Below, piece after piece: positions 1-64,000 of a stretch of DNA of 64,000 bases. Position 1 is the first letter of the stretch, and every line of letters starts with the position of its first letter. A program made the position numbers and the translations under genes. Below the pieces are notes generated by a model that worked only from the letters and a program-made list of their open reading frames with translations, searched no databases and was not told the DNA's origin. This DNA comes from Paenibacillus massiliensis subsp. panacisoli DSM 21345 (GTDB lineage Bacteria > Bacillota > Bacilli > Paenibacillales > Paenibacillaceae): assembly GCF_000426545.1 (NCBI RefSeq), contig NZ_AUFO01000020.1:62001-126000 (forward strand). The letters run 5' to 3'.

Positions 1-1479
1 TCCATACTTAGCCGCTTGCGTACATCTTTTTTTGCGAGGCTGATTCCACTAACTCCCCGTCTATTGAATACAAAACGGAGTGGGGATCTGCTTGCCCGAA
101 TTGTGGGGGATGTGGAAAGCTTACAGCATTATTTCCTGCGTGTGGCATATCCGCCCATCATTGTAGTCGTCGTCTTTTTGTCTACCGTACTGTTTACATT
201 AGCATTTTCAGTATGGATTGCCGGTGTGCTCGTATTAGGGATGCTGGCTACTGCTGTGATCGTTCCAGGCATTGTCTTGCTGGGACAGAGAAGCATACAG
301 GAGCGTGTTCGCCAGCAACGTGCCGCATTATCAACTGAGGTGACCGAGATGCTATATGGATTCCGTGATCTGAAGGTACACGGTCAGCTTACAGAGCGTG
401 AGCATAAGCTCCAGCATGCATCCGCTACATTAGGTACGGAGCAGGAACGAGCAGCGGGTCATTTGCTAATGGGACAGTCCCTGCACGCTTTGGTCACGTT
501 TTTTGTCTCATGGAGTGTGCTCGCACTAGGTGCTTATCTCATTCAGGAGGGAGAGCTGGCAGGCGTATTTCTTGCCATGCTTGTCATGACCTCGCTCACC
601 GTATTTGAGGAAGCGGCGGCTATGGCGACATTGCCCGTCTACAAGCAGGATAGCGAGCATGCAGCCAGAAGACTGTCAGAGACGGTGCAGACCGAACAAT
701 TTCAGATATCCCAGTCAAGCGGCACCCTATCTGCCCATCAAGCAATCTCTATCGAACTATCACATGTTACATTTCAGCATGAGGGGGAGTGGCGACCAGC
801 ACTTAGAGATGTATCCTTTCATATCACACCAGGCTCGAAGACAGCGATCGTTGGGCCAAGCGGGTCAGGTAAATCCACTATTATGGAGCTTCTACTCAAG
901 CTTCACATGCCCACAGAAGGCAAGATTCGGTTGAATAATACAGCAATTCAGGAACTGGATGAAGCGGGCATATGGCAGAGGTCTAATGTTGTTCTGCAGA
1001 AGAGCCATTTCTTCCGTGGAACGATTCGGGATAACCTGTTACTGGATCATGGGGAGTATACGGATGAAGAATTACTGGATACGCTAAATAAAGTGCAATT
1101 ACCGAATAGAGCGCTGACGGATCTAGTGTATGAGAAAGGAGAGAACCTATCGGATGGTGAGATGCAGCGACTGGCTTTGGCACGTGCACTGCTGCGCAAA
1201 GGAAGACTATGGCTTCTGGATGAGCCTACGTCCTCGCTAGATTATGTAACCGAGGCACGAGTGTTGAAGCATCTGTATGAGAAGGCTGCGGATGACACGA
1301 TAATTCTGATCTGTCACCGACTGATTGGACTGGAGGACATGGATCAGATTATTGTGCTGGACCAGGGAAGGGTAATAGAATCCGGTTCGTATGCAGAGCT
1401 GATGCACAGACAAGGATATTTCTATGAAATGAAGCAAATTGAGAGGGATATCATTGGTGAAGCTGGAGGGAGAGATTGA
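1..1479 (+). CDS. cydC: CydC-type thiol reductant ABC exporter subunit, 5' end missing
   Basis: The reading frame is open from base 1, so the start lies upstream of the window. The product is an ABC half-transporter: membrane helices in the first ~200 residues, then an ATPase domain with Walker A GPSGSGKST (bases 853-879), signature LSDGEMQ (about 1147-1167), Walker B LWLLDEP and the H-loop histidine in ICHR. The pattern LLARIVGDVESLQ followed by YLR-like residues in the membrane domain is typical of CydC. CydC with CydD exports cysteine/glutathione and is needed to assemble cytochrome bd. About 490 of a usual ~570 residues are present. cydD would be expected just upstream. A strong terminator follows. 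A general exporter of the same family is the alternative. Confidence 0.8.
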   Translation, partial: SILSRLRTSFFARLIPLTPRLLNTKRSGDLLARIVGDVESLQHYFLRVAYPPIIVVVVFLSTVLFTLAFSVWIAGVLVLGMLATAVIVPGIVLLGQRSIQERVRQQRAALSTEVTEMLYGFRDLKVHGQLTEREHKLQHASATLGTEQERAAGHLLMGQSLHALVTFFVSWSVLALGAYLIQEGELAGVFLAMLVMTSLTVFEEAAAMATLPVYKQDSEHAARRLSETVQTEQFQISQSSGTLSAHQAISIELSHVTFQHEGEWRPALRDVSFHITPGSKTAIVGPSGSGKSTIMELLLKLHMPTEGKIRLNNTAIQELDEAGIWQRSNVVLQKSHFFRGTIRDNLLLDHGEYTDEELLDTLNKVQLPNRALTDLVYEKGENLSDGEMQRLALARALLRKGRLWLLDEPTSSLDYVTEARVLKHLYEKAADDTIILICHRLIGLEDMDQIIVLDQGRVIESGSYAELMHRQGYFYEMKQIERDIIGEAGGRD

Positions 1480-1578
1480 ACATTTCACCGATAAGAAACC
1501 TCATCCAGTCACAATGGGTGGCAAATTCAATGCGAGGTGTATGTACCTACAAGGATACTAATCCTCAAGAAGGCTCAA

Positions 1579-1611
1579 AAAGAACCTGAATCGTTACGAT
1601 TCAGGTTCTTT
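1579..1611 (+). terminator. Intrinsic terminator after cydC
   Basis: A perfect 15-bp stem (1579-1593 with 1597-1611) with a three-base loop. The stem begins with AAA and ends with TTT, so it could act in both directions. It lies 100 bases after the cydC stop and separates it from the next gene. The rest of 1480-1765 is AT-rich leader without a gene. Confidence 0.85.
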
Positions 1612-1765
1612 GATATTGCATATAAACGAGCATAATGTTATGATCAATCCACGCATATTACATGTCATATAGTCAAAGTTAACGCATCTTATATTTTTAA
1701 TTTACCATGCCGCTGGATGGTTGTCAAATGTTTTTTTCTCACATCAAGGGTTAGGAGAGATTTGA

Positions 1766-4390
<2,625 letters not shown>

Positions 4391-4433
4391 CTCTATTCAT
4401 AATAAATTGTATCACATGGAAACTCCAATTCCT

Positions 4434-4951
4434 TCATTCGATATTCCTTTCCTTTGGTGTTAATGACATATAGTCTCGAAATGCTTTTCCGAAGTAGCTG
4501 GGGCTTTCAAAGCCGCATTTTTGACCTAACTCGTGAATAGGTAATTCCGTAGTACGAAGCAAAGCGAGCGCGGCCTCAACCCTCCTGTCTTTGACGTAGG
4601 CAAGGGGGGAGGTCTGCTCGGATTTTTGAAATAATCTGCACAAATAGTGCTTATTGATACCGCAATAAGCTACCAATACTCACCTATTACAGGCGAATCT
4701 TCGTTTCTTTGAAGTACTGCTCCTTCCTGCTGTGTAACCAGCTCCCAGATCCTGCTGGCCTTAGCACCACGAATGTTCAGCCAGATGATTTCTCAAGGCT
4801 TAAGCATGTACTGAAAAATAACATGACCACAGTCGGGTCTATCTTCACTTGAGAAGCTATAATTCTCATCAACGATTCGCTGCCATCCTATGGAATCGAG
4901 TGTCAATATTGATTGATCCTCATTTCGAAATACATAGGAAGAGGGCGTCAT
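4434..4951 (-). pseudogene. Decayed AraC-family regulator
   Basis: The C-terminal double helix-turn-helix of an AraC protein is readable at 4434-4676 (HYLCRLFQKSEQTSP, CGFESPSYFGKAFRDY). Upstream on the same strand an N-terminal sensor domain is readable in pieces: from ATG at 4951, MTPSSYVFRNEDQSILTLDS then GHVIFQYMLKP followed by a stop, then in a shifted frame IWLNIRGAKASRIWELVTQQ and SPVIGEYW followed by another stop. At least one frameshift and two stops interrupt the gene. The 80-residue tail could still be translated but would lack the sensing domain. Confidence 0.75.
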
Positions 4952-5115
4952 CAGAAGGTCAACTCCGTTATACCGGCTTGCTGGTCAGCCCCTGGTGCAA
5001 CGACTAAAGGATAAAGGCCATGAATGGTAGTTTCCGGTTCAGTAACAGGAAGAAACCCGTTACGCCGTAAAACAGTAGGATGTCTTCCTCGTTCTTCAAC
5101 AATCACTCCCGATTG
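4951..5115 (-). pseudogene. C-terminal remnant of an unidentified gene upstream of the AraC remnant
   Basis: A frame ending in TGA reads GVIVEERGRHPTVLRRNGF, then PVTEPETTIHGLYPLVV, and ends near ITELTF. Its stop overlaps the ATG of the decayed AraC gene (TGATG), as in an operon, so this was probably the tail of a co-transcribed gene. The rest of the gene is absent: the next 10 bases run into the SpoIIM-family gene end. The family was not recognised. Confidence 0.4.
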
Positions 5116-5124
5116 TCGAACCTG

Positions 5125-5742
5125 TTACTGAAACAGGTCAAATAAAATATCAGCTATGTAAGTCTCCAAAAATGCAGCTACAATAATCATTGGTAATATT
5201 AATACTCCATAAATTTTTATTGTGCCTAAAATTTCCTTAACAAGAGGAACCTGATCTTTACCTTTCTTGAATACACTTCTAACTTTTACTCTAATGACTC
5301 GATTTAATTCAAATAGAGCTGCTGCAAATAAACAAAATGTAAAAATTTCAACAAAATAATGAGGGATGGTAGATGCAATTATCTCAATGCCTTTTATAAA
5401 GTCCAACTGCAAAACAACACCAAAAAGGATACCAGGGATAAGAGCAGTTGATATTACATTTATGAGATAAAGAAACTGTATAGGAATTAAAGCCAATACA
5501 AACATTTGCAAAGGTACCAAGAATCCATTATTCACAATGTACGCCCATACTTTTTTAATCCCAATAGATTCTTTCAATTGATCCGAAGAACTATCCCCGA
5601 AGGATTCCATTATTCCTTTTAAATCAGGATTGACAAAGTAAGTTATCGCTGTTCCCAATACAGTCACTATCATTGCTGTGACAAAGAAAACTACAGCCCT
5701 TCTAAAAGCAGTTTTATTTACTATATTAAAAATTATCATCAC
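5125..5742 (-). CDS. SpoIIM-family (stage II sporulation protein M-like) membrane protein
   Basis: A 205-residue integral membrane protein with hydrophobic segments near residues 16-36, 75-98, 100-115, 125-145 and 178-198. The spacing of the helices, the amphipathic N-terminus (FRRAVVFFVTAMIVTVLG) and a central helix pair resemble the SpoIIM/DUF95 family. SpoIIM proper is the scaffold of the DMP peptidoglycan-remodelling complex during engulfment. Members of the wider family often sit beside DUF2089 or RDD proteins and have no defined role, and that is more likely here because of the neighbours. It is the last gene of a minus-strand group with the genes ending at 5852 and 6142. The region is clearly more AT-rich than its surroundings. 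Confidence 0.6.
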   Translation of the reverse strand: MMIIFNIVNKTAFRRAVVFFVTAMIVTVLGTAITYFVNPDLKGIMESFGDSSSDQLKESIGIKKVWAYIVNNGFLVPLQMFVLALIPIQFLYLINVISTALIPGILFGVVLQLDFIKGIEIIASTIPHYFVEIFTFCLFAAALFELNRVIRVKVRSVFKKGKDQVPLVKEILGTIKIYGVLILPMIIVAAFLETYIADILFDLFQ

Positions 5743-5851
5743 CTCACGTAATCACATAGTTATTCAACCCAATATGCCAGTACACCATGACATCAGCGCC
5801 TTGTACCACTCGCTTTTTAACAATTGGAGCAAGTTTCTACCTCTAGGATGT

Positions 5852-6136
5852 CTAGCAAATGTCGTGGGTTTTCATTCTATTTAATTCCCTACTTCTCTTC
5901 TTATTGAGTGATTTTCTTCCTGCACTCCACTCTGCAATAAGGAAAAGCAATCCTAAGCATAAATAAAGGATAAAACCAAATATGCTCTCAAAACGTTCCA
6001 GAACAAACATCCATGTACAGAGAATAATATAAATTACTGGTACAATTGCTCCCCAATAAACCTTGTTCCTGGTTGAAAGTAAGTATTGAACTGCTAGAAT
6101 TCCGACTATGATTAATAGTCTATAAACGTCATTCAT
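5852..6136 (-). CDS. Small membrane protein of unknown function
   Basis: A 94-residue protein starting at ATG 6136. It has three hydrophobic stretches (about residues 5-20, 27-47 and 52-68) and a basic tail (GRKSLNKKRSRELNRMKTH). No family was recognised. It begins 5 bases after the DUF2089 gene ends and lies 109 bases before the SpoIIM-family gene, so the three are probably one operon. A role as a membrane partner of the SpoIIM-like protein is only a guess. Confidence 0.55.
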   Translation of the reverse strand: MNDVYRLLIIVGILAVQYLLSTRNKVYWGAIVPVIYIILCTWMFVLERFESIFGFILYLCLGLLFLIAEWSAGRKSLNKKRSRELNRMKTHDIC

Positions 6137-6141
6137 AGATC

Positions 6142-6438
6142 TTATTTCTTCCTCTCTAGTTTATATTTTTCAATAATTAGTTTTGCGTCATCTATGCTTA
6201 TACGGTCATCAATGGTTAAATTTTTGATTAGTTTGATGAAGTCTTCGTTATCTTCTGCTTCATTGACTTTTATTTTCTCGATCAATCTATCTAGCTTTAT
6301 TCTTACTGTAGGGTATGAAACTTCATAAATTCTCGCAATTTCTTTTAATGATCCTGAATTGAGAATGAATTTTCTGATGAATTCTAGGTCTTCGCTTTCT
6401 AAGGATAAAACCCAATTAGGAACATTTTTTATATCCAT
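6142..6438 (-). CDS. DUF2089-family protein (predicted helix-turn-helix regulator)
   Basis: A 98-residue protein. The start at 6438 was chosen because GGAGGGAGA lies just upstream; a longer frame to 6489 has no such site. The N-terminal half reads NWVLSLESEDLEFIRKFIL, then SGSLKEIARIYEVSYPTVR, a sigma-like helix-turn-helix characteristic of DUF2089. The C-terminal half is charged and helical. In other Bacillota DUF2089 genes are commonly first in operons with small membrane proteins, as here. It may control its own operon. The 50 bases upstream are almost pure A/T and should hold the promoter. Confidence 0.65.
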   Translation of the reverse strand: MDIKNVPNWVLSLESEDLEFIRKFILNSGSLKEIARIYEVSYPTVRIKLDRLIEKIKVNEAEDNEDFIKLIKNLTIDDRISIDDAKLIIEKYKLERKK

Positions 6439-6662
6439 AGTCTCCCTCCTTTTTATACTTATAATAAAGATAATATTAAATAATATCAAATAAAAAATAA
6501 ATAATATTAAAATTATAATTTATTTTATCATTAATAAAATAAATATAATTTAAGTGTTAACTGGATATATTATAGTGATATCGACAGATATCCATTGTGC
6601 AAGGAAGCCTCTCTAGTTGGCTACACATCTAAAAGTTACGCTCCCTTAAAATCATTAGTTAG

Positions 6663-6794
6663 TTTTACAAAGACGGTACGATTAAAGCAGAGACTGATTC
6701 CATACTCCCGCTAAGCCAGGCTGATAAAGCTTTGGGGAATAGCGAAGCAAGATATGGAAGCGGAAGAATTTTGCTGTACATAAACTCAATCTAA
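6663..6794 (+). pseudogene. C-terminal remnant of a zinc-type (MDR) dehydrogenase
   Basis: The frame ending in TAA at 6794 reads FYKDGTIKAETDSILPLSQ, then ADKALGNSEARYGSGRILLY. The order (residues on dependent-cofactor tail, LPLSQA.KAL, GxGRIL) matches the last ~40 residues of quinone reductase-like medium-chain dehydrogenases. A stop precedes the fragment and no start or Rossmann domain is nearby. The remaining bases of 6490-7093 are AT-rich and show no gene; a second open stretch to 6899 (IYEIEAWILKHGKQHECIG) was not recognised. Confidence 0.5.
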
Positions 6795-7093
6795 CAACAA
6801 CATTTATGAAATTGAAGCATGGATATTAAAACACGGAAAGCAACATGAGTGCATAGGGGTCAGTCCAGATGTTACTGTGTTTCTTTTGACACGACACTAG
6901 GAAAAAAAGTCTCTTGATATTAATTAGCTAAAGATTCAGTAAACAAGCTTTAAGTCAAAGGATTTCGCTTGTACAAGCTATACTTATGCTTATGATGTGG
7001 GGTTTTAGGATCTTATTAACATCCAGTAAAGTCATGATTCACGTTTAGATCCGATCTTTACGGGTAAGGAAATCAGAAAAGGAATGATGGCAG

Positions 7094-7444
7094 ATGAATA
7101 ATAAGCAGGACGATGAGACCAGGGAGATCGCTCCGCCAAGCAGGAAGCGCCGAGGCTATCATTTTCACCGAAGGAAATCCTCACAATCGAAAAAAAGATT
7201 GAAAATTCGGAGTCGCTATGAGTCAGCACATTTGATTAGCGAGATCACGACAGCTCTGTTGTTTCTTGCAGGAAGCTTCTGTCTGTTCTATCCAGAGGTA
7301 AAGCTAATTGGCACCTACTTGTTCATTTTGGGAAGTATTCAAATGCTGGTCCGGTCGCTTATCCGTATGTCTTATATGTTTAAAATGAAAAAGTGGGGTT
7401 ACCTGGATGAAAAGAATGAAGAAATACAAAATTCGGTTAAGTGA
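7094..7444 (+). CDS. YrhK-like membrane protein
   Basis: A 116-residue protein with a very basic N-terminal tail (RKRRGYHFHRRKSSQSKKR, residues 18-36) and two hydrophobic segments (about 54-68 and 72-86). The segment pair ALLFLAGSFCLFYPEVKLIG followed by YLFILGSIQMLVR resembles the YrhK domain, a small two-helix domain of unknown function found in Bacillus YrhK. ATG 7094 is preceded by a weak AAAGG. The arginine/lysine tail suggests the N-terminus stays in the cytoplasm. It stands alone, with decayed DNA on both sides. Confidence 0.5.
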   Translation: MNNKQDDETREIAPPSRKRRGYHFHRRKSSQSKKRLKIRSRYESAHLISEITTALLFLAGSFCLFYPEVKLIGTYLFILGSIQMLVRSLIRMSYMFKMKKWGYLDEKNEEIQNSVK

Positions 7445-7529
7445 GGAATTGGCCGAACGCTGCTCGTCAGCCTTTTTCTTCCTGGTGCTTCCCTAGCCTT
7501 ACTCCCTATGGCAGCAGCATCAGCTCGAA

Positions 7530-7890
7530 GGCACCATCATTTACGACCATTGCTGGTCATTTGACCACCAAGGGAATCAGAACGAACGGACTACCAAACT
7601 CGTTGCCTGTTCATACCGTAAGATATTCTTTTGGCTGTGATTAATGGCGCTAATGGTTTTTACGCGAATCGCCATCCAAGACAGTCAGCCACCTGGACTT
7701 ATAATAATGCCTATATTAATTCGAGGCAACTTTGATATGCTCGAACGAGTGAGTCCAACGGACACGACTAGTTATTCCTGGCTATCGAGAGGTGCTGCAC
7801 CCAGAACAGCGGACGGCAGCTTACCTGATGTTACGTTCATGCGGCCCGCGGCTTCATGTAATCTTAACCATTATCATTTGGGGTATCTGG
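7530..7890 (+). pseudogene. Fragment of a PL9-type pectate lyase, frameshifted
   Basis: Two frames together read like the C-terminal third of a family 9 polysaccharide lyase. One frame gives NGANGFYANRHPRQSATWTY followed by NNAYINSR and a stop; the next frame continues with FDMLERVSPTDTTSYSWLSR and then TADGSLPDVTFM. These phrases (YANRHPGQS, FDMLER, RxADGSLPDVTFM) are characteristic of PL9 enzymes. An upstream piece (EGTIIYDHCWSFD) may belong to the same gene. No start, signal peptide or catalytic region remains. A terminator follows directly, probably the original one. An intact pectate lyase of another family lies at 37073. Confidence 0.65.
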
Positions 7891-7914
7891 CCAATCAATA
7901 GGCTCATTGCTCAG

Positions 7915-7955
7915 AAAAAACCGTTGATCTTCCTGAGAAGATCAGCGGTTTTTTT
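7915..7955 (+). terminator. Intrinsic terminator after the pectate lyase remnant
   Basis: An 18-bp stem (7915-7932 with 7937-7954, one G/A mismatch) with a CTGA loop, starting with six A and ending in seven T, so usable from either strand. Confidence 0.8.
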
Positions 7956-7989
7956 ATCTAAGTGCCCAAAGTCCAATACTGCCCGAATC

Positions 7990-8440
7990 TCTTCCTGTAA
8001 ATGTGGCAGATGGATGAGGGGGGAGTTATCGCTCTTACCCCGGGAGGTCTCACAGACGTGAAGTAGGAAAAAAATCCGAAAGACGAGTAAAGCTTGCTGT
8101 GAGAAGTCAGCAGACGCCATAGTACCGAACGTTTTTTTTGGGAAGGGTTGAACAAGCGTAAGTCTCAAGTACGGACTGAAAGGAGAGCCGATGCGATGGA
8201 AGCAGAATACCGAAAGGGCAACCAACAAAGAAATAGCGTGGAACGTGAAGGGAGCTACAAGGCAATTCCGATGCAGCGTAAGGAGATTCCCAAGCCAGTC
8301 TGAAGGAGTTCGATCAGGAGATGGAATGCCGAAGCGTGACGTTCATCCACTATGGAGGATGAATTGAAGCATAGTTTACTTCTAACGTCTCGGAATCATA
8401 CCAGGAAGAATCGACCTAACGGTTCTAAGTCCGATCAATA
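7990..8440 (+). mobile_element. Possible remnant of a group II intron 5' region
   Basis: Bases around 8095-8130 can be read as EKSADAIVP, and the neighbouring purine-rich text (a GTGAGAAGTCAGCAGACGCC stretch, then repeated GAAAGGAGAGCCGATGCGAT-like blocks) resembles the leader and N-terminal coding region of group II intron reverse transcriptase/maturases. No reverse transcriptase core, maturase or domain V hairpin follows; the text gives way to the leader of the lipoprotein gene. The identification rests on memory of similar sequences and is weak. Otherwise 7956-8527 holds no gene. Confidence 0.3.
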
Positions 8441-8527
8441 TCTTGGTTATGTTCATAATGGAAGAAAAAACCTTGGATAACTCTAGGGTTTTCAATCCAG
8501 AATGTTACAGAAAGGTGGTGAACGGAT

Positions 8528-10132
8528 ATGAAGAAGAATAGAATTAGGGTATTGCCTTCGCTCTTTATATTGATCATGCTCATCGGATGCCAGAGCTCGA
8601 AATCCATAGAACAGAATGTGATGCGGATAAACTCCGCCAAGGGAGATAATGCGAAGAAAGTCATCTTCCTAATGGTGGACTCTTTGATGTATCAGGCCAT
8701 CGATCAAGGAATTAGCAAGCAGGAGCTTCCCACATTAAAATTCCTGATCGAGCACGGGCAATATTATAAAAACCTGGTCAGTTCTTTTCCCACAATGTCC
8801 GTTACGATCGACAGCTCATTGCTTACCGGTGCGTATCCGGATATTCACCGCGTGCCGGGTCTAACTTGGTATTCTCCGGAAAATCAGAAAATGATCATTT
8901 ACGGAACCGGACCGATAGAGGTACTAAAGCATGGAGTTAATCCGGTACTGACGGATGCGCTAATCCATTTGAACGGGATTCATTTGAACAAGGATTTACC
9001 CACGATCTATGAGGACTTAGCCCGGCATGGTTTAAAGTCTGGATCGATCAACGGCCTGATCTACAGGGGGGCGTCCGCTCATAAGCTGTCGATACCTGCA
9101 TGGATTCAAGGTCCTACCTCTTTACCGAAAGAGATTCATGTGAAAGGGCCGGATTTCCTGTCCCTGGGTTCATTATCTAATCCGTTTCAGGGTATTAAAA
9201 ACTTGCCGGATGGGCTAACGAATCGGATGGGCATCAATAATAATTTCGCTATTAAAACCGTAGAATATTTGATTCGATCCAATACATTGCCGGATTTTTT
9301 GTTTGTCTATTTACCGGATTTAGACCGGGAGTTACATAAGAAAGGCCCTACGGCACTTCGTGGGGTCAAAGAGCTGGATCAGCAGCTTCAATCTGTATTA
9401 CAAACATTCGGTTCTCCGGAAAAAGCTTTGCATGATGCCGTTTTTATCATTGCAGGCGACAGCGGAATGACCCAAATTCTTCCTGCTGGACAAAATCCGG
9501 TAATTGATTTGCCCTCTTTGCTCGGAGATGCCAGAATTTTACGTCCAGGTGAAGCTGTATCGAAGGAGACAGAAATCATTCTCGCCATCAATGAAACGAT
9601 GGCCTATGTATATTCATTGAAAGAGGATCGTTCTTTGAGAGATATAGCGAACTTATTAAAAAACGATCCGCGCATCGATTTTATTTCTTGGAAAGAGAAG
9701 GAATGGATTTACGCTATTCAGGGATCAACAGCCAAACAGATCAAATTTAAAGCAGGTGGCAACCTAACCGATCCATACAACCAATCATGGACAGTCGAAC
9801 AGGACGAAAAGGTACTGGATTTAAGCGTAAACATGGCCGCACATTCATTGAATTACGATCAGTATCCAGATGTTCTGAAACGGTTGTCAGGCGCGCTTCG
9901 TTCACATCAAGGAGAATTTTTGGTGGTCACGGCAAAACCGGGATATGAATTGGCGAGCAGCAGCTCACCAACGCACAAGGGCGGAGGTGGTCACGGTTCC
10001 ATTCGTAAAATGGAGTCGCTTGTTCCCTTGATTATCAGCGGAACAGATCAAAAGCCTGAATCTTTGCGAATGGTCGATTTAAAAGCTTATTTGCTTAACC
10101 TTTTAACGAAAAAGGCCGCTAGAAGGCAGTAA
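8528..10132 (+). CDS. Lipoprotein of the alkaline phosphatase / nucleotide pyrophosphatase superfamily
   Basis: A 534-residue protein with a lipoprotein signal peptide: basic MKKNRIR, hydrophobic core, lipobox LIGC with Cys21. It should be anchored on the outer face of the membrane. The mature part starts with VIFLMVDSL, the first metal-binding Asp of the type I phosphodiesterase fold, followed by FPTMSVTIDSSLLTGAYP holding the nucleophile region, then YLPDLDRELHKKGP and AGDSGM, further metal ligands, and near the end THKGGGGHGS. This suggests hydrolysis of a phosphate ester or phosphodiester with two metal ions. The substrate cannot be told. GGTGGTGAA lies upstream of ATG 8528. No operon partner is visible. 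Confidence 0.75.
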   Translation: MKKNRIRVLPSLFILIMLIGCQSSKSIEQNVMRINSAKGDNAKKVIFLMVDSLMYQAIDQGISKQELPTLKFLIEHGQYYKNLVSSFPTMSVTIDSSLLTGAYPDIHRVPGLTWYSPENQKMIIYGTGPIEVLKHGVNPVLTDALIHLNGIHLNKDLPTIYEDLARHGLKSGSINGLIYRGASAHKLSIPAWIQGPTSLPKEIHVKGPDFLSLGSLSNPFQGIKNLPDGLTNRMGINNNFAIKTVEYLIRSNTLPDFLFVYLPDLDRELHKKGPTALRGVKELDQQLQSVLQTFGSPEKALHDAVFIIAGDSGMTQILPAGQNPVIDLPSLLGDARILRPGEAVSKETEIILAINETMAYVYSLKEDRSLRDIANLLKNDPRIDFISWKEKEWIYAIQGSTAKQIKFKAGGNLTDPYNQSWTVEQDEKVLDLSVNMAAHSLNYDQYPDVLKRLSGALRSHQGEFLVVTAKPGYELASSSSPTHKGGGGHGSIRKMESLVPLIISGTDQKPESLRMVDLKAYLLNLLTKKAARRQ

Positions 10133-10160
10133 GCGGAGAGAAGCTGCTGCAAAAGCTATC

Positions 10161-10934
10161 TTAGTAGCCGCAGTGATGAATAAATTTCCTGATCAGTTGG
10201 TTCAAGGCATCCGCAGCTTTAGTAGGGATCTGGTGTCTGGTGTTTGGAATAAAAACCAGTTCACTCTTGGGCAATCGTTCTTTCAGCAATTTTGCGTAAG
10301 GGTAGAATATCGTATCCTTCTCCCCGTAAACCAACAACACGGGGTGGAGGATGTTTCCCAATCGAGCTGTACAGTTATAGTGTAGACTGTATTGATAATA
10401 TTGTTCGGCGTTTTTGGCGTTTGCGTTTTTAGCATCGTCTAACAATGACCGAAACAATGACAGCTTGAATCTCGCTTGACCCCAGGCAGTAGAGAGCGCA
10501 ATTGCACTAATCGCGCCTATGCGAGACAAGAAACGACCGCGCGCGATTTTGTTTCTTAACTTTTTATCGTTCACTTCTGACATGCCGCCAATGACAATGC
10601 CGCCGAGTGCTCGTTCAGGATAGGTTAACAGAAAATCCAGCACTACCGCTCCGCCTGTTGAGTATCCGCACAAAAATGCTTTTTCAATCTGCAAATGATC
10701 CATCAGCTGCCTGATATCCTCGACGATTAACGGATAAGTAATTTCTTTGCTGGAAGCTTCACTTTGTCCATGGCCCCGAATATCGAAAGTGATAATCCGA
10801 AAATTCATCGACAAGGTCATCTGATACTGAAAATTGAAGCTTGTCAAAACGGGAGGATGAATGAATATGATTGCTGTTCCTTTTCCGCAATCCTTATATT
10901 GCATTTGATATCCATTTATAAGAGCGTGGGCCAT
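10161..10934 (-). CDS. Alpha/beta hydrolase
   Basis: A 257-residue cytoplasmic protein with the full catalytic signature of the alpha/beta hydrolase fold: oxyanion region IFIHPPVL, FDIRGHGQS near residue 55, nucleophile elbow GYSTGG near 98, acid in LVYGEKDTIF and histidine in PNTRHQIP near the end. Length and spacing fit esterases, peroxidases and C-C hydrolases of the 3-oxoadipate enol-lactonase type. Substrate unknown. It converges with the lipoprotein phosphodiesterase gene (28 bases between stops). The start at 10934 follows GAGGAAGGTGAG on the minus strand. Confidence 0.75.
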   Translation of the reverse strand: MAHALINGYQMQYKDCGKGTAIIFIHPPVLTSFNFQYQMTLSMNFRIITFDIRGHGQSEASSKEITYPLIVEDIRQLMDHLQIEKAFLCGYSTGGAVVLDFLLTYPERALGGIVIGGMSEVNDKKLRNKIARGRFLSRIGAISAIALSTAWGQARFKLSLFRSLLDDAKNANAKNAEQYYQYSLHYNCTARLGNILHPVLLVYGEKDTIFYPYAKLLKERLPKSELVFIPNTRHQIPTKAADALNQLIRKFIHHCGY

Positions 10935-10981
10935 TTGATCTCACCTTCCTCATTTGTAGCGTTTATGCCTTGATCATGAGA

Positions 10982-11007
10982 CCACCGGTATGATTTTATA
11001 CCGGTGG
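10982..11007. other. Perfect 10-bp hairpin
   Basis: Bases 10982-10991 pair with 10998-11007 around a six-base loop. It lies just downstream (on the minus strand) of the small gene at 11034 and upstream of the hydrolase. No T-run follows on either strand, so it may be a weak terminator or a regulatory hairpin for the hydrolase. Confidence 0.45.
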
Positions 11008-11033
11008 CTGTATTGCGCTTATAGATGATGTGC

Positions 11034-11201
11034 TTAGAACATTTTTCGAATAGGCGACGACAACATTCGACGCCAGCCAATGTTGCTTAATCTCCCGCGC
11101 CGTGTAATCCCGAGGGTGGTAAATCCAACTCCCAAAGCCAATAACGACATTAAAACCCCTCGATTATTTACTTTTCCCCGTAGGAATCTCATCCATTGCA
11201 T
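11034..11201 (-). CDS. Small single-helix membrane protein (YrzQ/DUF3918-like)
   Basis: A 55-residue ORF on the minus strand. It starts with MQWMRFLRGK, has one hydrophobic stretch (MSLLALGVGFTTLGI, residues 18-32) and ends in a basic tail (RRGRLSNIGWRRMLSS). GGCGGTGA lies at good spacing before the ATG at 11201. The layout, one helix followed by an Arg-rich tail, resembles the tiny YrzQ/DUF3918 proteins of Bacillus, whose role is unknown. Coding status is inferred from the ribosome site and composition only. Confidence 0.45.
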   Translation of the reverse strand: MQWMRFLRGKVNNRGVLMSLLALGVGFTTLGITRRGRLSNIGWRRMLSSPIRKMF

Positions 11202-11603
11202 GTCATTTCACCGCCTTATGAATGGGTTATTATTATCGCGATTAACGATCATTATTTTGCCTATGGTCCGATCTCTTCATTCATGGAAATCATGCTTCTT
11301 CTTTGTTCCGGCCCCAAGGCCCTGCAAGGTGGAATAGAAGGTGCCGAAGTCCGTGGGGCTCATAGTACTTGAAGAACAACACCTAAGGAAAAAGTTCAAC
11401 AACTCCAAGAAAACTAGTTGACCCGACCATCGTGGATATCGGCTGATCTAACAAGCCATCGCCAGCAACTACAACCGTTGTTCGAGCAATGAACGGATTA
11501 GCGAGTTCCTCGGATTGGCGCTCAGAAAGAACGGAAAGGGCGTATAAGTACGCGTAACCCGTCAATCCCTGGCCAAGGTAAAGAAGAAGCTGAAAGTGTT
11601 AAC
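11202..11603. other. Gene-poor, apparently decayed stretch
   Basis: Short open frames occur on both strands (for example a minus-strand frame at 11383-11565 reading YLYALSVLSERQSEELANPF) but none has a ribosome site or a recognisable family. Together with the TetR fragment that follows it is best read as eroded coding DNA. Confidence 0.4.
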
Positions 11604-11771
11604 ATGGATATTACCAAGGGCAAAAATCTCGGCCAAAGCGAGGAAGTCGTTGTCGAATTTGTTGCGAATGCTTACGTAGGTGTCGTGGAATGGTGGCTCA
11701 AGAATGGGATGCCTTATCCGCCTCAGGAGATGGCTGAGAAGGTAGGAAGCCTGCTGGAAAGAAATCTCTAA
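11604..11771 (+). pseudogene. C-terminal fragment of a TetR-family regulator
   Basis: A 55-residue frame reads ANAYVGVVEWWLKNGMPYPP and ends EKVGSLLERNL. This is the conserved end of the TetR C-terminal domain (TetR_C_33 style) and closely matches the tail of the intact TetR gene at 29407 (GAVEWWFKNGMPVPP, ILDRNF). The helix-turn-helix half is missing. It is a remnant of a paralogue. Confidence 0.75.
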
Positions 11772-11904
11772 TCGTGAAGAAATGGCTGGTTGAAATTAGG
11801 GAAGAGGGCGCACCGAGTAATAAGGTGTGCCCTTTCATATGCGCAGTAATTTATTGATACTCTTTAGTCCACTTTTATTATTGCTCCGAAGTCTGGTTAA
11901 TGCT

Positions 11905-12849
11905 CTATAGCACCTGGTGCATCTTCAAAGCTTTTCGCTGATAAAAATTGTTATAGATTAAGGCCCAAATTACCAGCAAGGTCCCGAAGAATTCACTCAT
12001 GCTGACTGCATATCCTTGCATGCTTATTAGAATGAAGGTCGTTACCGGTACCAGGCTCATGAACAGAATGCCATTGATGGGAGAAAGTAATTTGACCCCA
12101 ACATTCCAGCTCAGTAGAGCAATGAGCCCTGGAAAGATCACCATGAAAGACATCTGAAGCTTTATGGAGAGCAAAGTGTCCCAATCAGGTACAGGCAGTA
12201 TATTGAATAAAGAGGCTGAAGTGACGACCGCAAAGGAAGCCATCGTTCCGAGCAGACAAGTCAATGTAGAGTATCTTAGAACAGACCAGTCTCGAAACCT
12301 ACTTCCTCCCAGTGAATAGAGAACCCATCCCACAGCACCAATAAAGATGAAGAGTACTGGAAGAAGATGTTCTGTAGCCATTCTGAAGAAAGAGAGACTT
12401 CCATTCGTAATGACAAGCATAGACCCTGCAAGAGCGATCCATATACTGGTCAAGGTATGCTTGGCTGGTTTTATTTTCGTTCTATACCACAGGATAACAA
12501 CCGTGATCATTGGCATGAGTGCCTCCATGATGGAGGCAATGATTGTACCTGAAGCCCCGAGCAGATCTTGCCCTGAGAATATCATGAAGTTATACACGGT
12601 AAATCCCATGACTCCAAAAAAGGCGATCTGGAGTCCTTTTCCTTCGAAACGAAAGGCAGATTTCCCCTCCTTGAAGTACAGCAGCATTACCAGTAGAACA
12701 CTAACAAATACATAGCGAAAAAATGAAAAGTACAGCGGATCGATATATTGTAATGCATCATGCGCTACCGGAAACATCGCCCCCCAAGACATACTGGCAA
12801 TCAGGCACAATAACGTACCTATACTCACATTTCTTTTGTTCATGTCCAC
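11905..12849 (-). CDS. EamA/DMT-family transporter
   Basis: A 314-residue membrane protein with about ten helices in two repeated halves, beginning SIGTLLCLIASMSWGAMFPV, the usual start of an EamA repeat. The second half starts near LFIFIGAVGWVLYSL. EamA proteins are drug/metabolite exporters, often for amino acids or nucleosides. It diverges from a LysR gene 166 bases away, a frequent pair in which the LysR protein controls the exporter. ATG 12849 and the in-frame ATG two codons later are both possible starts. Confidence 0.8.
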   Translation of the reverse strand: MDMNKRNVSIGTLLCLIASMSWGAMFPVAHDALQYIDPLYFSFFRYVFVSVLLVMLLYFKEGKSAFRFEGKGLQIAFFGVMGFTVYNFMIFSGQDLLGASGTIIASIMEALMPMITVVILWYRTKIKPAKHTLTSIWIALAGSMLVITNGSLSFFRMATEHLLPVLFIFIGAVGWVLYSLGGSRFRDWSVLRYSTLTCLLGTMASFAVVTSASLFNILPVPDWDTLLSIKLQMSFMVIFPGLIALLSWNVGVKLLSPINGILFMSLVPVTTFILISMQGYAVSMSEFFGTLLVIWALIYNNFYQRKALKMHQVL

Positions 12850-13015
12850 ATCTCCAAGTTCATTTTCATTCAGTCATGTATCAGAATCATAAGGGATACG
12901 ACTCGGAGTGTAAAATGATTGAAAATGTCACTTATCATCATTTAAAATGATATCTATGGCATTATCTCACACTAGTAAAAGTTCTAATAAAGATTATAAG
13001 AATGAAGGAGCAGGC

Positions 13016-13879
13016 ATGGAATTAAATGACTTGAGAATCTTCAAGACGGTAGCCGAACTAGGCAGTGTCAGCCATGCTGCACTTGCATTAGGCTATGTTC
13101 AGTCCAATGTGACCGTAAGAATCAAGCAGCTGGAAAGCAAGCTGGGGACGGAATTGTTCTTCAGGCACAAGCGAGGAATGATTCTTAATTCCGAGGGCAA
13201 ACGCTTGCTGATCTATGCGGAGGAGATCTTAGCCAAGCTAGATGAAGCCAGACGTGCCTTTCAGAGCTCCAATCTGCCTTCAGGTATTCTCAATATCGGG
13301 ATTGTCGAGACCATGATCAGTCTGCCTAGCATTTTATCCTCCTATGTCGGAAAGCACCCCGATGTGGATCTTTCGTTGAAGGTAGGCGTGAGCGAGCAGC
13401 TGCTTCAAGACGTGACGAACTTCCAGTTGGATGGAGCCTTTATTACAGGACCGATCAATCATCCGATGATTGAGGCGCAGCAGGTATTCCGTGAGGAGCT
13501 CATCCTTGTCACTAAGCACCCAAAGTTCTCCACTCAGGATATTAGCAGAACACCTTTGTTACTGTTCAATAAAGGCTGTAGCTACCGTGAAAGGTTAGAA
13601 AGCTGGTTGAAGGCTGAAGGGATTATCCCGAGAAAGATTATGCCATTTGGTACCTTCGAAACGATCATTGGCAGTGTCTCGGCGGGTATTGGTATGACCA
13701 TTGTGCCAAAATCATCTGTTGAGCAGTTACTTATGGAAGGGAAGCTACATGGCTATTGCATCCCTAGTCCTTATCATGAAGTCTCCACGGTATTCATCCA
13801 TCGAAAGGATTCGTATATTACCCACACACTCCAATCCTTTATCCGAGAACTGAGTAGTAGTATTAATACTGTAGGGTAG
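13016..13879 (+). CDS. LysR-family transcriptional regulator
   Basis: A 287-residue protein. The start at 13016 was chosen because AAGGAG lies 8 bases upstream and the protein then begins with MELNDLRIFKTVAELGSVSH, the canonical LysR N-terminus; a longer frame from 12947 has no ribosome site. The winged helix covers residues ~1-60 (ALALGYVQSNVTVRIKQLE) and the periplasmic-binding-like effector domain ~90-285. It probably regulates the divergent EamA exporter. The intergenic region near 12900-12955 holds the AT-rich repeated motif AAAATGAT, a possible binding site. Confidence 0.85.
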   Translation: MELNDLRIFKTVAELGSVSHAALALGYVQSNVTVRIKQLESKLGTELFFRHKRGMILNSEGKRLLIYAEEILAKLDEARRAFQSSNLPSGILNIGIVETMISLPSILSSYVGKHPDVDLSLKVGVSEQLLQDVTNFQLDGAFITGPINHPMIEAQQVFREELILVTKHPKFSTQDISRTPLLLFNKGCSYRERLESWLKAEGIIPRKIMPFGTFETIIGSVSAGIGMTIVPKSSVEQLLMEGKLHGYCIPSPYHEVSTVFIHRKDSYITHTLQSFIRELSSSINTVG

Positions 13880-13889
13880 TCTGCAGCAA

Positions 13890-14753
13890 TCAGCTTTTTT
13901 TTCGATAAGCTCTTGGTGATTGACCAAGTACACTTGTGAACTGGCGAGTAAAATAATTGCTGTCATTAAATCCGCTCTTAAAGGCTATGTCTGAGATCGG
14001 AAGAGAAGTGGTCTCCAGTAATCTACGTGCATGCTCCAAGCGTAGCTGCTGGAGATAGGCGAAGGGTGTTGTGTGATAGTACGACTGAAAAAGTCGATTT
14101 AAGTGTCTCACGGATACATTCGATTGGGCCGCAATTTCCTCACGGGATAAAGGCATCGTATAATGATCCTCCATATAGGAGATTGCCTTTGCCAAATGTA
14201 GGAGACTGCCACGGGTTCCTTGCTGCTCCTGATCCTCATATAGCCTTGACAATTGGATAGCCAGCTCTATGAACCGTGAACGCAAAATGGATTTATAGCC
14301 ATCCAGTTGGTGGTCGTATTCCTCAATCATAAAGTCAAGGGTGGAGGATATGTAATCGAAGCTTGAGATTGGCAAGCTCATTTTACTCAAGGAATGGTCA
14401 ATATTGCGATAATACGGCTCTATAACAAAAAGGGCCTGATACCCCCTTATGGTTCTTAATTCAGGACCTGCCAGCTCCAGTAGATCAGGCTTATACATGA
14501 TGTTACAGATTCGAAATTCATATGGATTTTTGTAACCGTGAGAGGTAGTTCCGTTAATCACAAAAATGTCGCCCTTCTTGATGAACATTTCTTCCGTATT
14601 GACGATGTGGGTGGCATGGCCATGTAAAACGATAACAAGCTCGGAAAAATCAACATGCTGGTGAACAAACATGTCCTTCTCATGCTCCCCGTACTGTATA
14701 TAGAAGTTAAAATCCTCTTCTGCTGTGAACCAATTCAGATGAATATTTCTCAT
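13890..14753 (-). CDS. AraC-family regulator with cupin sensor domain
   Basis: A 287-residue regulator. The N-terminal cupin (VHQHVDFSELVIVLHGHATH, residues 30-50; KKGDIFVINGTTSHGY) should bind a sugar. The C-terminal 100 residues are the AraC double helix-turn-helix (REEIAAQSNVSVRHLNRLFQ and IAFKSGFNDSNYFTRQF). It is divergent from the GH43 gene (142 bases between starts) and is likely to activate it in response to the product or an oligosaccharide. It converges with LysR 10 bases away. Confidence 0.85.
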   Translation of the reverse strand: MRNIHLNWFTAEEDFNFYIQYGEHEKDMFVHQHVDFSELVIVLHGHATHIVNTEEMFIKKGDIFVINGTTSHGYKNPYEFRICNIMYKPDLLELAGPELRTIRGYQALFVIEPYYRNIDHSLSKMSLPISSFDYISSTLDFMIEEYDHQLDGYKSILRSRFIELAIQLSRLYEDQEQQGTRGSLLHLAKAISYMEDHYTMPLSREEIAAQSNVSVRHLNRLFQSYYHTTPFAYLQQLRLEHARRLLETTSLPISDIAFKSGFNDSNYFTRQFTSVLGQSPRAYRKKS

Positions 14754-14895
14754 GGGAATATCCTTTCACAATGAAGTTGGTGATGAAAGGCTGTCCTTAT
14801 CATGCTACTTTATGACTCTACAATCAAGGCTGAAGGACAACTGACTATCTATAATGGGATTGATATCATAACAACGTGTGAAGGAGAGCTTGTCT

Positions 14896-16428
14896 ATGAA
14901 TTATCGTAATCCCGTCATTCGTGGTTTTCATCCTGATCCCAGCATTTGCAGAGTTGGCCATGACTATTATCTCGTGACGAGTTCGTTTGAGTACTTCCCA
15001 GGCGTCCCGTTATTTCATAGCACTGATCTGGTGAACTGGCATCAGATTGGTCATGTACTGACGAGAAGGGAACAGCTGAATCTTAGTAACGCCGGCAGTT
15101 CAGGCGGAATCTATGCGCCAACCATTCGTTACCATAATGGGACGTTCTACATGACAACCACCAATGTGTCGGACTGTGGTAACTTCTATGTACACACCGA
15201 GGACCCCTTTGGAAAATGGTCAGACCCTATTCTCGTAGACCAGCCAGGCATTGATCCGGATCTGTTTTTTGACGAGGATGGACAGGTCTACTTTACTACC
15301 TCTCATGATGCTATGGGTCAGGGCGCATACCAAAGCCGAATCGACATAAGAACAGGAGAACGGCTATCAGACATAACACGCATATGGAAGGGTACTGGCG
15401 GTCAATATCCTGAGGCCCCACATCTCTATCGCATTGGACATTGGTACTATTTGATAATCTCAGAAGGCGGAACAGAGTACGGTCATATGGTAACGATCGC
15501 TAGAAGCAAGAGGCCAGATGGTCCGTTTGAAAGCTGTCCCTACAACCCGATTCTATCGCATCGGAGCCTTCTCAAGCCCATTCACGCCACAGGTCATGCC
15601 GATCTGGTTCAGACTCCCGAGGGTAGCTGGTGGGCCGTATTTCTGGGAATAAGGCCGAACGGTTATCCTCCGCGCCATCATCTTGGTCGTGAGACCTTCC
15701 TCGCACCTGTCCGTTGGACGGATGATGGTTGGCCATTGATCGGTAACAACGGAACGATAGATGACATCATGTCCGCTGAGGATCTCACGCTGGTAGCACC
15801 TATTACTGCTCCCGTGAGGGATGACTTCAATAACGAGAGCCTTGCTGCTAGCTGGACATTCCTCCGTTCACCGCAGCCTGATAATTGGTCACTCAGCGCG
15901 AAGAGAGGCTGTCTTACCTTATATGGTTCTCCAATTACATTGAATGAAGCGGACTCACCAGCATTCGTAGGTAGAAGACAGCAGGATTTTCATTGCCGAG
16001 CCTCGACGCACTTATCCTTTAAGCCACAGCAAGACGGTGAAGAAGCAGGCATTACCGTGTATATGAACGAACGTTTTCATTATGACATGGCTTTAGTTCG
16101 ATTGGCTGGCGACAACAAACTGATCTTTCGTAGACGATTGGGTACCTTGTGGAAGGTCGAGAGTGAGATTCCTTGGTCATCTGATCACATCCTTCTAGTC
16201 ATTCAAGCAGATAAAACACACTATCAATTTGGATTTTCCGAGAGCGAAGACAAGGAACCGTTCTGGTTCGGAAAAGGTGAATCCGGACTACTTGCCACGG
16301 AAGTAGCAGGTGGTTTCACAGGAGTCTTCATAGCAATGTATGCAACTGGTAATGGAGCACGATCTATTACACCAGCTCATTTTGATTGGTTCGACTATGA
16401 GTCCTGCGACGACAACTCAGCTCCTTGA
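14896..16428 (+). CDS. GH43 beta-xylosidase / alpha-arabinofuranosidase
   Basis: A 510-residue cytoplasmic enzyme (no signal peptide). ATG 14896 follows GGAG; the upstream in-frame start lacks a site. The five-bladed propeller of family 43 starts with NPVIRGFHPDPSICRVG, where Asp14 is the general base; GIDPDLFFDE contains the pKa-tuning Asp, and GQYPEAPHLY the general acid Glu. A C-terminal beta-sandwich from about residue 320 (VRDDFNNESLAASWTFLRSP) is the GH43_C2 type found in beta-xylosidases that remove xylose or arabinose from xylo-oligosaccharides. Cytoplasmic location means an oligosaccharide importer is needed, which is not in this window. Confidence 0.85.
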   Translation: MNYRNPVIRGFHPDPSICRVGHDYYLVTSSFEYFPGVPLFHSTDLVNWHQIGHVLTRREQLNLSNAGSSGGIYAPTIRYHNGTFYMTTTNVSDCGNFYVHTEDPFGKWSDPILVDQPGIDPDLFFDEDGQVYFTTSHDAMGQGAYQSRIDIRTGERLSDITRIWKGTGGQYPEAPHLYRIGHWYYLIISEGGTEYGHMVTIARSKRPDGPFESCPYNPILSHRSLLKPIHATGHADLVQTPEGSWWAVFLGIRPNGYPPRHHLGRETFLAPVRWTDDGWPLIGNNGTIDDIMSAEDLTLVAPITAPVRDDFNNESLAASWTFLRSPQPDNWSLSAKRGCLTLYGSPITLNEADSPAFVGRRQQDFHCRASTHLSFKPQQDGEEAGITVYMNERFHYDMALVRLAGDNKLIFRRRLGTLWKVESEIPWSSDHILLVIQADKTHYQFGFSESEDKEPFWFGKGESGLLATEVAGGFTGVFIAMYATGNGARSITPAHFDWFDYESCDDNSAP

Positions 16429-16494
16429 ATGCGTTTGCAATGGAAGTTACACCATTGATCTCATAGGCACCGTTGCTGGCAATATGTTTTTGTC

Positions 16495-17397
16495 CTATTC
16501 ATTTATATGAGAACGAGCCATGTACTGTCTCGGTGACATTCCAGTGAAGCTCTTGAATACTCTGCCAAAATAAGTCAGGTTGGAAAATCCGACCTGGCTG
16601 GCCACATCCTGCACGGAGTAGCGCTGAAGCTGGAGGAGTCGGCAGGCTTCGTAGACTCGCAGCATGTGAATATACTTAATTAGCGTTGTACCCGTTGTCT
16701 TCTTGAACAGTGAACAGAAGTAATTGGGCGTAACACAGCACATCCGAGCAGCTTGCTCTATTGTAATGGGTTCGTGGAAATGACTGCCTAAATGCACGAG
16801 CAACGGATGTATTCCGGTATCCAATCGGATGTGCTGGTTGCGCTTTCGTTGCTTGGTCTGTTGAAATGCCAAGCCGAGTAGACTAAGTAGCTCACCCTTG
16901 AACCGCAATTCGTAGCCTGGACTCTGTTCATGGTGTAGCATAATCAGACGCTCAAGTGATTCGCGAACCATATCGGACATGGGCAAGTCCCTATCATAGA
17001 ACAATGGCAGTGAGACCTCTCCACCTAGCAGCGGTTGGATATATTGTACCTCCGTATAATCTTGTATCCCTTTCAGCAGGACCTCATTATACACAATGGC
17101 ATATAGTTCACTTCCGTGTTCCACCGGATGAGCGGAATGCATTTGTCTACGGTTGACCCAGGCAGCTTCTCCTGCATGCAATTGTCTAGAGTCGGAACCA
17201 ATCTGTAGCTGAAAGCTCCCCTTCGTAATATAAATCCATTCCAAATGATCATGCCAATGAGGCGGTATCAGATAACGGTCGGGAAAATGAATATGAAACA
17301 CATTAACCGGAAAGGTGAATTCCGGTATTTCCGTATGCTCTTGTCTCCAGGAATATAAATTCTCGTCATGCATATCCATGAACATGCTCATCTCCAT
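16495..17397 (-). CDS. AraC-family regulator
   Basis: About 300 residues from ATG 17397; the frame remains open to 17481, but that longer start would overlap the promoter of the divergent gene, and neither start has a clear ribosome site. N-terminal cupin: PPHWHDHLEWIYITKGSFQL and GEAAWVNRRQMHSAHP. C-terminal helix-turn-helix pair: IEQAARMCCVTPNYFCSLFK and VASQVGFSNLTYFGRVFKSF, ending in the usual MSPRQY. It is divergent from the GH31 gene and is its likely regulator. Confidence 0.82.
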   Translation of the reverse strand: MEMSMFMDMHDENLYSWRQEHTEIPEFTFPVNVFHIHFPDRYLIPPHWHDHLEWIYITKGSFQLQIGSDSRQLHAGEAAWVNRRQMHSAHPVEHGSELYAIVYNEVLLKGIQDYTEVQYIQPLLGGEVSLPLFYDRDLPMSDMVRESLERLIMLHHEQSPGYELRFKGELLSLLGLAFQQTKQRKRNQHIRLDTGIHPLLVHLGSHFHEPITIEQAARMCCVTPNYFCSLFKKTTGTTLIKYIHMLRVYEACRLLQLQRYSVQDVASQVGFSNLTYFGRVFKSFTGMSPRQYMARSHINE

Positions 17398-17460
17398 TAC
17401 AAACGTAATATCGTATGAATAATACGTAGTTTTCGTAGATTCTGTTCTGGCTTTGTCCGC

Positions 17461-17466
17461 TATAAT
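17461..17466 (+). promoter_or_regulatory. Probable -10 element of the GH31 gene
   Basis: A consensus TATAAT lies 44 bases before ATG 17510. The matching -35 region is poor, as expected for a promoter that needs an activator such as the neighbouring AraC protein. Confidence 0.45.
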
Positions 17467-17509
17467 GGGGCTGTAATCCAATTATATGCTGAGATGGAGG
17501 TCTACTGCT

Positions 17510-19486
17510 ATGTTTCGCTCGGAAAATGGAAGACTGATACGAGAATATGATCATGAGCGGGTATGGATCGAGGCATGGGGGGAGAATGCTGTTCGTGTTC
17601 GTGCCTCCTACAACGACATTCAGAATGATGAGTGGGCGCTGCTGCCAGCTACTTCAACCCACGCGCAGGTGATAATTGAAGAGGACAGAGCAACGATAGT
17701 GAACGGCAAAATCAAAGCTGAGATTAGCAAGCAAGGACAAATCTCCTTTTATAACCAGGATGGAAAGCTGCTACTTCATGAAACGGAAGATACCTATCAA
17801 TTGAAATACGGTGGCCGAGAGCTCAAGCCTTACCCGGGTAGCAGTGATTATTCCGTCAAGCTACGATTGGAGTCCGATCCATCCGAGAAGCTGTTCGGCA
17901 TGGGACAATATCAGCATTCCTTTCTTAATTTGAAGGGCTGCTCACTGGAATTGACTCACCGTAACAGTCAGATCAGCGTGCCCTTTGTGCTATCAAGCGC
18001 TGGCTACGGTTTTCTGTGGCACAACCCAGCCATTGGACAAGTCCATTTTAGTCTGAACGTCACGGAGTGGAGCGCCCCCTCCACCAAGCAGCTCGATTAC
18101 TGGATCACAGCGGGTGATTCTCCTGCAGAGATTGAAGAAAGTTATGCTACCGCCACAGGCAAGGTACCGATGATGCCGGACTATGGTCTTGGCTTCTGGC
18201 AGTGCAAGCTTCGCTACCGTACTCAGGAGGAGCTACTTACAGTAGCAAGAGAATATAAGCGTAGACAATTGCCAATTGATGTAATTGTTATCGACTTCTT
18301 TCACTGGACCAATCAAGGGGATTGGAGGTTCGATCCAATCTATTGGCCTGACCCTGAAGGGATGGTCAAGGAGCTGGGGGAGATGGGCATCGAGCTGATG
18401 ATCTCAGTATGGCCTACGGTCCAGACGGAGAGTGAGAACTATCGGGAGATGCTGGAAAAGGGTTACCTGCTACGCTCCGATCGCGGCGTGCGTACCCAAT
18501 TTCAATTTCTCGGTCAAAATGCTATTTTTGATGCCACAAATCCCGAAGCACGTAGGTTCTTATGGGGGCTGATTAAGAAGAATTATTACGACAAAGGCAT
18601 TCGGGTGTTTTGGCTGGACGAGGCGGAGCCGGAGCTAAGCGTCTATGATCATGATATTTACCGCTATCATATGGGCTCCAGTAAGCAGATCGGCAACATT
18701 TATCCAGTAAAGTATAGCCAAACGTTCTACGAAGGAATGGAAGCAGAAGGACAAGCGAATATTGTCAATCTGGTGCGCTGTGCCTGGGCGGGAAGTCAAC
18801 GCTACGGTGCACTTGTCTGGTCAGGAGACATACACTCCAGCTTCAAGGTGTTGGAGATCCAAGTGAAGGCGGGCTTGAACATGGCAATTGCGGGGATTCC
18901 TTGGTGGACGACAGACATCGGTGGTTTTCATGGCGGAGATCCGGAGAACCCATCATTCCGGGAATGTATAATTCGCTGGTTTCAGTACGGTGCATTATGT
19001 CCTGTCTTTCGGCTTCATGGTGATCGTCAGCCATTTGTTCCACCCACTGGGACAGCAGGGGGCGGCATTTGTGGTAGTGGCTCGGATAATGAAGTATGGA
19101 GCTATGGGGATAAGGCATATGAGATTTTCCGGGAATTCATGTATTTGCGCGAGCGCCTGAAGCCTTATATTGCCGAATTGATGCTGGAGGCCCATGAAAA
19201 GGGAACTCCACCCATGCGCCCGCTATTCTATGATTTTGATAACGATCCGGCGGCATGGGAGGTGGAGGATCAGTATATGTTCGGCCCGGATTTACTGGTT
19301 GCTCCTGTAGTCCGAGAGGGTCAGCGAAGCCGCCAAGTCTATCTGCCTGCAGGAGTCTCGTGGAAGAATGCCTATAGCGGTGACATGCTGGAAGGGGGCT
19401 GTACCATCAAGGTAGAAGCGCCATTAGAGCATATTCCATTGTTCTTGAGGAACGGAGCCGAACTTCCTATTGTAGTCGAGAAATAA
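17510..19486 (+). CDS. GH31 glycosidase, probable alpha-xylosidase
   Basis: A 658-residue enzyme. Start 17510 is supported by TGGAGG ten bases upstream. It has an N-terminal beta domain, then the GH31 TIM barrel: GLGFWQCKLRYRTQEELL near residue 225, nucleophile Asp370 in VFWLDEAEPE and acid/base Asp440 in VWSGDIHSSF. The WLDEAEPE form and the FWQCKLRY segment point to YicI/XylS-like alpha-xylosidases, which cut the alpha-1,6-xylosyl units of xyloglucan oligosaccharides, rather than alpha-glucosidases. No signal peptide, so cytoplasmic. Together with GH43 and GH2 neighbours it suggests use of imported hemicellulose oligomers. Confidence 0.82.
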   Translation: MFRSENGRLIREYDHERVWIEAWGENAVRVRASYNDIQNDEWALLPATSTHAQVIIEEDRATIVNGKIKAEISKQGQISFYNQDGKLLLHETEDTYQLKYGGRELKPYPGSSDYSVKLRLESDPSEKLFGMGQYQHSFLNLKGCSLELTHRNSQISVPFVLSSAGYGFLWHNPAIGQVHFSLNVTEWSAPSTKQLDYWITAGDSPAEIEESYATATGKVPMMPDYGLGFWQCKLRYRTQEELLTVAREYKRRQLPIDVIVIDFFHWTNQGDWRFDPIYWPDPEGMVKELGEMGIELMISVWPTVQTESENYREMLEKGYLLRSDRGVRTQFQFLGQNAIFDATNPEARRFLWGLIKKNYYDKGIRVFWLDEAEPELSVYDHDIYRYHMGSSKQIGNIYPVKYSQTFYEGMEAEGQANIVNLVRCAWAGSQRYGALVWSGDIHSSFKVLEIQVKAGLNMAIAGIPWWTTDIGGFHGGDPENPSFRECIIRWFQYGALCPVFRLHGDRQPFVPPTGTAGGGICGSGSDNEVWSYGDKAYEIFREFMYLRERLKPYIAELMLEAHEKGTPPMRPLFYDFDNDPAAWEVEDQYMFGPDLLVAPVVREGQRSRQVYLPAGVSWKNAYSGDMLEGGCTIKVEAPLEHIPLFLRNGAELPIVVEK

Positions 19487-19526
19487 TGGCGGTGGAAAGA
19501 GCGCTGCGCGAATGAATTATCCCCCT

Positions 19527-20351
19527 TCAATGATGGAGCCTCCGGAACTGCTTGGGGGTTAATTGTTCGTGCTTCTTGAAGACCGTGCAGAAATAGTTAG
19601 CATCCTCAAAGCCGGACATAAAAGCAATTTCTTTAATGGACCAGAGCGGTTGTTGCAGGAGCAGCTCCTTACTCTTCTTGATTCGAACCGATTGAATATA
19701 TTGAAAGATTCTAATGTTCATAGTCTTCTTAAAGACCGTACACAAATGCTGCGGGGTAATTCCCGTGATCTCGGCCATGTCATCCAGAGTTAGTGGATTG
19801 CTAAAGTTCTCATCAATAAATGTGAGCAGCGGCTTCAGTCTGAGATTCGGATGGGAAATGCTGTTATGCGGATGGGTCGAAGCGTATTGAACAATGTCCG
19901 TGAGCAGGGAATAGACAAGGCTGGACCACTGGAGACCTCTTAAAGCATGATCCGATTGTTCAACCCCCATAATACTTTGTATCTTCGCCCAGAAAATGTC
20001 TGGTCTGGAGATGTGCAATACACCAGAGGTATTCATCCCTGCCGTTTTCCTCAAAAAAGGCTCCACCTGCTGGCCCTCGAATACGACCCAGTTCACAGTC
20101 CAGGTTGGACTAATTGCATAATACTCGTGAGGAAGCCCCTTCAGCAGCAGCATGGCAGACCCCTCTTTAACTCGATAGGCTTTCCCGGCAACGATCAACT
20201 CCCCTTCACCCTCCACACATTGAATCCATTGGTGCAGGTAACCCTTCGGACGAATGACATGCTCTTGAGGCCAATTGCATGCCGCATCCACTAGATAGTA
20301 GGGGAGCTCTTTGTCCGCATCTGTAATCACTGGCAGAAGCCTCTTATACAT
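19527..20351 (-). CDS. AraC-family regulator
   Basis: A 274-residue regulator. The N-terminal domain (LHQWIQCVEGEGELIVAGKA, EGSAMLLLKGLPHEYYAIS) is a cupin-like sugar sensor. The C-terminal DNA-binding domain has LDDMAEITGITPQHLCTVFK and IAFMSGFEDANYFCTVFKK, ending LTPKQFRRLHH. It is divergent from the GH2 gene and converges with GH31 (40 bases between ends). It probably controls the GH2 gene. Confidence 0.83.
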   Translation of the reverse strand: MYKRLLPVITDADKELPYYLVDAACNWPQEHVIRPKGYLHQWIQCVEGEGELIVAGKAYRVKEGSAMLLLKGLPHEYYAISPTWTVNWVVFEGQQVEPFLRKTAGMNTSGVLHISRPDIFWAKIQSIMGVEQSDHALRGLQWSSLVYSLLTDIVQYASTHPHNSISHPNLRLKPLLTFIDENFSNPLTLDDMAEITGITPQHLCTVFKKTMNIRIFQYIQSVRIKKSKELLLQQPLWSIKEIAFMSGFEDANYFCTVFKKHEQLTPKQFRRLHH

Positions 20352-20394
20352 AGAATCACCTTAATATTTTAAAGTTATTTTTAATATTGTCAGA

Positions 20395-20423
20395 TTGTAC
20401 GGGTCTGGATTGGATCCTACAAT
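20395..20423 (+). promoter_or_regulatory. Sigma-A-type promoter of the GH2 gene
   Basis: TTGTAC (20395-20400) and TACAAT (20418-20423) are separated by exactly 17 bases, 52 bases before the GH2 start. The -35 box differs from consensus at two positions. Confidence 0.6.
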
Positions 20424-20474
20424 ATAAATATAACAAAGCTTGACATGCGACTACAATCAAAAGGATGGTGAAGG

Positions 20475-22781
20475 ATGATGAGCCGACATGAAACGAAGCT
20501 GATGCAGGATTGGGAGTTCACATTGCAGCAACCCGATGACCATAATTTCGAACCCGTCACGCTTCCTCATGACTGGGCTATTACAGCCCCGATCTCAAGA
20601 ACGATGAGTCAAGCCAAGGAGCAGGGGTTCAGGGACAGATGGGGGATTGGCTGGTATCGAAGAAAGCTTGTATTGGATCAAATGAAGAAGGACCATGTGT
20701 ACAAGCTACAGTTCGATGGTGTGTATGAGAATAGTACGATATGGGTGAACGGCCAGGAAGCCGGCACTCAAAAATACGGATACTCAAGATTTGTGCTGGA
20801 TATTACGGATTTGATTCATGAGGGGGACAACCTGATTCTGGTAAAGGTGGATAACACCTCATTACCAGCCGACAGGTGGTATTCGGGAGCAGGTATATAC
20901 AGAACGGTTACGCTGATGGAACTGAATTATAACCACCTACAGCCAGAAGAAATTCACGTAACTACGGAAATTGATGGTGTAACAGGAATCGTGACCATCA
21001 AGACAGGGACTTCCTCCTTGGTGAAAGCATGCCTTTTCGATGACGATCTGAGCGTGACTGCTGAAGCCGATACCGGACACATTCAACTGGAGATTCCAAA
21101 TGTGAAGCTGTGGAGCCCAGAAAAGCCTTATTTATATCGACTGGAGCTGTCGTTGGTGGAGGGCGGAGAGGTCATTGACAGCTATGCACTGAACGTGGGC
21201 ATCAGGACAATTGAGATGATCCCCGGAAAAGGGATGTATATTAATGGAACCATGACCAAGGTGAAGGGACTCTGCATTCATCAGGATGCAGGCTGTCTCG
21301 GAACAGCTGTCACCCCGGAGATCTGGAGGGATAGACTCGTCCAGTTCAAAGAAATCGGGTGCAATGCCATCCGTACGGCGCATCATATTCCAGCGGCTGA
21401 AATTCTGGATCTGTGTGACGAGCTGGGACTTCTAGTCTACGAGGAGCCCTTTGACAAATGGACTGGTGGAGCGTACGGAAGATATTTTGAGACGGAGTGG
21501 CAGCGTGATGTGGAATGCATGGTAAGAAGGGATCGCAATCATCCCTGTATCTTCATGTGGGGCGTCGGCAACGAGGTTGAGAACCAGGGGCAGGAGTCGA
21601 TGTTGAAGATTCTGAGCATGCTGAAGGAGCATCTGCTAACTATGGATAACACGAGACCGATATCGTATGCTATGAACCCGCATTTCAAATATGAAAGCCA
21701 TGTGGACGTGTCACAGGTGACAGATATTCAGCAATTTGTGGATGAAGTGGACGATACCGAAATTTATGACCTGCAAGATCGGGTGGAGCGCATCCGCAGG
21801 ATTGCAGAGATTGTAGATGTCATTAGCTGCAACTATCAGGAGCAATGGTATCCTGAGATTCATAAGGCCATTCCAGACAAATTGATCCTGGGGACAGAGA
21901 CGTATCAATTCTTCAGGGGACATCCAGATCACCTCCAGAATTATAGCGAAAAGGTGCCATGGCTTGATGTGGAGGAAAATGATTATGTCATCGGGGGCAT
22001 GCTGTGGACGGGGATTGATTATTTAGGTGAATCCATGGGATACCCGGCCAAGGGGTGGGCGGGGTCCTTGTTCTGGACAAATAATGAACGCAAGCCCATG
22101 TCCTATCTATATCAAAGCTATTGGTCAGATCAGCCTATCGTATATATGGCTGTTATGGATTATTCACTGCAGGACGAAGGAGTCAAGGAGCATTGGGATG
22201 CGCCAAGATATGCGAGTCACTGGGATTTTCCACAGTTCAATAAATCGGTAATCCCTTACATGATTGCAACCAATTGTGAAAAGGTAACGATTGAGCTGAA
22301 TGACAAAGTATTTTACGTAAATTCACCTTCTTCCTATCCCAATCGAATGATCACAGGCTATCTTCCCTATCTACCAGGCAAAGTTACGGTGCGAGGCTTA
22401 ATAGATGGACAAGAGGTTAGTACGTACACCTTACAGACAGCTGCTATTGCGGCTAAGCTCCGTTTTGACAAGGAGGAAGTTTTTCTGGATGCAGCCGCTG
22501 GTTATTTGAAGCTATTCACCGTTCGAGCTAAAGATGGAGCTGACATACCTGTCTTCCGAGAGAGTGCAAAAGTTGTATTCAAGGTTAGCGGGCCGGCAGA
22601 AATTGTCGCTGTAGATAACGGAGATCTCAGCTCAAGCGAATCCTACGACAGCCATTGGATGCATATGTATCACGGTTGTGTCAGTACGGTGATTCGGCTG
22701 ACTGGAGAGCGAGGACGCGCTGTCTTATCAGCCTATTCCGAAGGCATGTATCCTGCTCAGCTTGTGATCAATATTGTATAG
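20475..22781 (+). CDS. GH2 beta-galactosidase-type enzyme
   Basis: A 768-residue protein. The sugar-binding domain (LPHDWAITAP, WYRRKL, YENSTIWVNGQEAGTQKYGY) and the immunoglobulin-like domain precede the TIM barrel. Acid/base Glu367 is in WGVGNEVENQG and nucleophile Glu475 in LGTETYQFF. The last ~170 residues resemble the extra C-terminal domains (DUF4982-like) of bacterial family 2 beta-galactosidases, and the size fits that subgroup. The segment NRNHPCIFMWG is the family 2 signature. No signal peptide. In this context it probably removes galactose from hemicellulose side chains. Beta-glucuronidase activity is less likely. GGTGAAGG precedes the start. Confidence 0.8.
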   Translation: MMSRHETKLMQDWEFTLQQPDDHNFEPVTLPHDWAITAPISRTMSQAKEQGFRDRWGIGWYRRKLVLDQMKKDHVYKLQFDGVYENSTIWVNGQEAGTQKYGYSRFVLDITDLIHEGDNLILVKVDNTSLPADRWYSGAGIYRTVTLMELNYNHLQPEEIHVTTEIDGVTGIVTIKTGTSSLVKACLFDDDLSVTAEADTGHIQLEIPNVKLWSPEKPYLYRLELSLVEGGEVIDSYALNVGIRTIEMIPGKGMYINGTMTKVKGLCIHQDAGCLGTAVTPEIWRDRLVQFKEIGCNAIRTAHHIPAAEILDLCDELGLLVYEEPFDKWTGGAYGRYFETEWQRDVECMVRRDRNHPCIFMWGVGNEVENQGQESMLKILSMLKEHLLTMDNTRPISYAMNPHFKYESHVDVSQVTDIQQFVDEVDDTEIYDLQDRVERIRRIAEIVDVISCNYQEQWYPEIHKAIPDKLILGTETYQFFRGHPDHLQNYSEKVPWLDVEENDYVIGGMLWTGIDYLGESMGYPAKGWAGSLFWTNNERKPMSYLYQSYWSDQPIVYMAVMDYSLQDEGVKEHWDAPRYASHWDFPQFNKSVIPYMIATNCEKVTIELNDKVFYVNSPSSYPNRMITGYLPYLPGKVTVRGLIDGQEVSTYTLQTAAIAAKLRFDKEEVFLDAAAGYLKLFTVRAKDGADIPVFRESAKVVFKVSGPAEIVAVDNGDLSSSESYDSHWMHMYHGCVSTVIRLTGERGRAVLSAYSEGMYPAQLVINIV

Positions 22782-22984
22782 GCAGGAAGATTGCTGATCT
22801 TGTACGGATCTTGTACAGATATTACTGGGAAGAACCTGTAGGTTCAGTTACGCTCTGCATGTGAGTACCTTCTCCATAATGGGTAATAACATATCATTGA
22901 AACATTAGAGAGTGCTGAACCGTTAATGTAGTGTGATGTGTTATATCCAGAGCCACAGGAGAAGATACGAAAGGAGCGATCAGA

Positions 22985-23638
22985 TTGAATAACAGATATC
23001 CCTTGAGAACAATTATACTGATGTTCGTCATGGTCTTCATGCTAACCGCATGTAAGGGAGGGTCAGTTCCTACGGAAACTACCGATACTACCGACACCCC
23101 AGGAGCAGCAGGTCCAGAAACCGAAGTAACCTCACCACCTTCCTCTGGGCAGGAGGCATCCGAAGTAGCAACCCGCCCGCATACTGAAAGCTTTGAGCTG
23201 TTGACAGCTGAAGGCAACCAATCCCTGGAAGCAGTCCTGCAGAAGGGGGAGGGGTTCTCCTTGTATGTCTTCGAGAAATTTGCATTTGATCCGGCTGCGG
23301 GGCGCTTATCCTTGGGCAGTAATCCAGATTATTATGTCGACATTGAGCCACTGCCAGCAGATTATGATATCGCTCAGCTTGAAGCTGCAGGAAGGGAAGA
23401 GTTAAGCCAGGCTGGTGAGGTGTCCGATTATAGCGGCGAGTTGATGGAGCACCCACTTGGCTACGCAGAACTCTATCTTCAAGCTTCCGGGGAGAAAGGG
23501 ATTAGCGATTATATGGTGTGGACATCAGAAGCAGGGGATGCTTTTCTGTTCCGCCATCATAATCCGAAGGGGGAGGAGGCCTCCGATTTTGCCGGGCCTG
23601 TGCTGGTCTCTCTCTCAACCGTACAGAGGGATATGTAG
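22985..23638 (+). CDS. Lipoprotein of unknown function
   Basis: A 217-residue protein starting with TTG at 22985, supported by AAAGGAGCG upstream. The signal peptide ends in lipobox LTAC (Cys near residue 23). Residues ~28-60 are a Thr/Pro/Ser/Glu-rich linker, as in surface-exposed lipoproteins. The remaining ~150 residues are acidic, with no recognised domain. It stands alone between the GH2 gene and LysR. 22782-22984 upstream has no other gene. Confidence 0.65.
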   Translation: MNNRYPLRTIILMFVMVFMLTACKGGSVPTETTDTTDTPGAAGPETEVTSPPSSGQEASEVATRPHTESFELLTAEGNQSLEAVLQKGEGFSLYVFEKFAFDPAAGRLSLGSNPDYYVDIEPLPADYDIAQLEAAGREELSQAGEVSDYSGELMEHPLGYAELYLQASGEKGISDYMVWTSEAGDAFLFRHHNPKGEEASDFAGPVLVSLSTVQRDM

Positions 23639-23734
23639 CCTAAAAGCAGGTTATGTTGAAAATCATATAAAACCAAGATAATATGGGGGCAGGTGAATTA
23701 GCATTTGGTGAGTTGAAGCAAAGCAGGAGGGGTC

Positions 23735-24616
23735 ATGGAATTAAGAGTGCTTCGATATTTTTTGACAGTAGCCCGCGTGGAGAACATTACACATGCAGCA
23801 ACGATCCTGCATGTGACACAGCCTACGCTAAGTAGACAGTTGGCTGATCTGGAAAAAGACTTAGGAACTCAATTGTTTATACGCGGCAAAAGCAAAATAA
23901 CACTAACGGAGTCAGGGATGCTTTTGCGTCAGCGGGCAGAGGAGATTCTTACCCTTGCAGATAAAACCGAGAAAGAGTTCAAGGATCAGAACAACCTGGT
24001 TGGAGGAACCATTTCGATTGGTAGTGTTGAATCATTAACATCCAATGTGATTCTACAATCGCTAAAAGACTTCAATGCAGAATATCCTCAGGTTAGCTAT
24101 CACATTTTTAGCGGGACTGGTGATGACATCAAGGAAAGGATCGATAAGGGTTTACTTGACATTGGAATCTTGCTGGAACCGATTCATATCGAAAAGTATG
24201 ATTTTATCAGGCTACCGCAAAAAGAGCGATGGGGCATTCTTACAAGAACCTCGTCGCCACTTGCAAGTAAAGACTATGTGGCTGCAAAAGATCTGACAGG
24301 AGTACCGTTGCTCATTTCGAGTCGAGTCGTTGTACAAAATGAGATTGCCAGTTGGTTCGCCGATGAGTATTCACAGCTTCACTTTGTAGCTACCTATAAC
24401 CTAATATCCAATGTGGTCAATCTAGTAGAGCAGGGATTAGGAACTGCAATCTGTATTGAGGGGGCTGTGGCGATGAAGCATTCGGACAGTCTTTGCTTCA
24501 TCCCATTTTATCCAGAGCTTCAATTTCCAACGGTGATTGTCTGGAAGAAGCATAAAATATTCAGTCCATCTGCAGTGCGTTTTTTGCAACATATTAAACA
24601 TGCCTTTCAGGCATGA
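23735..24616 (+). CDS. LysR-family transcriptional regulator
   Basis: A 293-residue regulator with MELRVLRYFLTVARVENITH, AATILHVTQPTLSRQLADLE as the winged helix and an effector domain from ~90. AGGAGG is just upstream. It precedes the beta-glucoside PTS gene on the same strand, separated by a terminator, and probably regulates the PTS/GH1/MFS group. Such regulators are commonly autoregulated from the same side. Confidence 0.85.
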   Translation: MELRVLRYFLTVARVENITHAATILHVTQPTLSRQLADLEKDLGTQLFIRGKSKITLTESGMLLRQRAEEILTLADKTEKEFKDQNNLVGGTISIGSVESLTSNVILQSLKDFNAEYPQVSYHIFSGTGDDIKERIDKGLLDIGILLEPIHIEKYDFIRLPQKERWGILTRTSSPLASKDYVAAKDLTGVPLLISSRVVVQNEIASWFADEYSQLHFVATYNLISNVVNLVEQGLGTAICIEGAVAMKHSDSLCFIPFYPELQFPTVIVWKKHKIFSPSAVRFLQHIKHAFQA

Positions 24617-24644
24617 TAAAGCATTAAATATAGGTATTGGCTAT

Positions 24645-24725
24645 AGCTATTTATCTGATGATATTTTAAAGGTGCAGTGAATGTTACCTTTTTATATCAC
24701 TCACAGATAAGTAGCTTTTTTATTT
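24645..24725 (+). terminator. Branched terminator or attenuator upstream of the PTS gene
   Basis: A 13-bp outer stem (24645-24657 with 24704-24716, one U-G pair) encloses an inner hairpin (24668-24673 with 24686-24691) and is followed by a T-rich tail. It may simply end the LysR transcript, or it may be a regulated terminator in the leader of the PTS operon. A LicT/SacT-type antiterminator site was looked for and not convincingly found. Confidence 0.65.
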
Positions 24726-24752
24726 TGGGAGGAGTTAATTAAGGAGGTGGAA

Positions 24753-24776
24753 ATGCTTATAAGCAGAATTTTATAA
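24753..24776 (+). CDS. Possible seven-codon leader peptide
   Basis: A very strong ribosome site AAGGAGGTG is followed by ATG, six codons (LISRIL) and TAA. It lies 80 bases before the PTS start and has no role as a start for any longer frame. It could be a leader peptide or a ribosome standby site, or the site could be coincidental. Confidence 0.3.
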   Translation: MLISRIL

Positions 24777-24785
24777 GCGCTTCCG
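24772..24785 (+). promoter_or_regulatory. cre site for CcpA
   Basis: Eleven of 14 bases match the cre consensus TGTAAGCGCTTACA, including the full AAGCGCTT core. Its position in the leader of the beta-glucoside PTS gene fits carbon catabolite repression by a transcription roadblock. Confidence 0.6.
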
Positions 24786-24832
24786 TGTACGTTCATAGTA
24801 GTAATAGAGACACTTAGAGGGGGCACCTTGGT

Positions 24833-26710
24833 ATGAGCAAAAAGTATGAGAACTTAGCTAAAGATATTGTAGAGCGTGTTGGTGGTCATGAAAATGTATC
24901 TACACTAACCCACTGTATGACTCGACTTAGATTTGCATTGAACGATATTAATAAAGCGAAGCGTGAGTCGATTAAGTCTTTAGATGGTGTCATTGATGCC
25001 ATAGAAAGTGGCGGACAGTTTCAGGTCGTTATTGGAACACATGTTGAAGACGTTTACAACGAGGTCGTCAAGCATTTGGAACCTAAGTGGGCTTCAAATA
25101 GCGAAGCAGGTAATGGGAGAAAAGCAAGTATTGTAGGCAAATTTATTGATTTCGTATCTGGAACCTTTAGTCCAATTGTTCCTGCCATTGCTGGTGCCGG
25201 GATGATTAAAGCACTTTTAGCTCTGTTGATTTTGCTTAAATGGATCTCACGAGACTCACAGACCTTTTATGTCATTAATTTTATGTCAGACGCCATATTT
25301 TACTTCTTACCATTTTTGTTAGCCTACTCTGCTGCAAACAAACTAAAGTGTAGCCCTGTATTGGCAATTGTCCTGGCGGGAATCTTCTTGCATCCCAGTT
25401 TGATTCAATTAAAGACAGAGGGCAATGATGTCAACGTATTTGGTATCCCACTGACGCTTGTTACTTATAGTTCATCTGTGGTTCCAATCCTTCTAACGGT
25501 ATGGGCGCAATCGTATATTGAGCCTTTCTTCAAGCGAATAATACATGATTCCATAAAAATTATTTTTGTGCCGATGTTAACTATCTTGGTTGTTGGAACG
25601 ATTGGCCTTACCGTACTTGGTCCGTTAGGATCATTTGTCGGAACGTATTTAGCAATGGGCTTTGATTTCTTAGGTTCGCATGGTTCTTGGCTGGTTATAT
25701 TCATCATCGCGACATTCTGGCCAATCCTTGTCATGTTTGGACTACATCATAACATTGTGCCTCTTTCATTAACGCAAATCACCACCTTAGGTTATGAAAA
25801 TATTATAGGTCCGGGTGCTCTGGTATCTAATATAACGCAAGGTGTGGCTGCTTTGGTGGTAGGTTCGAGAACTAAAGATCCATCCATGAAGCAAATCTCG
25901 ACAACTAGTGGTATTACCGGATTAATGGGTATTACAGAGGCAGCTCTTTATGGAGTAAACTTGCCGAAGAAATATCCGCTAATCGCAGCAATGATTGGTG
26001 CTGCTTGTGGCGGACTATATGCAGGTCTAACAGGGGTATCTCGCTATGCAACCGGAGCATCCGGTATACCTGCCATTCCGCTGTATTTAGGTGCTAACTT
26101 GGCTAATTTCTATAATATCTTAATTGCATTGCTTATTGCAGCACTTGTAACCGCAGTTCTTACGTACTTGCTTAGCTTTAGATTTGAAAAATCAGCAAAC
26201 GTGAGCACGGAAGAAGTAAAAGTAGCGGTAGAGACTGTTCCAATTACAGCAGCAGCATTAACTATAGCAAGTCCATTGAGTGGAAGCACCATTGCACTTA
26301 AAGATATACAAGATGTGGCCTTTGCTTCTGGAGCCATGGGTAAAGGAATAGCAATAGAGCCTAGCGAAGGAAAGGTTATTTCACCCTTTGATGGCACAAT
26401 CGTATCTCTCTTTCCCAAAAAGCATGCCATGGGGCTCCGGTCAGATACAGGTGCTGAGGTTCTTATTCATGTAGGTCTGAACACGGTTAAGCTCAATGGT
26501 AAGTATTTTGAATCGCATGTTGTCGAGGGGCAAAGAATTACGAAGGGACAATTGTTGCTTACCTTTGATTTGGAGAAAATCCAAGCAGAGGGCTACGTGA
26601 CACAAACTCCAATTATTATTACTAACTCAGATCGCTACAAAGAGCTCACGGAGACCACACAAACAGTGGTATCTTTCGAGGATTCATTATTCGAACTAAA
26701 AGTAAATTAG
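24833..26710 (+). CDS. bglP: Beta-glucoside PTS transporter, fused EIIBCA
   Basis: A 625-residue permease. The EIIB domain has the phospho-acceptor Cys28 in THCMTRLRF; the EIIC membrane domain spans roughly residues 105-460, with GITEAALYGV; the EIIA domain at 480-625 contains VLIHVGLNTVKLNG with the active-site His546. The B-C-A order matches BglP/BglF, which take up and phosphorylate aryl-beta-glucosides, cellobiose-type or gentiobiose sugars. It is first in an operon with the GH1 phospho-beta-glucosidase and an MFS gene, under a cre site and possibly an attenuator. GAGGGGGCA precedes the start. Confidence 0.9.
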   Translation: MSKKYENLAKDIVERVGGHENVSTLTHCMTRLRFALNDINKAKRESIKSLDGVIDAIESGGQFQVVIGTHVEDVYNEVVKHLEPKWASNSEAGNGRKASIVGKFIDFVSGTFSPIVPAIAGAGMIKALLALLILLKWISRDSQTFYVINFMSDAIFYFLPFLLAYSAANKLKCSPVLAIVLAGIFLHPSLIQLKTEGNDVNVFGIPLTLVTYSSSVVPILLTVWAQSYIEPFFKRIIHDSIKIIFVPMLTILVVGTIGLTVLGPLGSFVGTYLAMGFDFLGSHGSWLVIFIIATFWPILVMFGLHHNIVPLSLTQITTLGYENIIGPGALVSNITQGVAALVVGSRTKDPSMKQISTTSGITGLMGITEAALYGVNLPKKYPLIAAMIGAACGGLYAGLTGVSRYATGASGIPAIPLYLGANLANFYNILIALLIAALVTAVLTYLLSFRFEKSANVSTEEVKVAVETVPITAAALTIASPLSGSTIALKDIQDVAFASGAMGKGIAIEPSEGKVISPFDGTIVSLFPKKHAMGLRSDTGAEVLIHVGLNTVKLNGKYFESHVVEGQRITKGQLLLTFDLEKIQAEGYVTQTPIIITNSDRYKELTETTQTVVSFEDSLFELKVN

Positions 26711-26726
26711 AGATAGGAGCTTATGA

Positions 26727-28163
<1,437 letters not shown>

Positions 28164-28198
28164 TGCAAGTATGACTTCCTGAGAAGGGGGGATGAACG

Positions 28199-29359
28199 AT
28201 GAGCACAATAAATCGTTTATGGACCAAGCCATTTGTTCTAATGACTGCTGCAAATCTGGCACTGTTTACCGCATTTTATATGCTCTATCCCACGATGCCA
28301 GCATTTATTAAGGAATTGAGTGGCGACGAGTCTCAGGTTGGCATGGTAGTGGGCGCTTTTGCGCTCTCTGCTGTGTTCTTCAGACCGCTTGTAGGTGGGC
28401 TGCTAGATCGTTATGGTAGACGTTTGTTTATTACGCTGGGGCTCATAGTGTTCGCTGTAACCATGTATATGTATAACTGGGTTGGAGGCATTCTGATGCT
28501 TATAGCACTCAGAATCCTTCATGGGCTCAGTTGGGCGTTTTCTACTACCGCAATGATTACTTCTGTGACAGATACAGTAGCTCCAGCAAGAAGAGGCGAG
28601 GGGTTAGGCTGGTTCAGCACGTCAATGACGCTAGCTATGGCAGTAGGTCCGCTATTCGGGATCTGGGTTATCCAAATGCACTCTTACAGCATATTGTTTC
28701 TGTTAGGTCTGATCCTTTCTTCGATTGCGTTGATCTTGACCATGAGTGCAAAGATCCCCTTCAACCCACAACCGAGCAAAGGCAAACTACAATTGTACGA
28801 AAAGTCAGTGTTACCTATCGCGGTAGCCGTCTTCTTTCTCTTCATCGCTTATGGTGGTGTTACCACTTTTATTCCTTTATTCGCTGATTCACTTCAGGTC
28901 AATTCCGGAGTATTCTTTCTAACGTTCGCTGCAGCGCTGGCATTGAGCCGCCCCATTACCGGGAAGCTTTCGGATCGATACGGGGAGCTATTCATACTTG
29001 CTCCTTCACTAGTAGTTACGATCAGTTCTTTAATTATGTTATTTGCTTCCAAAGGAACGGTGGGTATTGTGATATCAGCGGTCCTATATGGTATTGGCTT
29101 TGGATCGGCTCAGCCGGCATTCCAATCAGCAACCTTACTGGTTGCACGTGCCGACCGTAAGGGAGTCGCCAATGCTACAATTACAACTGCTAACGATCTC
29201 GGGATCGGTCTCGGCTCGATTATATTGGGCATGATTTCTCACTATGCCAGTTATCAGGCTTTATTTGTAGTCTGTGCATTGTCCGTCGGGCTATCCTTGA
29301 TTCTTTATCTAGTATTTGTGAAGCCTATTTTAAGAACTAAGAAATATGCGGAAAAATGA
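28199..29359 (+). CDS. MFS transporter
   Basis: A 386-residue protein with twelve hydrophobic segments. The loop 2-3 motif appears as GGLLDRYGRRLFITLG, and a second as ITGKLSDRYGELF. It resembles the YwoG/YfkF-type drug-export MFS family of Bacilli. AAGGGGGGATGAACG precedes ATG 28199. It lies 36 bases after the GH1 gene and may be co-transcribed, or it could be under the convergent TetR gene. Substrate unknown. Confidence 0.8.
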   Translation: MSTINRLWTKPFVLMTAANLALFTAFYMLYPTMPAFIKELSGDESQVGMVVGAFALSAVFFRPLVGGLLDRYGRRLFITLGLIVFAVTMYMYNWVGGILMLIALRILHGLSWAFSTTAMITSVTDTVAPARRGEGLGWFSTSMTLAMAVGPLFGIWVIQMHSYSILFLLGLILSSIALILTMSAKIPFNPQPSKGKLQLYEKSVLPIAVAVFFLFIAYGGVTTFIPLFADSLQVNSGVFFLTFAAALALSRPITGKLSDRYGELFILAPSLVVTISSLIMLFASKGTVGIVISAVLYGIGFGSAQPAFQSATLLVARADRKGVANATITTANDLGIGLGSIILGMISHYASYQALFVVCALSVGLSLILYLVFVKPILRTKKYAEK

Positions 29360-29406
29360 TTGTCAGATTAAGCGGGTTACGATATGGAGCAGCTCCTTAG
29401 GAACAT

Positions 29407-29952
29407 TCAAAAATTCCTGTCCAAGATTTGTCCGGTTTGTTCGGCGATTACACGAGGGGGTACAGGCATGCCATTCTTGAACCACCATTCTACAGCTCCA
29501 ACGACAGCAGCTCCAAAAAATTGAAGAATAATCTCTTCATTCAAGCCTTGATTGACTCCCTCGGAGGTATCGACCTCAACGCCATATTCCTGAACGACCA
29601 GATCAAGGAAGCGACTGCGGAAGTAGGCTGCGCTCTTTGTATTGAGCATGATCGAAAAGAATAGGTGATTGTTAGCAAAGTAATCAAACCAGACGTAATT
29701 TCCTTCTTTAAAGGTCATGTCAGCAGCAGAGTGGCATAGTTCACGGAGATTACTAATATGTTCTTCCACAATCTTATCGAGTAAATCATATTTATCCATA
29801 TAGTGAAGATAGATGGTTCCTCGGTTCAGATTGGCTCTGTCAGATATATCTCTTATTGTTATTTCTTCAAAGTTTTTCTCAACCATAAGCTCAAGAATGG
29901 CCTTCTTGATCGCCTCTTGAGACTTAATAATTCGTCTGTCTATTTTTGTCAT
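29407..29952 (-). CDS. TetR-family regulator
   Basis: A 181-residue regulator. The start at 29952 is chosen because GGAGGAG lies upstream; a longer frame reaches 30015. The N-terminal helix-turn-helix is ITIRDISDRANLNRGTIYLH followed by YMDKYDLLDKI. The ligand domain ends in AVEWWFKNGMPVPP. It diverges from the tautomerase/reductase/dehydrogenase group and probably represses it. A fragment of a paralogue lies at 11604. Confidence 0.85.
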   Translation of the reverse strand: MTKIDRRIIKSQEAIKKAILELMVEKNFEEITIRDISDRANLNRGTIYLHYMDKYDLLDKIVEEHISNLRELCHSAADMTFKEGNYVWFDYFANNHLFFSIMLNTKSAAYFRSRFLDLVVQEYGVEVDTSEGVNQGLNEEIILQFFGAAVVGAVEWWFKNGMPVPPRVIAEQTGQILDRNF

Positions 29953-30073
29953 TGATAAGTCAGCTCCTCCGTTAGATAATCGGCAATTCCTTAGAATATG
30001 TTCATTAATCCACACATTGAGCGGATTTGATTATTGAAAGAATAGGGTTTCTGTTTAGAATTATAAACATAAG

Positions 30074-30089
30074 TTGATTAAACAATCAA
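30074..30089. promoter_or_regulatory. Inverted repeat, candidate TetR operator
   Basis: TTGATT and AATCAA are separated by four bases in the intergenic region between the TetR gene and the tautomerase. The size and position are typical of an operator for a TetR dimer. The AT-rich TATAAAC just before it could be a -10 element. Confidence 0.55.
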
Positions 30090-30144
30090 TGTTCATATTT
30101 GAGAGCTTAAGAAATGCAACATTAGATAAAAAGGAGACTATATC

Positions 30145-30387
30145 ATGCCAGTAATATCCATTGAAGCCCCTACATTAACAAAAGAGCAAAAGAGAATGTT
30201 GGTAAAGGAAATGACCACATCAGCTGCAAATATCATGAGCCTGCCAGAGCAAGCCTTTTTTGTTTTCATAAAGGAAAATGATAGAGATAACATTGGTGTT
30301 GCAGGAATGCTATTAGCTGATCGTGATGAGCAAAATTCGCCAGTTAGTGAACGGCCTCAACACACAAACGAATTGGAGAGAAGCTGA
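30145..30387 (+). CDS. 4-oxalocrotonate tautomerase family protein
   Basis: An 80-residue protein beginning MPVISIEAPTLTKEQKRMLV. After Met removal the N-terminal Pro would be the catalytic base, as in all tautomerases of this family. The C-terminus is ~20 residues longer than the usual 60-62 and is hydrophilic. AAAGGAG precedes the start. The start of the next gene follows its stop by one base, so the two are translationally coupled. It may act on small enol/keto compounds. Confidence 0.8.
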   Translation: MPVISIEAPTLTKEQKRMLVKEMTTSAANIMSLPEQAFFVFIKENDRDNIGVAGMLLADRDEQNSPVSERPQHTNELERS

Positions 30388-30388
30388 A

Positions 30389-30937
30389 ATGAAAACACTT
30401 GTCCTTGTATTTCACCCTAATTTGGCAGCATCCCGTGTGAATCGACGTTTGACCGAAGAACTGGAGCAGCAAGGGACGGTTACAGTGCACCGGGTCTATG
30501 AAGCTTACCCCGATGAGAACATTGATGTAGCGGCTGAGCAAAAATTACTTGAGCAGCATGACCGTGTCGTTCTTCAGTTTCCGTTCTATTGGTACAGCAC
30601 ACCTTCATTATTGAAGAAATGGGAGGACGCAGTCCTCACTTACGGCTGGGCGTATGGAAGTACAGGGAATAAGCTGCACGGCAAAGATTTGTTAATTGCA
30701 GTCTCCGTAGGCGCTGCCAAAGAAAACTATTCACCAGATGGAAATTTTAAACACACGATTCATGAACTGCTGAGACCTCTTCAGACCACGAGTAATATGA
30801 TCGGCATGCGTTATCTGACTCCATACATTTTGTACGGTGTCATGCAGCACCTGTCGGATGAAGCCCTTGAGCAAAGTGCCAAAGACTATGCTACCTATAT
30901 ACAGAACACTGAGGTTGTACAGCTATCCGTCAGATAA
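30389..30937 (+). CDS. NAD(P)H dehydrogenase (quinone)-type flavoprotein
   Basis: A 182-residue flavodoxin-fold enzyme. The start at 30389 follows GGAGAG; a longer frame exists but overlaps the tautomerase. It opens with TLVLVFHPNLAASRVNRRL, the FMN/FAD phosphate loop, and contains QFPFYWYSTPSLLKKW, then AYGSTGNKLHGKDLLIAVSV, typical of the KefF/YwrO/MdaB family. It should reduce quinones or electrophiles with two electrons. It sits with a tautomerase and zinc dehydrogenase under a TetR regulator: a detoxification operon. Confidence 0.85.
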   Translation: MKTLVLVFHPNLAASRVNRRLTEELEQQGTVTVHRVYEAYPDENIDVAAEQKLLEQHDRVVLQFPFYWYSTPSLLKKWEDAVLTYGWAYGSTGNKLHGKDLLIAVSVGAAKENYSPDGNFKHTIHELLRPLQTTSNMIGMRYLTPYILYGVMQHLSDEALEQSAKDYATYIQNTEVVQLSVR

Positions 30938-31028
30938 CAATCAGTTACCGATATATAGTAGTTTGCTCAGATTGCATGAGCGGACAACCATCAATTGCAA
31001 CTCATATGAAAGTAAAGGTGGAACCCCT

Positions 31029-32066
31029 ATGATGAAAGCCAATATTATGTATGCCGCTGGGGATGTGCGTGTAGAAGAAATAGCTGTCCCGCAATTACAG
31101 CTTCCTACGGATGCCATCTTGAAGGTGGTTGCTGCGTGTATTTGCGGCAGTGATCTCCATCCATATCACAACATGCATGCCCATGAGCATGGTGAAGGTG
31201 AAGCTATGGGCCATGAGGTGATTGGAAGAATCGAAGAAATGGGTGAACAGGTCTCCGGCTTCAAGAAAGGCGATCTAGTCATCGTCCCCTTTGCAGTAGG
31301 AGACAACACTTGCCCATTCTGCGAGGAAGGCTTAATGACTTCTTGTGTGCACGGGAGCTTCATGACAGGCTGTCAGGCGGAGTATGTTCGAGTGCCTCAG
31401 GCACAAGGAAGCATGTTCAAGCTACCTGATCATATTGATGAGAATTCTCCGTTGTTGCCGTCGCTGCTAACTTTGTCTGATGTGTATGGTACAGGCTATC
31501 ATGCTGCTGTCATGGGCGGAGTCAATGAAAGTACAACAGTAACTGTGATCGGTGATGGAGCTGTCGGTCTGCTTGCCGTTCTCTCTGCGAAGAAGCTTGG
31601 CGCGAAGAAAATCATTCTCATGGGTCGCCATAAGAAGCGGACAGATCTTGGTATTGAATTCGGAGCCACGGATGTCATATCTGAACGTGGAGAAGAAGGC
31701 ATCGCGAAAGTCAAGGAACTGACGAATGGTGAAGGAACGCATGTCGTACTGGAATGTGTTGGGCTGATGTCTGCCTATGAAATGAGTCTTGGAGCCGTTC
31801 GTGCTGGTGGAGTTATCAGTCGTGTAGGAGTACCTCAATACGAGGATGCTCCGGTTGGTTTTACAAGTCTGTTCGGACGTAATATTACCCTTAGAGGTGG
31901 TCCAGCGCCGACTCGTGCGTACATGGAAGTATTGTTGCCAGATATTCTGGATGGAAGCCTTGAGCCTGGTCGCGTCTTTGACGTAACCGTTGATCTTGAC
32001 GGCGTTCCTGAGGGATACCGTGCGATGGATAATCGCGAGGCTCTCAAAGTATTGATCAGACCTTAA
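31029..32066 (+). CDS. Zinc-dependent alcohol dehydrogenase
   Basis: A 345-residue medium-chain dehydrogenase. The N-terminal GroES-like domain has the catalytic zinc ligands in CICGSDLHPY and GHEVIG, and the structural zinc site is reduced (CPFCEEGLMTSC, three Cys visible). The Rossmann motif is VIGDGAVGLLAVLSAKKLGA. Two adjacent ATGs (31029, 31032) can both serve; AAAGGTGG is upstream. It is related to glutathione-independent formaldehyde and alcohol dehydrogenases. It lies 91 bases after the flavoprotein gene, in the same direction. Confidence 0.85.
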   Translation: MMKANIMYAAGDVRVEEIAVPQLQLPTDAILKVVAACICGSDLHPYHNMHAHEHGEGEAMGHEVIGRIEEMGEQVSGFKKGDLVIVPFAVGDNTCPFCEEGLMTSCVHGSFMTGCQAEYVRVPQAQGSMFKLPDHIDENSPLLPSLLTLSDVYGTGYHAAVMGGVNESTTVTVIGDGAVGLLAVLSAKKLGAKKIILMGRHKKRTDLGIEFGATDVISERGEEGIAKVKELTNGEGTHVVLECVGLMSAYEMSLGAVRAGGVISRVGVPQYEDAPVGFTSLFGRNITLRGGPAPTRAYMEVLLPDILDGSLEPGRVFDVTVDLDGVPEGYRAMDNREALKVLIRP

Positions 32067-32069
32067 GTG

Positions 32070-32115
32070 GCAGAGGCCACTTGATTAGTGGGGCCTGCGT
32101 ATGCAGGCTCTTTTT
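32070..32115 (+). terminator. Terminator after the alcohol dehydrogenase
   Basis: Two hairpins follow the stop: AAGTGGC/GCCACTT near 32073-32091 and GCCTGC-GTAT-GCAGGC at 32093-32108, the latter followed by TCTTTTT. Confidence 0.75.
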
Positions 32116-32249
32116 ATTGACGGGAAGTGAACACCATCGGATCGTATACTGCTACTCATGTGTCTTATTGCTCAAGGAATTGCTATCTGAAATACCTACA
32201 GCACTAAGCCTTGCTAGAAGGAATGCATCCGGGTGTAAGTCTGTAAGTA

Positions 32250-33131
32250 ATGACCATAGCGAAACGGGGGATTAGATTGTCATTGATTGACCAACAAATA
32301 TTGACCGGAGAACGTGCCCTATTCAAAAGTAAGGATTTAACCATAACGAATTCTGTATTCACTGACGGTGAGTCCCCATTGAAGGAAAGTAGTAACATCA
32401 TTATTGAGCATAGTATTTTCAAGTGGAAGTATCCACTCTGGTACTGTAATCACGTTACACTAATGAACAGTACACTGCTGGAGATGGCACGATCGGGTAT
32501 ATGGTATACACATCATATTTCGATCAGTGATAGTGTCCTTGAGGCGCCGAAGAGCTTTCGGCGTGCAAGCCATATTCGACTAACCCATGTAGATTTGCCC
32601 AATGCGCAGGAGACCCTTTGGCAATGTAAAGATATCTATCTAAACCATGTGACTGCCCGTGGGGATTACTTTGGTATGAACAGCGAGAACATCTTCATTG
32701 ATGATTTTACGCTAGTTGGAAATTATGCGTTTGATGGGGCCAAGAATATGGAGATTCGAAACGCAAGACTCATTTCCAAAGACGCCTTCTGGAACTGTGA
32801 GAATGTCACCGTGTATGATTCCGTGATTATAGGAGAATATCTCGGCTGGAACTCCAGAAATATCAAGTTTGTCAATTGCAGAATTGAGAGTAACCAGGGC
32901 ATGTGCTACATGGACCAGTTAACGATTGAGAACGGAACGATTATCAACACAGACCTGGCATTTGAATATTCAGCCATTCAGGTAGAAGCTACAACAGAAC
33001 TCTTAAGTGTGAAGAATCCATTAGCCGGAAGCATTAAGGCGAAGAATATACGAGAGCTCATTCTTGATGATCCCGAGATTATAGCAGACTCGACACAATA
33101 TGACCTAACGGATCGGGTGAAAGCTACATGA
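32250..33131 (+). CDS. DUF3737 family protein (right-handed beta-helix)
   Basis: About 293 residues. The sequence is a series of short repeats of the type TITNSVFTD, NIIIEHSIFKWKYPLWYCNH and NMEIRNARLISKDAFWNCEN, typical of a parallel beta-helix, and matches DUF3737, whose members begin with QQILTGERALF. If the family start is used, TTG 32277 (after GGGGG) would be the start instead of ATG 32250. No catalytic role has been shown. It overlaps the next gene by four bases (ATGA), so the two are co-translated; this DUF3737/MalY pairing is recurrent in Bacillota. Confidence 0.75.
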   Translation: MTIAKRGIRLSLIDQQILTGERALFKSKDLTITNSVFTDGESPLKESSNIIIEHSIFKWKYPLWYCNHVTLMNSTLLEMARSGIWYTHHISISDSVLEAPKSFRRASHIRLTHVDLPNAQETLWQCKDIYLNHVTARGDYFGMNSENIFIDDFTLVGNYAFDGAKNMEIRNARLISKDAFWNCENVTVYDSVIIGEYLGWNSRNIKFVNCRIESNQGMCYMDQLTIENGTIINTDLAFEYSAIQVEATTELLSVKNPLAGSIKAKNIRELILDDPEIIADSTQYDLTDRVKAT

Positions 33132-34315
33132 TGTTTGATTTTGATAAAATGACGGAGCGATCCGGAACCAACTCATATAAATGGGATATTGCATCCGGTG
33201 AATTACCCATGTGGGTAGCAGACATGGATTTTGAGACTTCATCTGCCGTAATCACGGCTATGCAAAAAAGACTAGATCATCACATCTTCGGCTATACTTC
33301 TGTACCAGATGGCTATTATGAGGCTGTAGCGCAATGGTGGGCCAATAGACATCAATTCAAGGTGCAAAAAGATTGGATTATGTTCTGTACGGGGGTTGTA
33401 CCCGCGATCTCCTCCATTGTACGCAAAATGACGAAGATGAACGAAAAAATACTGGTAATGGCTCCTGTATATAATATTTTCTATAATTCCATCCTAAATA
33501 ACCAACGTGAGCCGATCGTAAGCAATCTACTCTACCAGAATGGTGAGTATGCCATTGACTGGGAGGATCTTGAAGTGAAGTTGTCTGACCCTGATACAAC
33601 ACTAATGATCTTCTGTAATCCTCACAATCCGATCGGGAAGGTATGGGACCGAGCAATCTTAGAACGGATCGGGCAGTTATGCATCAAGCACCATGTTCTG
33701 ATTGTTTCGGATGAGATTCATTGCGACTTAACACATCCTGGCTTCAAGTATGTGCCTTTTGCTGCGGTCTCTGAAGAGATCGCGAACCATTCTATTACCT
33801 GCGTCGCTCCAACCAAGACCTTTAATCTGGCTGGAATTCAGACTTCAAGCATCATTATACCGAATCCTGAAATATGGGCTCTGGTTCGGCGGGGAATCAA
33901 TACGGACGAGGTTGCAGAGCCTAACGTATTTGCCGTGGAAGCGGCCATAGCGGCCTTTACAAAAGGAGAACCTTGGCTTGAAGCGTTATTAAGTTATCTG
34001 ATGAGGAACAAGCAGCTGCTTGAACAGTTTATCCAACACGAAATACCGGAACTTCAGGTTATCTCCTCGGAAGCTACGTATTTGGCTTGGATTGATTGTA
34101 GCTCCATTACACAGGACACCGAGGATCTATGCGAGTTTATTCGAAAAAAAACCGGCTTATATGTGTCAAAGGGTGGTATATTTGGTGGCAATGGTGATCA
34201 TTTTATACGCTTAAATTATGCTTGTCCTGCCGCAAGGCTGGAAGAAGGGCTGCAGAGGTTGAAGAGAGGAATCCACGCATACCAGGTCAATAAACAGAGG
34301 CTAATACGTCCATAA
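33128..34315 (+). CDS. MalY/PatB-type PLP-dependent aminotransferase (cystathionine beta-lyase)
   Basis: A 395-residue fold-type I PLP enzyme. It begins FDKMTERSGTNSYKWDIASG, then LPMWVADMDFETSSAVITAM, both hallmarks of MalY/PatB. SDEIHCDL binds the pyridine ring and the Schiff-base lysine is in APTKTFNLAGIQTS. These enzymes cleave cystathionine or cysteine conjugates to release thiol and pyruvate. ATG 33128 overlaps the preceding stop. Confidence 0.88.
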   Translation: MMFDFDKMTERSGTNSYKWDIASGELPMWVADMDFETSSAVITAMQKRLDHHIFGYTSVPDGYYEAVAQWWANRHQFKVQKDWIMFCTGVVPAISSIVRKMTKMNEKILVMAPVYNIFYNSILNNQREPIVSNLLYQNGEYAIDWEDLEVKLSDPDTTLMIFCNPHNPIGKVWDRAILERIGQLCIKHHVLIVSDEIHCDLTHPGFKYVPFAAVSEEIANHSITCVAPTKTFNLAGIQTSSIIIPNPEIWALVRRGINTDEVAEPNVFAVEAAIAAFTKGEPWLEALLSYLMRNKQLLEQFIQHEIPELQVISSEATYLAWIDCSSITQDTEDLCEFIRKKTGLYVSKGGIFGGNGDHFIRLNYACPAARLEEGLQRLKRGIHAYQVNKQRLIRP

Positions 34316-34412
34316 ATATGGTCACGGTGAGATACTATGGAACAGTAATTTCTATCTGAATGAACTACATTGATAATACTGAATTGTCTCGAATATAAGG
34401 AGTGAAGTTCTG

Positions 34413-35357
34413 TTGTTAGCCATGATTCTTGCTGTGGGAATCGGAGCTAGTCTTGCGGTTCAAACGGCGATCAATGCCCAGTTGCGAACATATGTCATAT
34501 CGCCATTTTTAGCCTCCATGATTTCCTTTGCTATAGCCGCCATCTTTCTTAGCGCCGCCACGTTACTTACTGGCTCCTCATTGAGTGTGCCCCTAGAGAT
34601 CTTCACTAGAGAACCCGGCTGGATTTGGCTTGGGGGCTTGTGTGGCGTCATTGGCCTGACTACGAACATTCTTTTGTTTCCTAAGCTGGGAAGTGTCCAA
34701 ACGGCGGTTATACCCATTTTGGGGATGACGCTGATGAGTATGCTGATTGATCACTATGGATGGTTCCATTCCATTTCGCAGCCTTTTGGATCCACTCGTA
34801 CCATGGGCATCACATTGGTTTTGTTAGGCGTTTTTCTGGCAATAGCTGCACAGGATGTGCTACGTACACGCCGTTTCTCCAAAGCAACGAATAGCACGAA
34901 TCAGGTAAGTCAATGGATATGGCGCATGGTGGGCATCGGTGCGGGTATGCTGATGTCTGTCCAAATCGCCGTTAATGGTCAGTTGGGAAGAGTGCTGGAT
35001 TCACCGTTTCATGCAGCATTTGTATCATTCTTCGTTGGTAGTATTACATTGATTCTCGTAGTGGCTCTTAGAGATCGTTCTTATACGAATGTAAAGGAAC
35101 CCATTAGACAATTCGCTCCTTGGTGGGTGTGGATTGGCGGAATACTAGGAGGAACCTACGTACTGATTAACGTATTTCTGGTCAATCAACTTGGTACAGG
35201 TCAGACCGTGATTCTTGCTTTATTAGGGCAAATCATCGGCAGCCTATTCGTGGAGCAATTCGGTCTGCTGCGATCTGTAAAAAATCGAATACAGCCCATA
35301 CAGATTGTTGGAATCCTTGTTATGCTGGCTGGTGTAGTGCTGATAAGGATGTTTTAA
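34413..35357 (+). CDS. DMT transporter of the YdcZ (DUF606) type
   Basis: A 314-residue membrane protein with two homologous halves of about five helices, each starting with a QxAxNxQL motif (LAVQTAINAQL at residue ~14; SVQIAVNGQLGRVLDSPFHA at ~190), the signature of the DUF606/YdcZ family. It starts with TTG at 34413, supported by AAGGAGTGAAG. Substrate unknown. A strong terminator follows. Confidence 0.82.
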   Translation: MLAMILAVGIGASLAVQTAINAQLRTYVISPFLASMISFAIAAIFLSAATLLTGSSLSVPLEIFTREPGWIWLGGLCGVIGLTTNILLFPKLGSVQTAVIPILGMTLMSMLIDHYGWFHSISQPFGSTRTMGITLVLLGVFLAIAAQDVLRTRRFSKATNSTNQVSQWIWRMVGIGAGMLMSVQIAVNGQLGRVLDSPFHAAFVSFFVGSITLILVVALRDRSYTNVKEPIRQFAPWWVWIGGILGGTYVLINVFLVNQLGTGQTVILALLGQIIGSLFVEQFGLLRSVKNRIQPIQIVGILVMLAGVVLIRMF

Positions 35358-35445
35358 GTCAGGCTGGGGCTTTCCGTTACAACTCCTGCCAGTACAAATG
35401 CAATTGACCCCTTTGCCAGTTCTATGTTGATCTGAACGGAGATGT

Positions 35446-35483
35446 AGACCTATGTGTGCACTTTGCATACATAGGTCTTTTTT
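35446..35483 (+). terminator. Terminator after the YdcZ-type gene
   Basis: A 14-bp stem (35446-35459 with 35465-35478, one G-U pair), loop of five, followed by six T. 35484-35639 has no gene. Confidence 0.85.
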
Positions 35484-35639
35484 GGGATGCGCATCTACAT
35501 TTCAGCGCTAAATATGCCTAAGACATCTCAGCACTAGCCTATACACATCTCGAGCCTATTACATAGGCTATATGGAGTCAGCCCAATTGTTCACGAGCAG
35601 ACATGGATGGTTACTTAATCTAAGGAGTTGAGTAGATCG

Positions 35640-36986
35640 GTGAGTTCACAAAAGAGGCTAACGGGGCGAGTTATTTTCAAGGGGGACCCTGGGTACGAAA
35701 GGGCGCGTAAGAACTGGGACCCACATACAGACAGATTCCCCAAAGTATTTGTGTTCGCTCAGCAGACAAAGGATGTAGCGAACGCCATAAGCTGGGCACG
35801 TCATAACAAGGTTCCGATTCGTCCAAGAAGCGGGAGACACGCATTAGAGACTAACCTGTCACAGGTTAATGGTGGGATCGTCATTGACGTTAGCGAAATG
35901 AAGAAAATAAAGCTAAACAAAAAAAGCGGAACGGTTGTTGTGGAGACGGGTAATCGGGTGGGAAGAATCGTAGATGCGCTTGCGAAGCAAGGGTTCATGG
36001 CCCCATTCGGTGACAGCCCAACGGTCGGCATCGGCGGAATTACGCCTGGCGGAGGCATCGGCCCGCTACAAAGAACCATCGGTCTGATCAGCGATAACCT
36101 GCTGGAGCTTGAAATGGTTGATGCCAAAGGACGGGTTATTCGTGCGAACAAAAAACAAAATTCTGATCTTCTGTGGGCCACACGAGGCGGCGGAGGCGGT
36201 AACTTCGGTGTATATACCAAATATAAGTTCAAGGTGCGACGCGCTCCAGCTAAGGCGACTGTATTCCGCATTACCTGGCCATGGGCACAATTCGAGAAGG
36301 TCGTGAAGAAATGGCAGGTTTGGGCACCGAATGCCAGTACCAAGCTAGGGAGTGAACTAAGCGTTGGTCCCAAAAAAGGTGGAAACGTCAGCATGCTGGG
36401 GCTGTATCTCGGATCAAAAAGTGAGGCTCTTCGGCAGTTGGCACCCATTCTTAGTGTAGGGACACCAACTCAGAAAACTATTGAGTACCTTCCATACACG
36501 CAAGTCACAAAGTTTATGCTGGCTCCGGACCCTGTGCTTACACAAAGGTTCAGCAATCAGTTCTCCAGCGGCTTTGGTCGACGTCCATTCCCTGAAAAAG
36601 CCTTCAAAGCCATGCGTGAATTCCTGGAAAAGGCGGAGGGAGGTACACCAGCGGGCTTCTACTTCTTGAATTGGGGTGGGGCTGTCAGTCGGGTTGCACC
36701 ACAAGCCACGGCATTCTACTGGAGAAAGGCTGATTACTATGTTGAATGGAACAGCTCGTGGGTGAAGCCATCCCATGCAGCCAGAAATATCGCTTTGACC
36801 CGAAGCACGAGAAAGAAACTGGAGCCTTATATAGTAGGCTCGTATATCAACGTACCAGACCAAGGCATTACATGCTCCGGACCGGTCTATTACGGAAAGA
36901 ACTATGCCAGACTGAGAAAAGTTAAAGCGAAGTACGATCCGCAAAATGTATTCAACAACCCGCAAAGCATTTCGCCAGCCCAATAA
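35640..36986 (+). CDS. FAD-linked oxidoreductase with BBE domain
   Basis: A 448-residue enzyme. GTG 35640 is the preferred start because AAGGAG lies 12 bases upstream; the TTG at 35628 is too close. The FAD-binding PCMH fold has KVPIRPRSGRHALE with the His that usually bonds FAD covalently, GGITPGGGIGPLQR and RGGGGGNFGVYTKYKF. The C-terminal berberine-bridge signature is YDPQNVFNNPQSI. Relatives oxidise sugars or alkaloids with O2. No Tat or Sec signal is seen, so it is probably cytoplasmic. Confidence 0.85.
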   Translation: MSSQKRLTGRVIFKGDPGYERARKNWDPHTDRFPKVFVFAQQTKDVANAISWARHNKVPIRPRSGRHALETNLSQVNGGIVIDVSEMKKIKLNKKSGTVVVETGNRVGRIVDALAKQGFMAPFGDSPTVGIGGITPGGGIGPLQRTIGLISDNLLELEMVDAKGRVIRANKKQNSDLLWATRGGGGGNFGVYTKYKFKVRRAPAKATVFRITWPWAQFEKVVKKWQVWAPNASTKLGSELSVGPKKGGNVSMLGLYLGSKSEALRQLAPILSVGTPTQKTIEYLPYTQVTKFMLAPDPVLTQRFSNQFSSGFGRRPFPEKAFKAMREFLEKAEGGTPAGFYFLNWGGAVSRVAPQATAFYWRKADYYVEWNSSWVKPSHAARNIALTRSTRKKLEPYIVGSYINVPDQGITCSGPVYYGKNYARLRKVKAKYDPQNVFNNPQSISPAQ

Positions 36987-36991
36987 AGCTT

Positions 36992-37031
36992 GATGTTGTG
37001 GATGGGGAATCCTCCAGCCATCCACAACATC
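36992..37031. terminator. Shared hairpin between convergent genes
   Basis: A perfect 14-bp stem (36992-37005 with 37018-37031) with a 12-base loop lies between the stops of the flavoprotein and pectate lyase genes. T-runs on both sides are weak, so it may be a bidirectional terminator or an mRNA 3' stabiliser. Confidence 0.6.
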
Positions 37032-37072
37032 ATTAAGACAGCATGTTCAACAGGTCTAACCCTTTTGAATCA

Positions 37073-38116
37073 TTATTTACCAAAGACAAGCGTTGTATTG
37101 GATGAGCCGGCGTATTTGGTCACGAACTCACGAGCATAGCTGGCATCACGCACTTCATAGCTGTAGTTACTACTAGGTCTCCAGTTGGTTTTTGGGGATT
37201 TTGGAGCAGTTAGAGCAGGTGTGCTGCCTGTATCGGTGAATTCACCTTTACCCTTGTCATCGAGTATGCCGCCTTTTTCTGCACCCGCTCCGAAATAGTT
37301 GTTCTCCGAGTAAATGCGAGCTTTTTCACCGATCGTAATCGATTGATTAAAGTTGTTGGCATAGTTGTTTTTGATATGGTAGTACCCATATCTGAAGAGA
37401 CCAGGACCACGAACGTACAGATTCTCAAAATAATTGTTAGCTATGGTCACATGAGGCACACCATCGTAGCTGCTGTTGCCATCATTGGGGTGTCCCATAA
37501 TAATTCCGTATTTGTGGTTAGCAAATTTGGAATTGCTAACGGTAATATAGTCTGCTCTATCGCCAATATACAGGAGCTTGTCCAGATCTCCGCCGCCAGA
37601 GCTGTAATTGTGGCCCGAGAATGTCACATGATCAATCCAGTAGTTCGAGCCAGAGGTAATGTACATCTGAATATCATCGTTTGCGTTGATGCTGGCAGAA
37701 TGCTCGAATTTCAGGTTCTGAAAGATAACATTGCTGGAGGTGGAGGTGGAGCGGAAATGAATATTCGTAAGCGTATGATTGTCATATGAGCCGACAATTG
37801 TCTTATTTGCACCAAAATTAACTTTCTGCAATGAGGACGACGAGATGTTGCGTTCGATGACCAGAATTTTAGGAGTCGTGTCCGCAATGTGCGTTCGCAG
37901 GTCATTCAGATTATTGATGTAGATGATTTGACCGTTTTTGCCGCCTGTGACTGCAGATTTGGAGACACCATTTTCATTTTTGGCATTCCCCGCAAACCCG
38001 GTGAGCCCCGTCGTGCCCGTGTTCGGAAAGTTGGCTGCACCATAAGTAGGCGTGATAGAAGAGAACGTTAAGATCAGAAGCGCAGCAGCAACCATCCATT
38101 TTGTAAACCCTTTCAT
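37073..38116 (-). CDS. Secreted pectate lyase, PL1 family
   Basis: A 347-residue enzyme with a Sec signal peptide ([20 protein letters not shown], cleavage probably after TYGA). The parallel beta-helix contains the calcium-binding segment NANDDIQMY and [13 protein letters not shown], and the catalytic arginine in [20 protein letters not shown]. This order matches PL1 pectate lyases, which cleave polygalacturonate by beta-elimination outside the cell. No carbohydrate-binding module. It is the only intact pectinase here; a PL9-like relative at 7530 is decayed. Confidence 0.85.
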
Positions 38117-38282
38117 AAAAATTCACCATCCTTTTTTTGATTATCCTTATTTTTACATAATGATTGTATCCTTCAAATATTGTAGTGTCAACACAAATTA
38201 TGTAACTAAACCAATATTTATGATATTTAGTGTAGATAATTGTCTATATTTAGAAAACAGAAATAAACATATATATGTTTTG

Positions 38283-38297
38283 ATGTAAGCGTATTAT
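38283..38297 (+). promoter_or_regulatory. Possible cre site
   Basis: ATGTAAGCGTATTAT matches the WTGNAARCGNWWNCW form of the CcpA operator at all but one position (A for C). It lies 26 bases before the hydrolase start at 38323. Confidence 0.4.
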
Positions 38298-38322
38298 TAT
38301 CAAAGAAGGAGGGATGGAGCGA

Positions 38323-39483
38323 ATGAATAATGCGATTAGTGAGCGTGATTTTTGTTGCATACGAGATGGGTTAACCATTCGTGGAAAAGAATACTTGCCA
38401 CAGGGAGATCATCTTCCGGCTGTCATCGTCAGTCATGGATTCGGTGGGAATTCCATGAATCTAGTGGACTATTGTATGGCACTTGCATCATGGGGCTATG
38501 CCGCGTTTTGCTTTGACTTCTGTGGGGGCTCTGCCAATGGGGAGGGGAGAAGTGACGGAGAAACGACGGACATGACAATCCTGACCGAATGCGAGGATCT
38601 CAAAGCTGTTATGCATGATATTGTAAAGCTGCCTTTTGTAGATGCCAAGCGATTGACTCTCATGGGCTTCAGCCAGGGTGGATTCGTCTCGGCTCTCGTA
38701 GCTGCACAATGCCCGGACGAAGTAGAGTCGCTAATCCTCATCTATCCTGCACTCTGTATTCCGGATCATGCACGCAGCGGCACCCTCGCCAACTCCTCAT
38801 ATCATGTCCACGATGTTCCAGAGCTTATTGATTGTGGGCAGATGCTAATCAGTAAGAAGTTCCACGATGCCGTGGTAGAGATGGATCCGTTCGACGAAAT
38901 TAGGCCCTATCATGGACCCGTGCTGCTGCTTCATGGCACAGCGGATGAAATCGTACATTACAATTACTCCATTAAGGCGAAGGAATGCTATGAACCAGGG
39001 CAGTGTCACCTGCAGCTGATAAAAGATGCTGGACATCAATTTACGGAAAAGCAGACCTCTAGCGCAATCGTATCCATCCAACAATTTTTACTTGGCAAAA
39101 AAGAAGTGTTAACGATCGACATACAGATTACAGGCAGAGAGCTTCGGAGGGAAGAAGGTACTTATAGACAGATTGCAATATTCTTCACAGGCAGCTGTGA
39201 AGGTCCATACTTTACAGGTCACATTTTACCCGGAGCTGAGGATGTACAGGAGTACTTTGGGAATGGAGTTGTCAAGCTTCGAGCTGAATATATACTGGAG
39301 GGCACGGACTATACGGGTGAGAAGTGCCGATTACATATTGTGAACCAACGGATAAATGAGGAATGGAAGCCGAAGGTGAATACAGACAGCAAGGCACTCG
39401 CATTTCTAAATTATTCTGATTTGACAGCAGTCCTTGAGGGATATTCAGGGGGATTAACGGTACGTATTTTTTCAGTGCTGTAA
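38323..39483 (+). CDS. Alpha/beta hydrolase with C-terminal extension
   Basis: A 386-residue protein. The start at 38323 gives ten-base spacing from AAGGAGG; an ATG at 38314 abuts that site. The first ~260 residues are an alpha/beta hydrolase (VIVSHGFGG oxyanion loop, GFSQGGFVS nucleophile elbow, HGTADEIVHYNYS acid, AGHQFTEKQ histidine), similar to cinnamoyl/feruloyl esterase-like hydrolases. The last ~120 residues form an extra domain of unknown type (LTIDIQITGRELRREEGTYR and onwards). Without a signal peptide it should act in the cytoplasm, possibly on feruloylated oligosaccharides. Confidence 0.75.
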   Translation: MNNAISERDFCCIRDGLTIRGKEYLPQGDHLPAVIVSHGFGGNSMNLVDYCMALASWGYAAFCFDFCGGSANGEGRSDGETTDMTILTECEDLKAVMHDIVKLPFVDAKRLTLMGFSQGGFVSALVAAQCPDEVESLILIYPALCIPDHARSGTLANSSYHVHDVPELIDCGQMLISKKFHDAVVEMDPFDEIRPYHGPVLLLHGTADEIVHYNYSIKAKECYEPGQCHLQLIKDAGHQFTEKQTSSAIVSIQQFLLGKKEVLTIDIQITGRELRREEGTYRQIAIFFTGSCEGPYFTGHILPGAEDVQEYFGNGVVKLRAEYILEGTDYTGEKCRLHIVNQRINEEWKPKVNTDSKALAFLNYSDLTAVLEGYSGGLTVRIFSVL

Positions 39484-39503
39484 GTGTGTAGCTGTGTAGA
39501 TAG

Positions 39504-39548
39504 TCCGCCTCATTTCAACGCAAACGTCCAATGAGGCGGATTAATTTT
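39504..39548 (+). terminator. Terminator after the hydrolase
   Basis: A perfect 11-bp stem (39504-39514 with 39530-39540) followed by TTAATTTT. Confidence 0.75.
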
Positions 39549-39786
39549 AGGCTGAATATTGCTTAGCATTGTGTGTGGCCGAGCTGTGAGTGGATTGTCT
39601 GAGCAATATCGTTACCAGACCTAATATCACAGAAAGAATGCCCACCCATACAACATATTTCACACCCAGGCCTGATATAAATAAGCCGCCAAGCGCGGCC
39701 CCTACGGTGGTTCCAATGTTGCACGCGGATATAAACAAACCAATAGACTCAGGGAAATTGTCGCATATCTTGAATCTTTCATCCCA
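39547..39786 (-). pseudogene. C-terminal fragment of an MFS transporter
   Basis: Read on the minus strand, the frame gives DERFKICDNFPESIGLFISA, then CNIGTTVGAALGGLFISGLG, followed by one more hydrophobic helix. This is the end of an AraJ-type MFS efflux protein (helices 11-12). The other ten helices are missing. The upstream side is cut by an A/T homopolymer. Confidence 0.65.
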
Positions 39787-39883
39787 AAAAAAAACAGGCT
39801 AACATGGAGGGAGTTGGTAATTATTGTAGAAGTATTTATCTTACGGAGTGCAAGTCAATTTAAAAACCGCGGGAGGTATGAGC

Positions 39884-40903
39884 GTGGCTTCAATTATCCT
39901 GCCATTCTATGAGCCGACATTTTACACATACAATATCTATGGAAGTGTCACTTCTATGCTCTCGAACAACGATCATTACTTGCCCTGGTTGTACAATAAT
40001 TTCATTCAGATTCGCTATGTGGAGGACTGGGATTCCTACTTTTTCGATAACCATCATACCTTGCTGGATAATATTCCATGGATTAATCATCATATCATCC
40101 CCCGTGATATTCTGAATCGAAAATGGGAGAGCCTTACGGATTTTATCATAGAATCTCTTCATTCTAATTATTATCTTTACTTCTACGTAGACCGCTCCTA
40201 CATATCTGTATCTAAGCAATATCAGCAAGTAAGTCATTGGCACGAAATATTGGTGTATGGCTATGATGAACAGAAACGAACCTTTCTGATGGCGGACAAT
40301 TTGGCCGATGGTAAATATATAAAGACGGAGTGTCCAATCGAAGAGATCGAGCAAGGGTACTACAGTATAGTTAGCGATAACGAATTTTTCAAGAATGTCC
40401 ATCTTCTCAGCATTCGTGAAGAACGGGATTATTCGCTGCAGATTGATCAGATCGCTGAGTCGATTCGCCGCTACTTGAATTCATCGATCACAGTGGATCT
40501 AAGCTTCAAGGAGAAGACGCTGTTCGGCATGAAGGCGGTGGAACATTCGATTGAGAAAATAAAGGACAAGCTTCATTCAACATCATTTGTTCAATTCGAT
40601 CGTAGAGCCTTTCACCTGTTCTGGGAGCACAAAATAATAATGCTGCAACGCTTGCGGTATTTGATGGAACTGTCGATTCTGAAGCCAGACGATGACGTGA
40701 TCGAACGCTATACCCTGATTGTGCAGCAGCATGAGTCACTAAGAAATCTGGTTTTGAAATTTAATTTTAAAAACGATAAAATGCTGTTCAGCCGGATCGA
40801 ACAAAAGCTGCATACGTACCTTCAGCTTGAGCGCACACTGCTCCATCGCGTGATGAAGGAACTGGATGATTATGCTGTATCCGCACAGCAGAGAGCCTAT
40901 TGA
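39884..40903 (+). CDS. BtrH-like protein, papain-like fold (natural-product type)
   Basis: About 339 residues from GTG 39884, seven bases after GGGAGG. The N-terminal part opens with IILPFYEPTFYTYNIYGSVT, and near residue 125 has SHWHEILVYGYDEQKRTFLM followed by ADN. The HW/H-E-I-hVYGYD-x-F-hAD pattern is that of the BtrH N-terminal domain (C39-peptidase-like acyltransferases of peptide and aminoglycoside pathways). A Cys nucleophile is not visible in the N-terminus, where a Ser/Thr-rich segment stands. The C-terminal ~150 residues are helical. No biosynthetic neighbours are present, so it is an orphan here; resemblance is moderate. Confidence 0.5.
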   Translation: MASIILPFYEPTFYTYNIYGSVTSMLSNNDHYLPWLYNNFIQIRYVEDWDSYFFDNHHTLLDNIPWINHHIIPRDILNRKWESLTDFIIESLHSNYYLYFYVDRSYISVSKQYQQVSHWHEILVYGYDEQKRTFLMADNLADGKYIKTECPIEEIEQGYYSIVSDNEFFKNVHLLSIREERDYSLQIDQIAESIRRYLNSSITVDLSFKEKTLFGMKAVEHSIEKIKDKLHSTSFVQFDRRAFHLFWEHKIIMLQRLRYLMELSILKPDDDVIERYTLIVQQHESLRNLVLKFNFKNDKMLFSRIEQKLHTYLQLERTLLHRVMKELDDYAVSAQQRAY

Positions 40904-40967
40904 TTCGATAATCATGCTCAACTTGCTGAATATCAACACCAAAAAGGACTACAGGAACTAATATAAA

Positions 40968-41000
40968 CAAAAGGAATAAAAAATCAAAAGGAATAAAAAA
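40968..41000 (+). repeat. Two-copy direct repeat, 16 bases
   Basis: CAAAAGGAATAAAAAA occurs at 40968-40983 and 40985-41000, directly before the terminator. A small local duplication. Confidence 0.7.
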
Positions 41001-41029
41001 AGCCGCTCTGTTGATATTAGCGGCTTTTT
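40997..41029 (+). terminator. Terminator after the BtrH-like gene
   Basis: An 11-bp stem (40997-41007 with 41019-41029) with five A on one side and five T on the other, usable from both strands. 41030-41195 holds no gene. Confidence 0.85.
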
Positions 41030-41195
41030 ACACATTAGTCCATACAATATGGAAAAAATCTCGGGGCATATATAATGAATTAGATACATTAATCCATATG
41101 AACGATTTCAACTTAACAAGAGATCTATTGTTGATTTAGCAAGCATGTGTGTGTTATTCACCTTGCTTGTCGCTTACCTGCGAAGTCAGGGCACA

Positions 41196-42122
41196 TCACG
41201 TAGGATGCTTGTCCCTACTTGAAGGAGAGAGAGCGTATGCGTACCGATGACCTTGTTTTTTTCGCTGCTCCATCCATTGAGAGATAAGTATTCCGCTCAC
41301 TACCAGTATAGCTCCTACATATCCCTGCAAGGTCAATCGTTCTCCCACGAAAATAAAGGCAACGACAGCAGCGAATATAGGCTCCAAAGCATACATTAAT
41401 CCCAATTGCACAGGTGCGATATATTTTAGAGATATCGACTGGGCAATGAAGCAAAAAGCGCTGCAGACCAGGCTGAGAGCCAAAATAGCCAACCAACCAT
41501 TGAATGTGGCAGGAAGGACCGGGGACTCGAAAAAGAAAGAGAGAATCAGTGCAAAAACGGCTGTGAAGCCCAAGGACAACACGCCCACCGCAATTGAATC
41601 GCATTTTTTCACCGCTGCACCAGTGACCAGAATATACAGCGCATTACAAATTCCCCCTGCAATACATAGTATATCGCCCGGGTGCATGCTTAGCTCGCTA
41701 TTCAAGGTCAGCATACCGATCCCGGCGATAGCCAGCAGAGCACCGATCAGATGACTTTCCTCCATCCTTTTACGGAAAAGGATTACATTTAACAAAGGAA
41801 CAAAAATAACTGTGAGCCCGACTAGAAAGCCGGCATTTGAGGTGCTGGTGGTCTTCAGACCAAACAGGATAAAAGCGCATACCCCAAGTAAAATACCTCC
41901 GAGCAGCGCTCCGTAACCAATAGTTGTTTTGTCGATAACACGCAGGCGCTTGTAAAAAATAGCAGCTGTTACAATAAAGGCAATTCCGAACCGAAGCGCA
42001 AGCAAGTTAAATTCTTCGATGGACTCCAACCCTAATTTCATGAACAGGTAGGAAAATCCCCATCCAAGAGTAACGAGCAAAACAAGCAAATTGGCCTTAT
42101 GTCTATTCAATTTGACACGCAT
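41196..42122 (-). CDS. EamA/DMT-family transporter
   Basis: A 308-residue protein with ten predicted helices in two EamA repeats (ANLLVLLVTLGWGFSYLFMK; DILCIAGGICNALYILVTGA). Probable exporter of a small metabolite. A basic C-terminal tail (MEQRKKQGHRY) lies inside the cell. It differs clearly from the EamA protein at 11905. Confidence 0.82.
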   Translation of the reverse strand: MRVKLNRHKANLLVLLVTLGWGFSYLFMKLGLESIEEFNLLALRFGIAFIVTAAIFYKRLRVIDKTTIGYGALLGGILLGVCAFILFGLKTTSTSNAGFLVGLTVIFVPLLNVILFRKRMEESHLIGALLAIAGIGMLTLNSELSMHPGDILCIAGGICNALYILVTGAAVKKCDSIAVGVLSLGFTAVFALILSFFFESPVLPATFNGWLAILALSLVCSAFCFIAQSISLKYIAPVQLGLMYALEPIFAAVVAFIFVGERLTLQGYVGAILVVSGILISQWMEQRKKQGHRYAYALSPSSRDKHPT

Positions 42123-42399
42123 CCTTTAGACAGTGTAGTGAGTGTGAAAATGCCAGCGTGAAAGTTACACTGCCGAATTTCCTAGATCATTATACTCCCA
42201 TTTTTGAACCATGCAAATTAAAATTTCGTTCAGCCAAAATGGAGAAAAAAGATGGGGGATTTGCTTCTAAATTTGACTTTGAAAAGGATAGTTTTGGGAG
42301 GATTTTTGGATCACGACTCGTATTGTATTACCTAAGGAGAACTCTCCAGACAGCTATTCAATGTGGGGAGATTAAGGAATAAACAGGGAGGTACAGAGC
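42123..42399. other. Intergenic region upstream of the DUF2264 gene
   Basis: It contains the divergent promoters of the DMT transporter and the DUF2264 gene. A 74-codon open frame lies within, but it has no ribosome site and no family resemblance, so it is not called as a gene. Confidence 0.4.
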
Positions 42400-43548
42400 A
42401 TGGTTCATGACACAACGAATCGAGATCAATGGCTGGAGTGGATGCTGCAGATTGGTAAGCCGGTACTGGAAGCACTAGCTGAACGAAAATTAAAAGAACG
42501 AATGCCCATCCAGAGCAAGCAAGCAGGTAGAGAAGAGTATACTTACTTAGAAGCCTTAGGGAGATTGCTTGTAGGGATGGCTCCTTGGTTGGAGCTGAGT
42601 GGCTTATCAGGTAAAGAAGAAGAGCAACGCAGTATGATGGTGCATTTAGCGAGAGAGGCTATTGATGCTGCTACGGACCCTTTGTCACCGGATTTTATGA
42701 ATTTTGCAAAAGGCTATCAGCCTATTGTTGATACCGCTTTCTTGTCCCATGCCATGATCCGGGCCCCGAAGGAGCTGCTCAACGGTCTTGATGTAAGAGT
42801 AAAACAAAATGTAGCCAACTGCTTAAAGGCGACTCGCTCAAGGAAGCCTCCGTACAACAACTGGTTACTGTTCGCAGCCATGACCGAGACGGCGCTGCAC
42901 CAGCTTGGCGAGGATTGGGATCCGATGCGGATTGATTATGCCTTGAAGAAGCATCAGGAGTGGTATTTAGGTGACGGTGTCTACGGAGATGGGCCAGAAT
43001 TTCATTGGGACTACTATAACGGATTCGTCATTCAGCCTATGCTAGTCGATATTTTGCAGACCATGGGATCACAATTGCCAGATTCGGAACATTTGGTTGC
43101 AGACGTTATTCACAGGGCAGCTCGTCATGCGTCGCAACAGGAACGGCTGATTTCTCCCGAAGGAACCTTCCCTCCAATCGGACGCTCACTTGCGTACCGA
43201 TTTGGTGTATTTCAGTTGCTATCACAGGCGGTGCTTCAAGGCTGGCTTCCCACGGAGATCGCTCCTAACCAAGTCAGCTGTGCGCTGACTGCCGTTATCC
43301 GTCGTATGATCGAGGAGCCTGGAACCTTTGACACGGACGGCTGGCTGCGCATAGGATTCTGTGGCGATCAGGAGGGGATTGGCGAAGGATACATTTCTAC
43401 GGGCAGTCTGTATCTATGCACTTCCGTGTTTCTGCCCCTTGGACTACCACCTGAGCATCCATTCTGGCATGGAGAAGCAGACTGGACCTCCAAGAGGGCT
43501 TGGGCAGGTAGACCGTTCCCCATAGACAAGCACTTAAACGAAAGCTGA
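42400..43548 (+). CDS. DUF2264-family protein (GH154-type)
   Basis: A 382-residue protein built as an (alpha/alpha) barrel. Characteristic phrases are YTYLEALGRLLVGMAPWLEL near residue 50, SRKPPYNNWLLFAAMTE near 150, and DGVYGDGPEFHWDYYNGFVI near 205. These match DUF2264, whose members have been placed among glycoside hydrolases (family 154, with reported beta-glucuronidase activity); the family assignment is clear but the activity is inferred. GGGAGGT precedes the start. It is followed by a DUF4038-type hydrolase, suggesting joint action on a plant polysaccharide side chain. Confidence 0.8.
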   Translation: MVHDTTNRDQWLEWMLQIGKPVLEALAERKLKERMPIQSKQAGREEYTYLEALGRLLVGMAPWLELSGLSGKEEEQRSMMVHLAREAIDAATDPLSPDFMNFAKGYQPIVDTAFLSHAMIRAPKELLNGLDVRVKQNVANCLKATRSRKPPYNNWLLFAAMTETALHQLGEDWDPMRIDYALKKHQEWYLGDGVYGDGPEFHWDYYNGFVIQPMLVDILQTMGSQLPDSEHLVADVIHRAARHASQQERLISPEGTFPPIGRSLAYRFGVFQLLSQAVLQGWLPTEIAPNQVSCALTAVIRRMIEEPGTFDTDGWLRIGFCGDQEGIGEGYISTGSLYLCTSVFLPLGLPPEHPFWHGEADWTSKRAWAGRPFPIDKHLNES

Positions 43549-43647
43549 CATCTTTATTAAGCTCTGTACTACGTTCGACATGTCGGATGTTGGGTTGGCA
43601 TAAACGTCTTGTATTGATAGTTATTATGAGAAAGGTGAGGAATTATC

Positions 43648-45135
43648 ATGGAAAATACGATGTGCCAAGAAACGGTCGCTCAATGGGAAAGGTTCGAACT
43701 TCGGTTACCAGGACCCATCGAAGACAATCCCTACGTCGATGTCGAATGGAGTGTCATTTTTCGCCATGAAGAAAAGGAAATCACGTCTGCTGGCTTTTAT
43801 GCGGGAGATGGTCTGTATATCACCAGGTTCATGCCTGAAGTCAGCGGAAAGTGGACATACGTAACGCATAGCAACACGCCTGAGCTGAATGGGGTACACG
43901 GAAGCTTCACTTGTGTCACTGCAGCACACATGGTTCACGGTCCAGTCAGGGTGAAGGATGAGAATCATTTTGCCTATGCGGATGGCACCCCATACTTCCC
44001 GTTCGGTACGACAGCGTACGCTTGGATTCATCAGGCGGAAGCCATGCGTACGCTAACGCTGCAGACACTTGCGGAGGGACCTTTTAATAAAATTCGAATG
44101 TGTTTATTTCCCAAAAATTACTCATTTAATGTCCATGAACCGGAGTCATTTCCTTTTATGGGCTCGCCAGCCATGGGCTTTGATAAAGCACGGTTTAACC
44201 CGGTATTCTGGGAGCATGTCGAGCGCTGCATCGAATCGTTGCTTGAGCTTCATATCGAAGCGGATGTAATCTTGTTTCATCCGTATGATAAAGGTCGATG
44301 GGGCTTCGACCGCATGTCTGCGGAGGAGGACGAACGATATCTCCGTTATGCCATCGCACGACTTGGGGCTTATCGGAACATCTGGTGGTCCATGGCGAAT
44401 GAATATGATTTCATGAGGGACAAATCAATGCCGGACTGGGAGCGTCTGGTAAGCGTTGCATCAGAGGCGGATACTCACCATCATCTATTGTCCATTCATA
44501 ACGGGACAGCGATGTATATTCCTGAAAGCGTTATAATGTATGATCATACTCGCTCTGAGATTACCCACTGCAGCATTCAACACTGGGACGTCACGTTGGT
44601 CACGGCATGGCGAGAGCGCTATCAGAAGCCAGTTATTGTTGATGAGTGTGGTTATGAAGGGAATTTGCAGCAACGGTGGGGCAACCTGAGTGCCGAGGAA
44701 ATGACGCATCGTGTCTGGGAAAGCTTCACCCGCGGTGGATATGCGAGTCACGGCGAGACATACCTACACCCCGATGACGAAATCTGGTGGTCCAAAGGGG
44801 GGAGGTTATATGGACGAAGTCAGGAGCAGATACGCTTTCTACGCAGCATTGCCGAGGAAATGCCTCCTGATACGCAGCCGATCCCGCTTCGTGACGTGCC
44901 TGCACTCGGAGTGAAGGGTTCATATTACTTGCATTACTACGGCCAACATCAGCCAGGCTACCGTGAGCTTGAGCTCCCGGAGGACGTAGATTTTTCGGCT
45001 GAATGGATCGACACGCAAGGCTTAAGTATCACCAAGTTACCTTTGAGCTATCGCGGAAAATGCCGCATCCCTTTGCCTAGTAAGCCTTATTATGCGCTTC
45101 GTATTCGTGCTGAGGAACATGCCTCATCAAAGTGA
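43648..45135 (+). CDS. DUF5060/DUF4038 glycoside hydrolase-like protein
   Basis: A 495-residue protein. An N-terminal beta-sandwich (VAQWERFELRLPGPIEDNPY, SGKWTYVTHSNTPELNG) of DUF5060 type is followed by the TIM barrel of DUF4038/apiosidase-like enzymes starting YFPFGTTAYAWIHQ. Likely catalytic residues are Glu252 in SMANEYDF and Glu333 in IVDECGYEG, the usual pair in clan A hydrolases. A DUF5605-like C-terminal domain follows. Cytoplasmic. It lies 100 bases after the DUF2264 gene. Confidence 0.78.
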   Translation: MENTMCQETVAQWERFELRLPGPIEDNPYVDVEWSVIFRHEEKEITSAGFYAGDGLYITRFMPEVSGKWTYVTHSNTPELNGVHGSFTCVTAAHMVHGPVRVKDENHFAYADGTPYFPFGTTAYAWIHQAEAMRTLTLQTLAEGPFNKIRMCLFPKNYSFNVHEPESFPFMGSPAMGFDKARFNPVFWEHVERCIESLLELHIEADVILFHPYDKGRWGFDRMSAEEDERYLRYAIARLGAYRNIWWSMANEYDFMRDKSMPDWERLVSVASEADTHHHLLSIHNGTAMYIPESVIMYDHTRSEITHCSIQHWDVTLVTAWRERYQKPVIVDECGYEGNLQQRWGNLSAEEMTHRVWESFTRGGYASHGETYLHPDDEIWWSKGGRLYGRSQEQIRFLRSIAEEMPPDTQPIPLRDVPALGVKGSYYLHYYGQHQPGYRELELPEDVDFSAEWIDTQGLSITKLPLSYRGKCRIPLPSKPYYALRIRAEEHASSK

Positions 45136-45541
45136 ACTAGCATATGGATCGTACATTGTGAGCTGTGATCCAGCCCCCGTCTCCCAATGAAGCATGTCCA
45201 CCATCCAATATAAAGCGCACCATATACATTGCCATGGGAACCATTCTAAATAAGGGCTTGGATTTCTATCGGCTTAGCTTTGAGGCATTTGGGGATCTGC
45301 TGTACTTAGCCCTACAATGACAATAGGCTGACAGACCGTGTCCACCCCAGAGGGAGCACTTTCGGCTGTGCAATGATGCGAATCGCAGCATGGGTGCGAA
45401 GAGGGGTTGATTTCTGCTTATGAACGCTAATATTGGGCCAAATCCGTCCTATTTTGTGAATTGACATTATTTTGCACGGAGCTTAACATATGAATCAGCG
45501 ATGAAATTCCAAAAAAAGGAATGATTGGATCGTGATTTGGT
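45136..45541. other. Intergenic region before the MpsC-like gene
   Basis: No gene was recognised. Its 3' end carries the promoter at 45461. Confidence 0.5.
45461..45489 (+). promoter_or_regulatory. Sigma-A promoter of the MpsC-like gene
   Basis: Perfect -35 TTGACA (45461-45466), 17-base spacer, -10 TAACAT (45484-45489). Immediately 5' is TTGTGAA (45454-45460), an exact Rex half-site, but the other half is not present. Confidence 0.65.
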
Positions 45542-45892
45542 ATGGCTGAAGCTGCTTATGAATATCAGGAGCGTATTCGCAGACTGGCTGTCAAAATCGT
45601 GAAGCATTATCGGGGCAAAGGTCCTGAGCTGGTGAAGGTGAAGCTGGATAGTGAGTCACAGATTACGATAGAGATTAAGGGGATGCTATCGAGTCTATCT
45701 GAAATATTACTGAGGGAGGGCGCGGAAGATCTCGTCACAGAATATTGGAAGGTACTGAGACCTTACCTGGAGCGCGGATTTATGGATGAGGTAATGGCGA
45801 CGATCGGAAGTGCATTCTCGTATTCCTGGCAGCTTCCTGATCTAGAGCAGGAGAGCAGTACAGTCATTATTCAGCTTCATAAGACGGTTTGA
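45542..45892 (+). CDS. DUF2294 (MpsC-like) family protein
   Basis: A 116-residue protein. RIRRLAVKIVKHYRGKGPEL, then IEIKGMLSSLSEILLREG and an end resembling the conserved SYSWQLPDLEQESSTVIIQL match DUF2294, the family containing MpsC of the cation-translocating MpsABC system of Staphylococcus. MpsA/B are not present here. DUF2294 genes are frequently found near formate dehydrogenase genes in Bacilli, as here. The ribosome site is weak. Role unproven. Confidence 0.65.
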   Translation: MAEAAYEYQERIRRLAVKIVKHYRGKGPELVKVKLDSESQITIEIKGMLSSLSEILLREGAEDLVTEYWKVLRPYLERGFMDEVMATIGSAFSYSWQLPDLEQESSTVIIQLHKTV

Positions 45893-45926
45893 TTAAAGAG
45901 AAAGGGTGGCAAAGCCCTTCGCTTTT

Positions 45927-45984
45927 TAATAAGCCATTACAGAGTTGCGGCGGAGAAGCTGCATCCTTTGTATTGGCTTTTTTT
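45927..45984 (+). terminator. Terminator between the MpsC-like gene and fdhF
   Basis: An imperfect stem of about 14 bp (AATAAGCCATTACA with TGTATTGGCTTTTT) containing an inner GC-rich hairpin, followed by seven T. A shorter hairpin with a T-run lies just before (45902-45926). Confidence 0.65.
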
Positions 45985-46067
45985 ATTGTAATTTTGTCTT
46001 ATTGCGGCTTATGCAGACAGTAGATTAGCAATTGATTTCTAGCTGAAACCTACGTTTATCGCATGTT

Positions 46068-46085
46068 ATGTGTATAAATTCACAA
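46068..46085. promoter_or_regulatory. Candidate Rex operator
   Basis: ATGTGTATAAATTCACAA matches 16 of 18 positions of the Rex consensus TTGTGAAWWWWTTCACAA (differences at positions 1 and 6). It ends in the AAGGAGG ribosome site, 13 bases before the fdhF ATG. An FNR-type reading (TGTGT-N6-TCACA) fits one position less well. Rex would repress when NADH is low, so the operon would be switched on under reductive, oxygen-limited conditions. Confidence 0.6.
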
Positions 46086-46098
46086 GGAGGTCAATTTC

Positions 46099-48243
46099 AT
46101 GGAAGAAAAGGTTCGCACAATATGTCCTTATTGCGGGAGTGGCTGTCAAATGTATCTACGTGTCCAGGATGGACAGATTGTCGGAGCAGAAGCGGCGGAT
46201 GGCCGCACGAATGAAGGGAACCTGTGTCTGAAGGGGCATTATGGCTGGGATTTCCTCCATGACCCGCAGCTGCTAACCTCGCGTCTACGTCACCCTATGA
46301 TACGCAAGGAAGGGAAGCTGACCGAGGTGGGGTGGGAGGAAGCTATTCAGTATACTGCGGCCAGACTGCTAGAGATTAAGGACAAATATGGCGCGGACTC
46401 TATCATGGGGACAGGCTCCGCAAGAGGGCCTGGCAATGAAGCGAACTATGTAATGCAGAAATTCATGAGAGCGGTCATTGGCACGAACAATATTGATCAT
46501 TGTGCGCGGGTATGTCACGGTCCGTCTGTTGCAGGTCTGACTTATTCTCTGGGGGATGGCGCGATGTCCAATTCGATTCCGGAGATTGAAGATGCGGATA
46601 TGCTGCTGATCTTCGGCTATAATGCCCCGGCCACTCATCCCATCGTAGCCCGTCGGATCGTGAAGGCGAAGCAAAAAGGAGCCATGCTCGTAGTAGGTGA
46701 CCCGCGTAAGACCGAGTCCGCGCGCATTGCCGATCTCTGGCTTCCACTCAAGGGCGGCACGAACATGGCACTGGTTAATGCTTTTGGACATGTGCTTATT
46801 GAGGAGAAGCTGTATGATGCAGATTTTGTAGCTCGTTATGTGGATGGGTTCGGTGCATATCGCTCTGCTGTAGAGAAGTATACACCAGAATATGCAGAGA
46901 CGATTACCGGGGTACGTGCAGCAGATATTCGTCAGGCGATGCGCAGCTATGCGAGGACGGACAAGGCGATGATTCTATATGGCATGGGCGTATGCCAGTT
47001 CGCGCAGGCGGTAGACGTGGTCAAAGGCCTGGCCTCACTTGCGCTGCTCACGGGACATTTTGGTAGACCCTCTGTGGGCATTGGGCCTGTACGGGGTCAA
47101 AATAACGTACAAGGCTCTTGCGATATGGGCGCATTGCCGAATGTATATCCGGGCTACCAGGCAGTCACAGATGAGCAGGTACGACGTAAATTCGAGGAGG
47201 CCTGGGGAGTCGACTTGCCGGATAGACCAGGGTATCGGCTGACCGAGGTACCGCATCTCATTCTGAAGGAGCAGAAGCTCAAGGCCTATTACATTTTTGG
47301 CGAGGATCCTGTACAGAGCGATCCGAATGCTGCCGAACTGCGGGAAGCATTGGATCAGCTCGAACTGGTCATTGTGCAGGATATTTTTATGAACAAGACG
47401 GCCCTGCATGCGGATGTAATCCTGCCAGCGACCTCGTGGGGTGAGCATGATGGGGTCTATTCCTCAGCCGACCGAGGCTTCCAGCGTATCCGCAAGGCAA
47501 TTAAGCCCCCTGCCTCGGTCAAGCCAGATTGGCAGATTATTAGCGAGCTGGCCACGGCGATGGGATACCCGATGAGCTACGGCAGCACCGAGGAGATCTG
47601 GGATGAAATGAGAGGGTTATGCCCAAGCTTTGCCGGGGCAAGCTACGCCAAGCTCGATGGACTTGCAGGCGTGCAGTGGCCTTGCCCGTCAGAGGAGCAT
47701 CCAGGCACTCCTTATCTTTATAAAGGTCATAAGTTCACTACTCCGAACGGCAAAGGTCAGCTATTCGCATGTGAGTGGAGACCACCGCTCGAGCAACCGG
47801 ATCAGGAATATCCGCTTGTGCTGTCGACGGTGCGCGAGGTAGGACATTATTCGGTTCGGACGATGACGGGCAATTGCCGCGCGCTTAGTCTGCTGTCCGA
47901 TGAGCCTGGTCGAGTGCAGATGAGCCCCGAGGATGCCACTTCACTGGGCATTGAGGATGGTCAGCTGGTACGTATCGTCTCACGTCGGGGACAGGTCGTA
48001 TCCAGGGCCCTGGTAACAGATCGTGTAGCCAAAGGAGCGTCGTACATGACGTATCATTTCTGGATTGGGGCATGCAACGAGCTGACCGTAGATGAGCTGG
48101 ACCCGGTATCGAAGACACCAGAGTTCAAATACTGCGCGATTCGGATTGAGGCGATCGCGGATCAGCCTCAGGCCGAGGAGCAGGTACGCCGTCAATATCA
48201 GCTACTCCGTGAGCAGATGCTGGTAGGGGAGCGCAGGGGATGA
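46099..48243 (+). CDS. fdhF: Formate dehydrogenase H-type catalytic subunit (Cys form)
   Basis: A 714-residue molybdo/tungsto-bis-PGD enzyme, close in length and sequence to E. coli FdhF. The N-terminal [4Fe-4S] site is Cys9, Cys12, Cys16, Cys43. Cys139 (TGT, 46513-46515), in CARVCHGPSVAG, takes the place of selenocysteine 140, followed by the conserved catalytic His140. The text MSNSIPEIEDADMLLIFGYN, then RGQNNVQGSCDMGALPNVYP and STVREVGHYSVRTMTGN is diagnostic of FDH-H rather than nitrate reductase. It oxidises formate to CO2 or runs in reverse. It overlaps the next gene by four bases. The perfect AAGGAGG upstream is partly covered by a Rex-like operator. Confidence 0.92.
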   Translation: MEEKVRTICPYCGSGCQMYLRVQDGQIVGAEAADGRTNEGNLCLKGHYGWDFLHDPQLLTSRLRHPMIRKEGKLTEVGWEEAIQYTAARLLEIKDKYGADSIMGTGSARGPGNEANYVMQKFMRAVIGTNNIDHCARVCHGPSVAGLTYSLGDGAMSNSIPEIEDADMLLIFGYNAPATHPIVARRIVKAKQKGAMLVVGDPRKTESARIADLWLPLKGGTNMALVNAFGHVLIEEKLYDADFVARYVDGFGAYRSAVEKYTPEYAETITGVRAADIRQAMRSYARTDKAMILYGMGVCQFAQAVDVVKGLASLALLTGHFGRPSVGIGPVRGQNNVQGSCDMGALPNVYPGYQAVTDEQVRRKFEEAWGVDLPDRPGYRLTEVPHLILKEQKLKAYYIFGEDPVQSDPNAAELREALDQLELVIVQDIFMNKTALHADVILPATSWGEHDGVYSSADRGFQRIRKAIKPPASVKPDWQIISELATAMGYPMSYGSTEEIWDEMRGLCPSFAGASYAKLDGLAGVQWPCPSEEHPGTPYLYKGHKFTTPNGKGQLFACEWRPPLEQPDQEYPLVLSTVREVGHYSVRTMTGNCRALSLLSDEPGRVQMSPEDATSLGIEDGQLVRIVSRRGQVVSRALVTDRVAKGASYMTYHFWIGACNELTVDELDPVSKTPEFKYCAIRIEAIADQPQAEEQVRRQYQLLREQMLVGERRG

Positions 48244-48923
48244 GTGCTGTGGGGCCCAATGCGCTGGTCATTGCCGAAGCGGATAGATGCATTGGCTGCA
48301 AGGCTTGTGAGCTGGCCTGCTTTGCAGTACATCACCGCCATAACGGGGTACAGGCTGCAGTAGGAACGGTCACCATACCTGTTCTTCCTCGGCTGTATGT
48401 CATTCGTGATGACAGCTTCACCATGCCAGTCCAGTGTCGTCATTGTGAGAATGCACCTTGTGCCGAGGTATGCCCGGTGCAAGCCATCCGTCAGACAGAA
48501 GGGATCATCGACATTTCAACTGATGCATGTATTGGCTGTAAAGCCTGCTCACTCGCTTGTCCATTCGGTGCGATCAGTCTGTACAAGGCATACAGTGCAG
48601 GTGCGGAGGTCAGGCAGGAAAGACTGCGACAGCAAGAGGTGTATGAGCGACAGGGAAAGCGAAATGGGGACAATAGCAATGGCATCAAGTCTAAAATGGT
48701 CGCCTATAAATGTGATCTGTGCCGGGAAGCTGATCTGAGCAGCTTCGAAGGGCATGAAGGGGAGGAGGAACTGAATGCACCTCCGAATGCGGTTCGCGAT
48801 CGTGTGCCTGCTTGTGTGACTGTCTGCCCGGTGAACGCTCTGAAGCTGATCAAGCCAGCGGCATTGCCTTCGCACAAAGCAGCACCCGTACCTGTCTATG
48901 GTCGTGCGAATCCGATGCTCTAA
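48240..48923 (+). CDS. hycB: Four-cluster ferredoxin-like electron-transfer subunit
   Basis: A 227-residue polyferredoxin. Four Cys groups are visible: CIGCKACELAC (Cys17 onward), CRHCENAPCAEVCP, CIGCKACSLACP and CDLC with CVTVCP, enough for four [4Fe-4S] clusters. It belongs to the HydN/HycB family that links FdhF to a hydrogenase. An insert of ~30 charged residues (about 120-150) and a 25-residue proline-rich tail are unusual for HydN. ATG overlaps the fdhF stop, so subunits should be made in balanced amounts. In HDCR complexes two such subunits form the wire between formate and hydrogen sites. Confidence 0.88.
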   Translation: MSAVGPNALVIAEADRCIGCKACELACFAVHHRHNGVQAAVGTVTIPVLPRLYVIRDDSFTMPVQCRHCENAPCAEVCPVQAIRQTEGIIDISTDACIGCKACSLACPFGAISLYKAYSAGAEVRQERLRQQEVYERQGKRNGDNSNGIKSKMVAYKCDLCREADLSSFEGHEGEEELNAPPNAVRDRVPACVTVCPVNALKLIKPAALPSHKAAPVPVYGRANPML

Positions 48924-49013
48924 AGCTCGTAAGGTATACAGGATTAACAATTATAAAAGCTTGAGCAAGCCCATAAATTCCATCTAAAAAGAACCAAAAA
49001 AGGAATGACTGCC

Positions 49014-50441
49014 ATGTCAAATAGTGAGCTTTTCGTTCAAATTGATGCAGAGCTGTGTACAGGCTGCCGGCAGTGCGCAACCGTATGTCCGGTAAACGCC
49101 ATTGCGGGGGAGCCTGGTCAACCACAGACGATTGATACAGACAGTTGTGTGCTCTGCGGTCAATGTGTGCAGATTTGTACCTCCTATGCAGCTGAAGGCA
49201 ACGAGGAAGGCAAGTACCTCGCTGCTCTGAGAGAACGGCGTGGACAACTGCCATCTGTACGTGAGCCGCTCTTCGCAGCCTACTCGACCGGACAGGTACT
49301 GAAGGTGAAGCAGGCACTCAGAAGCGGGCAGCTGCAGACGGTCGTCCAGTGCGCTCCGGCAATACGTGTATCGCTTGCAGAAGAATTCGGCCTGCCCTTC
49401 GGTACGCTTACTCCTGGTAAGATGGCAGCCGCACTGCGACGCCTGGGGTTTGACCGCATCTATGATACCAATTTTGGTGCAGATGTGACCATTATGGAGG
49501 AAGGAACGGAGCTGATCGGACGTGTGATGGCAGGGGAGCGGCTGCCGATGTTCACAACCTGCTGCCCTGCCTGGGTCAAGCATGCAGAAACGGCGGCTCC
49601 TGATCTTCTGGAGCACTTGTCCAGCTGCAAGTCTCCGATGCAGATGGTAGGCGCATTAATCAAGACCTTCGGAGCGCAGCTGGATGAAGTTGACCCGTCG
49701 CACATTTATAGTGTCGCGGTCATGCCATGCACATGTAAGGCGTTCGAATGCAGCCGTGAGGAAATGGAGGTCGACGGACATCGTGAGGTGGACGTGGTCA
49801 TTACGACCCGAGAGCTGGCTCAGCTGATCAAGGATGCTGGTATTGACTTCGAGCAATTGCCAGATGAGCCTTTTGATGCGCCACTTGGTCTGTACTCCGG
49901 TGCCGGTTCCATATTCGGTGTCACCGGGGGCGTGATGGAGGCCGCGATCCGCACCGGGTATGAGCTCATGACTGGGGAGAAGCTGATGGAGCTCCAATTG
50001 GATTTTGTACGTGGTGAGGAGGGGATTCGCACAGCGGAGGTTCAGGTAGGTGAGCTATGCCTGCGAGTAGCAGTAGTAGCCGGTCTTCAGTACGTCCAGC
50101 CTGTGCTGGATCAGATACGGGAGGGAACCTGCCCATATCATTTCGTTGAGGTAATGGCTTGTCCGGCAGGCTGTATCAGCGGAGGCGGTCAGCCGAAGCT
50201 GCTACTGGAGACACAGCGCAAGCAGGCATATCTGGCCAGGAAGACCGCGGTCTATCGTCATGATGCCCATCAACAGGTTCGCAAGTCACATGAGAATCCC
50301 GCCATTATTGAATTATATGCGCAATTTTTAGGGGAGCCGCTGGGACATGTATCTCATCATTTGCTGCATACTGTGTTCCGATCAAGAAAGCCATCGTCCT
50401 GTCCTCCCCTACAGGCAGGAAGGAGAGCTGAATCAAGATGA
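49014..50441 (+). CDS. hydA: [FeFe] hydrogenase catalytic subunit
   Basis: A 475-residue protein. Start 49014 has AGGA at nine bases; the earlier ATG 49005 does not. The N-terminal ferredoxin part has two [4Fe-4S] motifs (Cys15, 18, 21, 25 and CVLCGQCVQIC). The H-domain shows all three H-cluster motifs: FTTCCPAW (L1, including the proton-relay Cys), MPCTCKAFE (L2) and EVMACPAGCISGGGQP (L3, with P-A for P-G). This is a short M3-like hydrogenase without NADH or extra domains, of the type found with formate dehydrogenase in HDCR (putative group A4). It overlaps the next gene by four bases. Confidence 0.92.
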   Translation: MSNSELFVQIDAELCTGCRQCATVCPVNAIAGEPGQPQTIDTDSCVLCGQCVQICTSYAAEGNEEGKYLAALRERRGQLPSVREPLFAAYSTGQVLKVKQALRSGQLQTVVQCAPAIRVSLAEEFGLPFGTLTPGKMAAALRRLGFDRIYDTNFGADVTIMEEGTELIGRVMAGERLPMFTTCCPAWVKHAETAAPDLLEHLSSCKSPMQMVGALIKTFGAQLDEVDPSHIYSVAVMPCTCKAFECSREEMEVDGHREVDVVITTRELAQLIKDAGIDFEQLPDEPFDAPLGLYSGAGSIFGVTGGVMEAAIRTGYELMTGEKLMELQLDFVRGEEGIRTAEVQVGELCLRVAVVAGLQYVQPVLDQIREGTCPYHFVEVMACPAGCISGGGQPKLLLETQRKQAYLARKTAVYRHDAHQQVRKSHENPAIIELYAQFLGEPLGHVSHHLLHTVFRSRKPSSCPPLQAGRRAESR

Positions 50442-51019
50442 ATAGCTTTGTCATTGCTGATCCCGAACGCTGTATTGGCTGTCGCACATGCGAGGTGGCT
50501 TGTGCCACGGCCCATGCGGGGGAGAATATGCTGCTGTGTTCGGAGGAGCAGGTCCCCTTTTACCCCAGATTGAGAGTGATGGAGACGAATGAGATTACTG
50601 CACCTGTACAGTGTCGTCACTGCGAGGATGCTCCATGTGCCAATGTCTGCCCTAATGGTTCCATCGTGAACCGGGGCCACAGCATTTACATCAATGAGAG
50701 CACTTGTATTGGTTGTAAAACCTGTATGCTGGTCTGCCCGTACGGAGCGATTACGATGATTCCCGCTTATAAGAGCGGCAGAAAGGAATATCAGGCAGGC
50801 CTGCGCATGAGCAACGGTGGAGGCTGGAGACCCAAGGAGCGGATGGTTGCAAGTAAATGTGATCTGTGTGTGGACAGCGGACAGGGGCCAGAGTGTGTGC
50901 GGATCTGCCCTACACAGGCGCTGCAGCTGGTTCAGCCCAAGGAGCTGGAGCTGGAGATTGCCTCCAAAAGATTGAACACGGCACGCACATTGCGGCAGTT
51001 CGGTGGTCTGATTCGGTAG
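50438..51019 (+). CDS. hycB: Second four-cluster ferredoxin-like subunit
   Basis: A 193-residue HydN/HycB-family protein: CIGCRTCEVACA, CRHCEDAPCANVCP, CIGCKTCMLVCP and CDLC with CVRICP, so four [4Fe-4S] clusters. It differs from the protein at 48240 in its tail (ELEIASKRLNTARTLRQFGG, a likely amphipathic helix), which in acetogen HDCR subunits is the kind of region used for filament contacts; whether this one does so is unknown. Its ATG overlaps the hydA stop. Confidence 0.88.
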   Translation: MNSFVIADPERCIGCRTCEVACATAHAGENMLLCSEEQVPFYPRLRVMETNEITAPVQCRHCEDAPCANVCPNGSIVNRGHSIYINESTCIGCKTCMLVCPYGAITMIPAYKSGRKEYQAGLRMSNGGGWRPKERMVASKCDLCVDSGQGPECVRICPTQALQLVQPKELELEIASKRLNTARTLRQFGGLIR

Positions 51020-51054
51020 GGGTGTGAATTTTTGCTAAAAGGCAGGTGAAGCAC

Positions 51055-52269
51055 ATGCTCAATTCCTTGAAGGATTCCTTTGGTCGTGTACACACTTATG
51101 TACGTATCGCTGTGACAGAGCATTGCAACTTGTCCTGCCGCTATTGTAGGCCAGCGCTCAAGGACATGCTTGGTCGTGAACAACCGCTGAATACATCAAC
51201 GGATGTACTTACGGATGATGACATTGTGTCTGTGGTGTCGGCTATGGCGGAGATGGGAGTCAAGAAGGTTCGGCTTACCGGCGGCGAGCCGCTGCTGCGA
51301 CCAGGATTGGCTGCACTAGCTGCCAGACTACGCGCTATTGACGGCATTCAGCGGCTTGGGGTGACGACGAATGGCATGCTGCTGGCTGCGCAAGCTTACT
51401 CGCTGCGGGAAGCTGGGGTGACGGACATGAATATTAGTCTGGATTCTCTGCGACCCGCGACATTTGCGGCGATTACTGGAGCTGATGTCTTTGACCGCGT
51501 ATGGAGAGGGCTGGAGGCCAGCTTGGCCGCCGGCTTTGAGCGAGTGAAGCTGAACGTCGTGTATATGCGTGGAACGAATGACGATGAGGTGGAAGATTTT
51601 TTGCGGCTGACTCTAAAGAGACCGGTTGCCGTCCGCTTCATCGAATATATGCCCATCGGACGCAACACGAAAGGCTGGGCCGACAGCTATAAGCCACTGA
51701 CAGGTGTATTGGAGCTCTGTAAGAGAGTTGGCTGGAGGTATGAGGCCGTTGCTGAGGTCGGAAACCAGGCGAGCAGCAAGGCTGAAGGCTGTCTGGAGAC
51801 GTTGGGCGGACCCGCGCGTTACTACCGAATCGACGGGGCGACTGGTTGCTTTGGCCTGATCTCGCCGATCAGCGAGCATTTCTGTGCTGTCTGTAATCGC
51901 TTGCGATTGACGGCGGACGGCTGTATAAAGTCCTGTCTCTACTGGAATGAAGAATCTGACATCAAGCCGTATCTTGGAAATCACTTCGAGCTGAAGCTAG
52001 CCCTACAAAGGGCGCTGGGCCTCAAGCCGCTTCGCCATGGCATGGGAGCCTCAGCAATGTCCTGCAGGACCTCAGATCATTCCGCACATTCCATGTACTC
52101 TGGCTGTCCATCACATTCTACCTGCTCCACCTGCACAGCAGATGCAGTGAAGCTAGGGCAATCAGCACAAACGGAACAGTACCTGTCGGTGCTACCAAGA
52201 CTGCAGGATGAGTCACAGCATGGGAGGCAAAAAGGGACAGCTCGGCAAATGTCGCAGATTGGAGGATGA
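51055..52269 (+). CDS. moaA: GTP 3',8-cyclase MoaA with Cys/His-rich insertion
   Basis: A 404-residue radical SAM enzyme (typical MoaA ~330-340). Start 51055 follows GGCAGGTG. The N-terminal cluster uses Cys24, Cys28, Cys31; the C-terminal cluster uses CAVCNRLRLTADGCIKSC. It makes the first intermediate of molybdopterin, needed by FdhF. It ends MSQIGG, and the terminal Gly-Gly is required for MoaA activity. Between KPLRHG and this end is an insertion of ~60 residues rich in Cys, His and Ser (MSCRTSDHSAHSMYSGCPSH, then STCSTC), not found in ordinary MoaA. It begins 35 bases after the preceding gene and belongs to the operon. Confidence 0.88.
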   Translation: MLNSLKDSFGRVHTYVRIAVTEHCNLSCRYCRPALKDMLGREQPLNTSTDVLTDDDIVSVVSAMAEMGVKKVRLTGGEPLLRPGLAALAARLRAIDGIQRLGVTTNGMLLAAQAYSLREAGVTDMNISLDSLRPATFAAITGADVFDRVWRGLEASLAAGFERVKLNVVYMRGTNDDEVEDFLRLTLKRPVAVRFIEYMPIGRNTKGWADSYKPLTGVLELCKRVGWRYEAVAEVGNQASSKAEGCLETLGGPARYYRIDGATGCFGLISPISEHFCAVCNRLRLTADGCIKSCLYWNEESDIKPYLGNHFELKLALQRALGLKPLRHGMGASAMSCRTSDHSAHSMYSGCPSHSTCSTCTADAVKLGQSAQTEQYLSVLPRLQDESQHGRQKGTARQMSQIGG

Positions 52270-52290
52270 AGATAGGAGGATGATGTAAGG

Positions 52291-53796
52291 ATGAAGCAGA
52301 CTAAGCATCTAGACGCTGTGGAGCATTCGGCTCCCTCGTGTAAGCACAGGCAGGCCTTTCGACAGGAGCAGGATGCGCTAGGCTCTTTGCCTATTCCCGC
52401 TGAGGCCTATTATGGCGTCCATACCATGCGGGCGAAGATGAATTTTGCAGTCAGCTCGCGTCCAGTGAACCTAAGACTCATACGAGCCGTGGTTCTTGTG
52501 AAGAAGGCAGCTGCCCGTGTGAATGGCAGAAGTGGCGAATTGCCTGTCGATAAGGCAAGAGCTATTGAGCTGGCTTGCAATGACATATTGGCTGGTGAAC
52601 TGGAGGAGCAATTTGTTGTGGATGCTTATCAAGGGGGCGCGGGGACAAGCACGAACATGAATGTGAACGAAGTGGTAGCGAACCGCGCGTTGGAGCACAT
52701 GGACGAGCAAAAGGGCGACTACCACATCGTTCATGCCATCGATGATGTGAATCGCTACCAATCTACGAATGACGTCTATCCGACTGGCCTTCGTATAGCC
52801 TTGATTCCGCTGGTAAGGGAGCTGGCGGAGGCGATGGCGTGCTTGCAAGCCATCTTCCAGCTCAAGGAGCAGGAGTATGCAGAGGTACTTCGATTGGGCC
52901 GCACTCAATTGATGGATGCCTTGCCCATTCTGGCAGGGCAGACCTTCGGGGCTTATGCGAAGGCAGTTGCCAGGGACCGCTGGCGGCTCTATAAGGTGGA
53001 GGAGCGGCTGAGAGAAATTCATATCGGAGGTACAGCGGTAGGTACGGGTATGAATGCTCCGCTTGCTTATGCATATGCCATGACAGACGAACTGCGCGAG
53101 CTGACAGGGCTTGGCCTGTGCAGATGCGATTATCCGATGGATCCGACGCAAAATATGGACATCTTCGTAGAAGTATCGGGTCTGCTAAAGGCTGCGGCCG
53201 TGAATCTTCTTAAAATCTCTAATGACTGCCGACTGCTGTCGTCTGGACCAGCTGGTGGAATAGGTGAATATGTCCTTCCTCCAGTACAGGCAGGCTCCTC
53301 ACTCATGCCGGGCAAGGTAAATCCGGTGATGGCTGAAATGCTGGGCTGCGTAGCGATGCGCGTAATCGCAAACGACACGGCAGTGACGCTGGCCGCGTCA
53401 CACGGTCAACTGGAGCTGAATGCGTTCATTTCGCTGTTAGCGGAGGCGTTGCTGGAATCGCTAGAGCTGCTCATCCACGCCGTCCCCTTGTTCCAGGAGC
53501 GCTGTATTGCAGGCTTGACACTGGATGAAGAGCGCTGCCGAGAGCATCTGGAGCGTTCTGGTGTACTGGCGGCAGCCACAGTGGCGTACCTCGGCTATGA
53601 TGCAGCCGCGGACTTGCACAGGATAGCTGCCTCGTCAGGTCGACCCTTGGAGGAAATGCTGCTGGAGCAAGGGTTAATGACACCCGAGCAAATCCGTCAG
53701 GTGCTGAGCCCCTATGCTGTGACGAGTCCTGGCATTCCTGGGCGTTCAAGAGAGAATAACGAACCGGTCTGCGGGACGAAGGAGGGAACGATGTGA
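52291..53796 (+). CDS. aspA: Aspartate ammonia-lyase inside the hydrogenase operon
   Basis: A 501-residue member of the aspartase/fumarase superfamily. The signature loop GSSLMPGKVNPV and the substrate-binding blocks GGAGTSTNMNVNEV, HAIDDVNRYQSTNDVYPT and GRTQLMDALPI are present. The Mnv/NEV and GTGMN text favour aspartase over fumarase. It releases ammonia and fumarate from aspartate. In [FeFe] hydrogenase operons aspartase is a recurring neighbour of hydF/E/G, and ammonia has been implicated as the source of the bridge nitrogen of the H-cluster. The stop overlaps hydF by four bases. Confidence 0.87.
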   Translation: MKQTKHLDAVEHSAPSCKHRQAFRQEQDALGSLPIPAEAYYGVHTMRAKMNFAVSSRPVNLRLIRAVVLVKKAAARVNGRSGELPVDKARAIELACNDILAGELEEQFVVDAYQGGAGTSTNMNVNEVVANRALEHMDEQKGDYHIVHAIDDVNRYQSTNDVYPTGLRIALIPLVRELAEAMACLQAIFQLKEQEYAEVLRLGRTQLMDALPILAGQTFGAYAKAVARDRWRLYKVEERLREIHIGGTAVGTGMNAPLAYAYAMTDELRELTGLGLCRCDYPMDPTQNMDIFVEVSGLLKAAAVNLLKISNDCRLLSSGPAGGIGEYVLPPVQAGSSLMPGKVNPVMAEMLGCVAMRVIANDTAVTLAASHGQLELNAFISLLAEALLESLELLIHAVPLFQERCIAGLTLDEERCREHLERSGVLAAATVAYLGYDAAADLHRIAASSGRPLEEMLLEQGLMTPEQIRQVLSPYAVTSPGIPGRSRENNEPVCGTKEGTM

Positions 53797-55073
53797 ATCG
53801 CTTGAGCATGAATCACACGCCGCGTGGCCAGCGACCGCATATTGCCGTGTTCGGGCGTTGTAATGCGGGGAAATCAAGCCTGATTAATGCGATCTGTGGG
53901 CACACAGCAGCGATCGTATCCCCGGTAAGCGGCACGACGACGGACCCGGTCTATCAAGCCATGGAGCTGCTCCCGGCCGGTCCGGTCGTGTTCATTGATA
54001 CCGCGGGACTGGATGATCACAGTGTGCTCGGCAATGAACGTTCACGTGTCGCACTAAGCATATTGCAAAAGACGGATATGGCGCTGTTGGTCATTGATCC
54101 AGAGTATGGTGTCGATATGCTGGAGCAGGATCTTATTCACAGGTTGAAGGCAACAGCCCCTCACATCATGCTAATCATAAATAAGCTAGATCGTATAGAT
54201 GGTGGGCCAGCGGATATACAACAGTACTGCGATCGCATCGTGCTCCAGCTCGGGGCAAGCTCCGAGCTGGAGCTGCACGCGGTGAGCAGCCTCACACATA
54301 GCGGCATTGTCAAGCTGAAGCAGGCGATGGCTGTCAGACTGGCAGCTCAGGAGGAGGAGCGCTTTCGGCTCGTAGGCGATCTGTTGCAGCCAGGAGAGCT
54401 GGCGGTGCTCGTCGTTCCGATTGACAAGGCTGCACCGAAGGGACGGCTGATATTGCCACAGCAGCAGGTAATCCGTGACATTTTGGAATGTGATGCCACG
54501 GCTGTAGTGACCAAGGAGCATGAGCTCGCACATACACTGGCTTCATTAGGTCGCAGGCCCAGTCTCGTCATTACGGACTCTCAGGTATTCATGAAGGCCG
54601 CTGCGGATACGCCCTTGGACGTGCCGCTCACATCGTTCTCGATCCTGTTCGCCAGAGCCAAGGGGCATCTGCCGCAGCTCGTCAAGGGAGTACGCTCGAT
54701 TAGCACTCTGAAGGAAGGGGATCGGGTCCTGGTTGCCGAGGCTTGCACTCACCACCGTCAATGCGATGATATCGGTACGGTGAAGATCCCTCGCTGGCTG
54801 CGGGAGCGGTGCGGCAAGAAGCTGTCTATTGAGCACGCCTCAGGCGGCGAATTGCCCCCATCGCTGGACTCCTTTGCCCTCATTATCCACTGTGGTGCAT
54901 GCATGCTGAATCGCCAGGCTATGCTGAATCGCCTGGCTGCGGCAGCAGCTGCCGGGGTACCCATCGTGAATTACGGGATGTTCATCGCCTATGTGCAGGG
55001 AGTGTTCCCGCGAGCGATTGAGATCTTCCCTGAGGCGCGCTTGGCCTGGGATGAGCCTGTGTTCAATCCTTAA
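53793..55073 (+). CDS. hydF: [FeFe] hydrogenase maturation GTPase HydF
   Basis: A 426-residue protein starting with GTG (AAGGAGGG upstream). The GTPase domain has P-loop GRCNAGKS (residues 21-28), GTTTDPV as G2 and DTAGLDD as G3, then NKLD as G4. The C-terminal scaffold carries EACTHHRQCDDIGTVKIPRW and the cluster ligands in HCGACMLNR. HydF receives the diiron precursor and delivers it to HydA. It closely follows aspA. Confidence 0.93.
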   Translation: MNRLSMNHTPRGQRPHIAVFGRCNAGKSSLINAICGHTAAIVSPVSGTTTDPVYQAMELLPAGPVVFIDTAGLDDHSVLGNERSRVALSILQKTDMALLVIDPEYGVDMLEQDLIHRLKATAPHIMLIINKLDRIDGGPADIQQYCDRIVLQLGASSELELHAVSSLTHSGIVKLKQAMAVRLAAQEEERFRLVGDLLQPGELAVLVVPIDKAAPKGRLILPQQQVIRDILECDATAVVTKEHELAHTLASLGRRPSLVITDSQVFMKAAADTPLDVPLTSFSILFARAKGHLPQLVKGVRSISTLKEGDRVLVAEACTHHRQCDDIGTVKIPRWLRERCGKKLSIEHASGGELPPSLDSFALIIHCGACMLNRQAMLNRLAAAAAAGVPIVNYGMFIAYVQGVFPRAIEIFPEARLAWDEPVFNP

Positions 55074-55151
55074 TAATTACACTGGATACGATACTAGAAG
55101 TCTCGATGGAAAGGTAGATCAGACATAACAGCGATCGTAAGGGTTCTTTTG

Positions 55152-55193
55152 TTTGGAGCTTTGCTTGGGAGCTTAGTTTGGGGCTTTGCTCGG
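55152..55193 (+). repeat. Imperfect direct repeat between hydF and hydE
   Basis: TTTGGAGCTTTGCTTGG (55152-55168) recurs as TTTGGGGCTTTGCTCGG (55177-55193), period 25, two differences. It sits in the only larger gap of the operon (55074-55272), which holds no gene; significance unknown. Confidence 0.5.
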
Positions 55194-55272
55194 AGCGAAG
55201 TTACGCACCATAGTTCTTTGGGATCGTTTGCGTACACACCTTAATCAAAGGATGCAATAGGCTGCTGTAGGA

Positions 55273-56364
55273 ATGGAGGGAGGCCCAACGAATCACCTCA
55301 TAAGCAAACTTGGCAGTCAAGGTACACTAAGCAGATTCGAGCTGATTTCGCTGATCGACTCTCTTGATGAGTCTGTGCATCAGCATTTACGGCGTACGGC
55401 ACACCGTGTACGTGTATCTATGTATGGCAATAGCGTATATGTGCGTGGGCTGATCGAATTCTCGAATATTTGCAAGCAAAACTGCCTGTATTGTGGACTG
55501 CGTTCAGGCAATAAGCAACTGAGCCGTTACCGTCTGTCGCTTCAGGAAATTATAAAATGCTGCGATGAGGGCTATGAACTCGGCTACCGAACCTTCGTCC
55601 TGCAAAGCGGCGAGGATGCTTGGTATACAACCGACCGACTGGCCGAGTTAATACACTCCATCAAACAGTCCTATCCAGACACGGCCGTCACGCTCTCCAT
55701 CGGCGAGAGAAGCAATGAATGTTATACACGGCTGTACGAGGCCGGAGCCGATCGATTCTTGCTGCGCCATGAGACAGCATCACGTGCGTTATACGATGCT
55801 CTGCACCCGACAATGCAATTCGAGCAACGGCGAGAGCGGCTGCACGCTCTTCAAAGCATCGGCTATCAGATCGGGGCAGGCTTCATGGTCGGCCTACCGG
55901 GACAGACTTCAGCCGACTTGGCGGAGGACCTGCTGTATGTACAGGAGCTGCAGCCGGATATGATCGGGATTGGCCCTTTTTTGCCGCATAAAGCAACCCC
56001 GCTCAGGGATCAGCCCCCAGGTACAATAGAGCGTACCCTTGATATGATTGCACTGGCCCGACTGCTGGTTCCGCAAGCATTGATTCCGGCCACGACGGCA
56101 ATGGGCACGGCCCACCCGCAAGGACGGGAGCTGGCGCTGCTGGCAGGTGCCAATGTCGTCATGCCGAATCTATCACCGATGTCCGTGCGCGATAAATACA
56201 TGCTCTATAACAACAAAATCTGCACAGGAGACGAATCTGCACAATGCCGTTTCTGCCTCGAGCGGCGCATTGAAGCAGTTGGACTCTATATGGATATGGG
56301 ACGCGGTGATAGCCTGAAATACCTGGACCGAAGCGGGCAGCCTATCGCTCCATTCTTGTCATAG
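55273..56364 (+). CDS. hydE: [FeFe] hydrogenase maturation radical SAM protein HydE
   Basis: A 363-residue radical SAM enzyme of the BioB/HydE/PylB branch. The cluster ligands are Cys67, Cys71, Cys74 in NICKQNCLYCGL. SVYVRGLIEFSNICKQNC and FVLQSGEDAWYTTD are typical of HydE. It processes the HydG-made iron complex in building the diiron subcluster. The C-terminal CRFCLERR may bind a second, accessory cluster. The ribosome site is weak (TAGGA). Confidence 0.92.
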   Translation: MEGGPTNHLISKLGSQGTLSRFELISLIDSLDESVHQHLRRTAHRVRVSMYGNSVYVRGLIEFSNICKQNCLYCGLRSGNKQLSRYRLSLQEIIKCCDEGYELGYRTFVLQSGEDAWYTTDRLAELIHSIKQSYPDTAVTLSIGERSNECYTRLYEAGADRFLLRHETASRALYDALHPTMQFEQRRERLHALQSIGYQIGAGFMVGLPGQTSADLAEDLLYVQELQPDMIGIGPFLPHKATPLRDQPPGTIERTLDMIALARLLVPQALIPATTAMGTAHPQGRELALLAGANVVMPNLSPMSVRDKYMLYNNKICTGDESAQCRFCLERRIEAVGLYMDMGRGDSLKYLDRSGQPIAPFLS

Positions 56365-56488
56365 AAGGAAAAGGCAATGACGCAGGGTCCCGCACAAGTT
56401 GGCGTAGTAGACGAGATGTAACAACGTGCATTTGTCGGAAAACGGCTCCAAGTATCACCATCTATTTTATAGAAAGAAGTGAATCGCT

Positions 56489-57904
56489 GTGAGCAAGCTG
56501 GATGAGCATCGCCCGGCAGATTTTATTCAGGATGAGGACATAATTGCCGCCCTTCGCTATGGCGCCGAGGCGGTGCAGGACCGTGCATTGGTGGAGGATA
56601 TACTGGACAGGGCTAGCGCATGCAAGGGGCTCAGTTCTATGGAAGCAGCTGTGCTACTCCATGTGGAGGATGCGGAGACACTGGAACGGCTATTCCTGGT
56701 GTCTAGACAGATTAAGGAACGAATTTACGGCAACCGAATCGTACTCTTTGCTCCGCTATATATAAGCAATTACTGTGTCAACAATTGTGTCTATTGCGGC
56801 TATAAGCATTCTAATTCGGATTTGGAGCGCTGTCGCCTGAGTGCCGACAATATCGCGGAGGAAGTCCGGGTATTGCAAGCCCTTGGTCACAAACGACTTG
56901 TGCTGGAGGCTGGCGAGGATGAGCGCTACTGCTCCATAGACTATGTGCTCGATTGCATACGTACCATCTATGAGACGAGGCTGGATAACGGTCAAATCCG
57001 TCGCGTCAACATCAATATTGCTGCCACGACAGAGGAGAATTATCGCCGTTTGGCTGCGGCAGGGATCGGAACGTACATCCTTTTCCAGGAGACCTACCAT
57101 CGGCCCAGCTATCGCCATTATCATCCCAATGGTCCGAAGCGGGATTATGACTGGCATACGACCGCCATGGATCGAGCCATGCGCGCGGGTATAGATGATG
57201 TCGGTATCGGTGTTCTGTACGGTCTGTATGATCACAAATACGATACGATCGCCATGCTGAAGCATGCGGAGCATCTGGAGGAGGCATTCGGCTGCGGCCC
57301 CCATACGATCTCCGTTCCTCGCCTGCGGCCGGCTGAAAATGTCAATCTGGATAACTATCCATATCTCGTCAATGATCATGAATTTGCCAAGATCGTGGCT
57401 GTTCTGCGGTTGTCCGTCCCTTATACAGGCATGATTTTGTCCACACGGGAAGACACTGGCTTCCGGGACCGGATTATTCAGTTAGGCATTTCACAGATTA
57501 GCGCTGGCTCTGCTACAGGCGTAGGGGGCTACAGCGTCAATAAAGACAAGGAGCAGGTATCGCAGTTCACGCTTGGCGACCACCGATCACCACTTGAGAT
57601 CGTCAAGGCACTATGCAGGGATGGTTACGTTCCCAGCTACTGTACAGCCTGCTACCGCGAGGGCCGTACCGGGGACCGTTTCATGCAACTGGCCAAGTCT
57701 GGACAGATCCACAATGTGTGTCAGCCGAATTCGCTAATGACGCTGCTGGAATATTTGCTGGATTACGCGGATGAGGAAATGAAGGAGCTGGGGGAGCAGA
57801 TTATTCGCGACAATCTTGAGAGTATTCCTAAGGAAGGAGTAAGAAAGGCTACCATGAGACAACTGGAGCGAATCCGAAGCGGTGAGCGGGATTTGCGATT
57901 CTAG
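56489..57904 (+). CDS. hydG: [FeFe] hydrogenase maturation tyrosine lyase HydG
   Basis: A 471-residue radical SAM enzyme starting with GTG. The SAM cluster is at Cys96, Cys100, Cys103 (YCVNNCVYCGY). The C-terminal cluster motif CTACYREGRTGDRFMQL with a third Cys further on (NVCQPNS) is the HydG-specific site where CO and CN are bound to iron. HydG cleaves tyrosine to make these ligands. It is the last gene of the operon before the terminator. Confidence 0.93.
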   Translation: MSKLDEHRPADFIQDEDIIAALRYGAEAVQDRALVEDILDRASACKGLSSMEAAVLLHVEDAETLERLFLVSRQIKERIYGNRIVLFAPLYISNYCVNNCVYCGYKHSNSDLERCRLSADNIAEEVRVLQALGHKRLVLEAGEDERYCSIDYVLDCIRTIYETRLDNGQIRRVNINIAATTEENYRRLAAAGIGTYILFQETYHRPSYRHYHPNGPKRDYDWHTTAMDRAMRAGIDDVGIGVLYGLYDHKYDTIAMLKHAEHLEEAFGCGPHTISVPRLRPAENVNLDNYPYLVNDHEFAKIVAVLRLSVPYTGMILSTREDTGFRDRIIQLGISQISAGSATGVGGYSVNKDKEQVSQFTLGDHRSPLEIVKALCRDGYVPSYCTACYREGRTGDRFMQLAKSGQIHNVCQPNSLMTLLEYLLDYADEEMKELGEQIIRDNLESIPKEGVRKATMRQLERIRSGERDLRF

Positions 57905-57930
57905 TGAATTTTATATGAAAAGTAAATAGA

Positions 57931-57977
57931 AAGGAGGCCCCAACAAGTCGCATTTATGCGTTGTTAGGGGCCTTTTT
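57931..57977. terminator. Terminator after hydG
   Basis: A 12-bp stem (AGGCCCCAACAA with TTGTTAGGGGCCT, one bulged A) with a T-run. It separates hydG from the convergent fdhD. Confidence 0.8.
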
Positions 57978-58171
57978 ATTGCTAGCTGTATCGTACGATT
58001 TTCTACCGTTATCTCATGGTATTCTCATCATGTCTTATGGGGTCTTATAGGGTCTCATTAGTACATTTAAATCCTATCAGCAGCTTAAGGATAGCTCATC
58101 GCTTGCTGACACAGGTGGCTTACAGACTTCCGTCACTGCGCGAATTCTCTTAAACGGCTCACACTTGCCTG

Positions 58172-58969
58172 CTAATCAGCAGTAATTCGCTCGGGATGGC
58201 TGTATACATTGCAGACGTCTGCCCGAATGAAGCCGACTGCGGTTATACCCAGCTCATCAGCCAGATCGATCGCAAGACTGGTCGGAGCGGATTTGGACAG
58301 GACGATTTCCGCTCCGAGCTTGGAGGCCTTCAACAATATTTCCGAAGAGATTCTTCCACTGAGTACGATCGTGCTGTGCTCGGGGGGAATTCCTTGTCGC
58401 AGATAGTGTCCCAGTATCTTATCCAGTGCATTATGGCGCCCAATATCACTGCGGGTCAGAAGTACGTCCTTATTGCTGCATAGTGCTGCAGTATGAACGC
58501 CTCCGGTGTGCTGGAACAGCTCAGTTCCCGACAGTACCGTATTCATCAAGCGGAAGCAATCGGCATAGCGCAATTCAATAGGTTCGCCATGGGTATGCTT
58601 GGCCGTGCGTGCATCGTTGACGTACACGAAGCTGTGACGCCCCGAGCCGCAGCAGGAGGTGACGTACCGCTTGGCGAATAGCTGCCGATGCAGGGGATTC
58701 CAGCGTTTCGTCGTGACATGCACGAAGCCTTCTTCCTCCTGGGTCCAAATATGCTGGATATCCTGCATATGGCGTATAATTCCCTCGGAGGCGAGATAGC
58801 CGATGACCATATCCTCGATGAACTCTGGGGTACAGACGAGGGTTACAAATTCCTCGCCGTTAATCTTAATCGTTACCGGGTGTTCCATAGCGATGGTGTC
58901 CTCTACATGACTTAGAAGTCCCTGGCAAAATCGGATAATGTGCCGTGCTTGCTCAGGCTGTGTATTCAT
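58172..58969 (-). CDS. fdhD: Formate dehydrogenase accessory sulfurtransferase FdhD
   Basis: A 265-residue protein. The sulfur-transfer loop reads TSCCGSGRHS, the Bacillus-type variant with adjacent cysteines, rather than the E. coli CxxC. FQHTGGVHTAALCSN and LTRSDIGRHNALDKILGHYL are the FdhD signatures, and LSGRISSEILLKASKLGA follows. FdhD moves sulfur from IscS to the metal cofactor of FdhF. It lies convergent to the operon, with its own AAAGGAGGAGCATA ribosome site, so it is separately regulated. Confidence 0.92.
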   Translation of the reverse strand: MNTQPEQARHIIRFCQGLLSHVEDTIAMEHPVTIKINGEEFVTLVCTPEFIEDMVIGYLASEGIIRHMQDIQHIWTQEEEGFVHVTTKRWNPLHRQLFAKRYVTSCCGSGRHSFVYVNDARTAKHTHGEPIELRYADCFRLMNTVLSGTELFQHTGGVHTAALCSNKDVLLTRSDIGRHNALDKILGHYLRQGIPPEHSTIVLSGRISSEILLKASKLGAEIVLSKSAPTSLAIDLADELGITAVGFIRADVCNVYSHPERITAD

Positions 58970-59102
58970 TATGCTCCTCCTTTGAACTAAACGAGAATGT
59001 GTATTAATAGTTCCGATTGTAAATAATTAGCATATTTCATAAGTTAAATACACCACTTTGCCGTCGCTCTGTCAATGAGGGATGTTATAGAGGCAGGATG
59101 TT

Positions 59103-59144
59103 AAAAAGCCAACCAGCAAACTAGTCTCATTTGCGTGATTGGCT
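59103..59144 (-). terminator. Terminator of the APC permease
   Basis: On the minus strand AGCCAA and TTGGCT, with further pairing GCAAA/TTTGC inside, form a stem followed by TTTTT, just after the permease stop. Confidence 0.65.
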
Positions 59145-59169
59145 CGTGTTACTTGCTCGTATATTCCGC

Positions 59170-60501
59170 TCACATCGCCTCTTCAACCTCAGGCAATAGG
59201 TTGTGGACTGATGCAGATCTCATTCGGTGACTCACATACAGAAGCAGGCCTAGCACAATCCATCCGGTGCCAAGAAGAAGAGAGGAAGCTCCAAGTTGAG
59301 TGATGAGATATAAAATGAAGATGGCTCCTAACAAGGGGAAAATCATTCGAACAATCCAATCCTGTAAACTGCGTCTTTTCTGACGAATGATATAATGGCC
59401 GATGACAGAGAGATTTACGAATAGAAAGGCTGTTAGTGCACCAAAGCTGACAAACATGATTGCCGTCTCCAGACTGATGAATAAGGCCGCGAGGGAAATA
59501 ACACTGACGAGTACAATATTGAACACAGGCGTGCGGAATTTGGGGTGAATAGAACTGAATTTTCGGGGCAGCAAGGAGGATCTGCCCATGACAAACAGCA
59601 GCCTGGAGACAGTTGTCATAGAAGACATGCCTTGCGCAAGCACGGAGAAAATAACGACAAAGGTGAAGATGGAGGCAAGTGTTCCTCCGCCAATAACCTG
59701 CATTAATTCGAATCCTGCAGAGTCCATATGTGCAAACGTAAAGGAAGGGTACATCTGTTGAATTAAATAAGCCGTTGCGAAATACATAATACCAGCGATA
59801 CTAACGATGATCAGAATGGCACGGGGTATCGTTTTTTCCGGTTGTCTCGTTTCTTCTGCCATCGTCGTGATGGAATCAAAGCCAAGGAAAGAAAAACAGA
59901 CGAGAGAAGCTCCAGCCAATATGGCTGAGAAGGGAACGCCTTCTACGGAATGAAGTGGGTTAAGTCCCGTAGCCACCCCTTGTGTCACGGCTTTGTATAC
60001 AAGAAAGGCACAAAAACCTGCTATAAAAATGATTTGCATCAGCACAAATATCTTGTTGACGTTTGCGGACGTTTTGATGCCGATCACGTTGATGGTCATC
60101 ACAATAAGAGTAAGGAGCACAATCCAGACGGGTGAAGGAATAGAGGGAAACTGGGCATGCAGATTAATGCCAAACATCAGTACAGCTACAATACAGGAGA
60201 ACAGATAATCCAGCAGAATCACCCAGCCTACCAAAAAGCCGATAAACGGGTTCATCGCTTGACTTACATAGGTATAAGCCGAACCTGACACCGGAAAAGC
60301 CTTGGCCATCTGTCCATAGCTGCCTGCGGTAAACAGAATAGCTACAAAAGCAAGAACGTATGCAGCCAGCAGCATCCCCTGAGAACCCTCATGTAGGACA
60401 CCAAAGCTCGTGAAAAATATCATGGGAGACATCCAGGCCAGTCCCATGGTCACCACATGGCTCAAGGAGAGATTTCTTTTTAGTGTTAACTTTTGTGACA
60501 T
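59170..60501 (-). CDS. APC-family amino acid/guanidine-type permease
   Basis: A 443-residue protein with about twelve helices. Start 60501 is preferred (AAGGGGG upstream); the frame is open to 60561. The N-terminus SLSHVVTMGLAWMSPMIFFT and SFLGFDSITTMAEETRQPEK are typical of the APC (amino acid-polyamine-organocation) superfamily. It is divergent from the guanidine riboswitch operon. Import of guanidine or an amino acid is a reasonable guess from the position, not from sequence. The gene itself has no riboswitch on its own strand. Confidence 0.78.
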   Translation of the reverse strand: MSQKLTLKRNLSLSHVVTMGLAWMSPMIFFTSFGVLHEGSQGMLLAAYVLAFVAILFTAGSYGQMAKAFPVSGSAYTYVSQAMNPFIGFLVGWVILLDYLFSCIVAVLMFGINLHAQFPSIPSPVWIVLLTLIVMTINVIGIKTSANVNKIFVLMQIIFIAGFCAFLVYKAVTQGVATGLNPLHSVEGVPFSAILAGASLVCFSFLGFDSITTMAEETRQPEKTIPRAILIIVSIAGIMYFATAYLIQQMYPSFTFAHMDSAGFELMQVIGGGTLASIFTFVVIFSVLAQGMSSMTTVSRLLFVMGRSSLLPRKFSSIHPKFRTPVFNIVLVSVISLAALFISLETAIMFVSFGALTAFLFVNLSVIGHYIIRQKRRSLQDWIVRMIFPLLGAIFILYLITQLGASSLLLGTGWIVLGLLLYVSHRMRSASVHNLLPEVEEAM

Positions 60502-60715
60502 TATAAAACCCCCTTCGAAATTAAAAATGATATGCTGTTTTTCCGTGTCATGATATTTCACATTTTTACAGGCGTTTTAGTAAAAATCAAGCTATTTTTT
60601 TGAGCATATACGCACGTCCAGTCATTTTCTATAGTAGTTTTTTCGTCATTTTGAGAAAAACATGCCATGAGTTTAAGCGGAAGGAATGTTTTTTAAGATT
60701 ATTTTCAAAAAAGTA

Positions 60716-60744
60716 TTGTGATTTGTGATTTTGAGTGTTAGTAT
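60716..60744 (+). promoter_or_regulatory. Probable promoter of the guanidine operon
   Basis: TTGTGA (60716-60721), 17-base spacer, extended -10 TGTTAGTAT ending at 60744. The start site would be about 20 bases before the riboswitch. Confidence 0.5.
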
Positions 60745-60769
60745 TCATAACATGAATTTCATAAAAATG

Positions 60770-60865
60770 TTTTCTAGGGTTCCGAACCGTAGATCGGTTG
60801 ACTGGTCCGAGAGAAAACGCATTGGGCGCATCACCTAATGTACACGGCGGGAAAAAAGCCCGGGA
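60770..60865 (+). ncRNA. Guanidine-I (ykkC) riboswitch
   Basis: The aptamer shows the conserved blocks in order: CTAGGGTTCCGA, then CTGGTCCGAGAGAAAACGC, then ACACGGCGGGAAAAAAGCCC. These match the ykkC class I aptamer that binds guanidinium. The last block overlaps the left half of the downstream terminator, so ligand binding should stop terminator formation and switch the genes on. Confidence 0.92.
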
Positions 60866-60910
60866 GAATCAATCAAAGAGCAATCTTTGATGTTTCTCTC
60901 GGGCTTTTTT
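60855..60910 (+). terminator. Riboswitch expression-platform terminator
   Basis: A long stem (AAAGCCCGGGAGAA with TTCTCTCGGGCTTT, continued by ATCAAAG/CTTTGAT) followed by six T. It shares bases with the aptamer 3' end. Confidence 0.88.
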
Positions 60911-60936
60911 ATATTTTTCTACAGGAGGAATGAACA

Positions 60937-61659
60937 ATGACAGCATTATTCACGATGACTATGCAGCCTGGTAGCAAATGGTCTGCCCATGTAGGAAGAG
61001 GAAAAGCGATCACATTAACAGCAACAGGAGATCGTGCCAATGTATCCGCATTGTTATTCCATGCACAAGATCCGGCAGAACGCTACAACATGCCTGATAC
61101 CCTGAAAGCCCAACACACCGCTTATTTGACGACAGGCAACGTATTGATGAGCGATCAAGGGAGGGTGCTGGCTTCCATTACGGAAGATACGGTAGGCTGG
61201 CATGATCCTTTATCCGGATATACGACTCGTGAGGCGACGGATCAAAAATATGGAATCACCACATATCAGGACCAGCGCAACGACTGGTTGAGAAGCGGGG
61301 AAGAGAACTTTAAGGTCGAGCTGTTCCGGCATCAGCTGTCGCCGCGTGACATCGCGGTTCCGGTTAACTTTTTCTCAAAGGTCGTGTGCGAATTGGATGG
61401 AACGATGAAGTACACATGGCAGGAGACAGCAGCACGGTCAGTGACGATCCGGACGGAAATGGACATCTTGCTCGTGCTATCAAATACACCTCATCCGCTT
61501 GATCCTTCAGCACACTACCCAAATACCTCGGTTATCGTGTCGGTGACAGATGTCGAGCCCGCTTCTGAAGAGGACCCTTGTGTTCTTCATTGTGGAGAGA
61601 ATCAAAGAGCTTTTGAAAATACATGGAATGCTTTTGCTTTGCTGAAGGGGGCCAACTAA
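60937..61659 (+). CDS. DUF1989 protein (urea carboxylase-associated 2), carboxyguanidine deiminase-type
   Basis: A 240-residue DUF1989 protein. [20 protein letters not shown] and [20 protein letters not shown] and [11 protein letters not shown] give the family signature, with Asp/His/Cys metal-site residues. It is one of the two paralogous DUF1989 subunits (CgdA/CgdB) shown in other bacteria to form carboxyguanidine deiminase, which makes allophanate after guanidine is carboxylated. ACAGGAGG precedes the start. The next gene begins one base after its stop. Confidence 0.85.
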
Positions 61660-61660
61660 C

Positions 61661-62329
61661 ATGAATACTCCTCAACTTGTAGAGAGTCAATTACTGGAGG
61701 AAAAAGCCATATACGAGCACGTAATCCCAGCCGGTGATGGCTGGCTACATGATCTTCGGCCAGGCCAAGTACTTCGCATCGTTGATATGGAAGGCAATCA
61801 GGCCGTTGATACGCTGTTCTACTCCACTGAAGATCCGACTAACCATTACAGTGCAGTTCGCACGATTACCAGTCAAGGAAATCTGTATTTGACGACAGGT
61901 TCGACGCTACTCGCTGAATCGGGCCAAGAGCTGCTGCGGATTACGGCTGATACCTGCGGAAGACATGACACGATCGGCGGTGCCTGTTCGGCACAAAGCA
62001 ATACTGTCCGCTACGCCCATGATAAGCTTTCGATGCACAACTGTCGTGATACCTTCATGCTAATGCTCTCACAGCGGGATGAATATACCAAGCGGGATCT
62101 CGCCCCTAACGTCAACTTTTTCATGAATGTGCCTGTTACACCGGAAGGCGAGCTAACCTTTGCAGATGGCATATCGGCACCAGGTCGTTACGTTGAATTA
62201 GTTGCGCTGGCCCCCGTGACCGTTCTGATCAGCAACTGTCCACAGTTGAACAATCCATGTAATGCCTATAACCCCACTCCAGCCAAAGTGCTTATCTGGG
62301 ATGCAGAGGGAGGTAACGCCGATGTTTAA
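61661..62329 (+). CDS. DUF1989 protein (urea carboxylase-associated 1), carboxyguanidine deiminase-type
   Basis: A 222-residue DUF1989 protein. [39 protein letters not shown] and [13 protein letters not shown] hold the conserved metal-binding Cys and His residues. It should pair with the preceding subunit. It overlaps the carboxylase gene by 8 bases, indicating translational coupling. Confidence 0.86.
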
Positions 62330-64000
62330 AAAAGTGTTGATCGCCAATCGCGGTGCCATAGCCGTACGCATCATTCGGTCTCTTCGTCAGATGGGCATTT
62401 CCAGCGTAGCCATCTACACAAAAGCAGACCGAGACAGCCTGCATGTCGAGCTTGCAGACGAAGCTGTGCTCATTGGTGAGGGGCCGGCAAGAGAGAGCTA
62501 CGTCAATGCCGAATTGGTCCTCAAGACTGCCAAGGAGGCAGGGGCTGATGCTATACATCCCGGTTATGGATTTTTGAGCGAGAACGCAGCCTTTGCTAGA
62601 GCGTGTGCGGAGCAGGACATTACATTTATTGGCCCTTCTCCTGAACACATTGAGCTATTTGGCTTGAAGCATACGGCACGGGCCATGGCAGCTGAAGCTG
62701 ACGTACCTTTGCTGCCTGGCACAGGCCTGATGCATTCTCTGGATGAAGCAGTTCAACAGGCTGCAAGCATTGGTTATCCTGTGATGCTGAAATCGACGGC
62801 TGGTGGTGGGGGAATTGGCATGCGGGTCTGTGAGCACGAGGAAATGCTGAGCGAAGCTTTTGAATCGGTATCCCGCTTGGCCACAGCCAATTTTAATGAC
62901 GGCGGCGTATTCCTTGAAAAGTACATTGCACGTGCACGTCACGTTGAGGTTCAAATTTTCGGTACAGGTAACGGTGAAGCAGTAGCTCTGGGGGAACGGG
63001 ACTGCTCGGTACAACGGCGCAATCAGAAAATCATTGAGGAGACCCCGGCTCCATGCTTACCGGATGCAGTGCGACAGGAGATGCTTGAATGTGCCAGACG
63101 ACTGGCGATTTCCGCAGGCTACCGCAATGCTGGAACGGTAGAGTTCCTGTATGATCCCGATGGGCAGCAATTTTACTTCCTGGAGGTAAATACAAGACTT
63201 CAGGTAGAGCATGGGGTGACAGAAGAGGTACTAGGCATCGATTTGGTGGAATGGATGGTCAAGGAAGCCGCCAATGAGACCGACTCATTGAATATCTCAG
63301 CTCCTTCACCAACAGGGCATAGTCTCCAGGTACGCTTGTACGCCGAGGATTGCATGAATGATTTTCGGCCGAGCGATGGACGCATTGATGCGATTCACTG
63401 GCCCGAAGATGTGAGAATTGAGAGCTGGATTCAACCTGGATTGAATGTGACTACACTGTATGATCCGATGCTGGCTAAAATCATTGTGCACGCCAACACG
63501 CGCAGGGAAGCAATTGACAAAATGAAGGATGCACTCCTTCAGCTTCGGGTGTATGGCGTAACGACCAATCAGTCCTATATAGAAGCATTTTTACACACCG
63601 TTTCCTTCGAGAATGGGGAAGTGCATACCCGAATGCTTTCTGACTTTAAACCACTGGAGTGTACCATTGAAGTGTTGGACGGCGGTATTCAGACCACGGT
63701 ACAGGACTGTCCTGGAAGAATTGGCTACTGGGATATCGGTGTGCCCCCATCCGGACCGATGGATCACCTTGCTTTTCGTATTGGCAACAGATTGCTTGGC
63801 AATGATGCACATGCGTCTGGACTTGAAATGACACTACGCGGGGGAGCATATCGCTTCAGAGACGAAATCATCTTCTGCCTGACAGGAGCTGATATGAAGG
63901 CCGAACTGGATGGTGTGATTGTTGAGCCATATACGCCGACAGTTGCCTCTCCAGGCTCGGTGCTTACTCTTGGTGAAGCCAGACAGGGCCTGCGGACATA
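62322..64000 (+). CDS. Guanidine (urea-type) carboxylase, 5' part
   Basis: Open from ATG 62322 to the window end, 559 residues and unfinished (full length ~1,200). The biotin carboxylase part is complete: [23 protein letters not shown]-grasp [31 protein letters not shown] and [18 protein letters not shown]. From about residue 445 the KipA/AHS2-like carboxyltransferase half begins ([20 protein letters not shown]). Sequences annotated as urea carboxylase in this context carboxylate guanidine rather than urea. The riboswitch and DUF1989 partners support guanidine here; the specificity-defining residues lie beyond the window. Confidence 0.9.

Follow-up and report, generated by a model that had tools for sequence, protein, structure and literature searches.

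A formate-hydrogen gene module of Paenibacillus headed by an mpsC-like gene and a candidate attenuator RNA

What does a formate dehydrogenase encoded beside an [FeFe] hydrogenase do in a Paenibacillus, and what governs its expression? The question is raised by a locus of Paenibacillus massiliensis subsp. panacisoli DSM 21345 in the window, the whole 64,000-nucleotide stretch of DNA analysed here. A sequence-only reading had described nine genes, fdhF-hycB-hydA-hycB-moaA-aspA-hydF-hydE-hydG (46099-57904), as a module resembling the hydrogen-dependent CO2 reductase (HDCR) of acetogens that could act as a formate hydrogenlyase. As judged from sequence, the gene set very probably serves to make hydrogen gas from formate. 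The wider picture of a soluble, HDCR-type formate hydrogenlyase of fermentation, with an attenuator setting fdhF and MpsC as an accessory of formate dehydrogenase, is probable. The enzyme module is the expected case, and its reading as an HDCR-like complex working as a soluble formate hydrogenlyase in Paenibacillus is not new, having already been proposed in print (PMC6288185). What is new lies ahead of it. A small gene of the MpsC family heads the unit and keeps company with formate dehydrogenase genes, and directly upstream of the first enzyme gene is a conserved RNA resembling an on/off control. The block begins one gene before the start first given to it, and both mpsC and the RNA had been overlooked.

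The enzymes and their lineages

The open reading frames of the window confirm the order and positions of the nine genes, all on the forward strand, and every product passes the cut-off of its family except the two HycB, which are recognised by Pfam domains. FdhF (46099-48243) is a formate dehydrogenase of the Cys form (TIGR01591, Fdh-alpha) and HydA (49005-50441) an [FeFe] hydrogenase of group A (TIGR02512). Both HycB proteins (hycB1, 48240-48923; hycB2, 50438-51019) carry 4Fe-4S domains above the Pfam cut-offs, and in a listing of 25 families neither passes any equivalog threshold of NCBIfam. They are followed by moaA (51046-52269, GTG start), for GTP 3',8-cyclase (TIGR02666, 313.5 bits, cut-off 284), and aspA (52291-53796), for aspartate ammonia-lyase (NF008909, 601.7 bits, cut-off 510), the latter below the cut-off of the narrower TIGR00839 aspA family (484.9 vs 681.2 bits) with its GSSLMPGK loop present. 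The hydrogenase maturases are hydF (53793-55073, GTG start; TIGR03918, 515 bits), hydE (55273-56364; TIGR03956, 495 bits) and hydG (56489-57904, GTG start; TIGR03955, 677 bits). The ATGA overlaps noted earlier at two junctions are found at 48240-48243 (fdhF/hycB) and 50438-50441 (hydA/hycB), and a third overlap joins aspA to hydF (53793-53796), where hydF starts with GTG. As had been stated, fdhD comes after the block (58172-58969), on the opposite strand; it encodes a sulfurtransferase for formate dehydrogenase (PF02634, 271 bits). The motifs of HydA are intact (TTCCPAW, MPCTCK, EVMACPAGCISGGGQP), as are Cys139 of FdhF and the CxxxCxxC motifs of HydE, HydG and MoaA, and the HycB proteins hold 16 and 17 Cys. 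HydA is the sole match of the genome to Fe_hyd_lg_C at E 0.001.

The HDCR-like subunit set is borne out by the similarity of HydA and by the trees. HydA scores 664 bits against HydA2 of the Thermoanaerobacter kivui HDCR, with the next best at 402, and is 62.7% identical to it over 458 residues; in the tree it falls in an HDCR-type clade of 25 rows (support 99/97, with an outgroup of four rows only). The genes for FdhF, this HydA2-lineage hydrogenase and two HycB are contiguous, and in the tree hycB1 belongs to the HycB4-type and hycB2 to the HycB3-type group, a split with support of just 84/82; by score both are nearest HycB4. A C-terminal stretch resembling that of HycB3 is present; one like it is found in E. 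coli HycB as well. By analogy, hycB1 would be the partner of HydA and hycB2 that of FdhF. FdhF is nearer E. coli Fdh-H (59.3% identical to E. coli FdhF, 49.6% to T. kivui FdhF) and groups with it at 100/100, apart from T. kivui FdhF, in a tree flagged for long branches.

In the proposed mechanism, pyruvate formate-lyase would supply formate, which FdhF would oxidise at a molybdenum or tungsten centre with a Cys ligand. Electrons would pass from the 4Fe-4S cluster of FdhF to the HycB3-type hycB2 product, then to the HycB4-type hycB1 product, and through the clusters of HydA to the H-cluster, which would make H2. HydE, HydF and HydG would build the H-cluster together with AspA, the probable source of ammonium for its bridging ligand, and MoaA and FdhD would serve the molybdenum cofactor. 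A pyruvate formate-lyase gene (pflB, 1233.5 bits) is present in the genome, and no AcsC/CdhD-type protein exceeds the cut-off (best 20.3 vs 24.8 bits, the acetogen markers covered being AcsC and CdhD). Both findings agree with the suggested formate hydrogenlyase in a non-acetogen, while the hydrogen-making direction is one that we infer; HDCR is reversible (PMC6288185), so the catalytic direction is unreadable from sequence. This reversibility, and the grouping of HydA and HycB with the T. kivui HDCR, would equally suit a complex acting mainly as a CO2 reductase, an HDCR proper that turns H2 into formate for one-carbon metabolism. With pflB present and the AcsC/CdhD-type protein below cut-off, such a role is very unlikely, and P. 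polymyxa ferments to products including formate, H2 and CO2 (PMC6288185). Activity producing H2 from formate in extracts of P. polymyxa is cited in the same review.

Leader RNAs before formate dehydrogenase genes

Transcription of the unit would begin at a promoter before mpsC. One is predicted from its consensus match alone at 45461-45489 on the forward strand (TTGACA-N17-TAACAT), and the same boxes, spaced by 17 or 18 nucleotides, stand upstream of mpsC in 9 of 12 loci (missing in L042, L043 and L044). Between mpsC (45542-45892, forward strand) and fdhF lies a candidate attenuator RNA (45886-45989, forward strand), in which a P1 hairpin is followed by an intrinsic terminator. Directly 5' of the fdhF ribosome-binding site is a putative Rex/FNR-like palindrome (46068-46085, forward strand; one mismatch to TTGTGNANNNNTTCACAA), and a similar palindrome occurs 30-36 nt upstream of the ATG in 9 of 12 loci.

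Two strands of this RNA compete for AAGCC at 45931-45935: an antiterminator strand (GGUUU, 45886-45890) that extends into the stop codon of mpsC, and a terminator strand (GGCUU, 45975-45979) after which comes a U run. In all 14 sequences folded, AAGCC pairs upstream in truncated transcripts and downstream in full ones, so that mutually exclusive structures, the hallmark of an attenuator, are conserved in relatives, as seen in minimum-energy folds only. The fold itself has a z of -5.4. P1 covaries, with a conserved asymmetric internal loop: seven pairs show double changes against 4.5 in shuffles (seven being reached in 4 of 500), double-change cells number 22 against 6.9, and 97.7% of cells are paired against a maximum of 56.4% when slid. 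Further pair types are no more frequent than in shuffles (17 vs 16.0; 169/500). As the terminator stem barely varies, the covariation backs P1 more than P2. A model of the RNA (R1) gave 33 matches of at least 84.8 bits in 392 genomes, with the next at 33.5 bits, and in 30 of 30 examined loci the element lies between mpsC and fdhF; 12 of these hold a training sequence verbatim and 18 do not. Matches at or below 33.5 bits elsewhere were judged to be chance, the 11 places fetched from among them being without the query genes. No Rfam family scored above its gathering score, loose thresholds giving far sub-threshold matches only, and no description of a leader RNA at this place was found in the open-access literature searched.

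In the antiterminator, AAGCC is held by GGUU(U) from the 3' end of mpsC; in the terminator, the same AAGCC pairs with GGCUU ahead of the U run. The choice between the two would set fdhF expression. In 14/14 the full-length fold of lowest energy is the terminator, and the RNA may do no more than reduce fdhF expression below that of mpsC. It could then be a constitutive partial terminator that does not switch, joined to a stabilising hairpin, the two keeping mpsC transcripts in surplus; the U run would also suit this. That explanation appears somewhat unlikely: the GGUU(U)-AAGCC pairing is kept, at differing spacing, when transcripts of either lineage are truncated, and P1 covaries around its conserved asymmetric loop.

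A structured leader also precedes the second formate dehydrogenase of the genome, of the ForC type, and those of other Bacilli. A second model (R2) was built on 8 of 16 leaders, picked because they aligned without shifts, and a structured leader with a terminator lies between mpsC and forC in 28 of 30 R2 loci, 8 of which hold a training sequence verbatim. Among ForC leaders R1 finds two weak matches (L084, 23.3 bits; L071, 21.7 bits), and R2 at E 1 finds no mpsC-fdhF element in 17 sources (the window and Paenibacillus loci with the module); homology of the two RNAs was therefore rejected for now. The ForC leader may likewise be regulatory. We tentatively suggest that Bacilli place their formate dehydrogenases in a separate regulon, in which MpsC would partner two distant lineages (FdhF with the [FeFe] hydrogenase, and menaquinone-linked ForC), each would have its own undescribed leader RNA pitting antiterminator against terminator, and one or both RNAs would sense formate or a one-carbon small molecule, the molybdenum cofactor or MpsC.

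MpsC and the distribution of the module

The first gene of the unit encodes 116 aa that match PF10057 at 26.9 bits (cut-off 23), a distant member of the family; 13 of 14 members of the MpsC set A1 match it at E 0.001. Across 75 genomes of the genus, mpsC and HydA occur in exactly the same 17. In sampled Bacilli, at least 45 of 114 formate dehydrogenase places listed have MpsC within 5 kb, where about 0.7 would be expected for genomes of 3.5 Mb; the count includes the window's own MpsC, added by hand, and is 44/113 among places listed without it. These associations suggest that MpsC serves the formate dehydrogenases of Bacilli as a dedicated accessory. No paper joining DUF2294 to formate dehydrogenase was found in the open-access literature searched, where MPSC has other meanings among the matches listed for MpsC or DUF2294.

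The B. subtilis hut operon opens with the gene for HutP, followed by a terminator, and HutP binds the nascent RNA and so prevents termination. The order mpsC-attenuator-fdhF, and the leader and terminator between mpsC and forC in 28 of 30 R2 loci, would allow MpsC to be a regulator of this kind. We think this unlikely, because mpsC elsewhere also lies downstream of forCE or in the opposite orientation, and the predicted structure of MpsC is too poor (pLDDT 56.6) to show an RNA-binding fold; a search for sequence relatives in the PDB gave nothing useful. It is quite possible that MpsC is instead a maturation or assembly factor like FdhD with no part in RNA control. It accompanies two formate dehydrogenases of the source genome, none was found among those listed near 36 weaker places of the formate dehydrogenase family, and mpsC adjoins fdhD in many of 20 loci in which only the query genes were annotated among the open reading frames. 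As these 20 were chosen for the nearness of mpsC and formate dehydrogenase genes, they show adjacency and not frequency. Against a maturation role, no MpsC was found in 16 HydA-FdhF loci outside Paenibacillus, short and weak matches included, so complexes of this kind do not generally require it.

The order mpsC-fdhF-hycB-hydA-hycB is kept in every one of 23 further distinct loci from Paenibacillus (15 from the genus survey and 8 named, after removal of 5 named duplicates of the same genomes), with hydA split in L033 and two contigs ending inside the block; a 17th HydA-bearing genome of the genus (G018), with hydA and mpsC on separate contigs, stands outside the 23. Since the order is the same throughout, the association is not due to chance, and the four structural genes do co-occur in relatives. 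The single direction seen in the window is correct there and common only to P. massiliensis among these loci; hydG-hydE face the opposite way in 20 of 21 loci with both genes, which rules it out as a general trait.

The G+C of the module is high (0.534; window, 0.470; another part of the genome, 0.458) and its occurrence patchy (17/75 genomes), which makes transfer possible. Recent acquisition as a single mobile unit is nevertheless doubtful, and the description of the block as transferable as a unit was not upheld: Paenibacillus rows cluster in the trees of HydA (83/75) and FdhF (93/94), neither at the starred support level, the window's HydA and FdhF are 97-98% identical to those of P. massiliensis, and no empty site was found in four loci sharing an upstream gene.

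Relation to known systems

MpsC, named and annotated towards sodium transport, gains a testable context in formate dehydrogenase, and two compact candidate regulatory RNAs before formate dehydrogenase genes can be tested with simple reporters. Should they be confirmed, they would reveal how facultative anaerobes time the conversion of formate to hydrogen.

The closest system is the HDCR of T. kivui (PDB 7QV7) and Acetobacterium woodii, which likewise has FdhF, [FeFe] HydA2 and two HycB in one gene cluster, that of T. kivui with an FdhF lacking Sec. Unlike HDCR, the module has the order fdhF-hycB4-hydA-hycB3, an FdhF nearer E. coli Fdh-H, mpsC and the attenuator ahead, hyd maturases in the same block, and a host without the acetogen marker tested (AcsC/CdhD-type). 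With E. coli formate hydrogenlyase it shares the FdhF lineage (59.3%), a HycB-like subunit and the proposed conversion of formate to H2 and CO2, but it has an [FeFe] and not a [NiFe] hydrogenase, Cys and not Sec, and no membrane subunits; no [NiFe] hydrogenase-3 with membrane subunits was found among its proteins. MpsC of S. aureus mpsABC also belongs to PF10057, and deletion of mpsC there gave no growth phenotype (PMC6689103); the module's mpsC, in contrast, lacks neighbouring mpsAB in the window and is linked to formate dehydrogenase. An aspA directly before hydF is already in print for hyd operons (PMC11736057), from which the module does not differ notably and whose main text does not name Paenibacillus. 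The HDCR-like clusters of Paenibacillus (PMC6288185) agree in genus, cluster type and proposed role, and to what section 14 of that review says of them the present analysis adds MpsC, the leader RNA, aspA and the lineage of FdhF.

Enzyme lineages and host genome

Mapping of the module confirmed the nine genes of the sequence-only reading (fdhF, hycB1, hydA, hycB2, moaA, aspA, hydF, hydE and hydG) at their positions and in their order, ending at 57904 on the forward strand. The ATGA overlaps claimed at two junctions are present, at fdhF/hycB and hydA/hycB, and aspA and hydF (GTG start) share a four-base overlap as well. All nine proteins except the two HycBs exceed curated cut-offs for the families expected of them. 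In the host genome, a 99.99% complete assembly of 6.33 Mb in 43 contigs, the HydA of the module is the single Fe_hyd_lg_C match at E 0.001. The genome encodes pflB and, on contig C29, a formate/nitrite-transporter gene; no CdhD/AcsC-type protein was found in it over cut-off. The closest named relative found is Paenibacillus massiliensis, with a HydA identity of 97%. The G+C content of the module including fdhD (45542-58969) is 0.534 versus 0.470 for the window. DUF2264 and DUF5060/Apiosidase-like genes precede it (42400-45135), the latter being conserved also in genus members without detected HydA. Outside the module, a Guanidine-I riboswitch (60763-60868, 95.9 bits) lies directly upstream of a DUF1989 gene (60937-61659).

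The subunit set had been equated with that of hydrogen-dependent CO2 reductase (HDCR), and comparison with the Thermoanaerobacter kivui enzyme bears this out for HydA. HydA2 is the best match at 664 bits, with the next solved chains at 402 bits or less. A HydA tree of 29 rows joins the window protein and those of other Paenibacillus and of clostridial HDCR-like loci with T. kivui HydA2 in a clade of 25 rows (99/97), separate from the four outgroup rows. FdhF matches the T. kivui subunit at 743 bits (49.6% identity) and E. coli Fdh-H at 971 bits (59.3%). In the FdhF tree (28 rows, with a long-branch warning) it falls into a group (100/100) that includes E. coli FdhF and the majority of clostridial FdhFs but neither the T. 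kivui nor the Clostridium ragsdalei protein. The HydA2 lineage thus appears to have been combined with at least two formate dehydrogenase (FDH) lineages. All 13 named Paenibacillus FdhFs are continuous reading frames with no in-frame stop; a single TGA occupies the Sec/Cys site in eight of nine FdhFs from outside the genus. For the HycBs, hycB1 groups with T. kivui HycB4 and hycB2 on the HycB3 side (split 84/82), although by score both are nearest to HycB4. This suggests an electron route from FdhF through HycB2 and HycB1 to HydA. In genome G024, hydA (L033:11370-12772) is found as two tblastn pieces, perhaps due to a frameshift, and about 1.5-1.8 kb of additional DNA separates hydA from hycB2 at L045:11389-12853 and L150:6712-8529.

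MpsC beside formate dehydrogenases

Omitted from the sequence-only reading was mpsC (45542-45892), an ORF of 116 aa matching PF10057 (MpsC), as do 13 of the 14 members of its alignment. The gene lies immediately 5' of fdhF in all 23 distinct other Paenibacillus loci and directly before it at six more (L145, L146, L147, L149, L150 and L151). Of 75 genus genomes, 17 carry MpsC of the module type, and these are precisely the genomes with HydA; a profile of 30 MpsC proteins found no MpsC in the 16 non-Paenibacillus loci examined, some of them short. Among the matches listed for 151 Bacilli genomes, MpsC lies within 5 kb of 45 of 114 high-scoring FDH places (the window's own pair included) versus about 0.7 expected, and of none of 36 weaker ones.

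The second FDH of the host (forC, forE) is accompanied by its own mpsC, fdhD and focA; at this locus (L068, G000:C29:44000-55384) focA, fdhD and mpsC share one strand and forC and forE the opposite one. In 19 of 20 loci examined, only forE, focA or fdhD intervene, among the query genes, between mpsC and a forC-type FDH. At the remaining one, L082 (G097:C44), mpsC is near an FDH of a different type; this locus has fdhD and two tandem mpsC genes, the latter separated by some 2 kb from an FDH gene that contains an in-frame TGA. Deletion of S. aureus mpsC is reported to give no growth phenotype, and outside staphylococci mpsC is reported not to be co-located with mpsAB (PMC6689103). The main text of a paper on ForCE contains neither DUF2294 nor YbcI (PMC8808070). 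On comparative evidence, MpsC is a putative partner of FDH.

Leader RNAs and candidate control sites

Alignment of the mpsC-fdhF intergenic regions revealed a conserved hairpin (P1) and terminator (P2), at 45886-45989 in the window (-41.6 kcal/mol, z -5.4; z -3.5 to -5.9 in seven relatives). Over 14 sequences, 97.7% of cells are paired, falling to at most 56.4% when the partner strand is slid. Double-sided changes affect 7 of 25 pairs versus 4.5 in shuffles (4 of 500 reach 7) and 22 cells versus 6.9, while further pair types show no excess (17 versus 16.0). Six of the seven doubly changed pairs lie in P1; P2 is mostly invariant. A model of the element, R1, was run under stricter filters over 392 genomes of the order: 33 gave matches of at least 84.8 bits, and no other match exceeded 33.5 bits. 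All 30 examined loci at or above 84.8 bits sit between mpsC and fdhF, 18 of them without any training sequence, and Rfam gave no match over cut-off for this RNA. In the predicted folds of transcripts that end ahead of the second terminator strand, the upstream partner of AAGCC is GGUUU for 10 of the 14 sequences and GGUU for the other 4; the full-length transcripts of all 14 have AAGCC paired downstream. In the window, the upstream antiterminator strand overlaps the final sense codon and the stop codon of mpsC, so that a ribosome terminating there could mask it. On these comparative grounds, switching by this RNA is a candidate mechanism.

Of the 20 loci above, 15 have, as judged by eye, a GGAUUGGU-like sequence, a hairpin, a ACUACUCC-like sequence and a terminator ahead of forC, and L084 has such a leader as well (16 in all). 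In 8 of these 16, 95.5% of cells are paired and 8 of 20 pairs are doubly changed, with 0 of 500 shuffles reaching either the pairing or the double-change count. The host's own covarying leader, with terminator, is at L068:7266-7359. With a threshold of E <=0.01, the model R2 recovers 14 of these leaders, eight of them training rows; of the other two, L078 gave E 0.16 and L076 no match. In a search of 348 genomes from the class, 48 have a match at E <=0.01. Among L154-L183, 28 of 30 R2 loci (8 of the 28 being training rows) lie before forC with mpsC adjoining. Of the two exceptions, the L173 leader (1501-1582, reverse strand) lies where a gene of the PF03458 'glycine transporter' family begins, a possible clue to the ligand, and the L174 leader has no ORF of at least 80 aa in the following ~330 nt. 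Rfam 15 at gathering gave no match for the leader in 11 loci.

In 9 of 12 loci, TTGACA-N17/18-TAACAT precedes mpsC, and in 9 of 12 a TGTG(N)...TCACA-type palindrome lies 30-36 nt 5' of fdhF. With up to two mismatches the window holds six such sites versus 2.1 expected (6 of 100 shuffles reach six), so a single palindrome proves little and the evidence is its conservation. Rex and FNR are presumably candidate binders.

Relation to described clusters

PMC6119302 gives a search procedure for HDCR clusters, with Paenibacillus absent from its main text, and PMC13397495 reviews HDCR structure. PMC6288185 reports putative HDCR clusters in many Paenibacillus, cites H2 formation from formate by P. polymyxa extracts, and concludes that the formate hydrogenlyase role could be taken by HDCR. 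PMC11736057 shows that aspA is frequently near hydF and that the bridgehead nitrogen can come from AspA. The enzyme part is a cluster type already noted in Paenibacillus, to which the window adds one more case. What sets this variant apart, judging from sequence comparison, is its predicted Fdh-H-type FdhF, its putative MpsC partner and its candidate attenuator, features that are conserved and specific.
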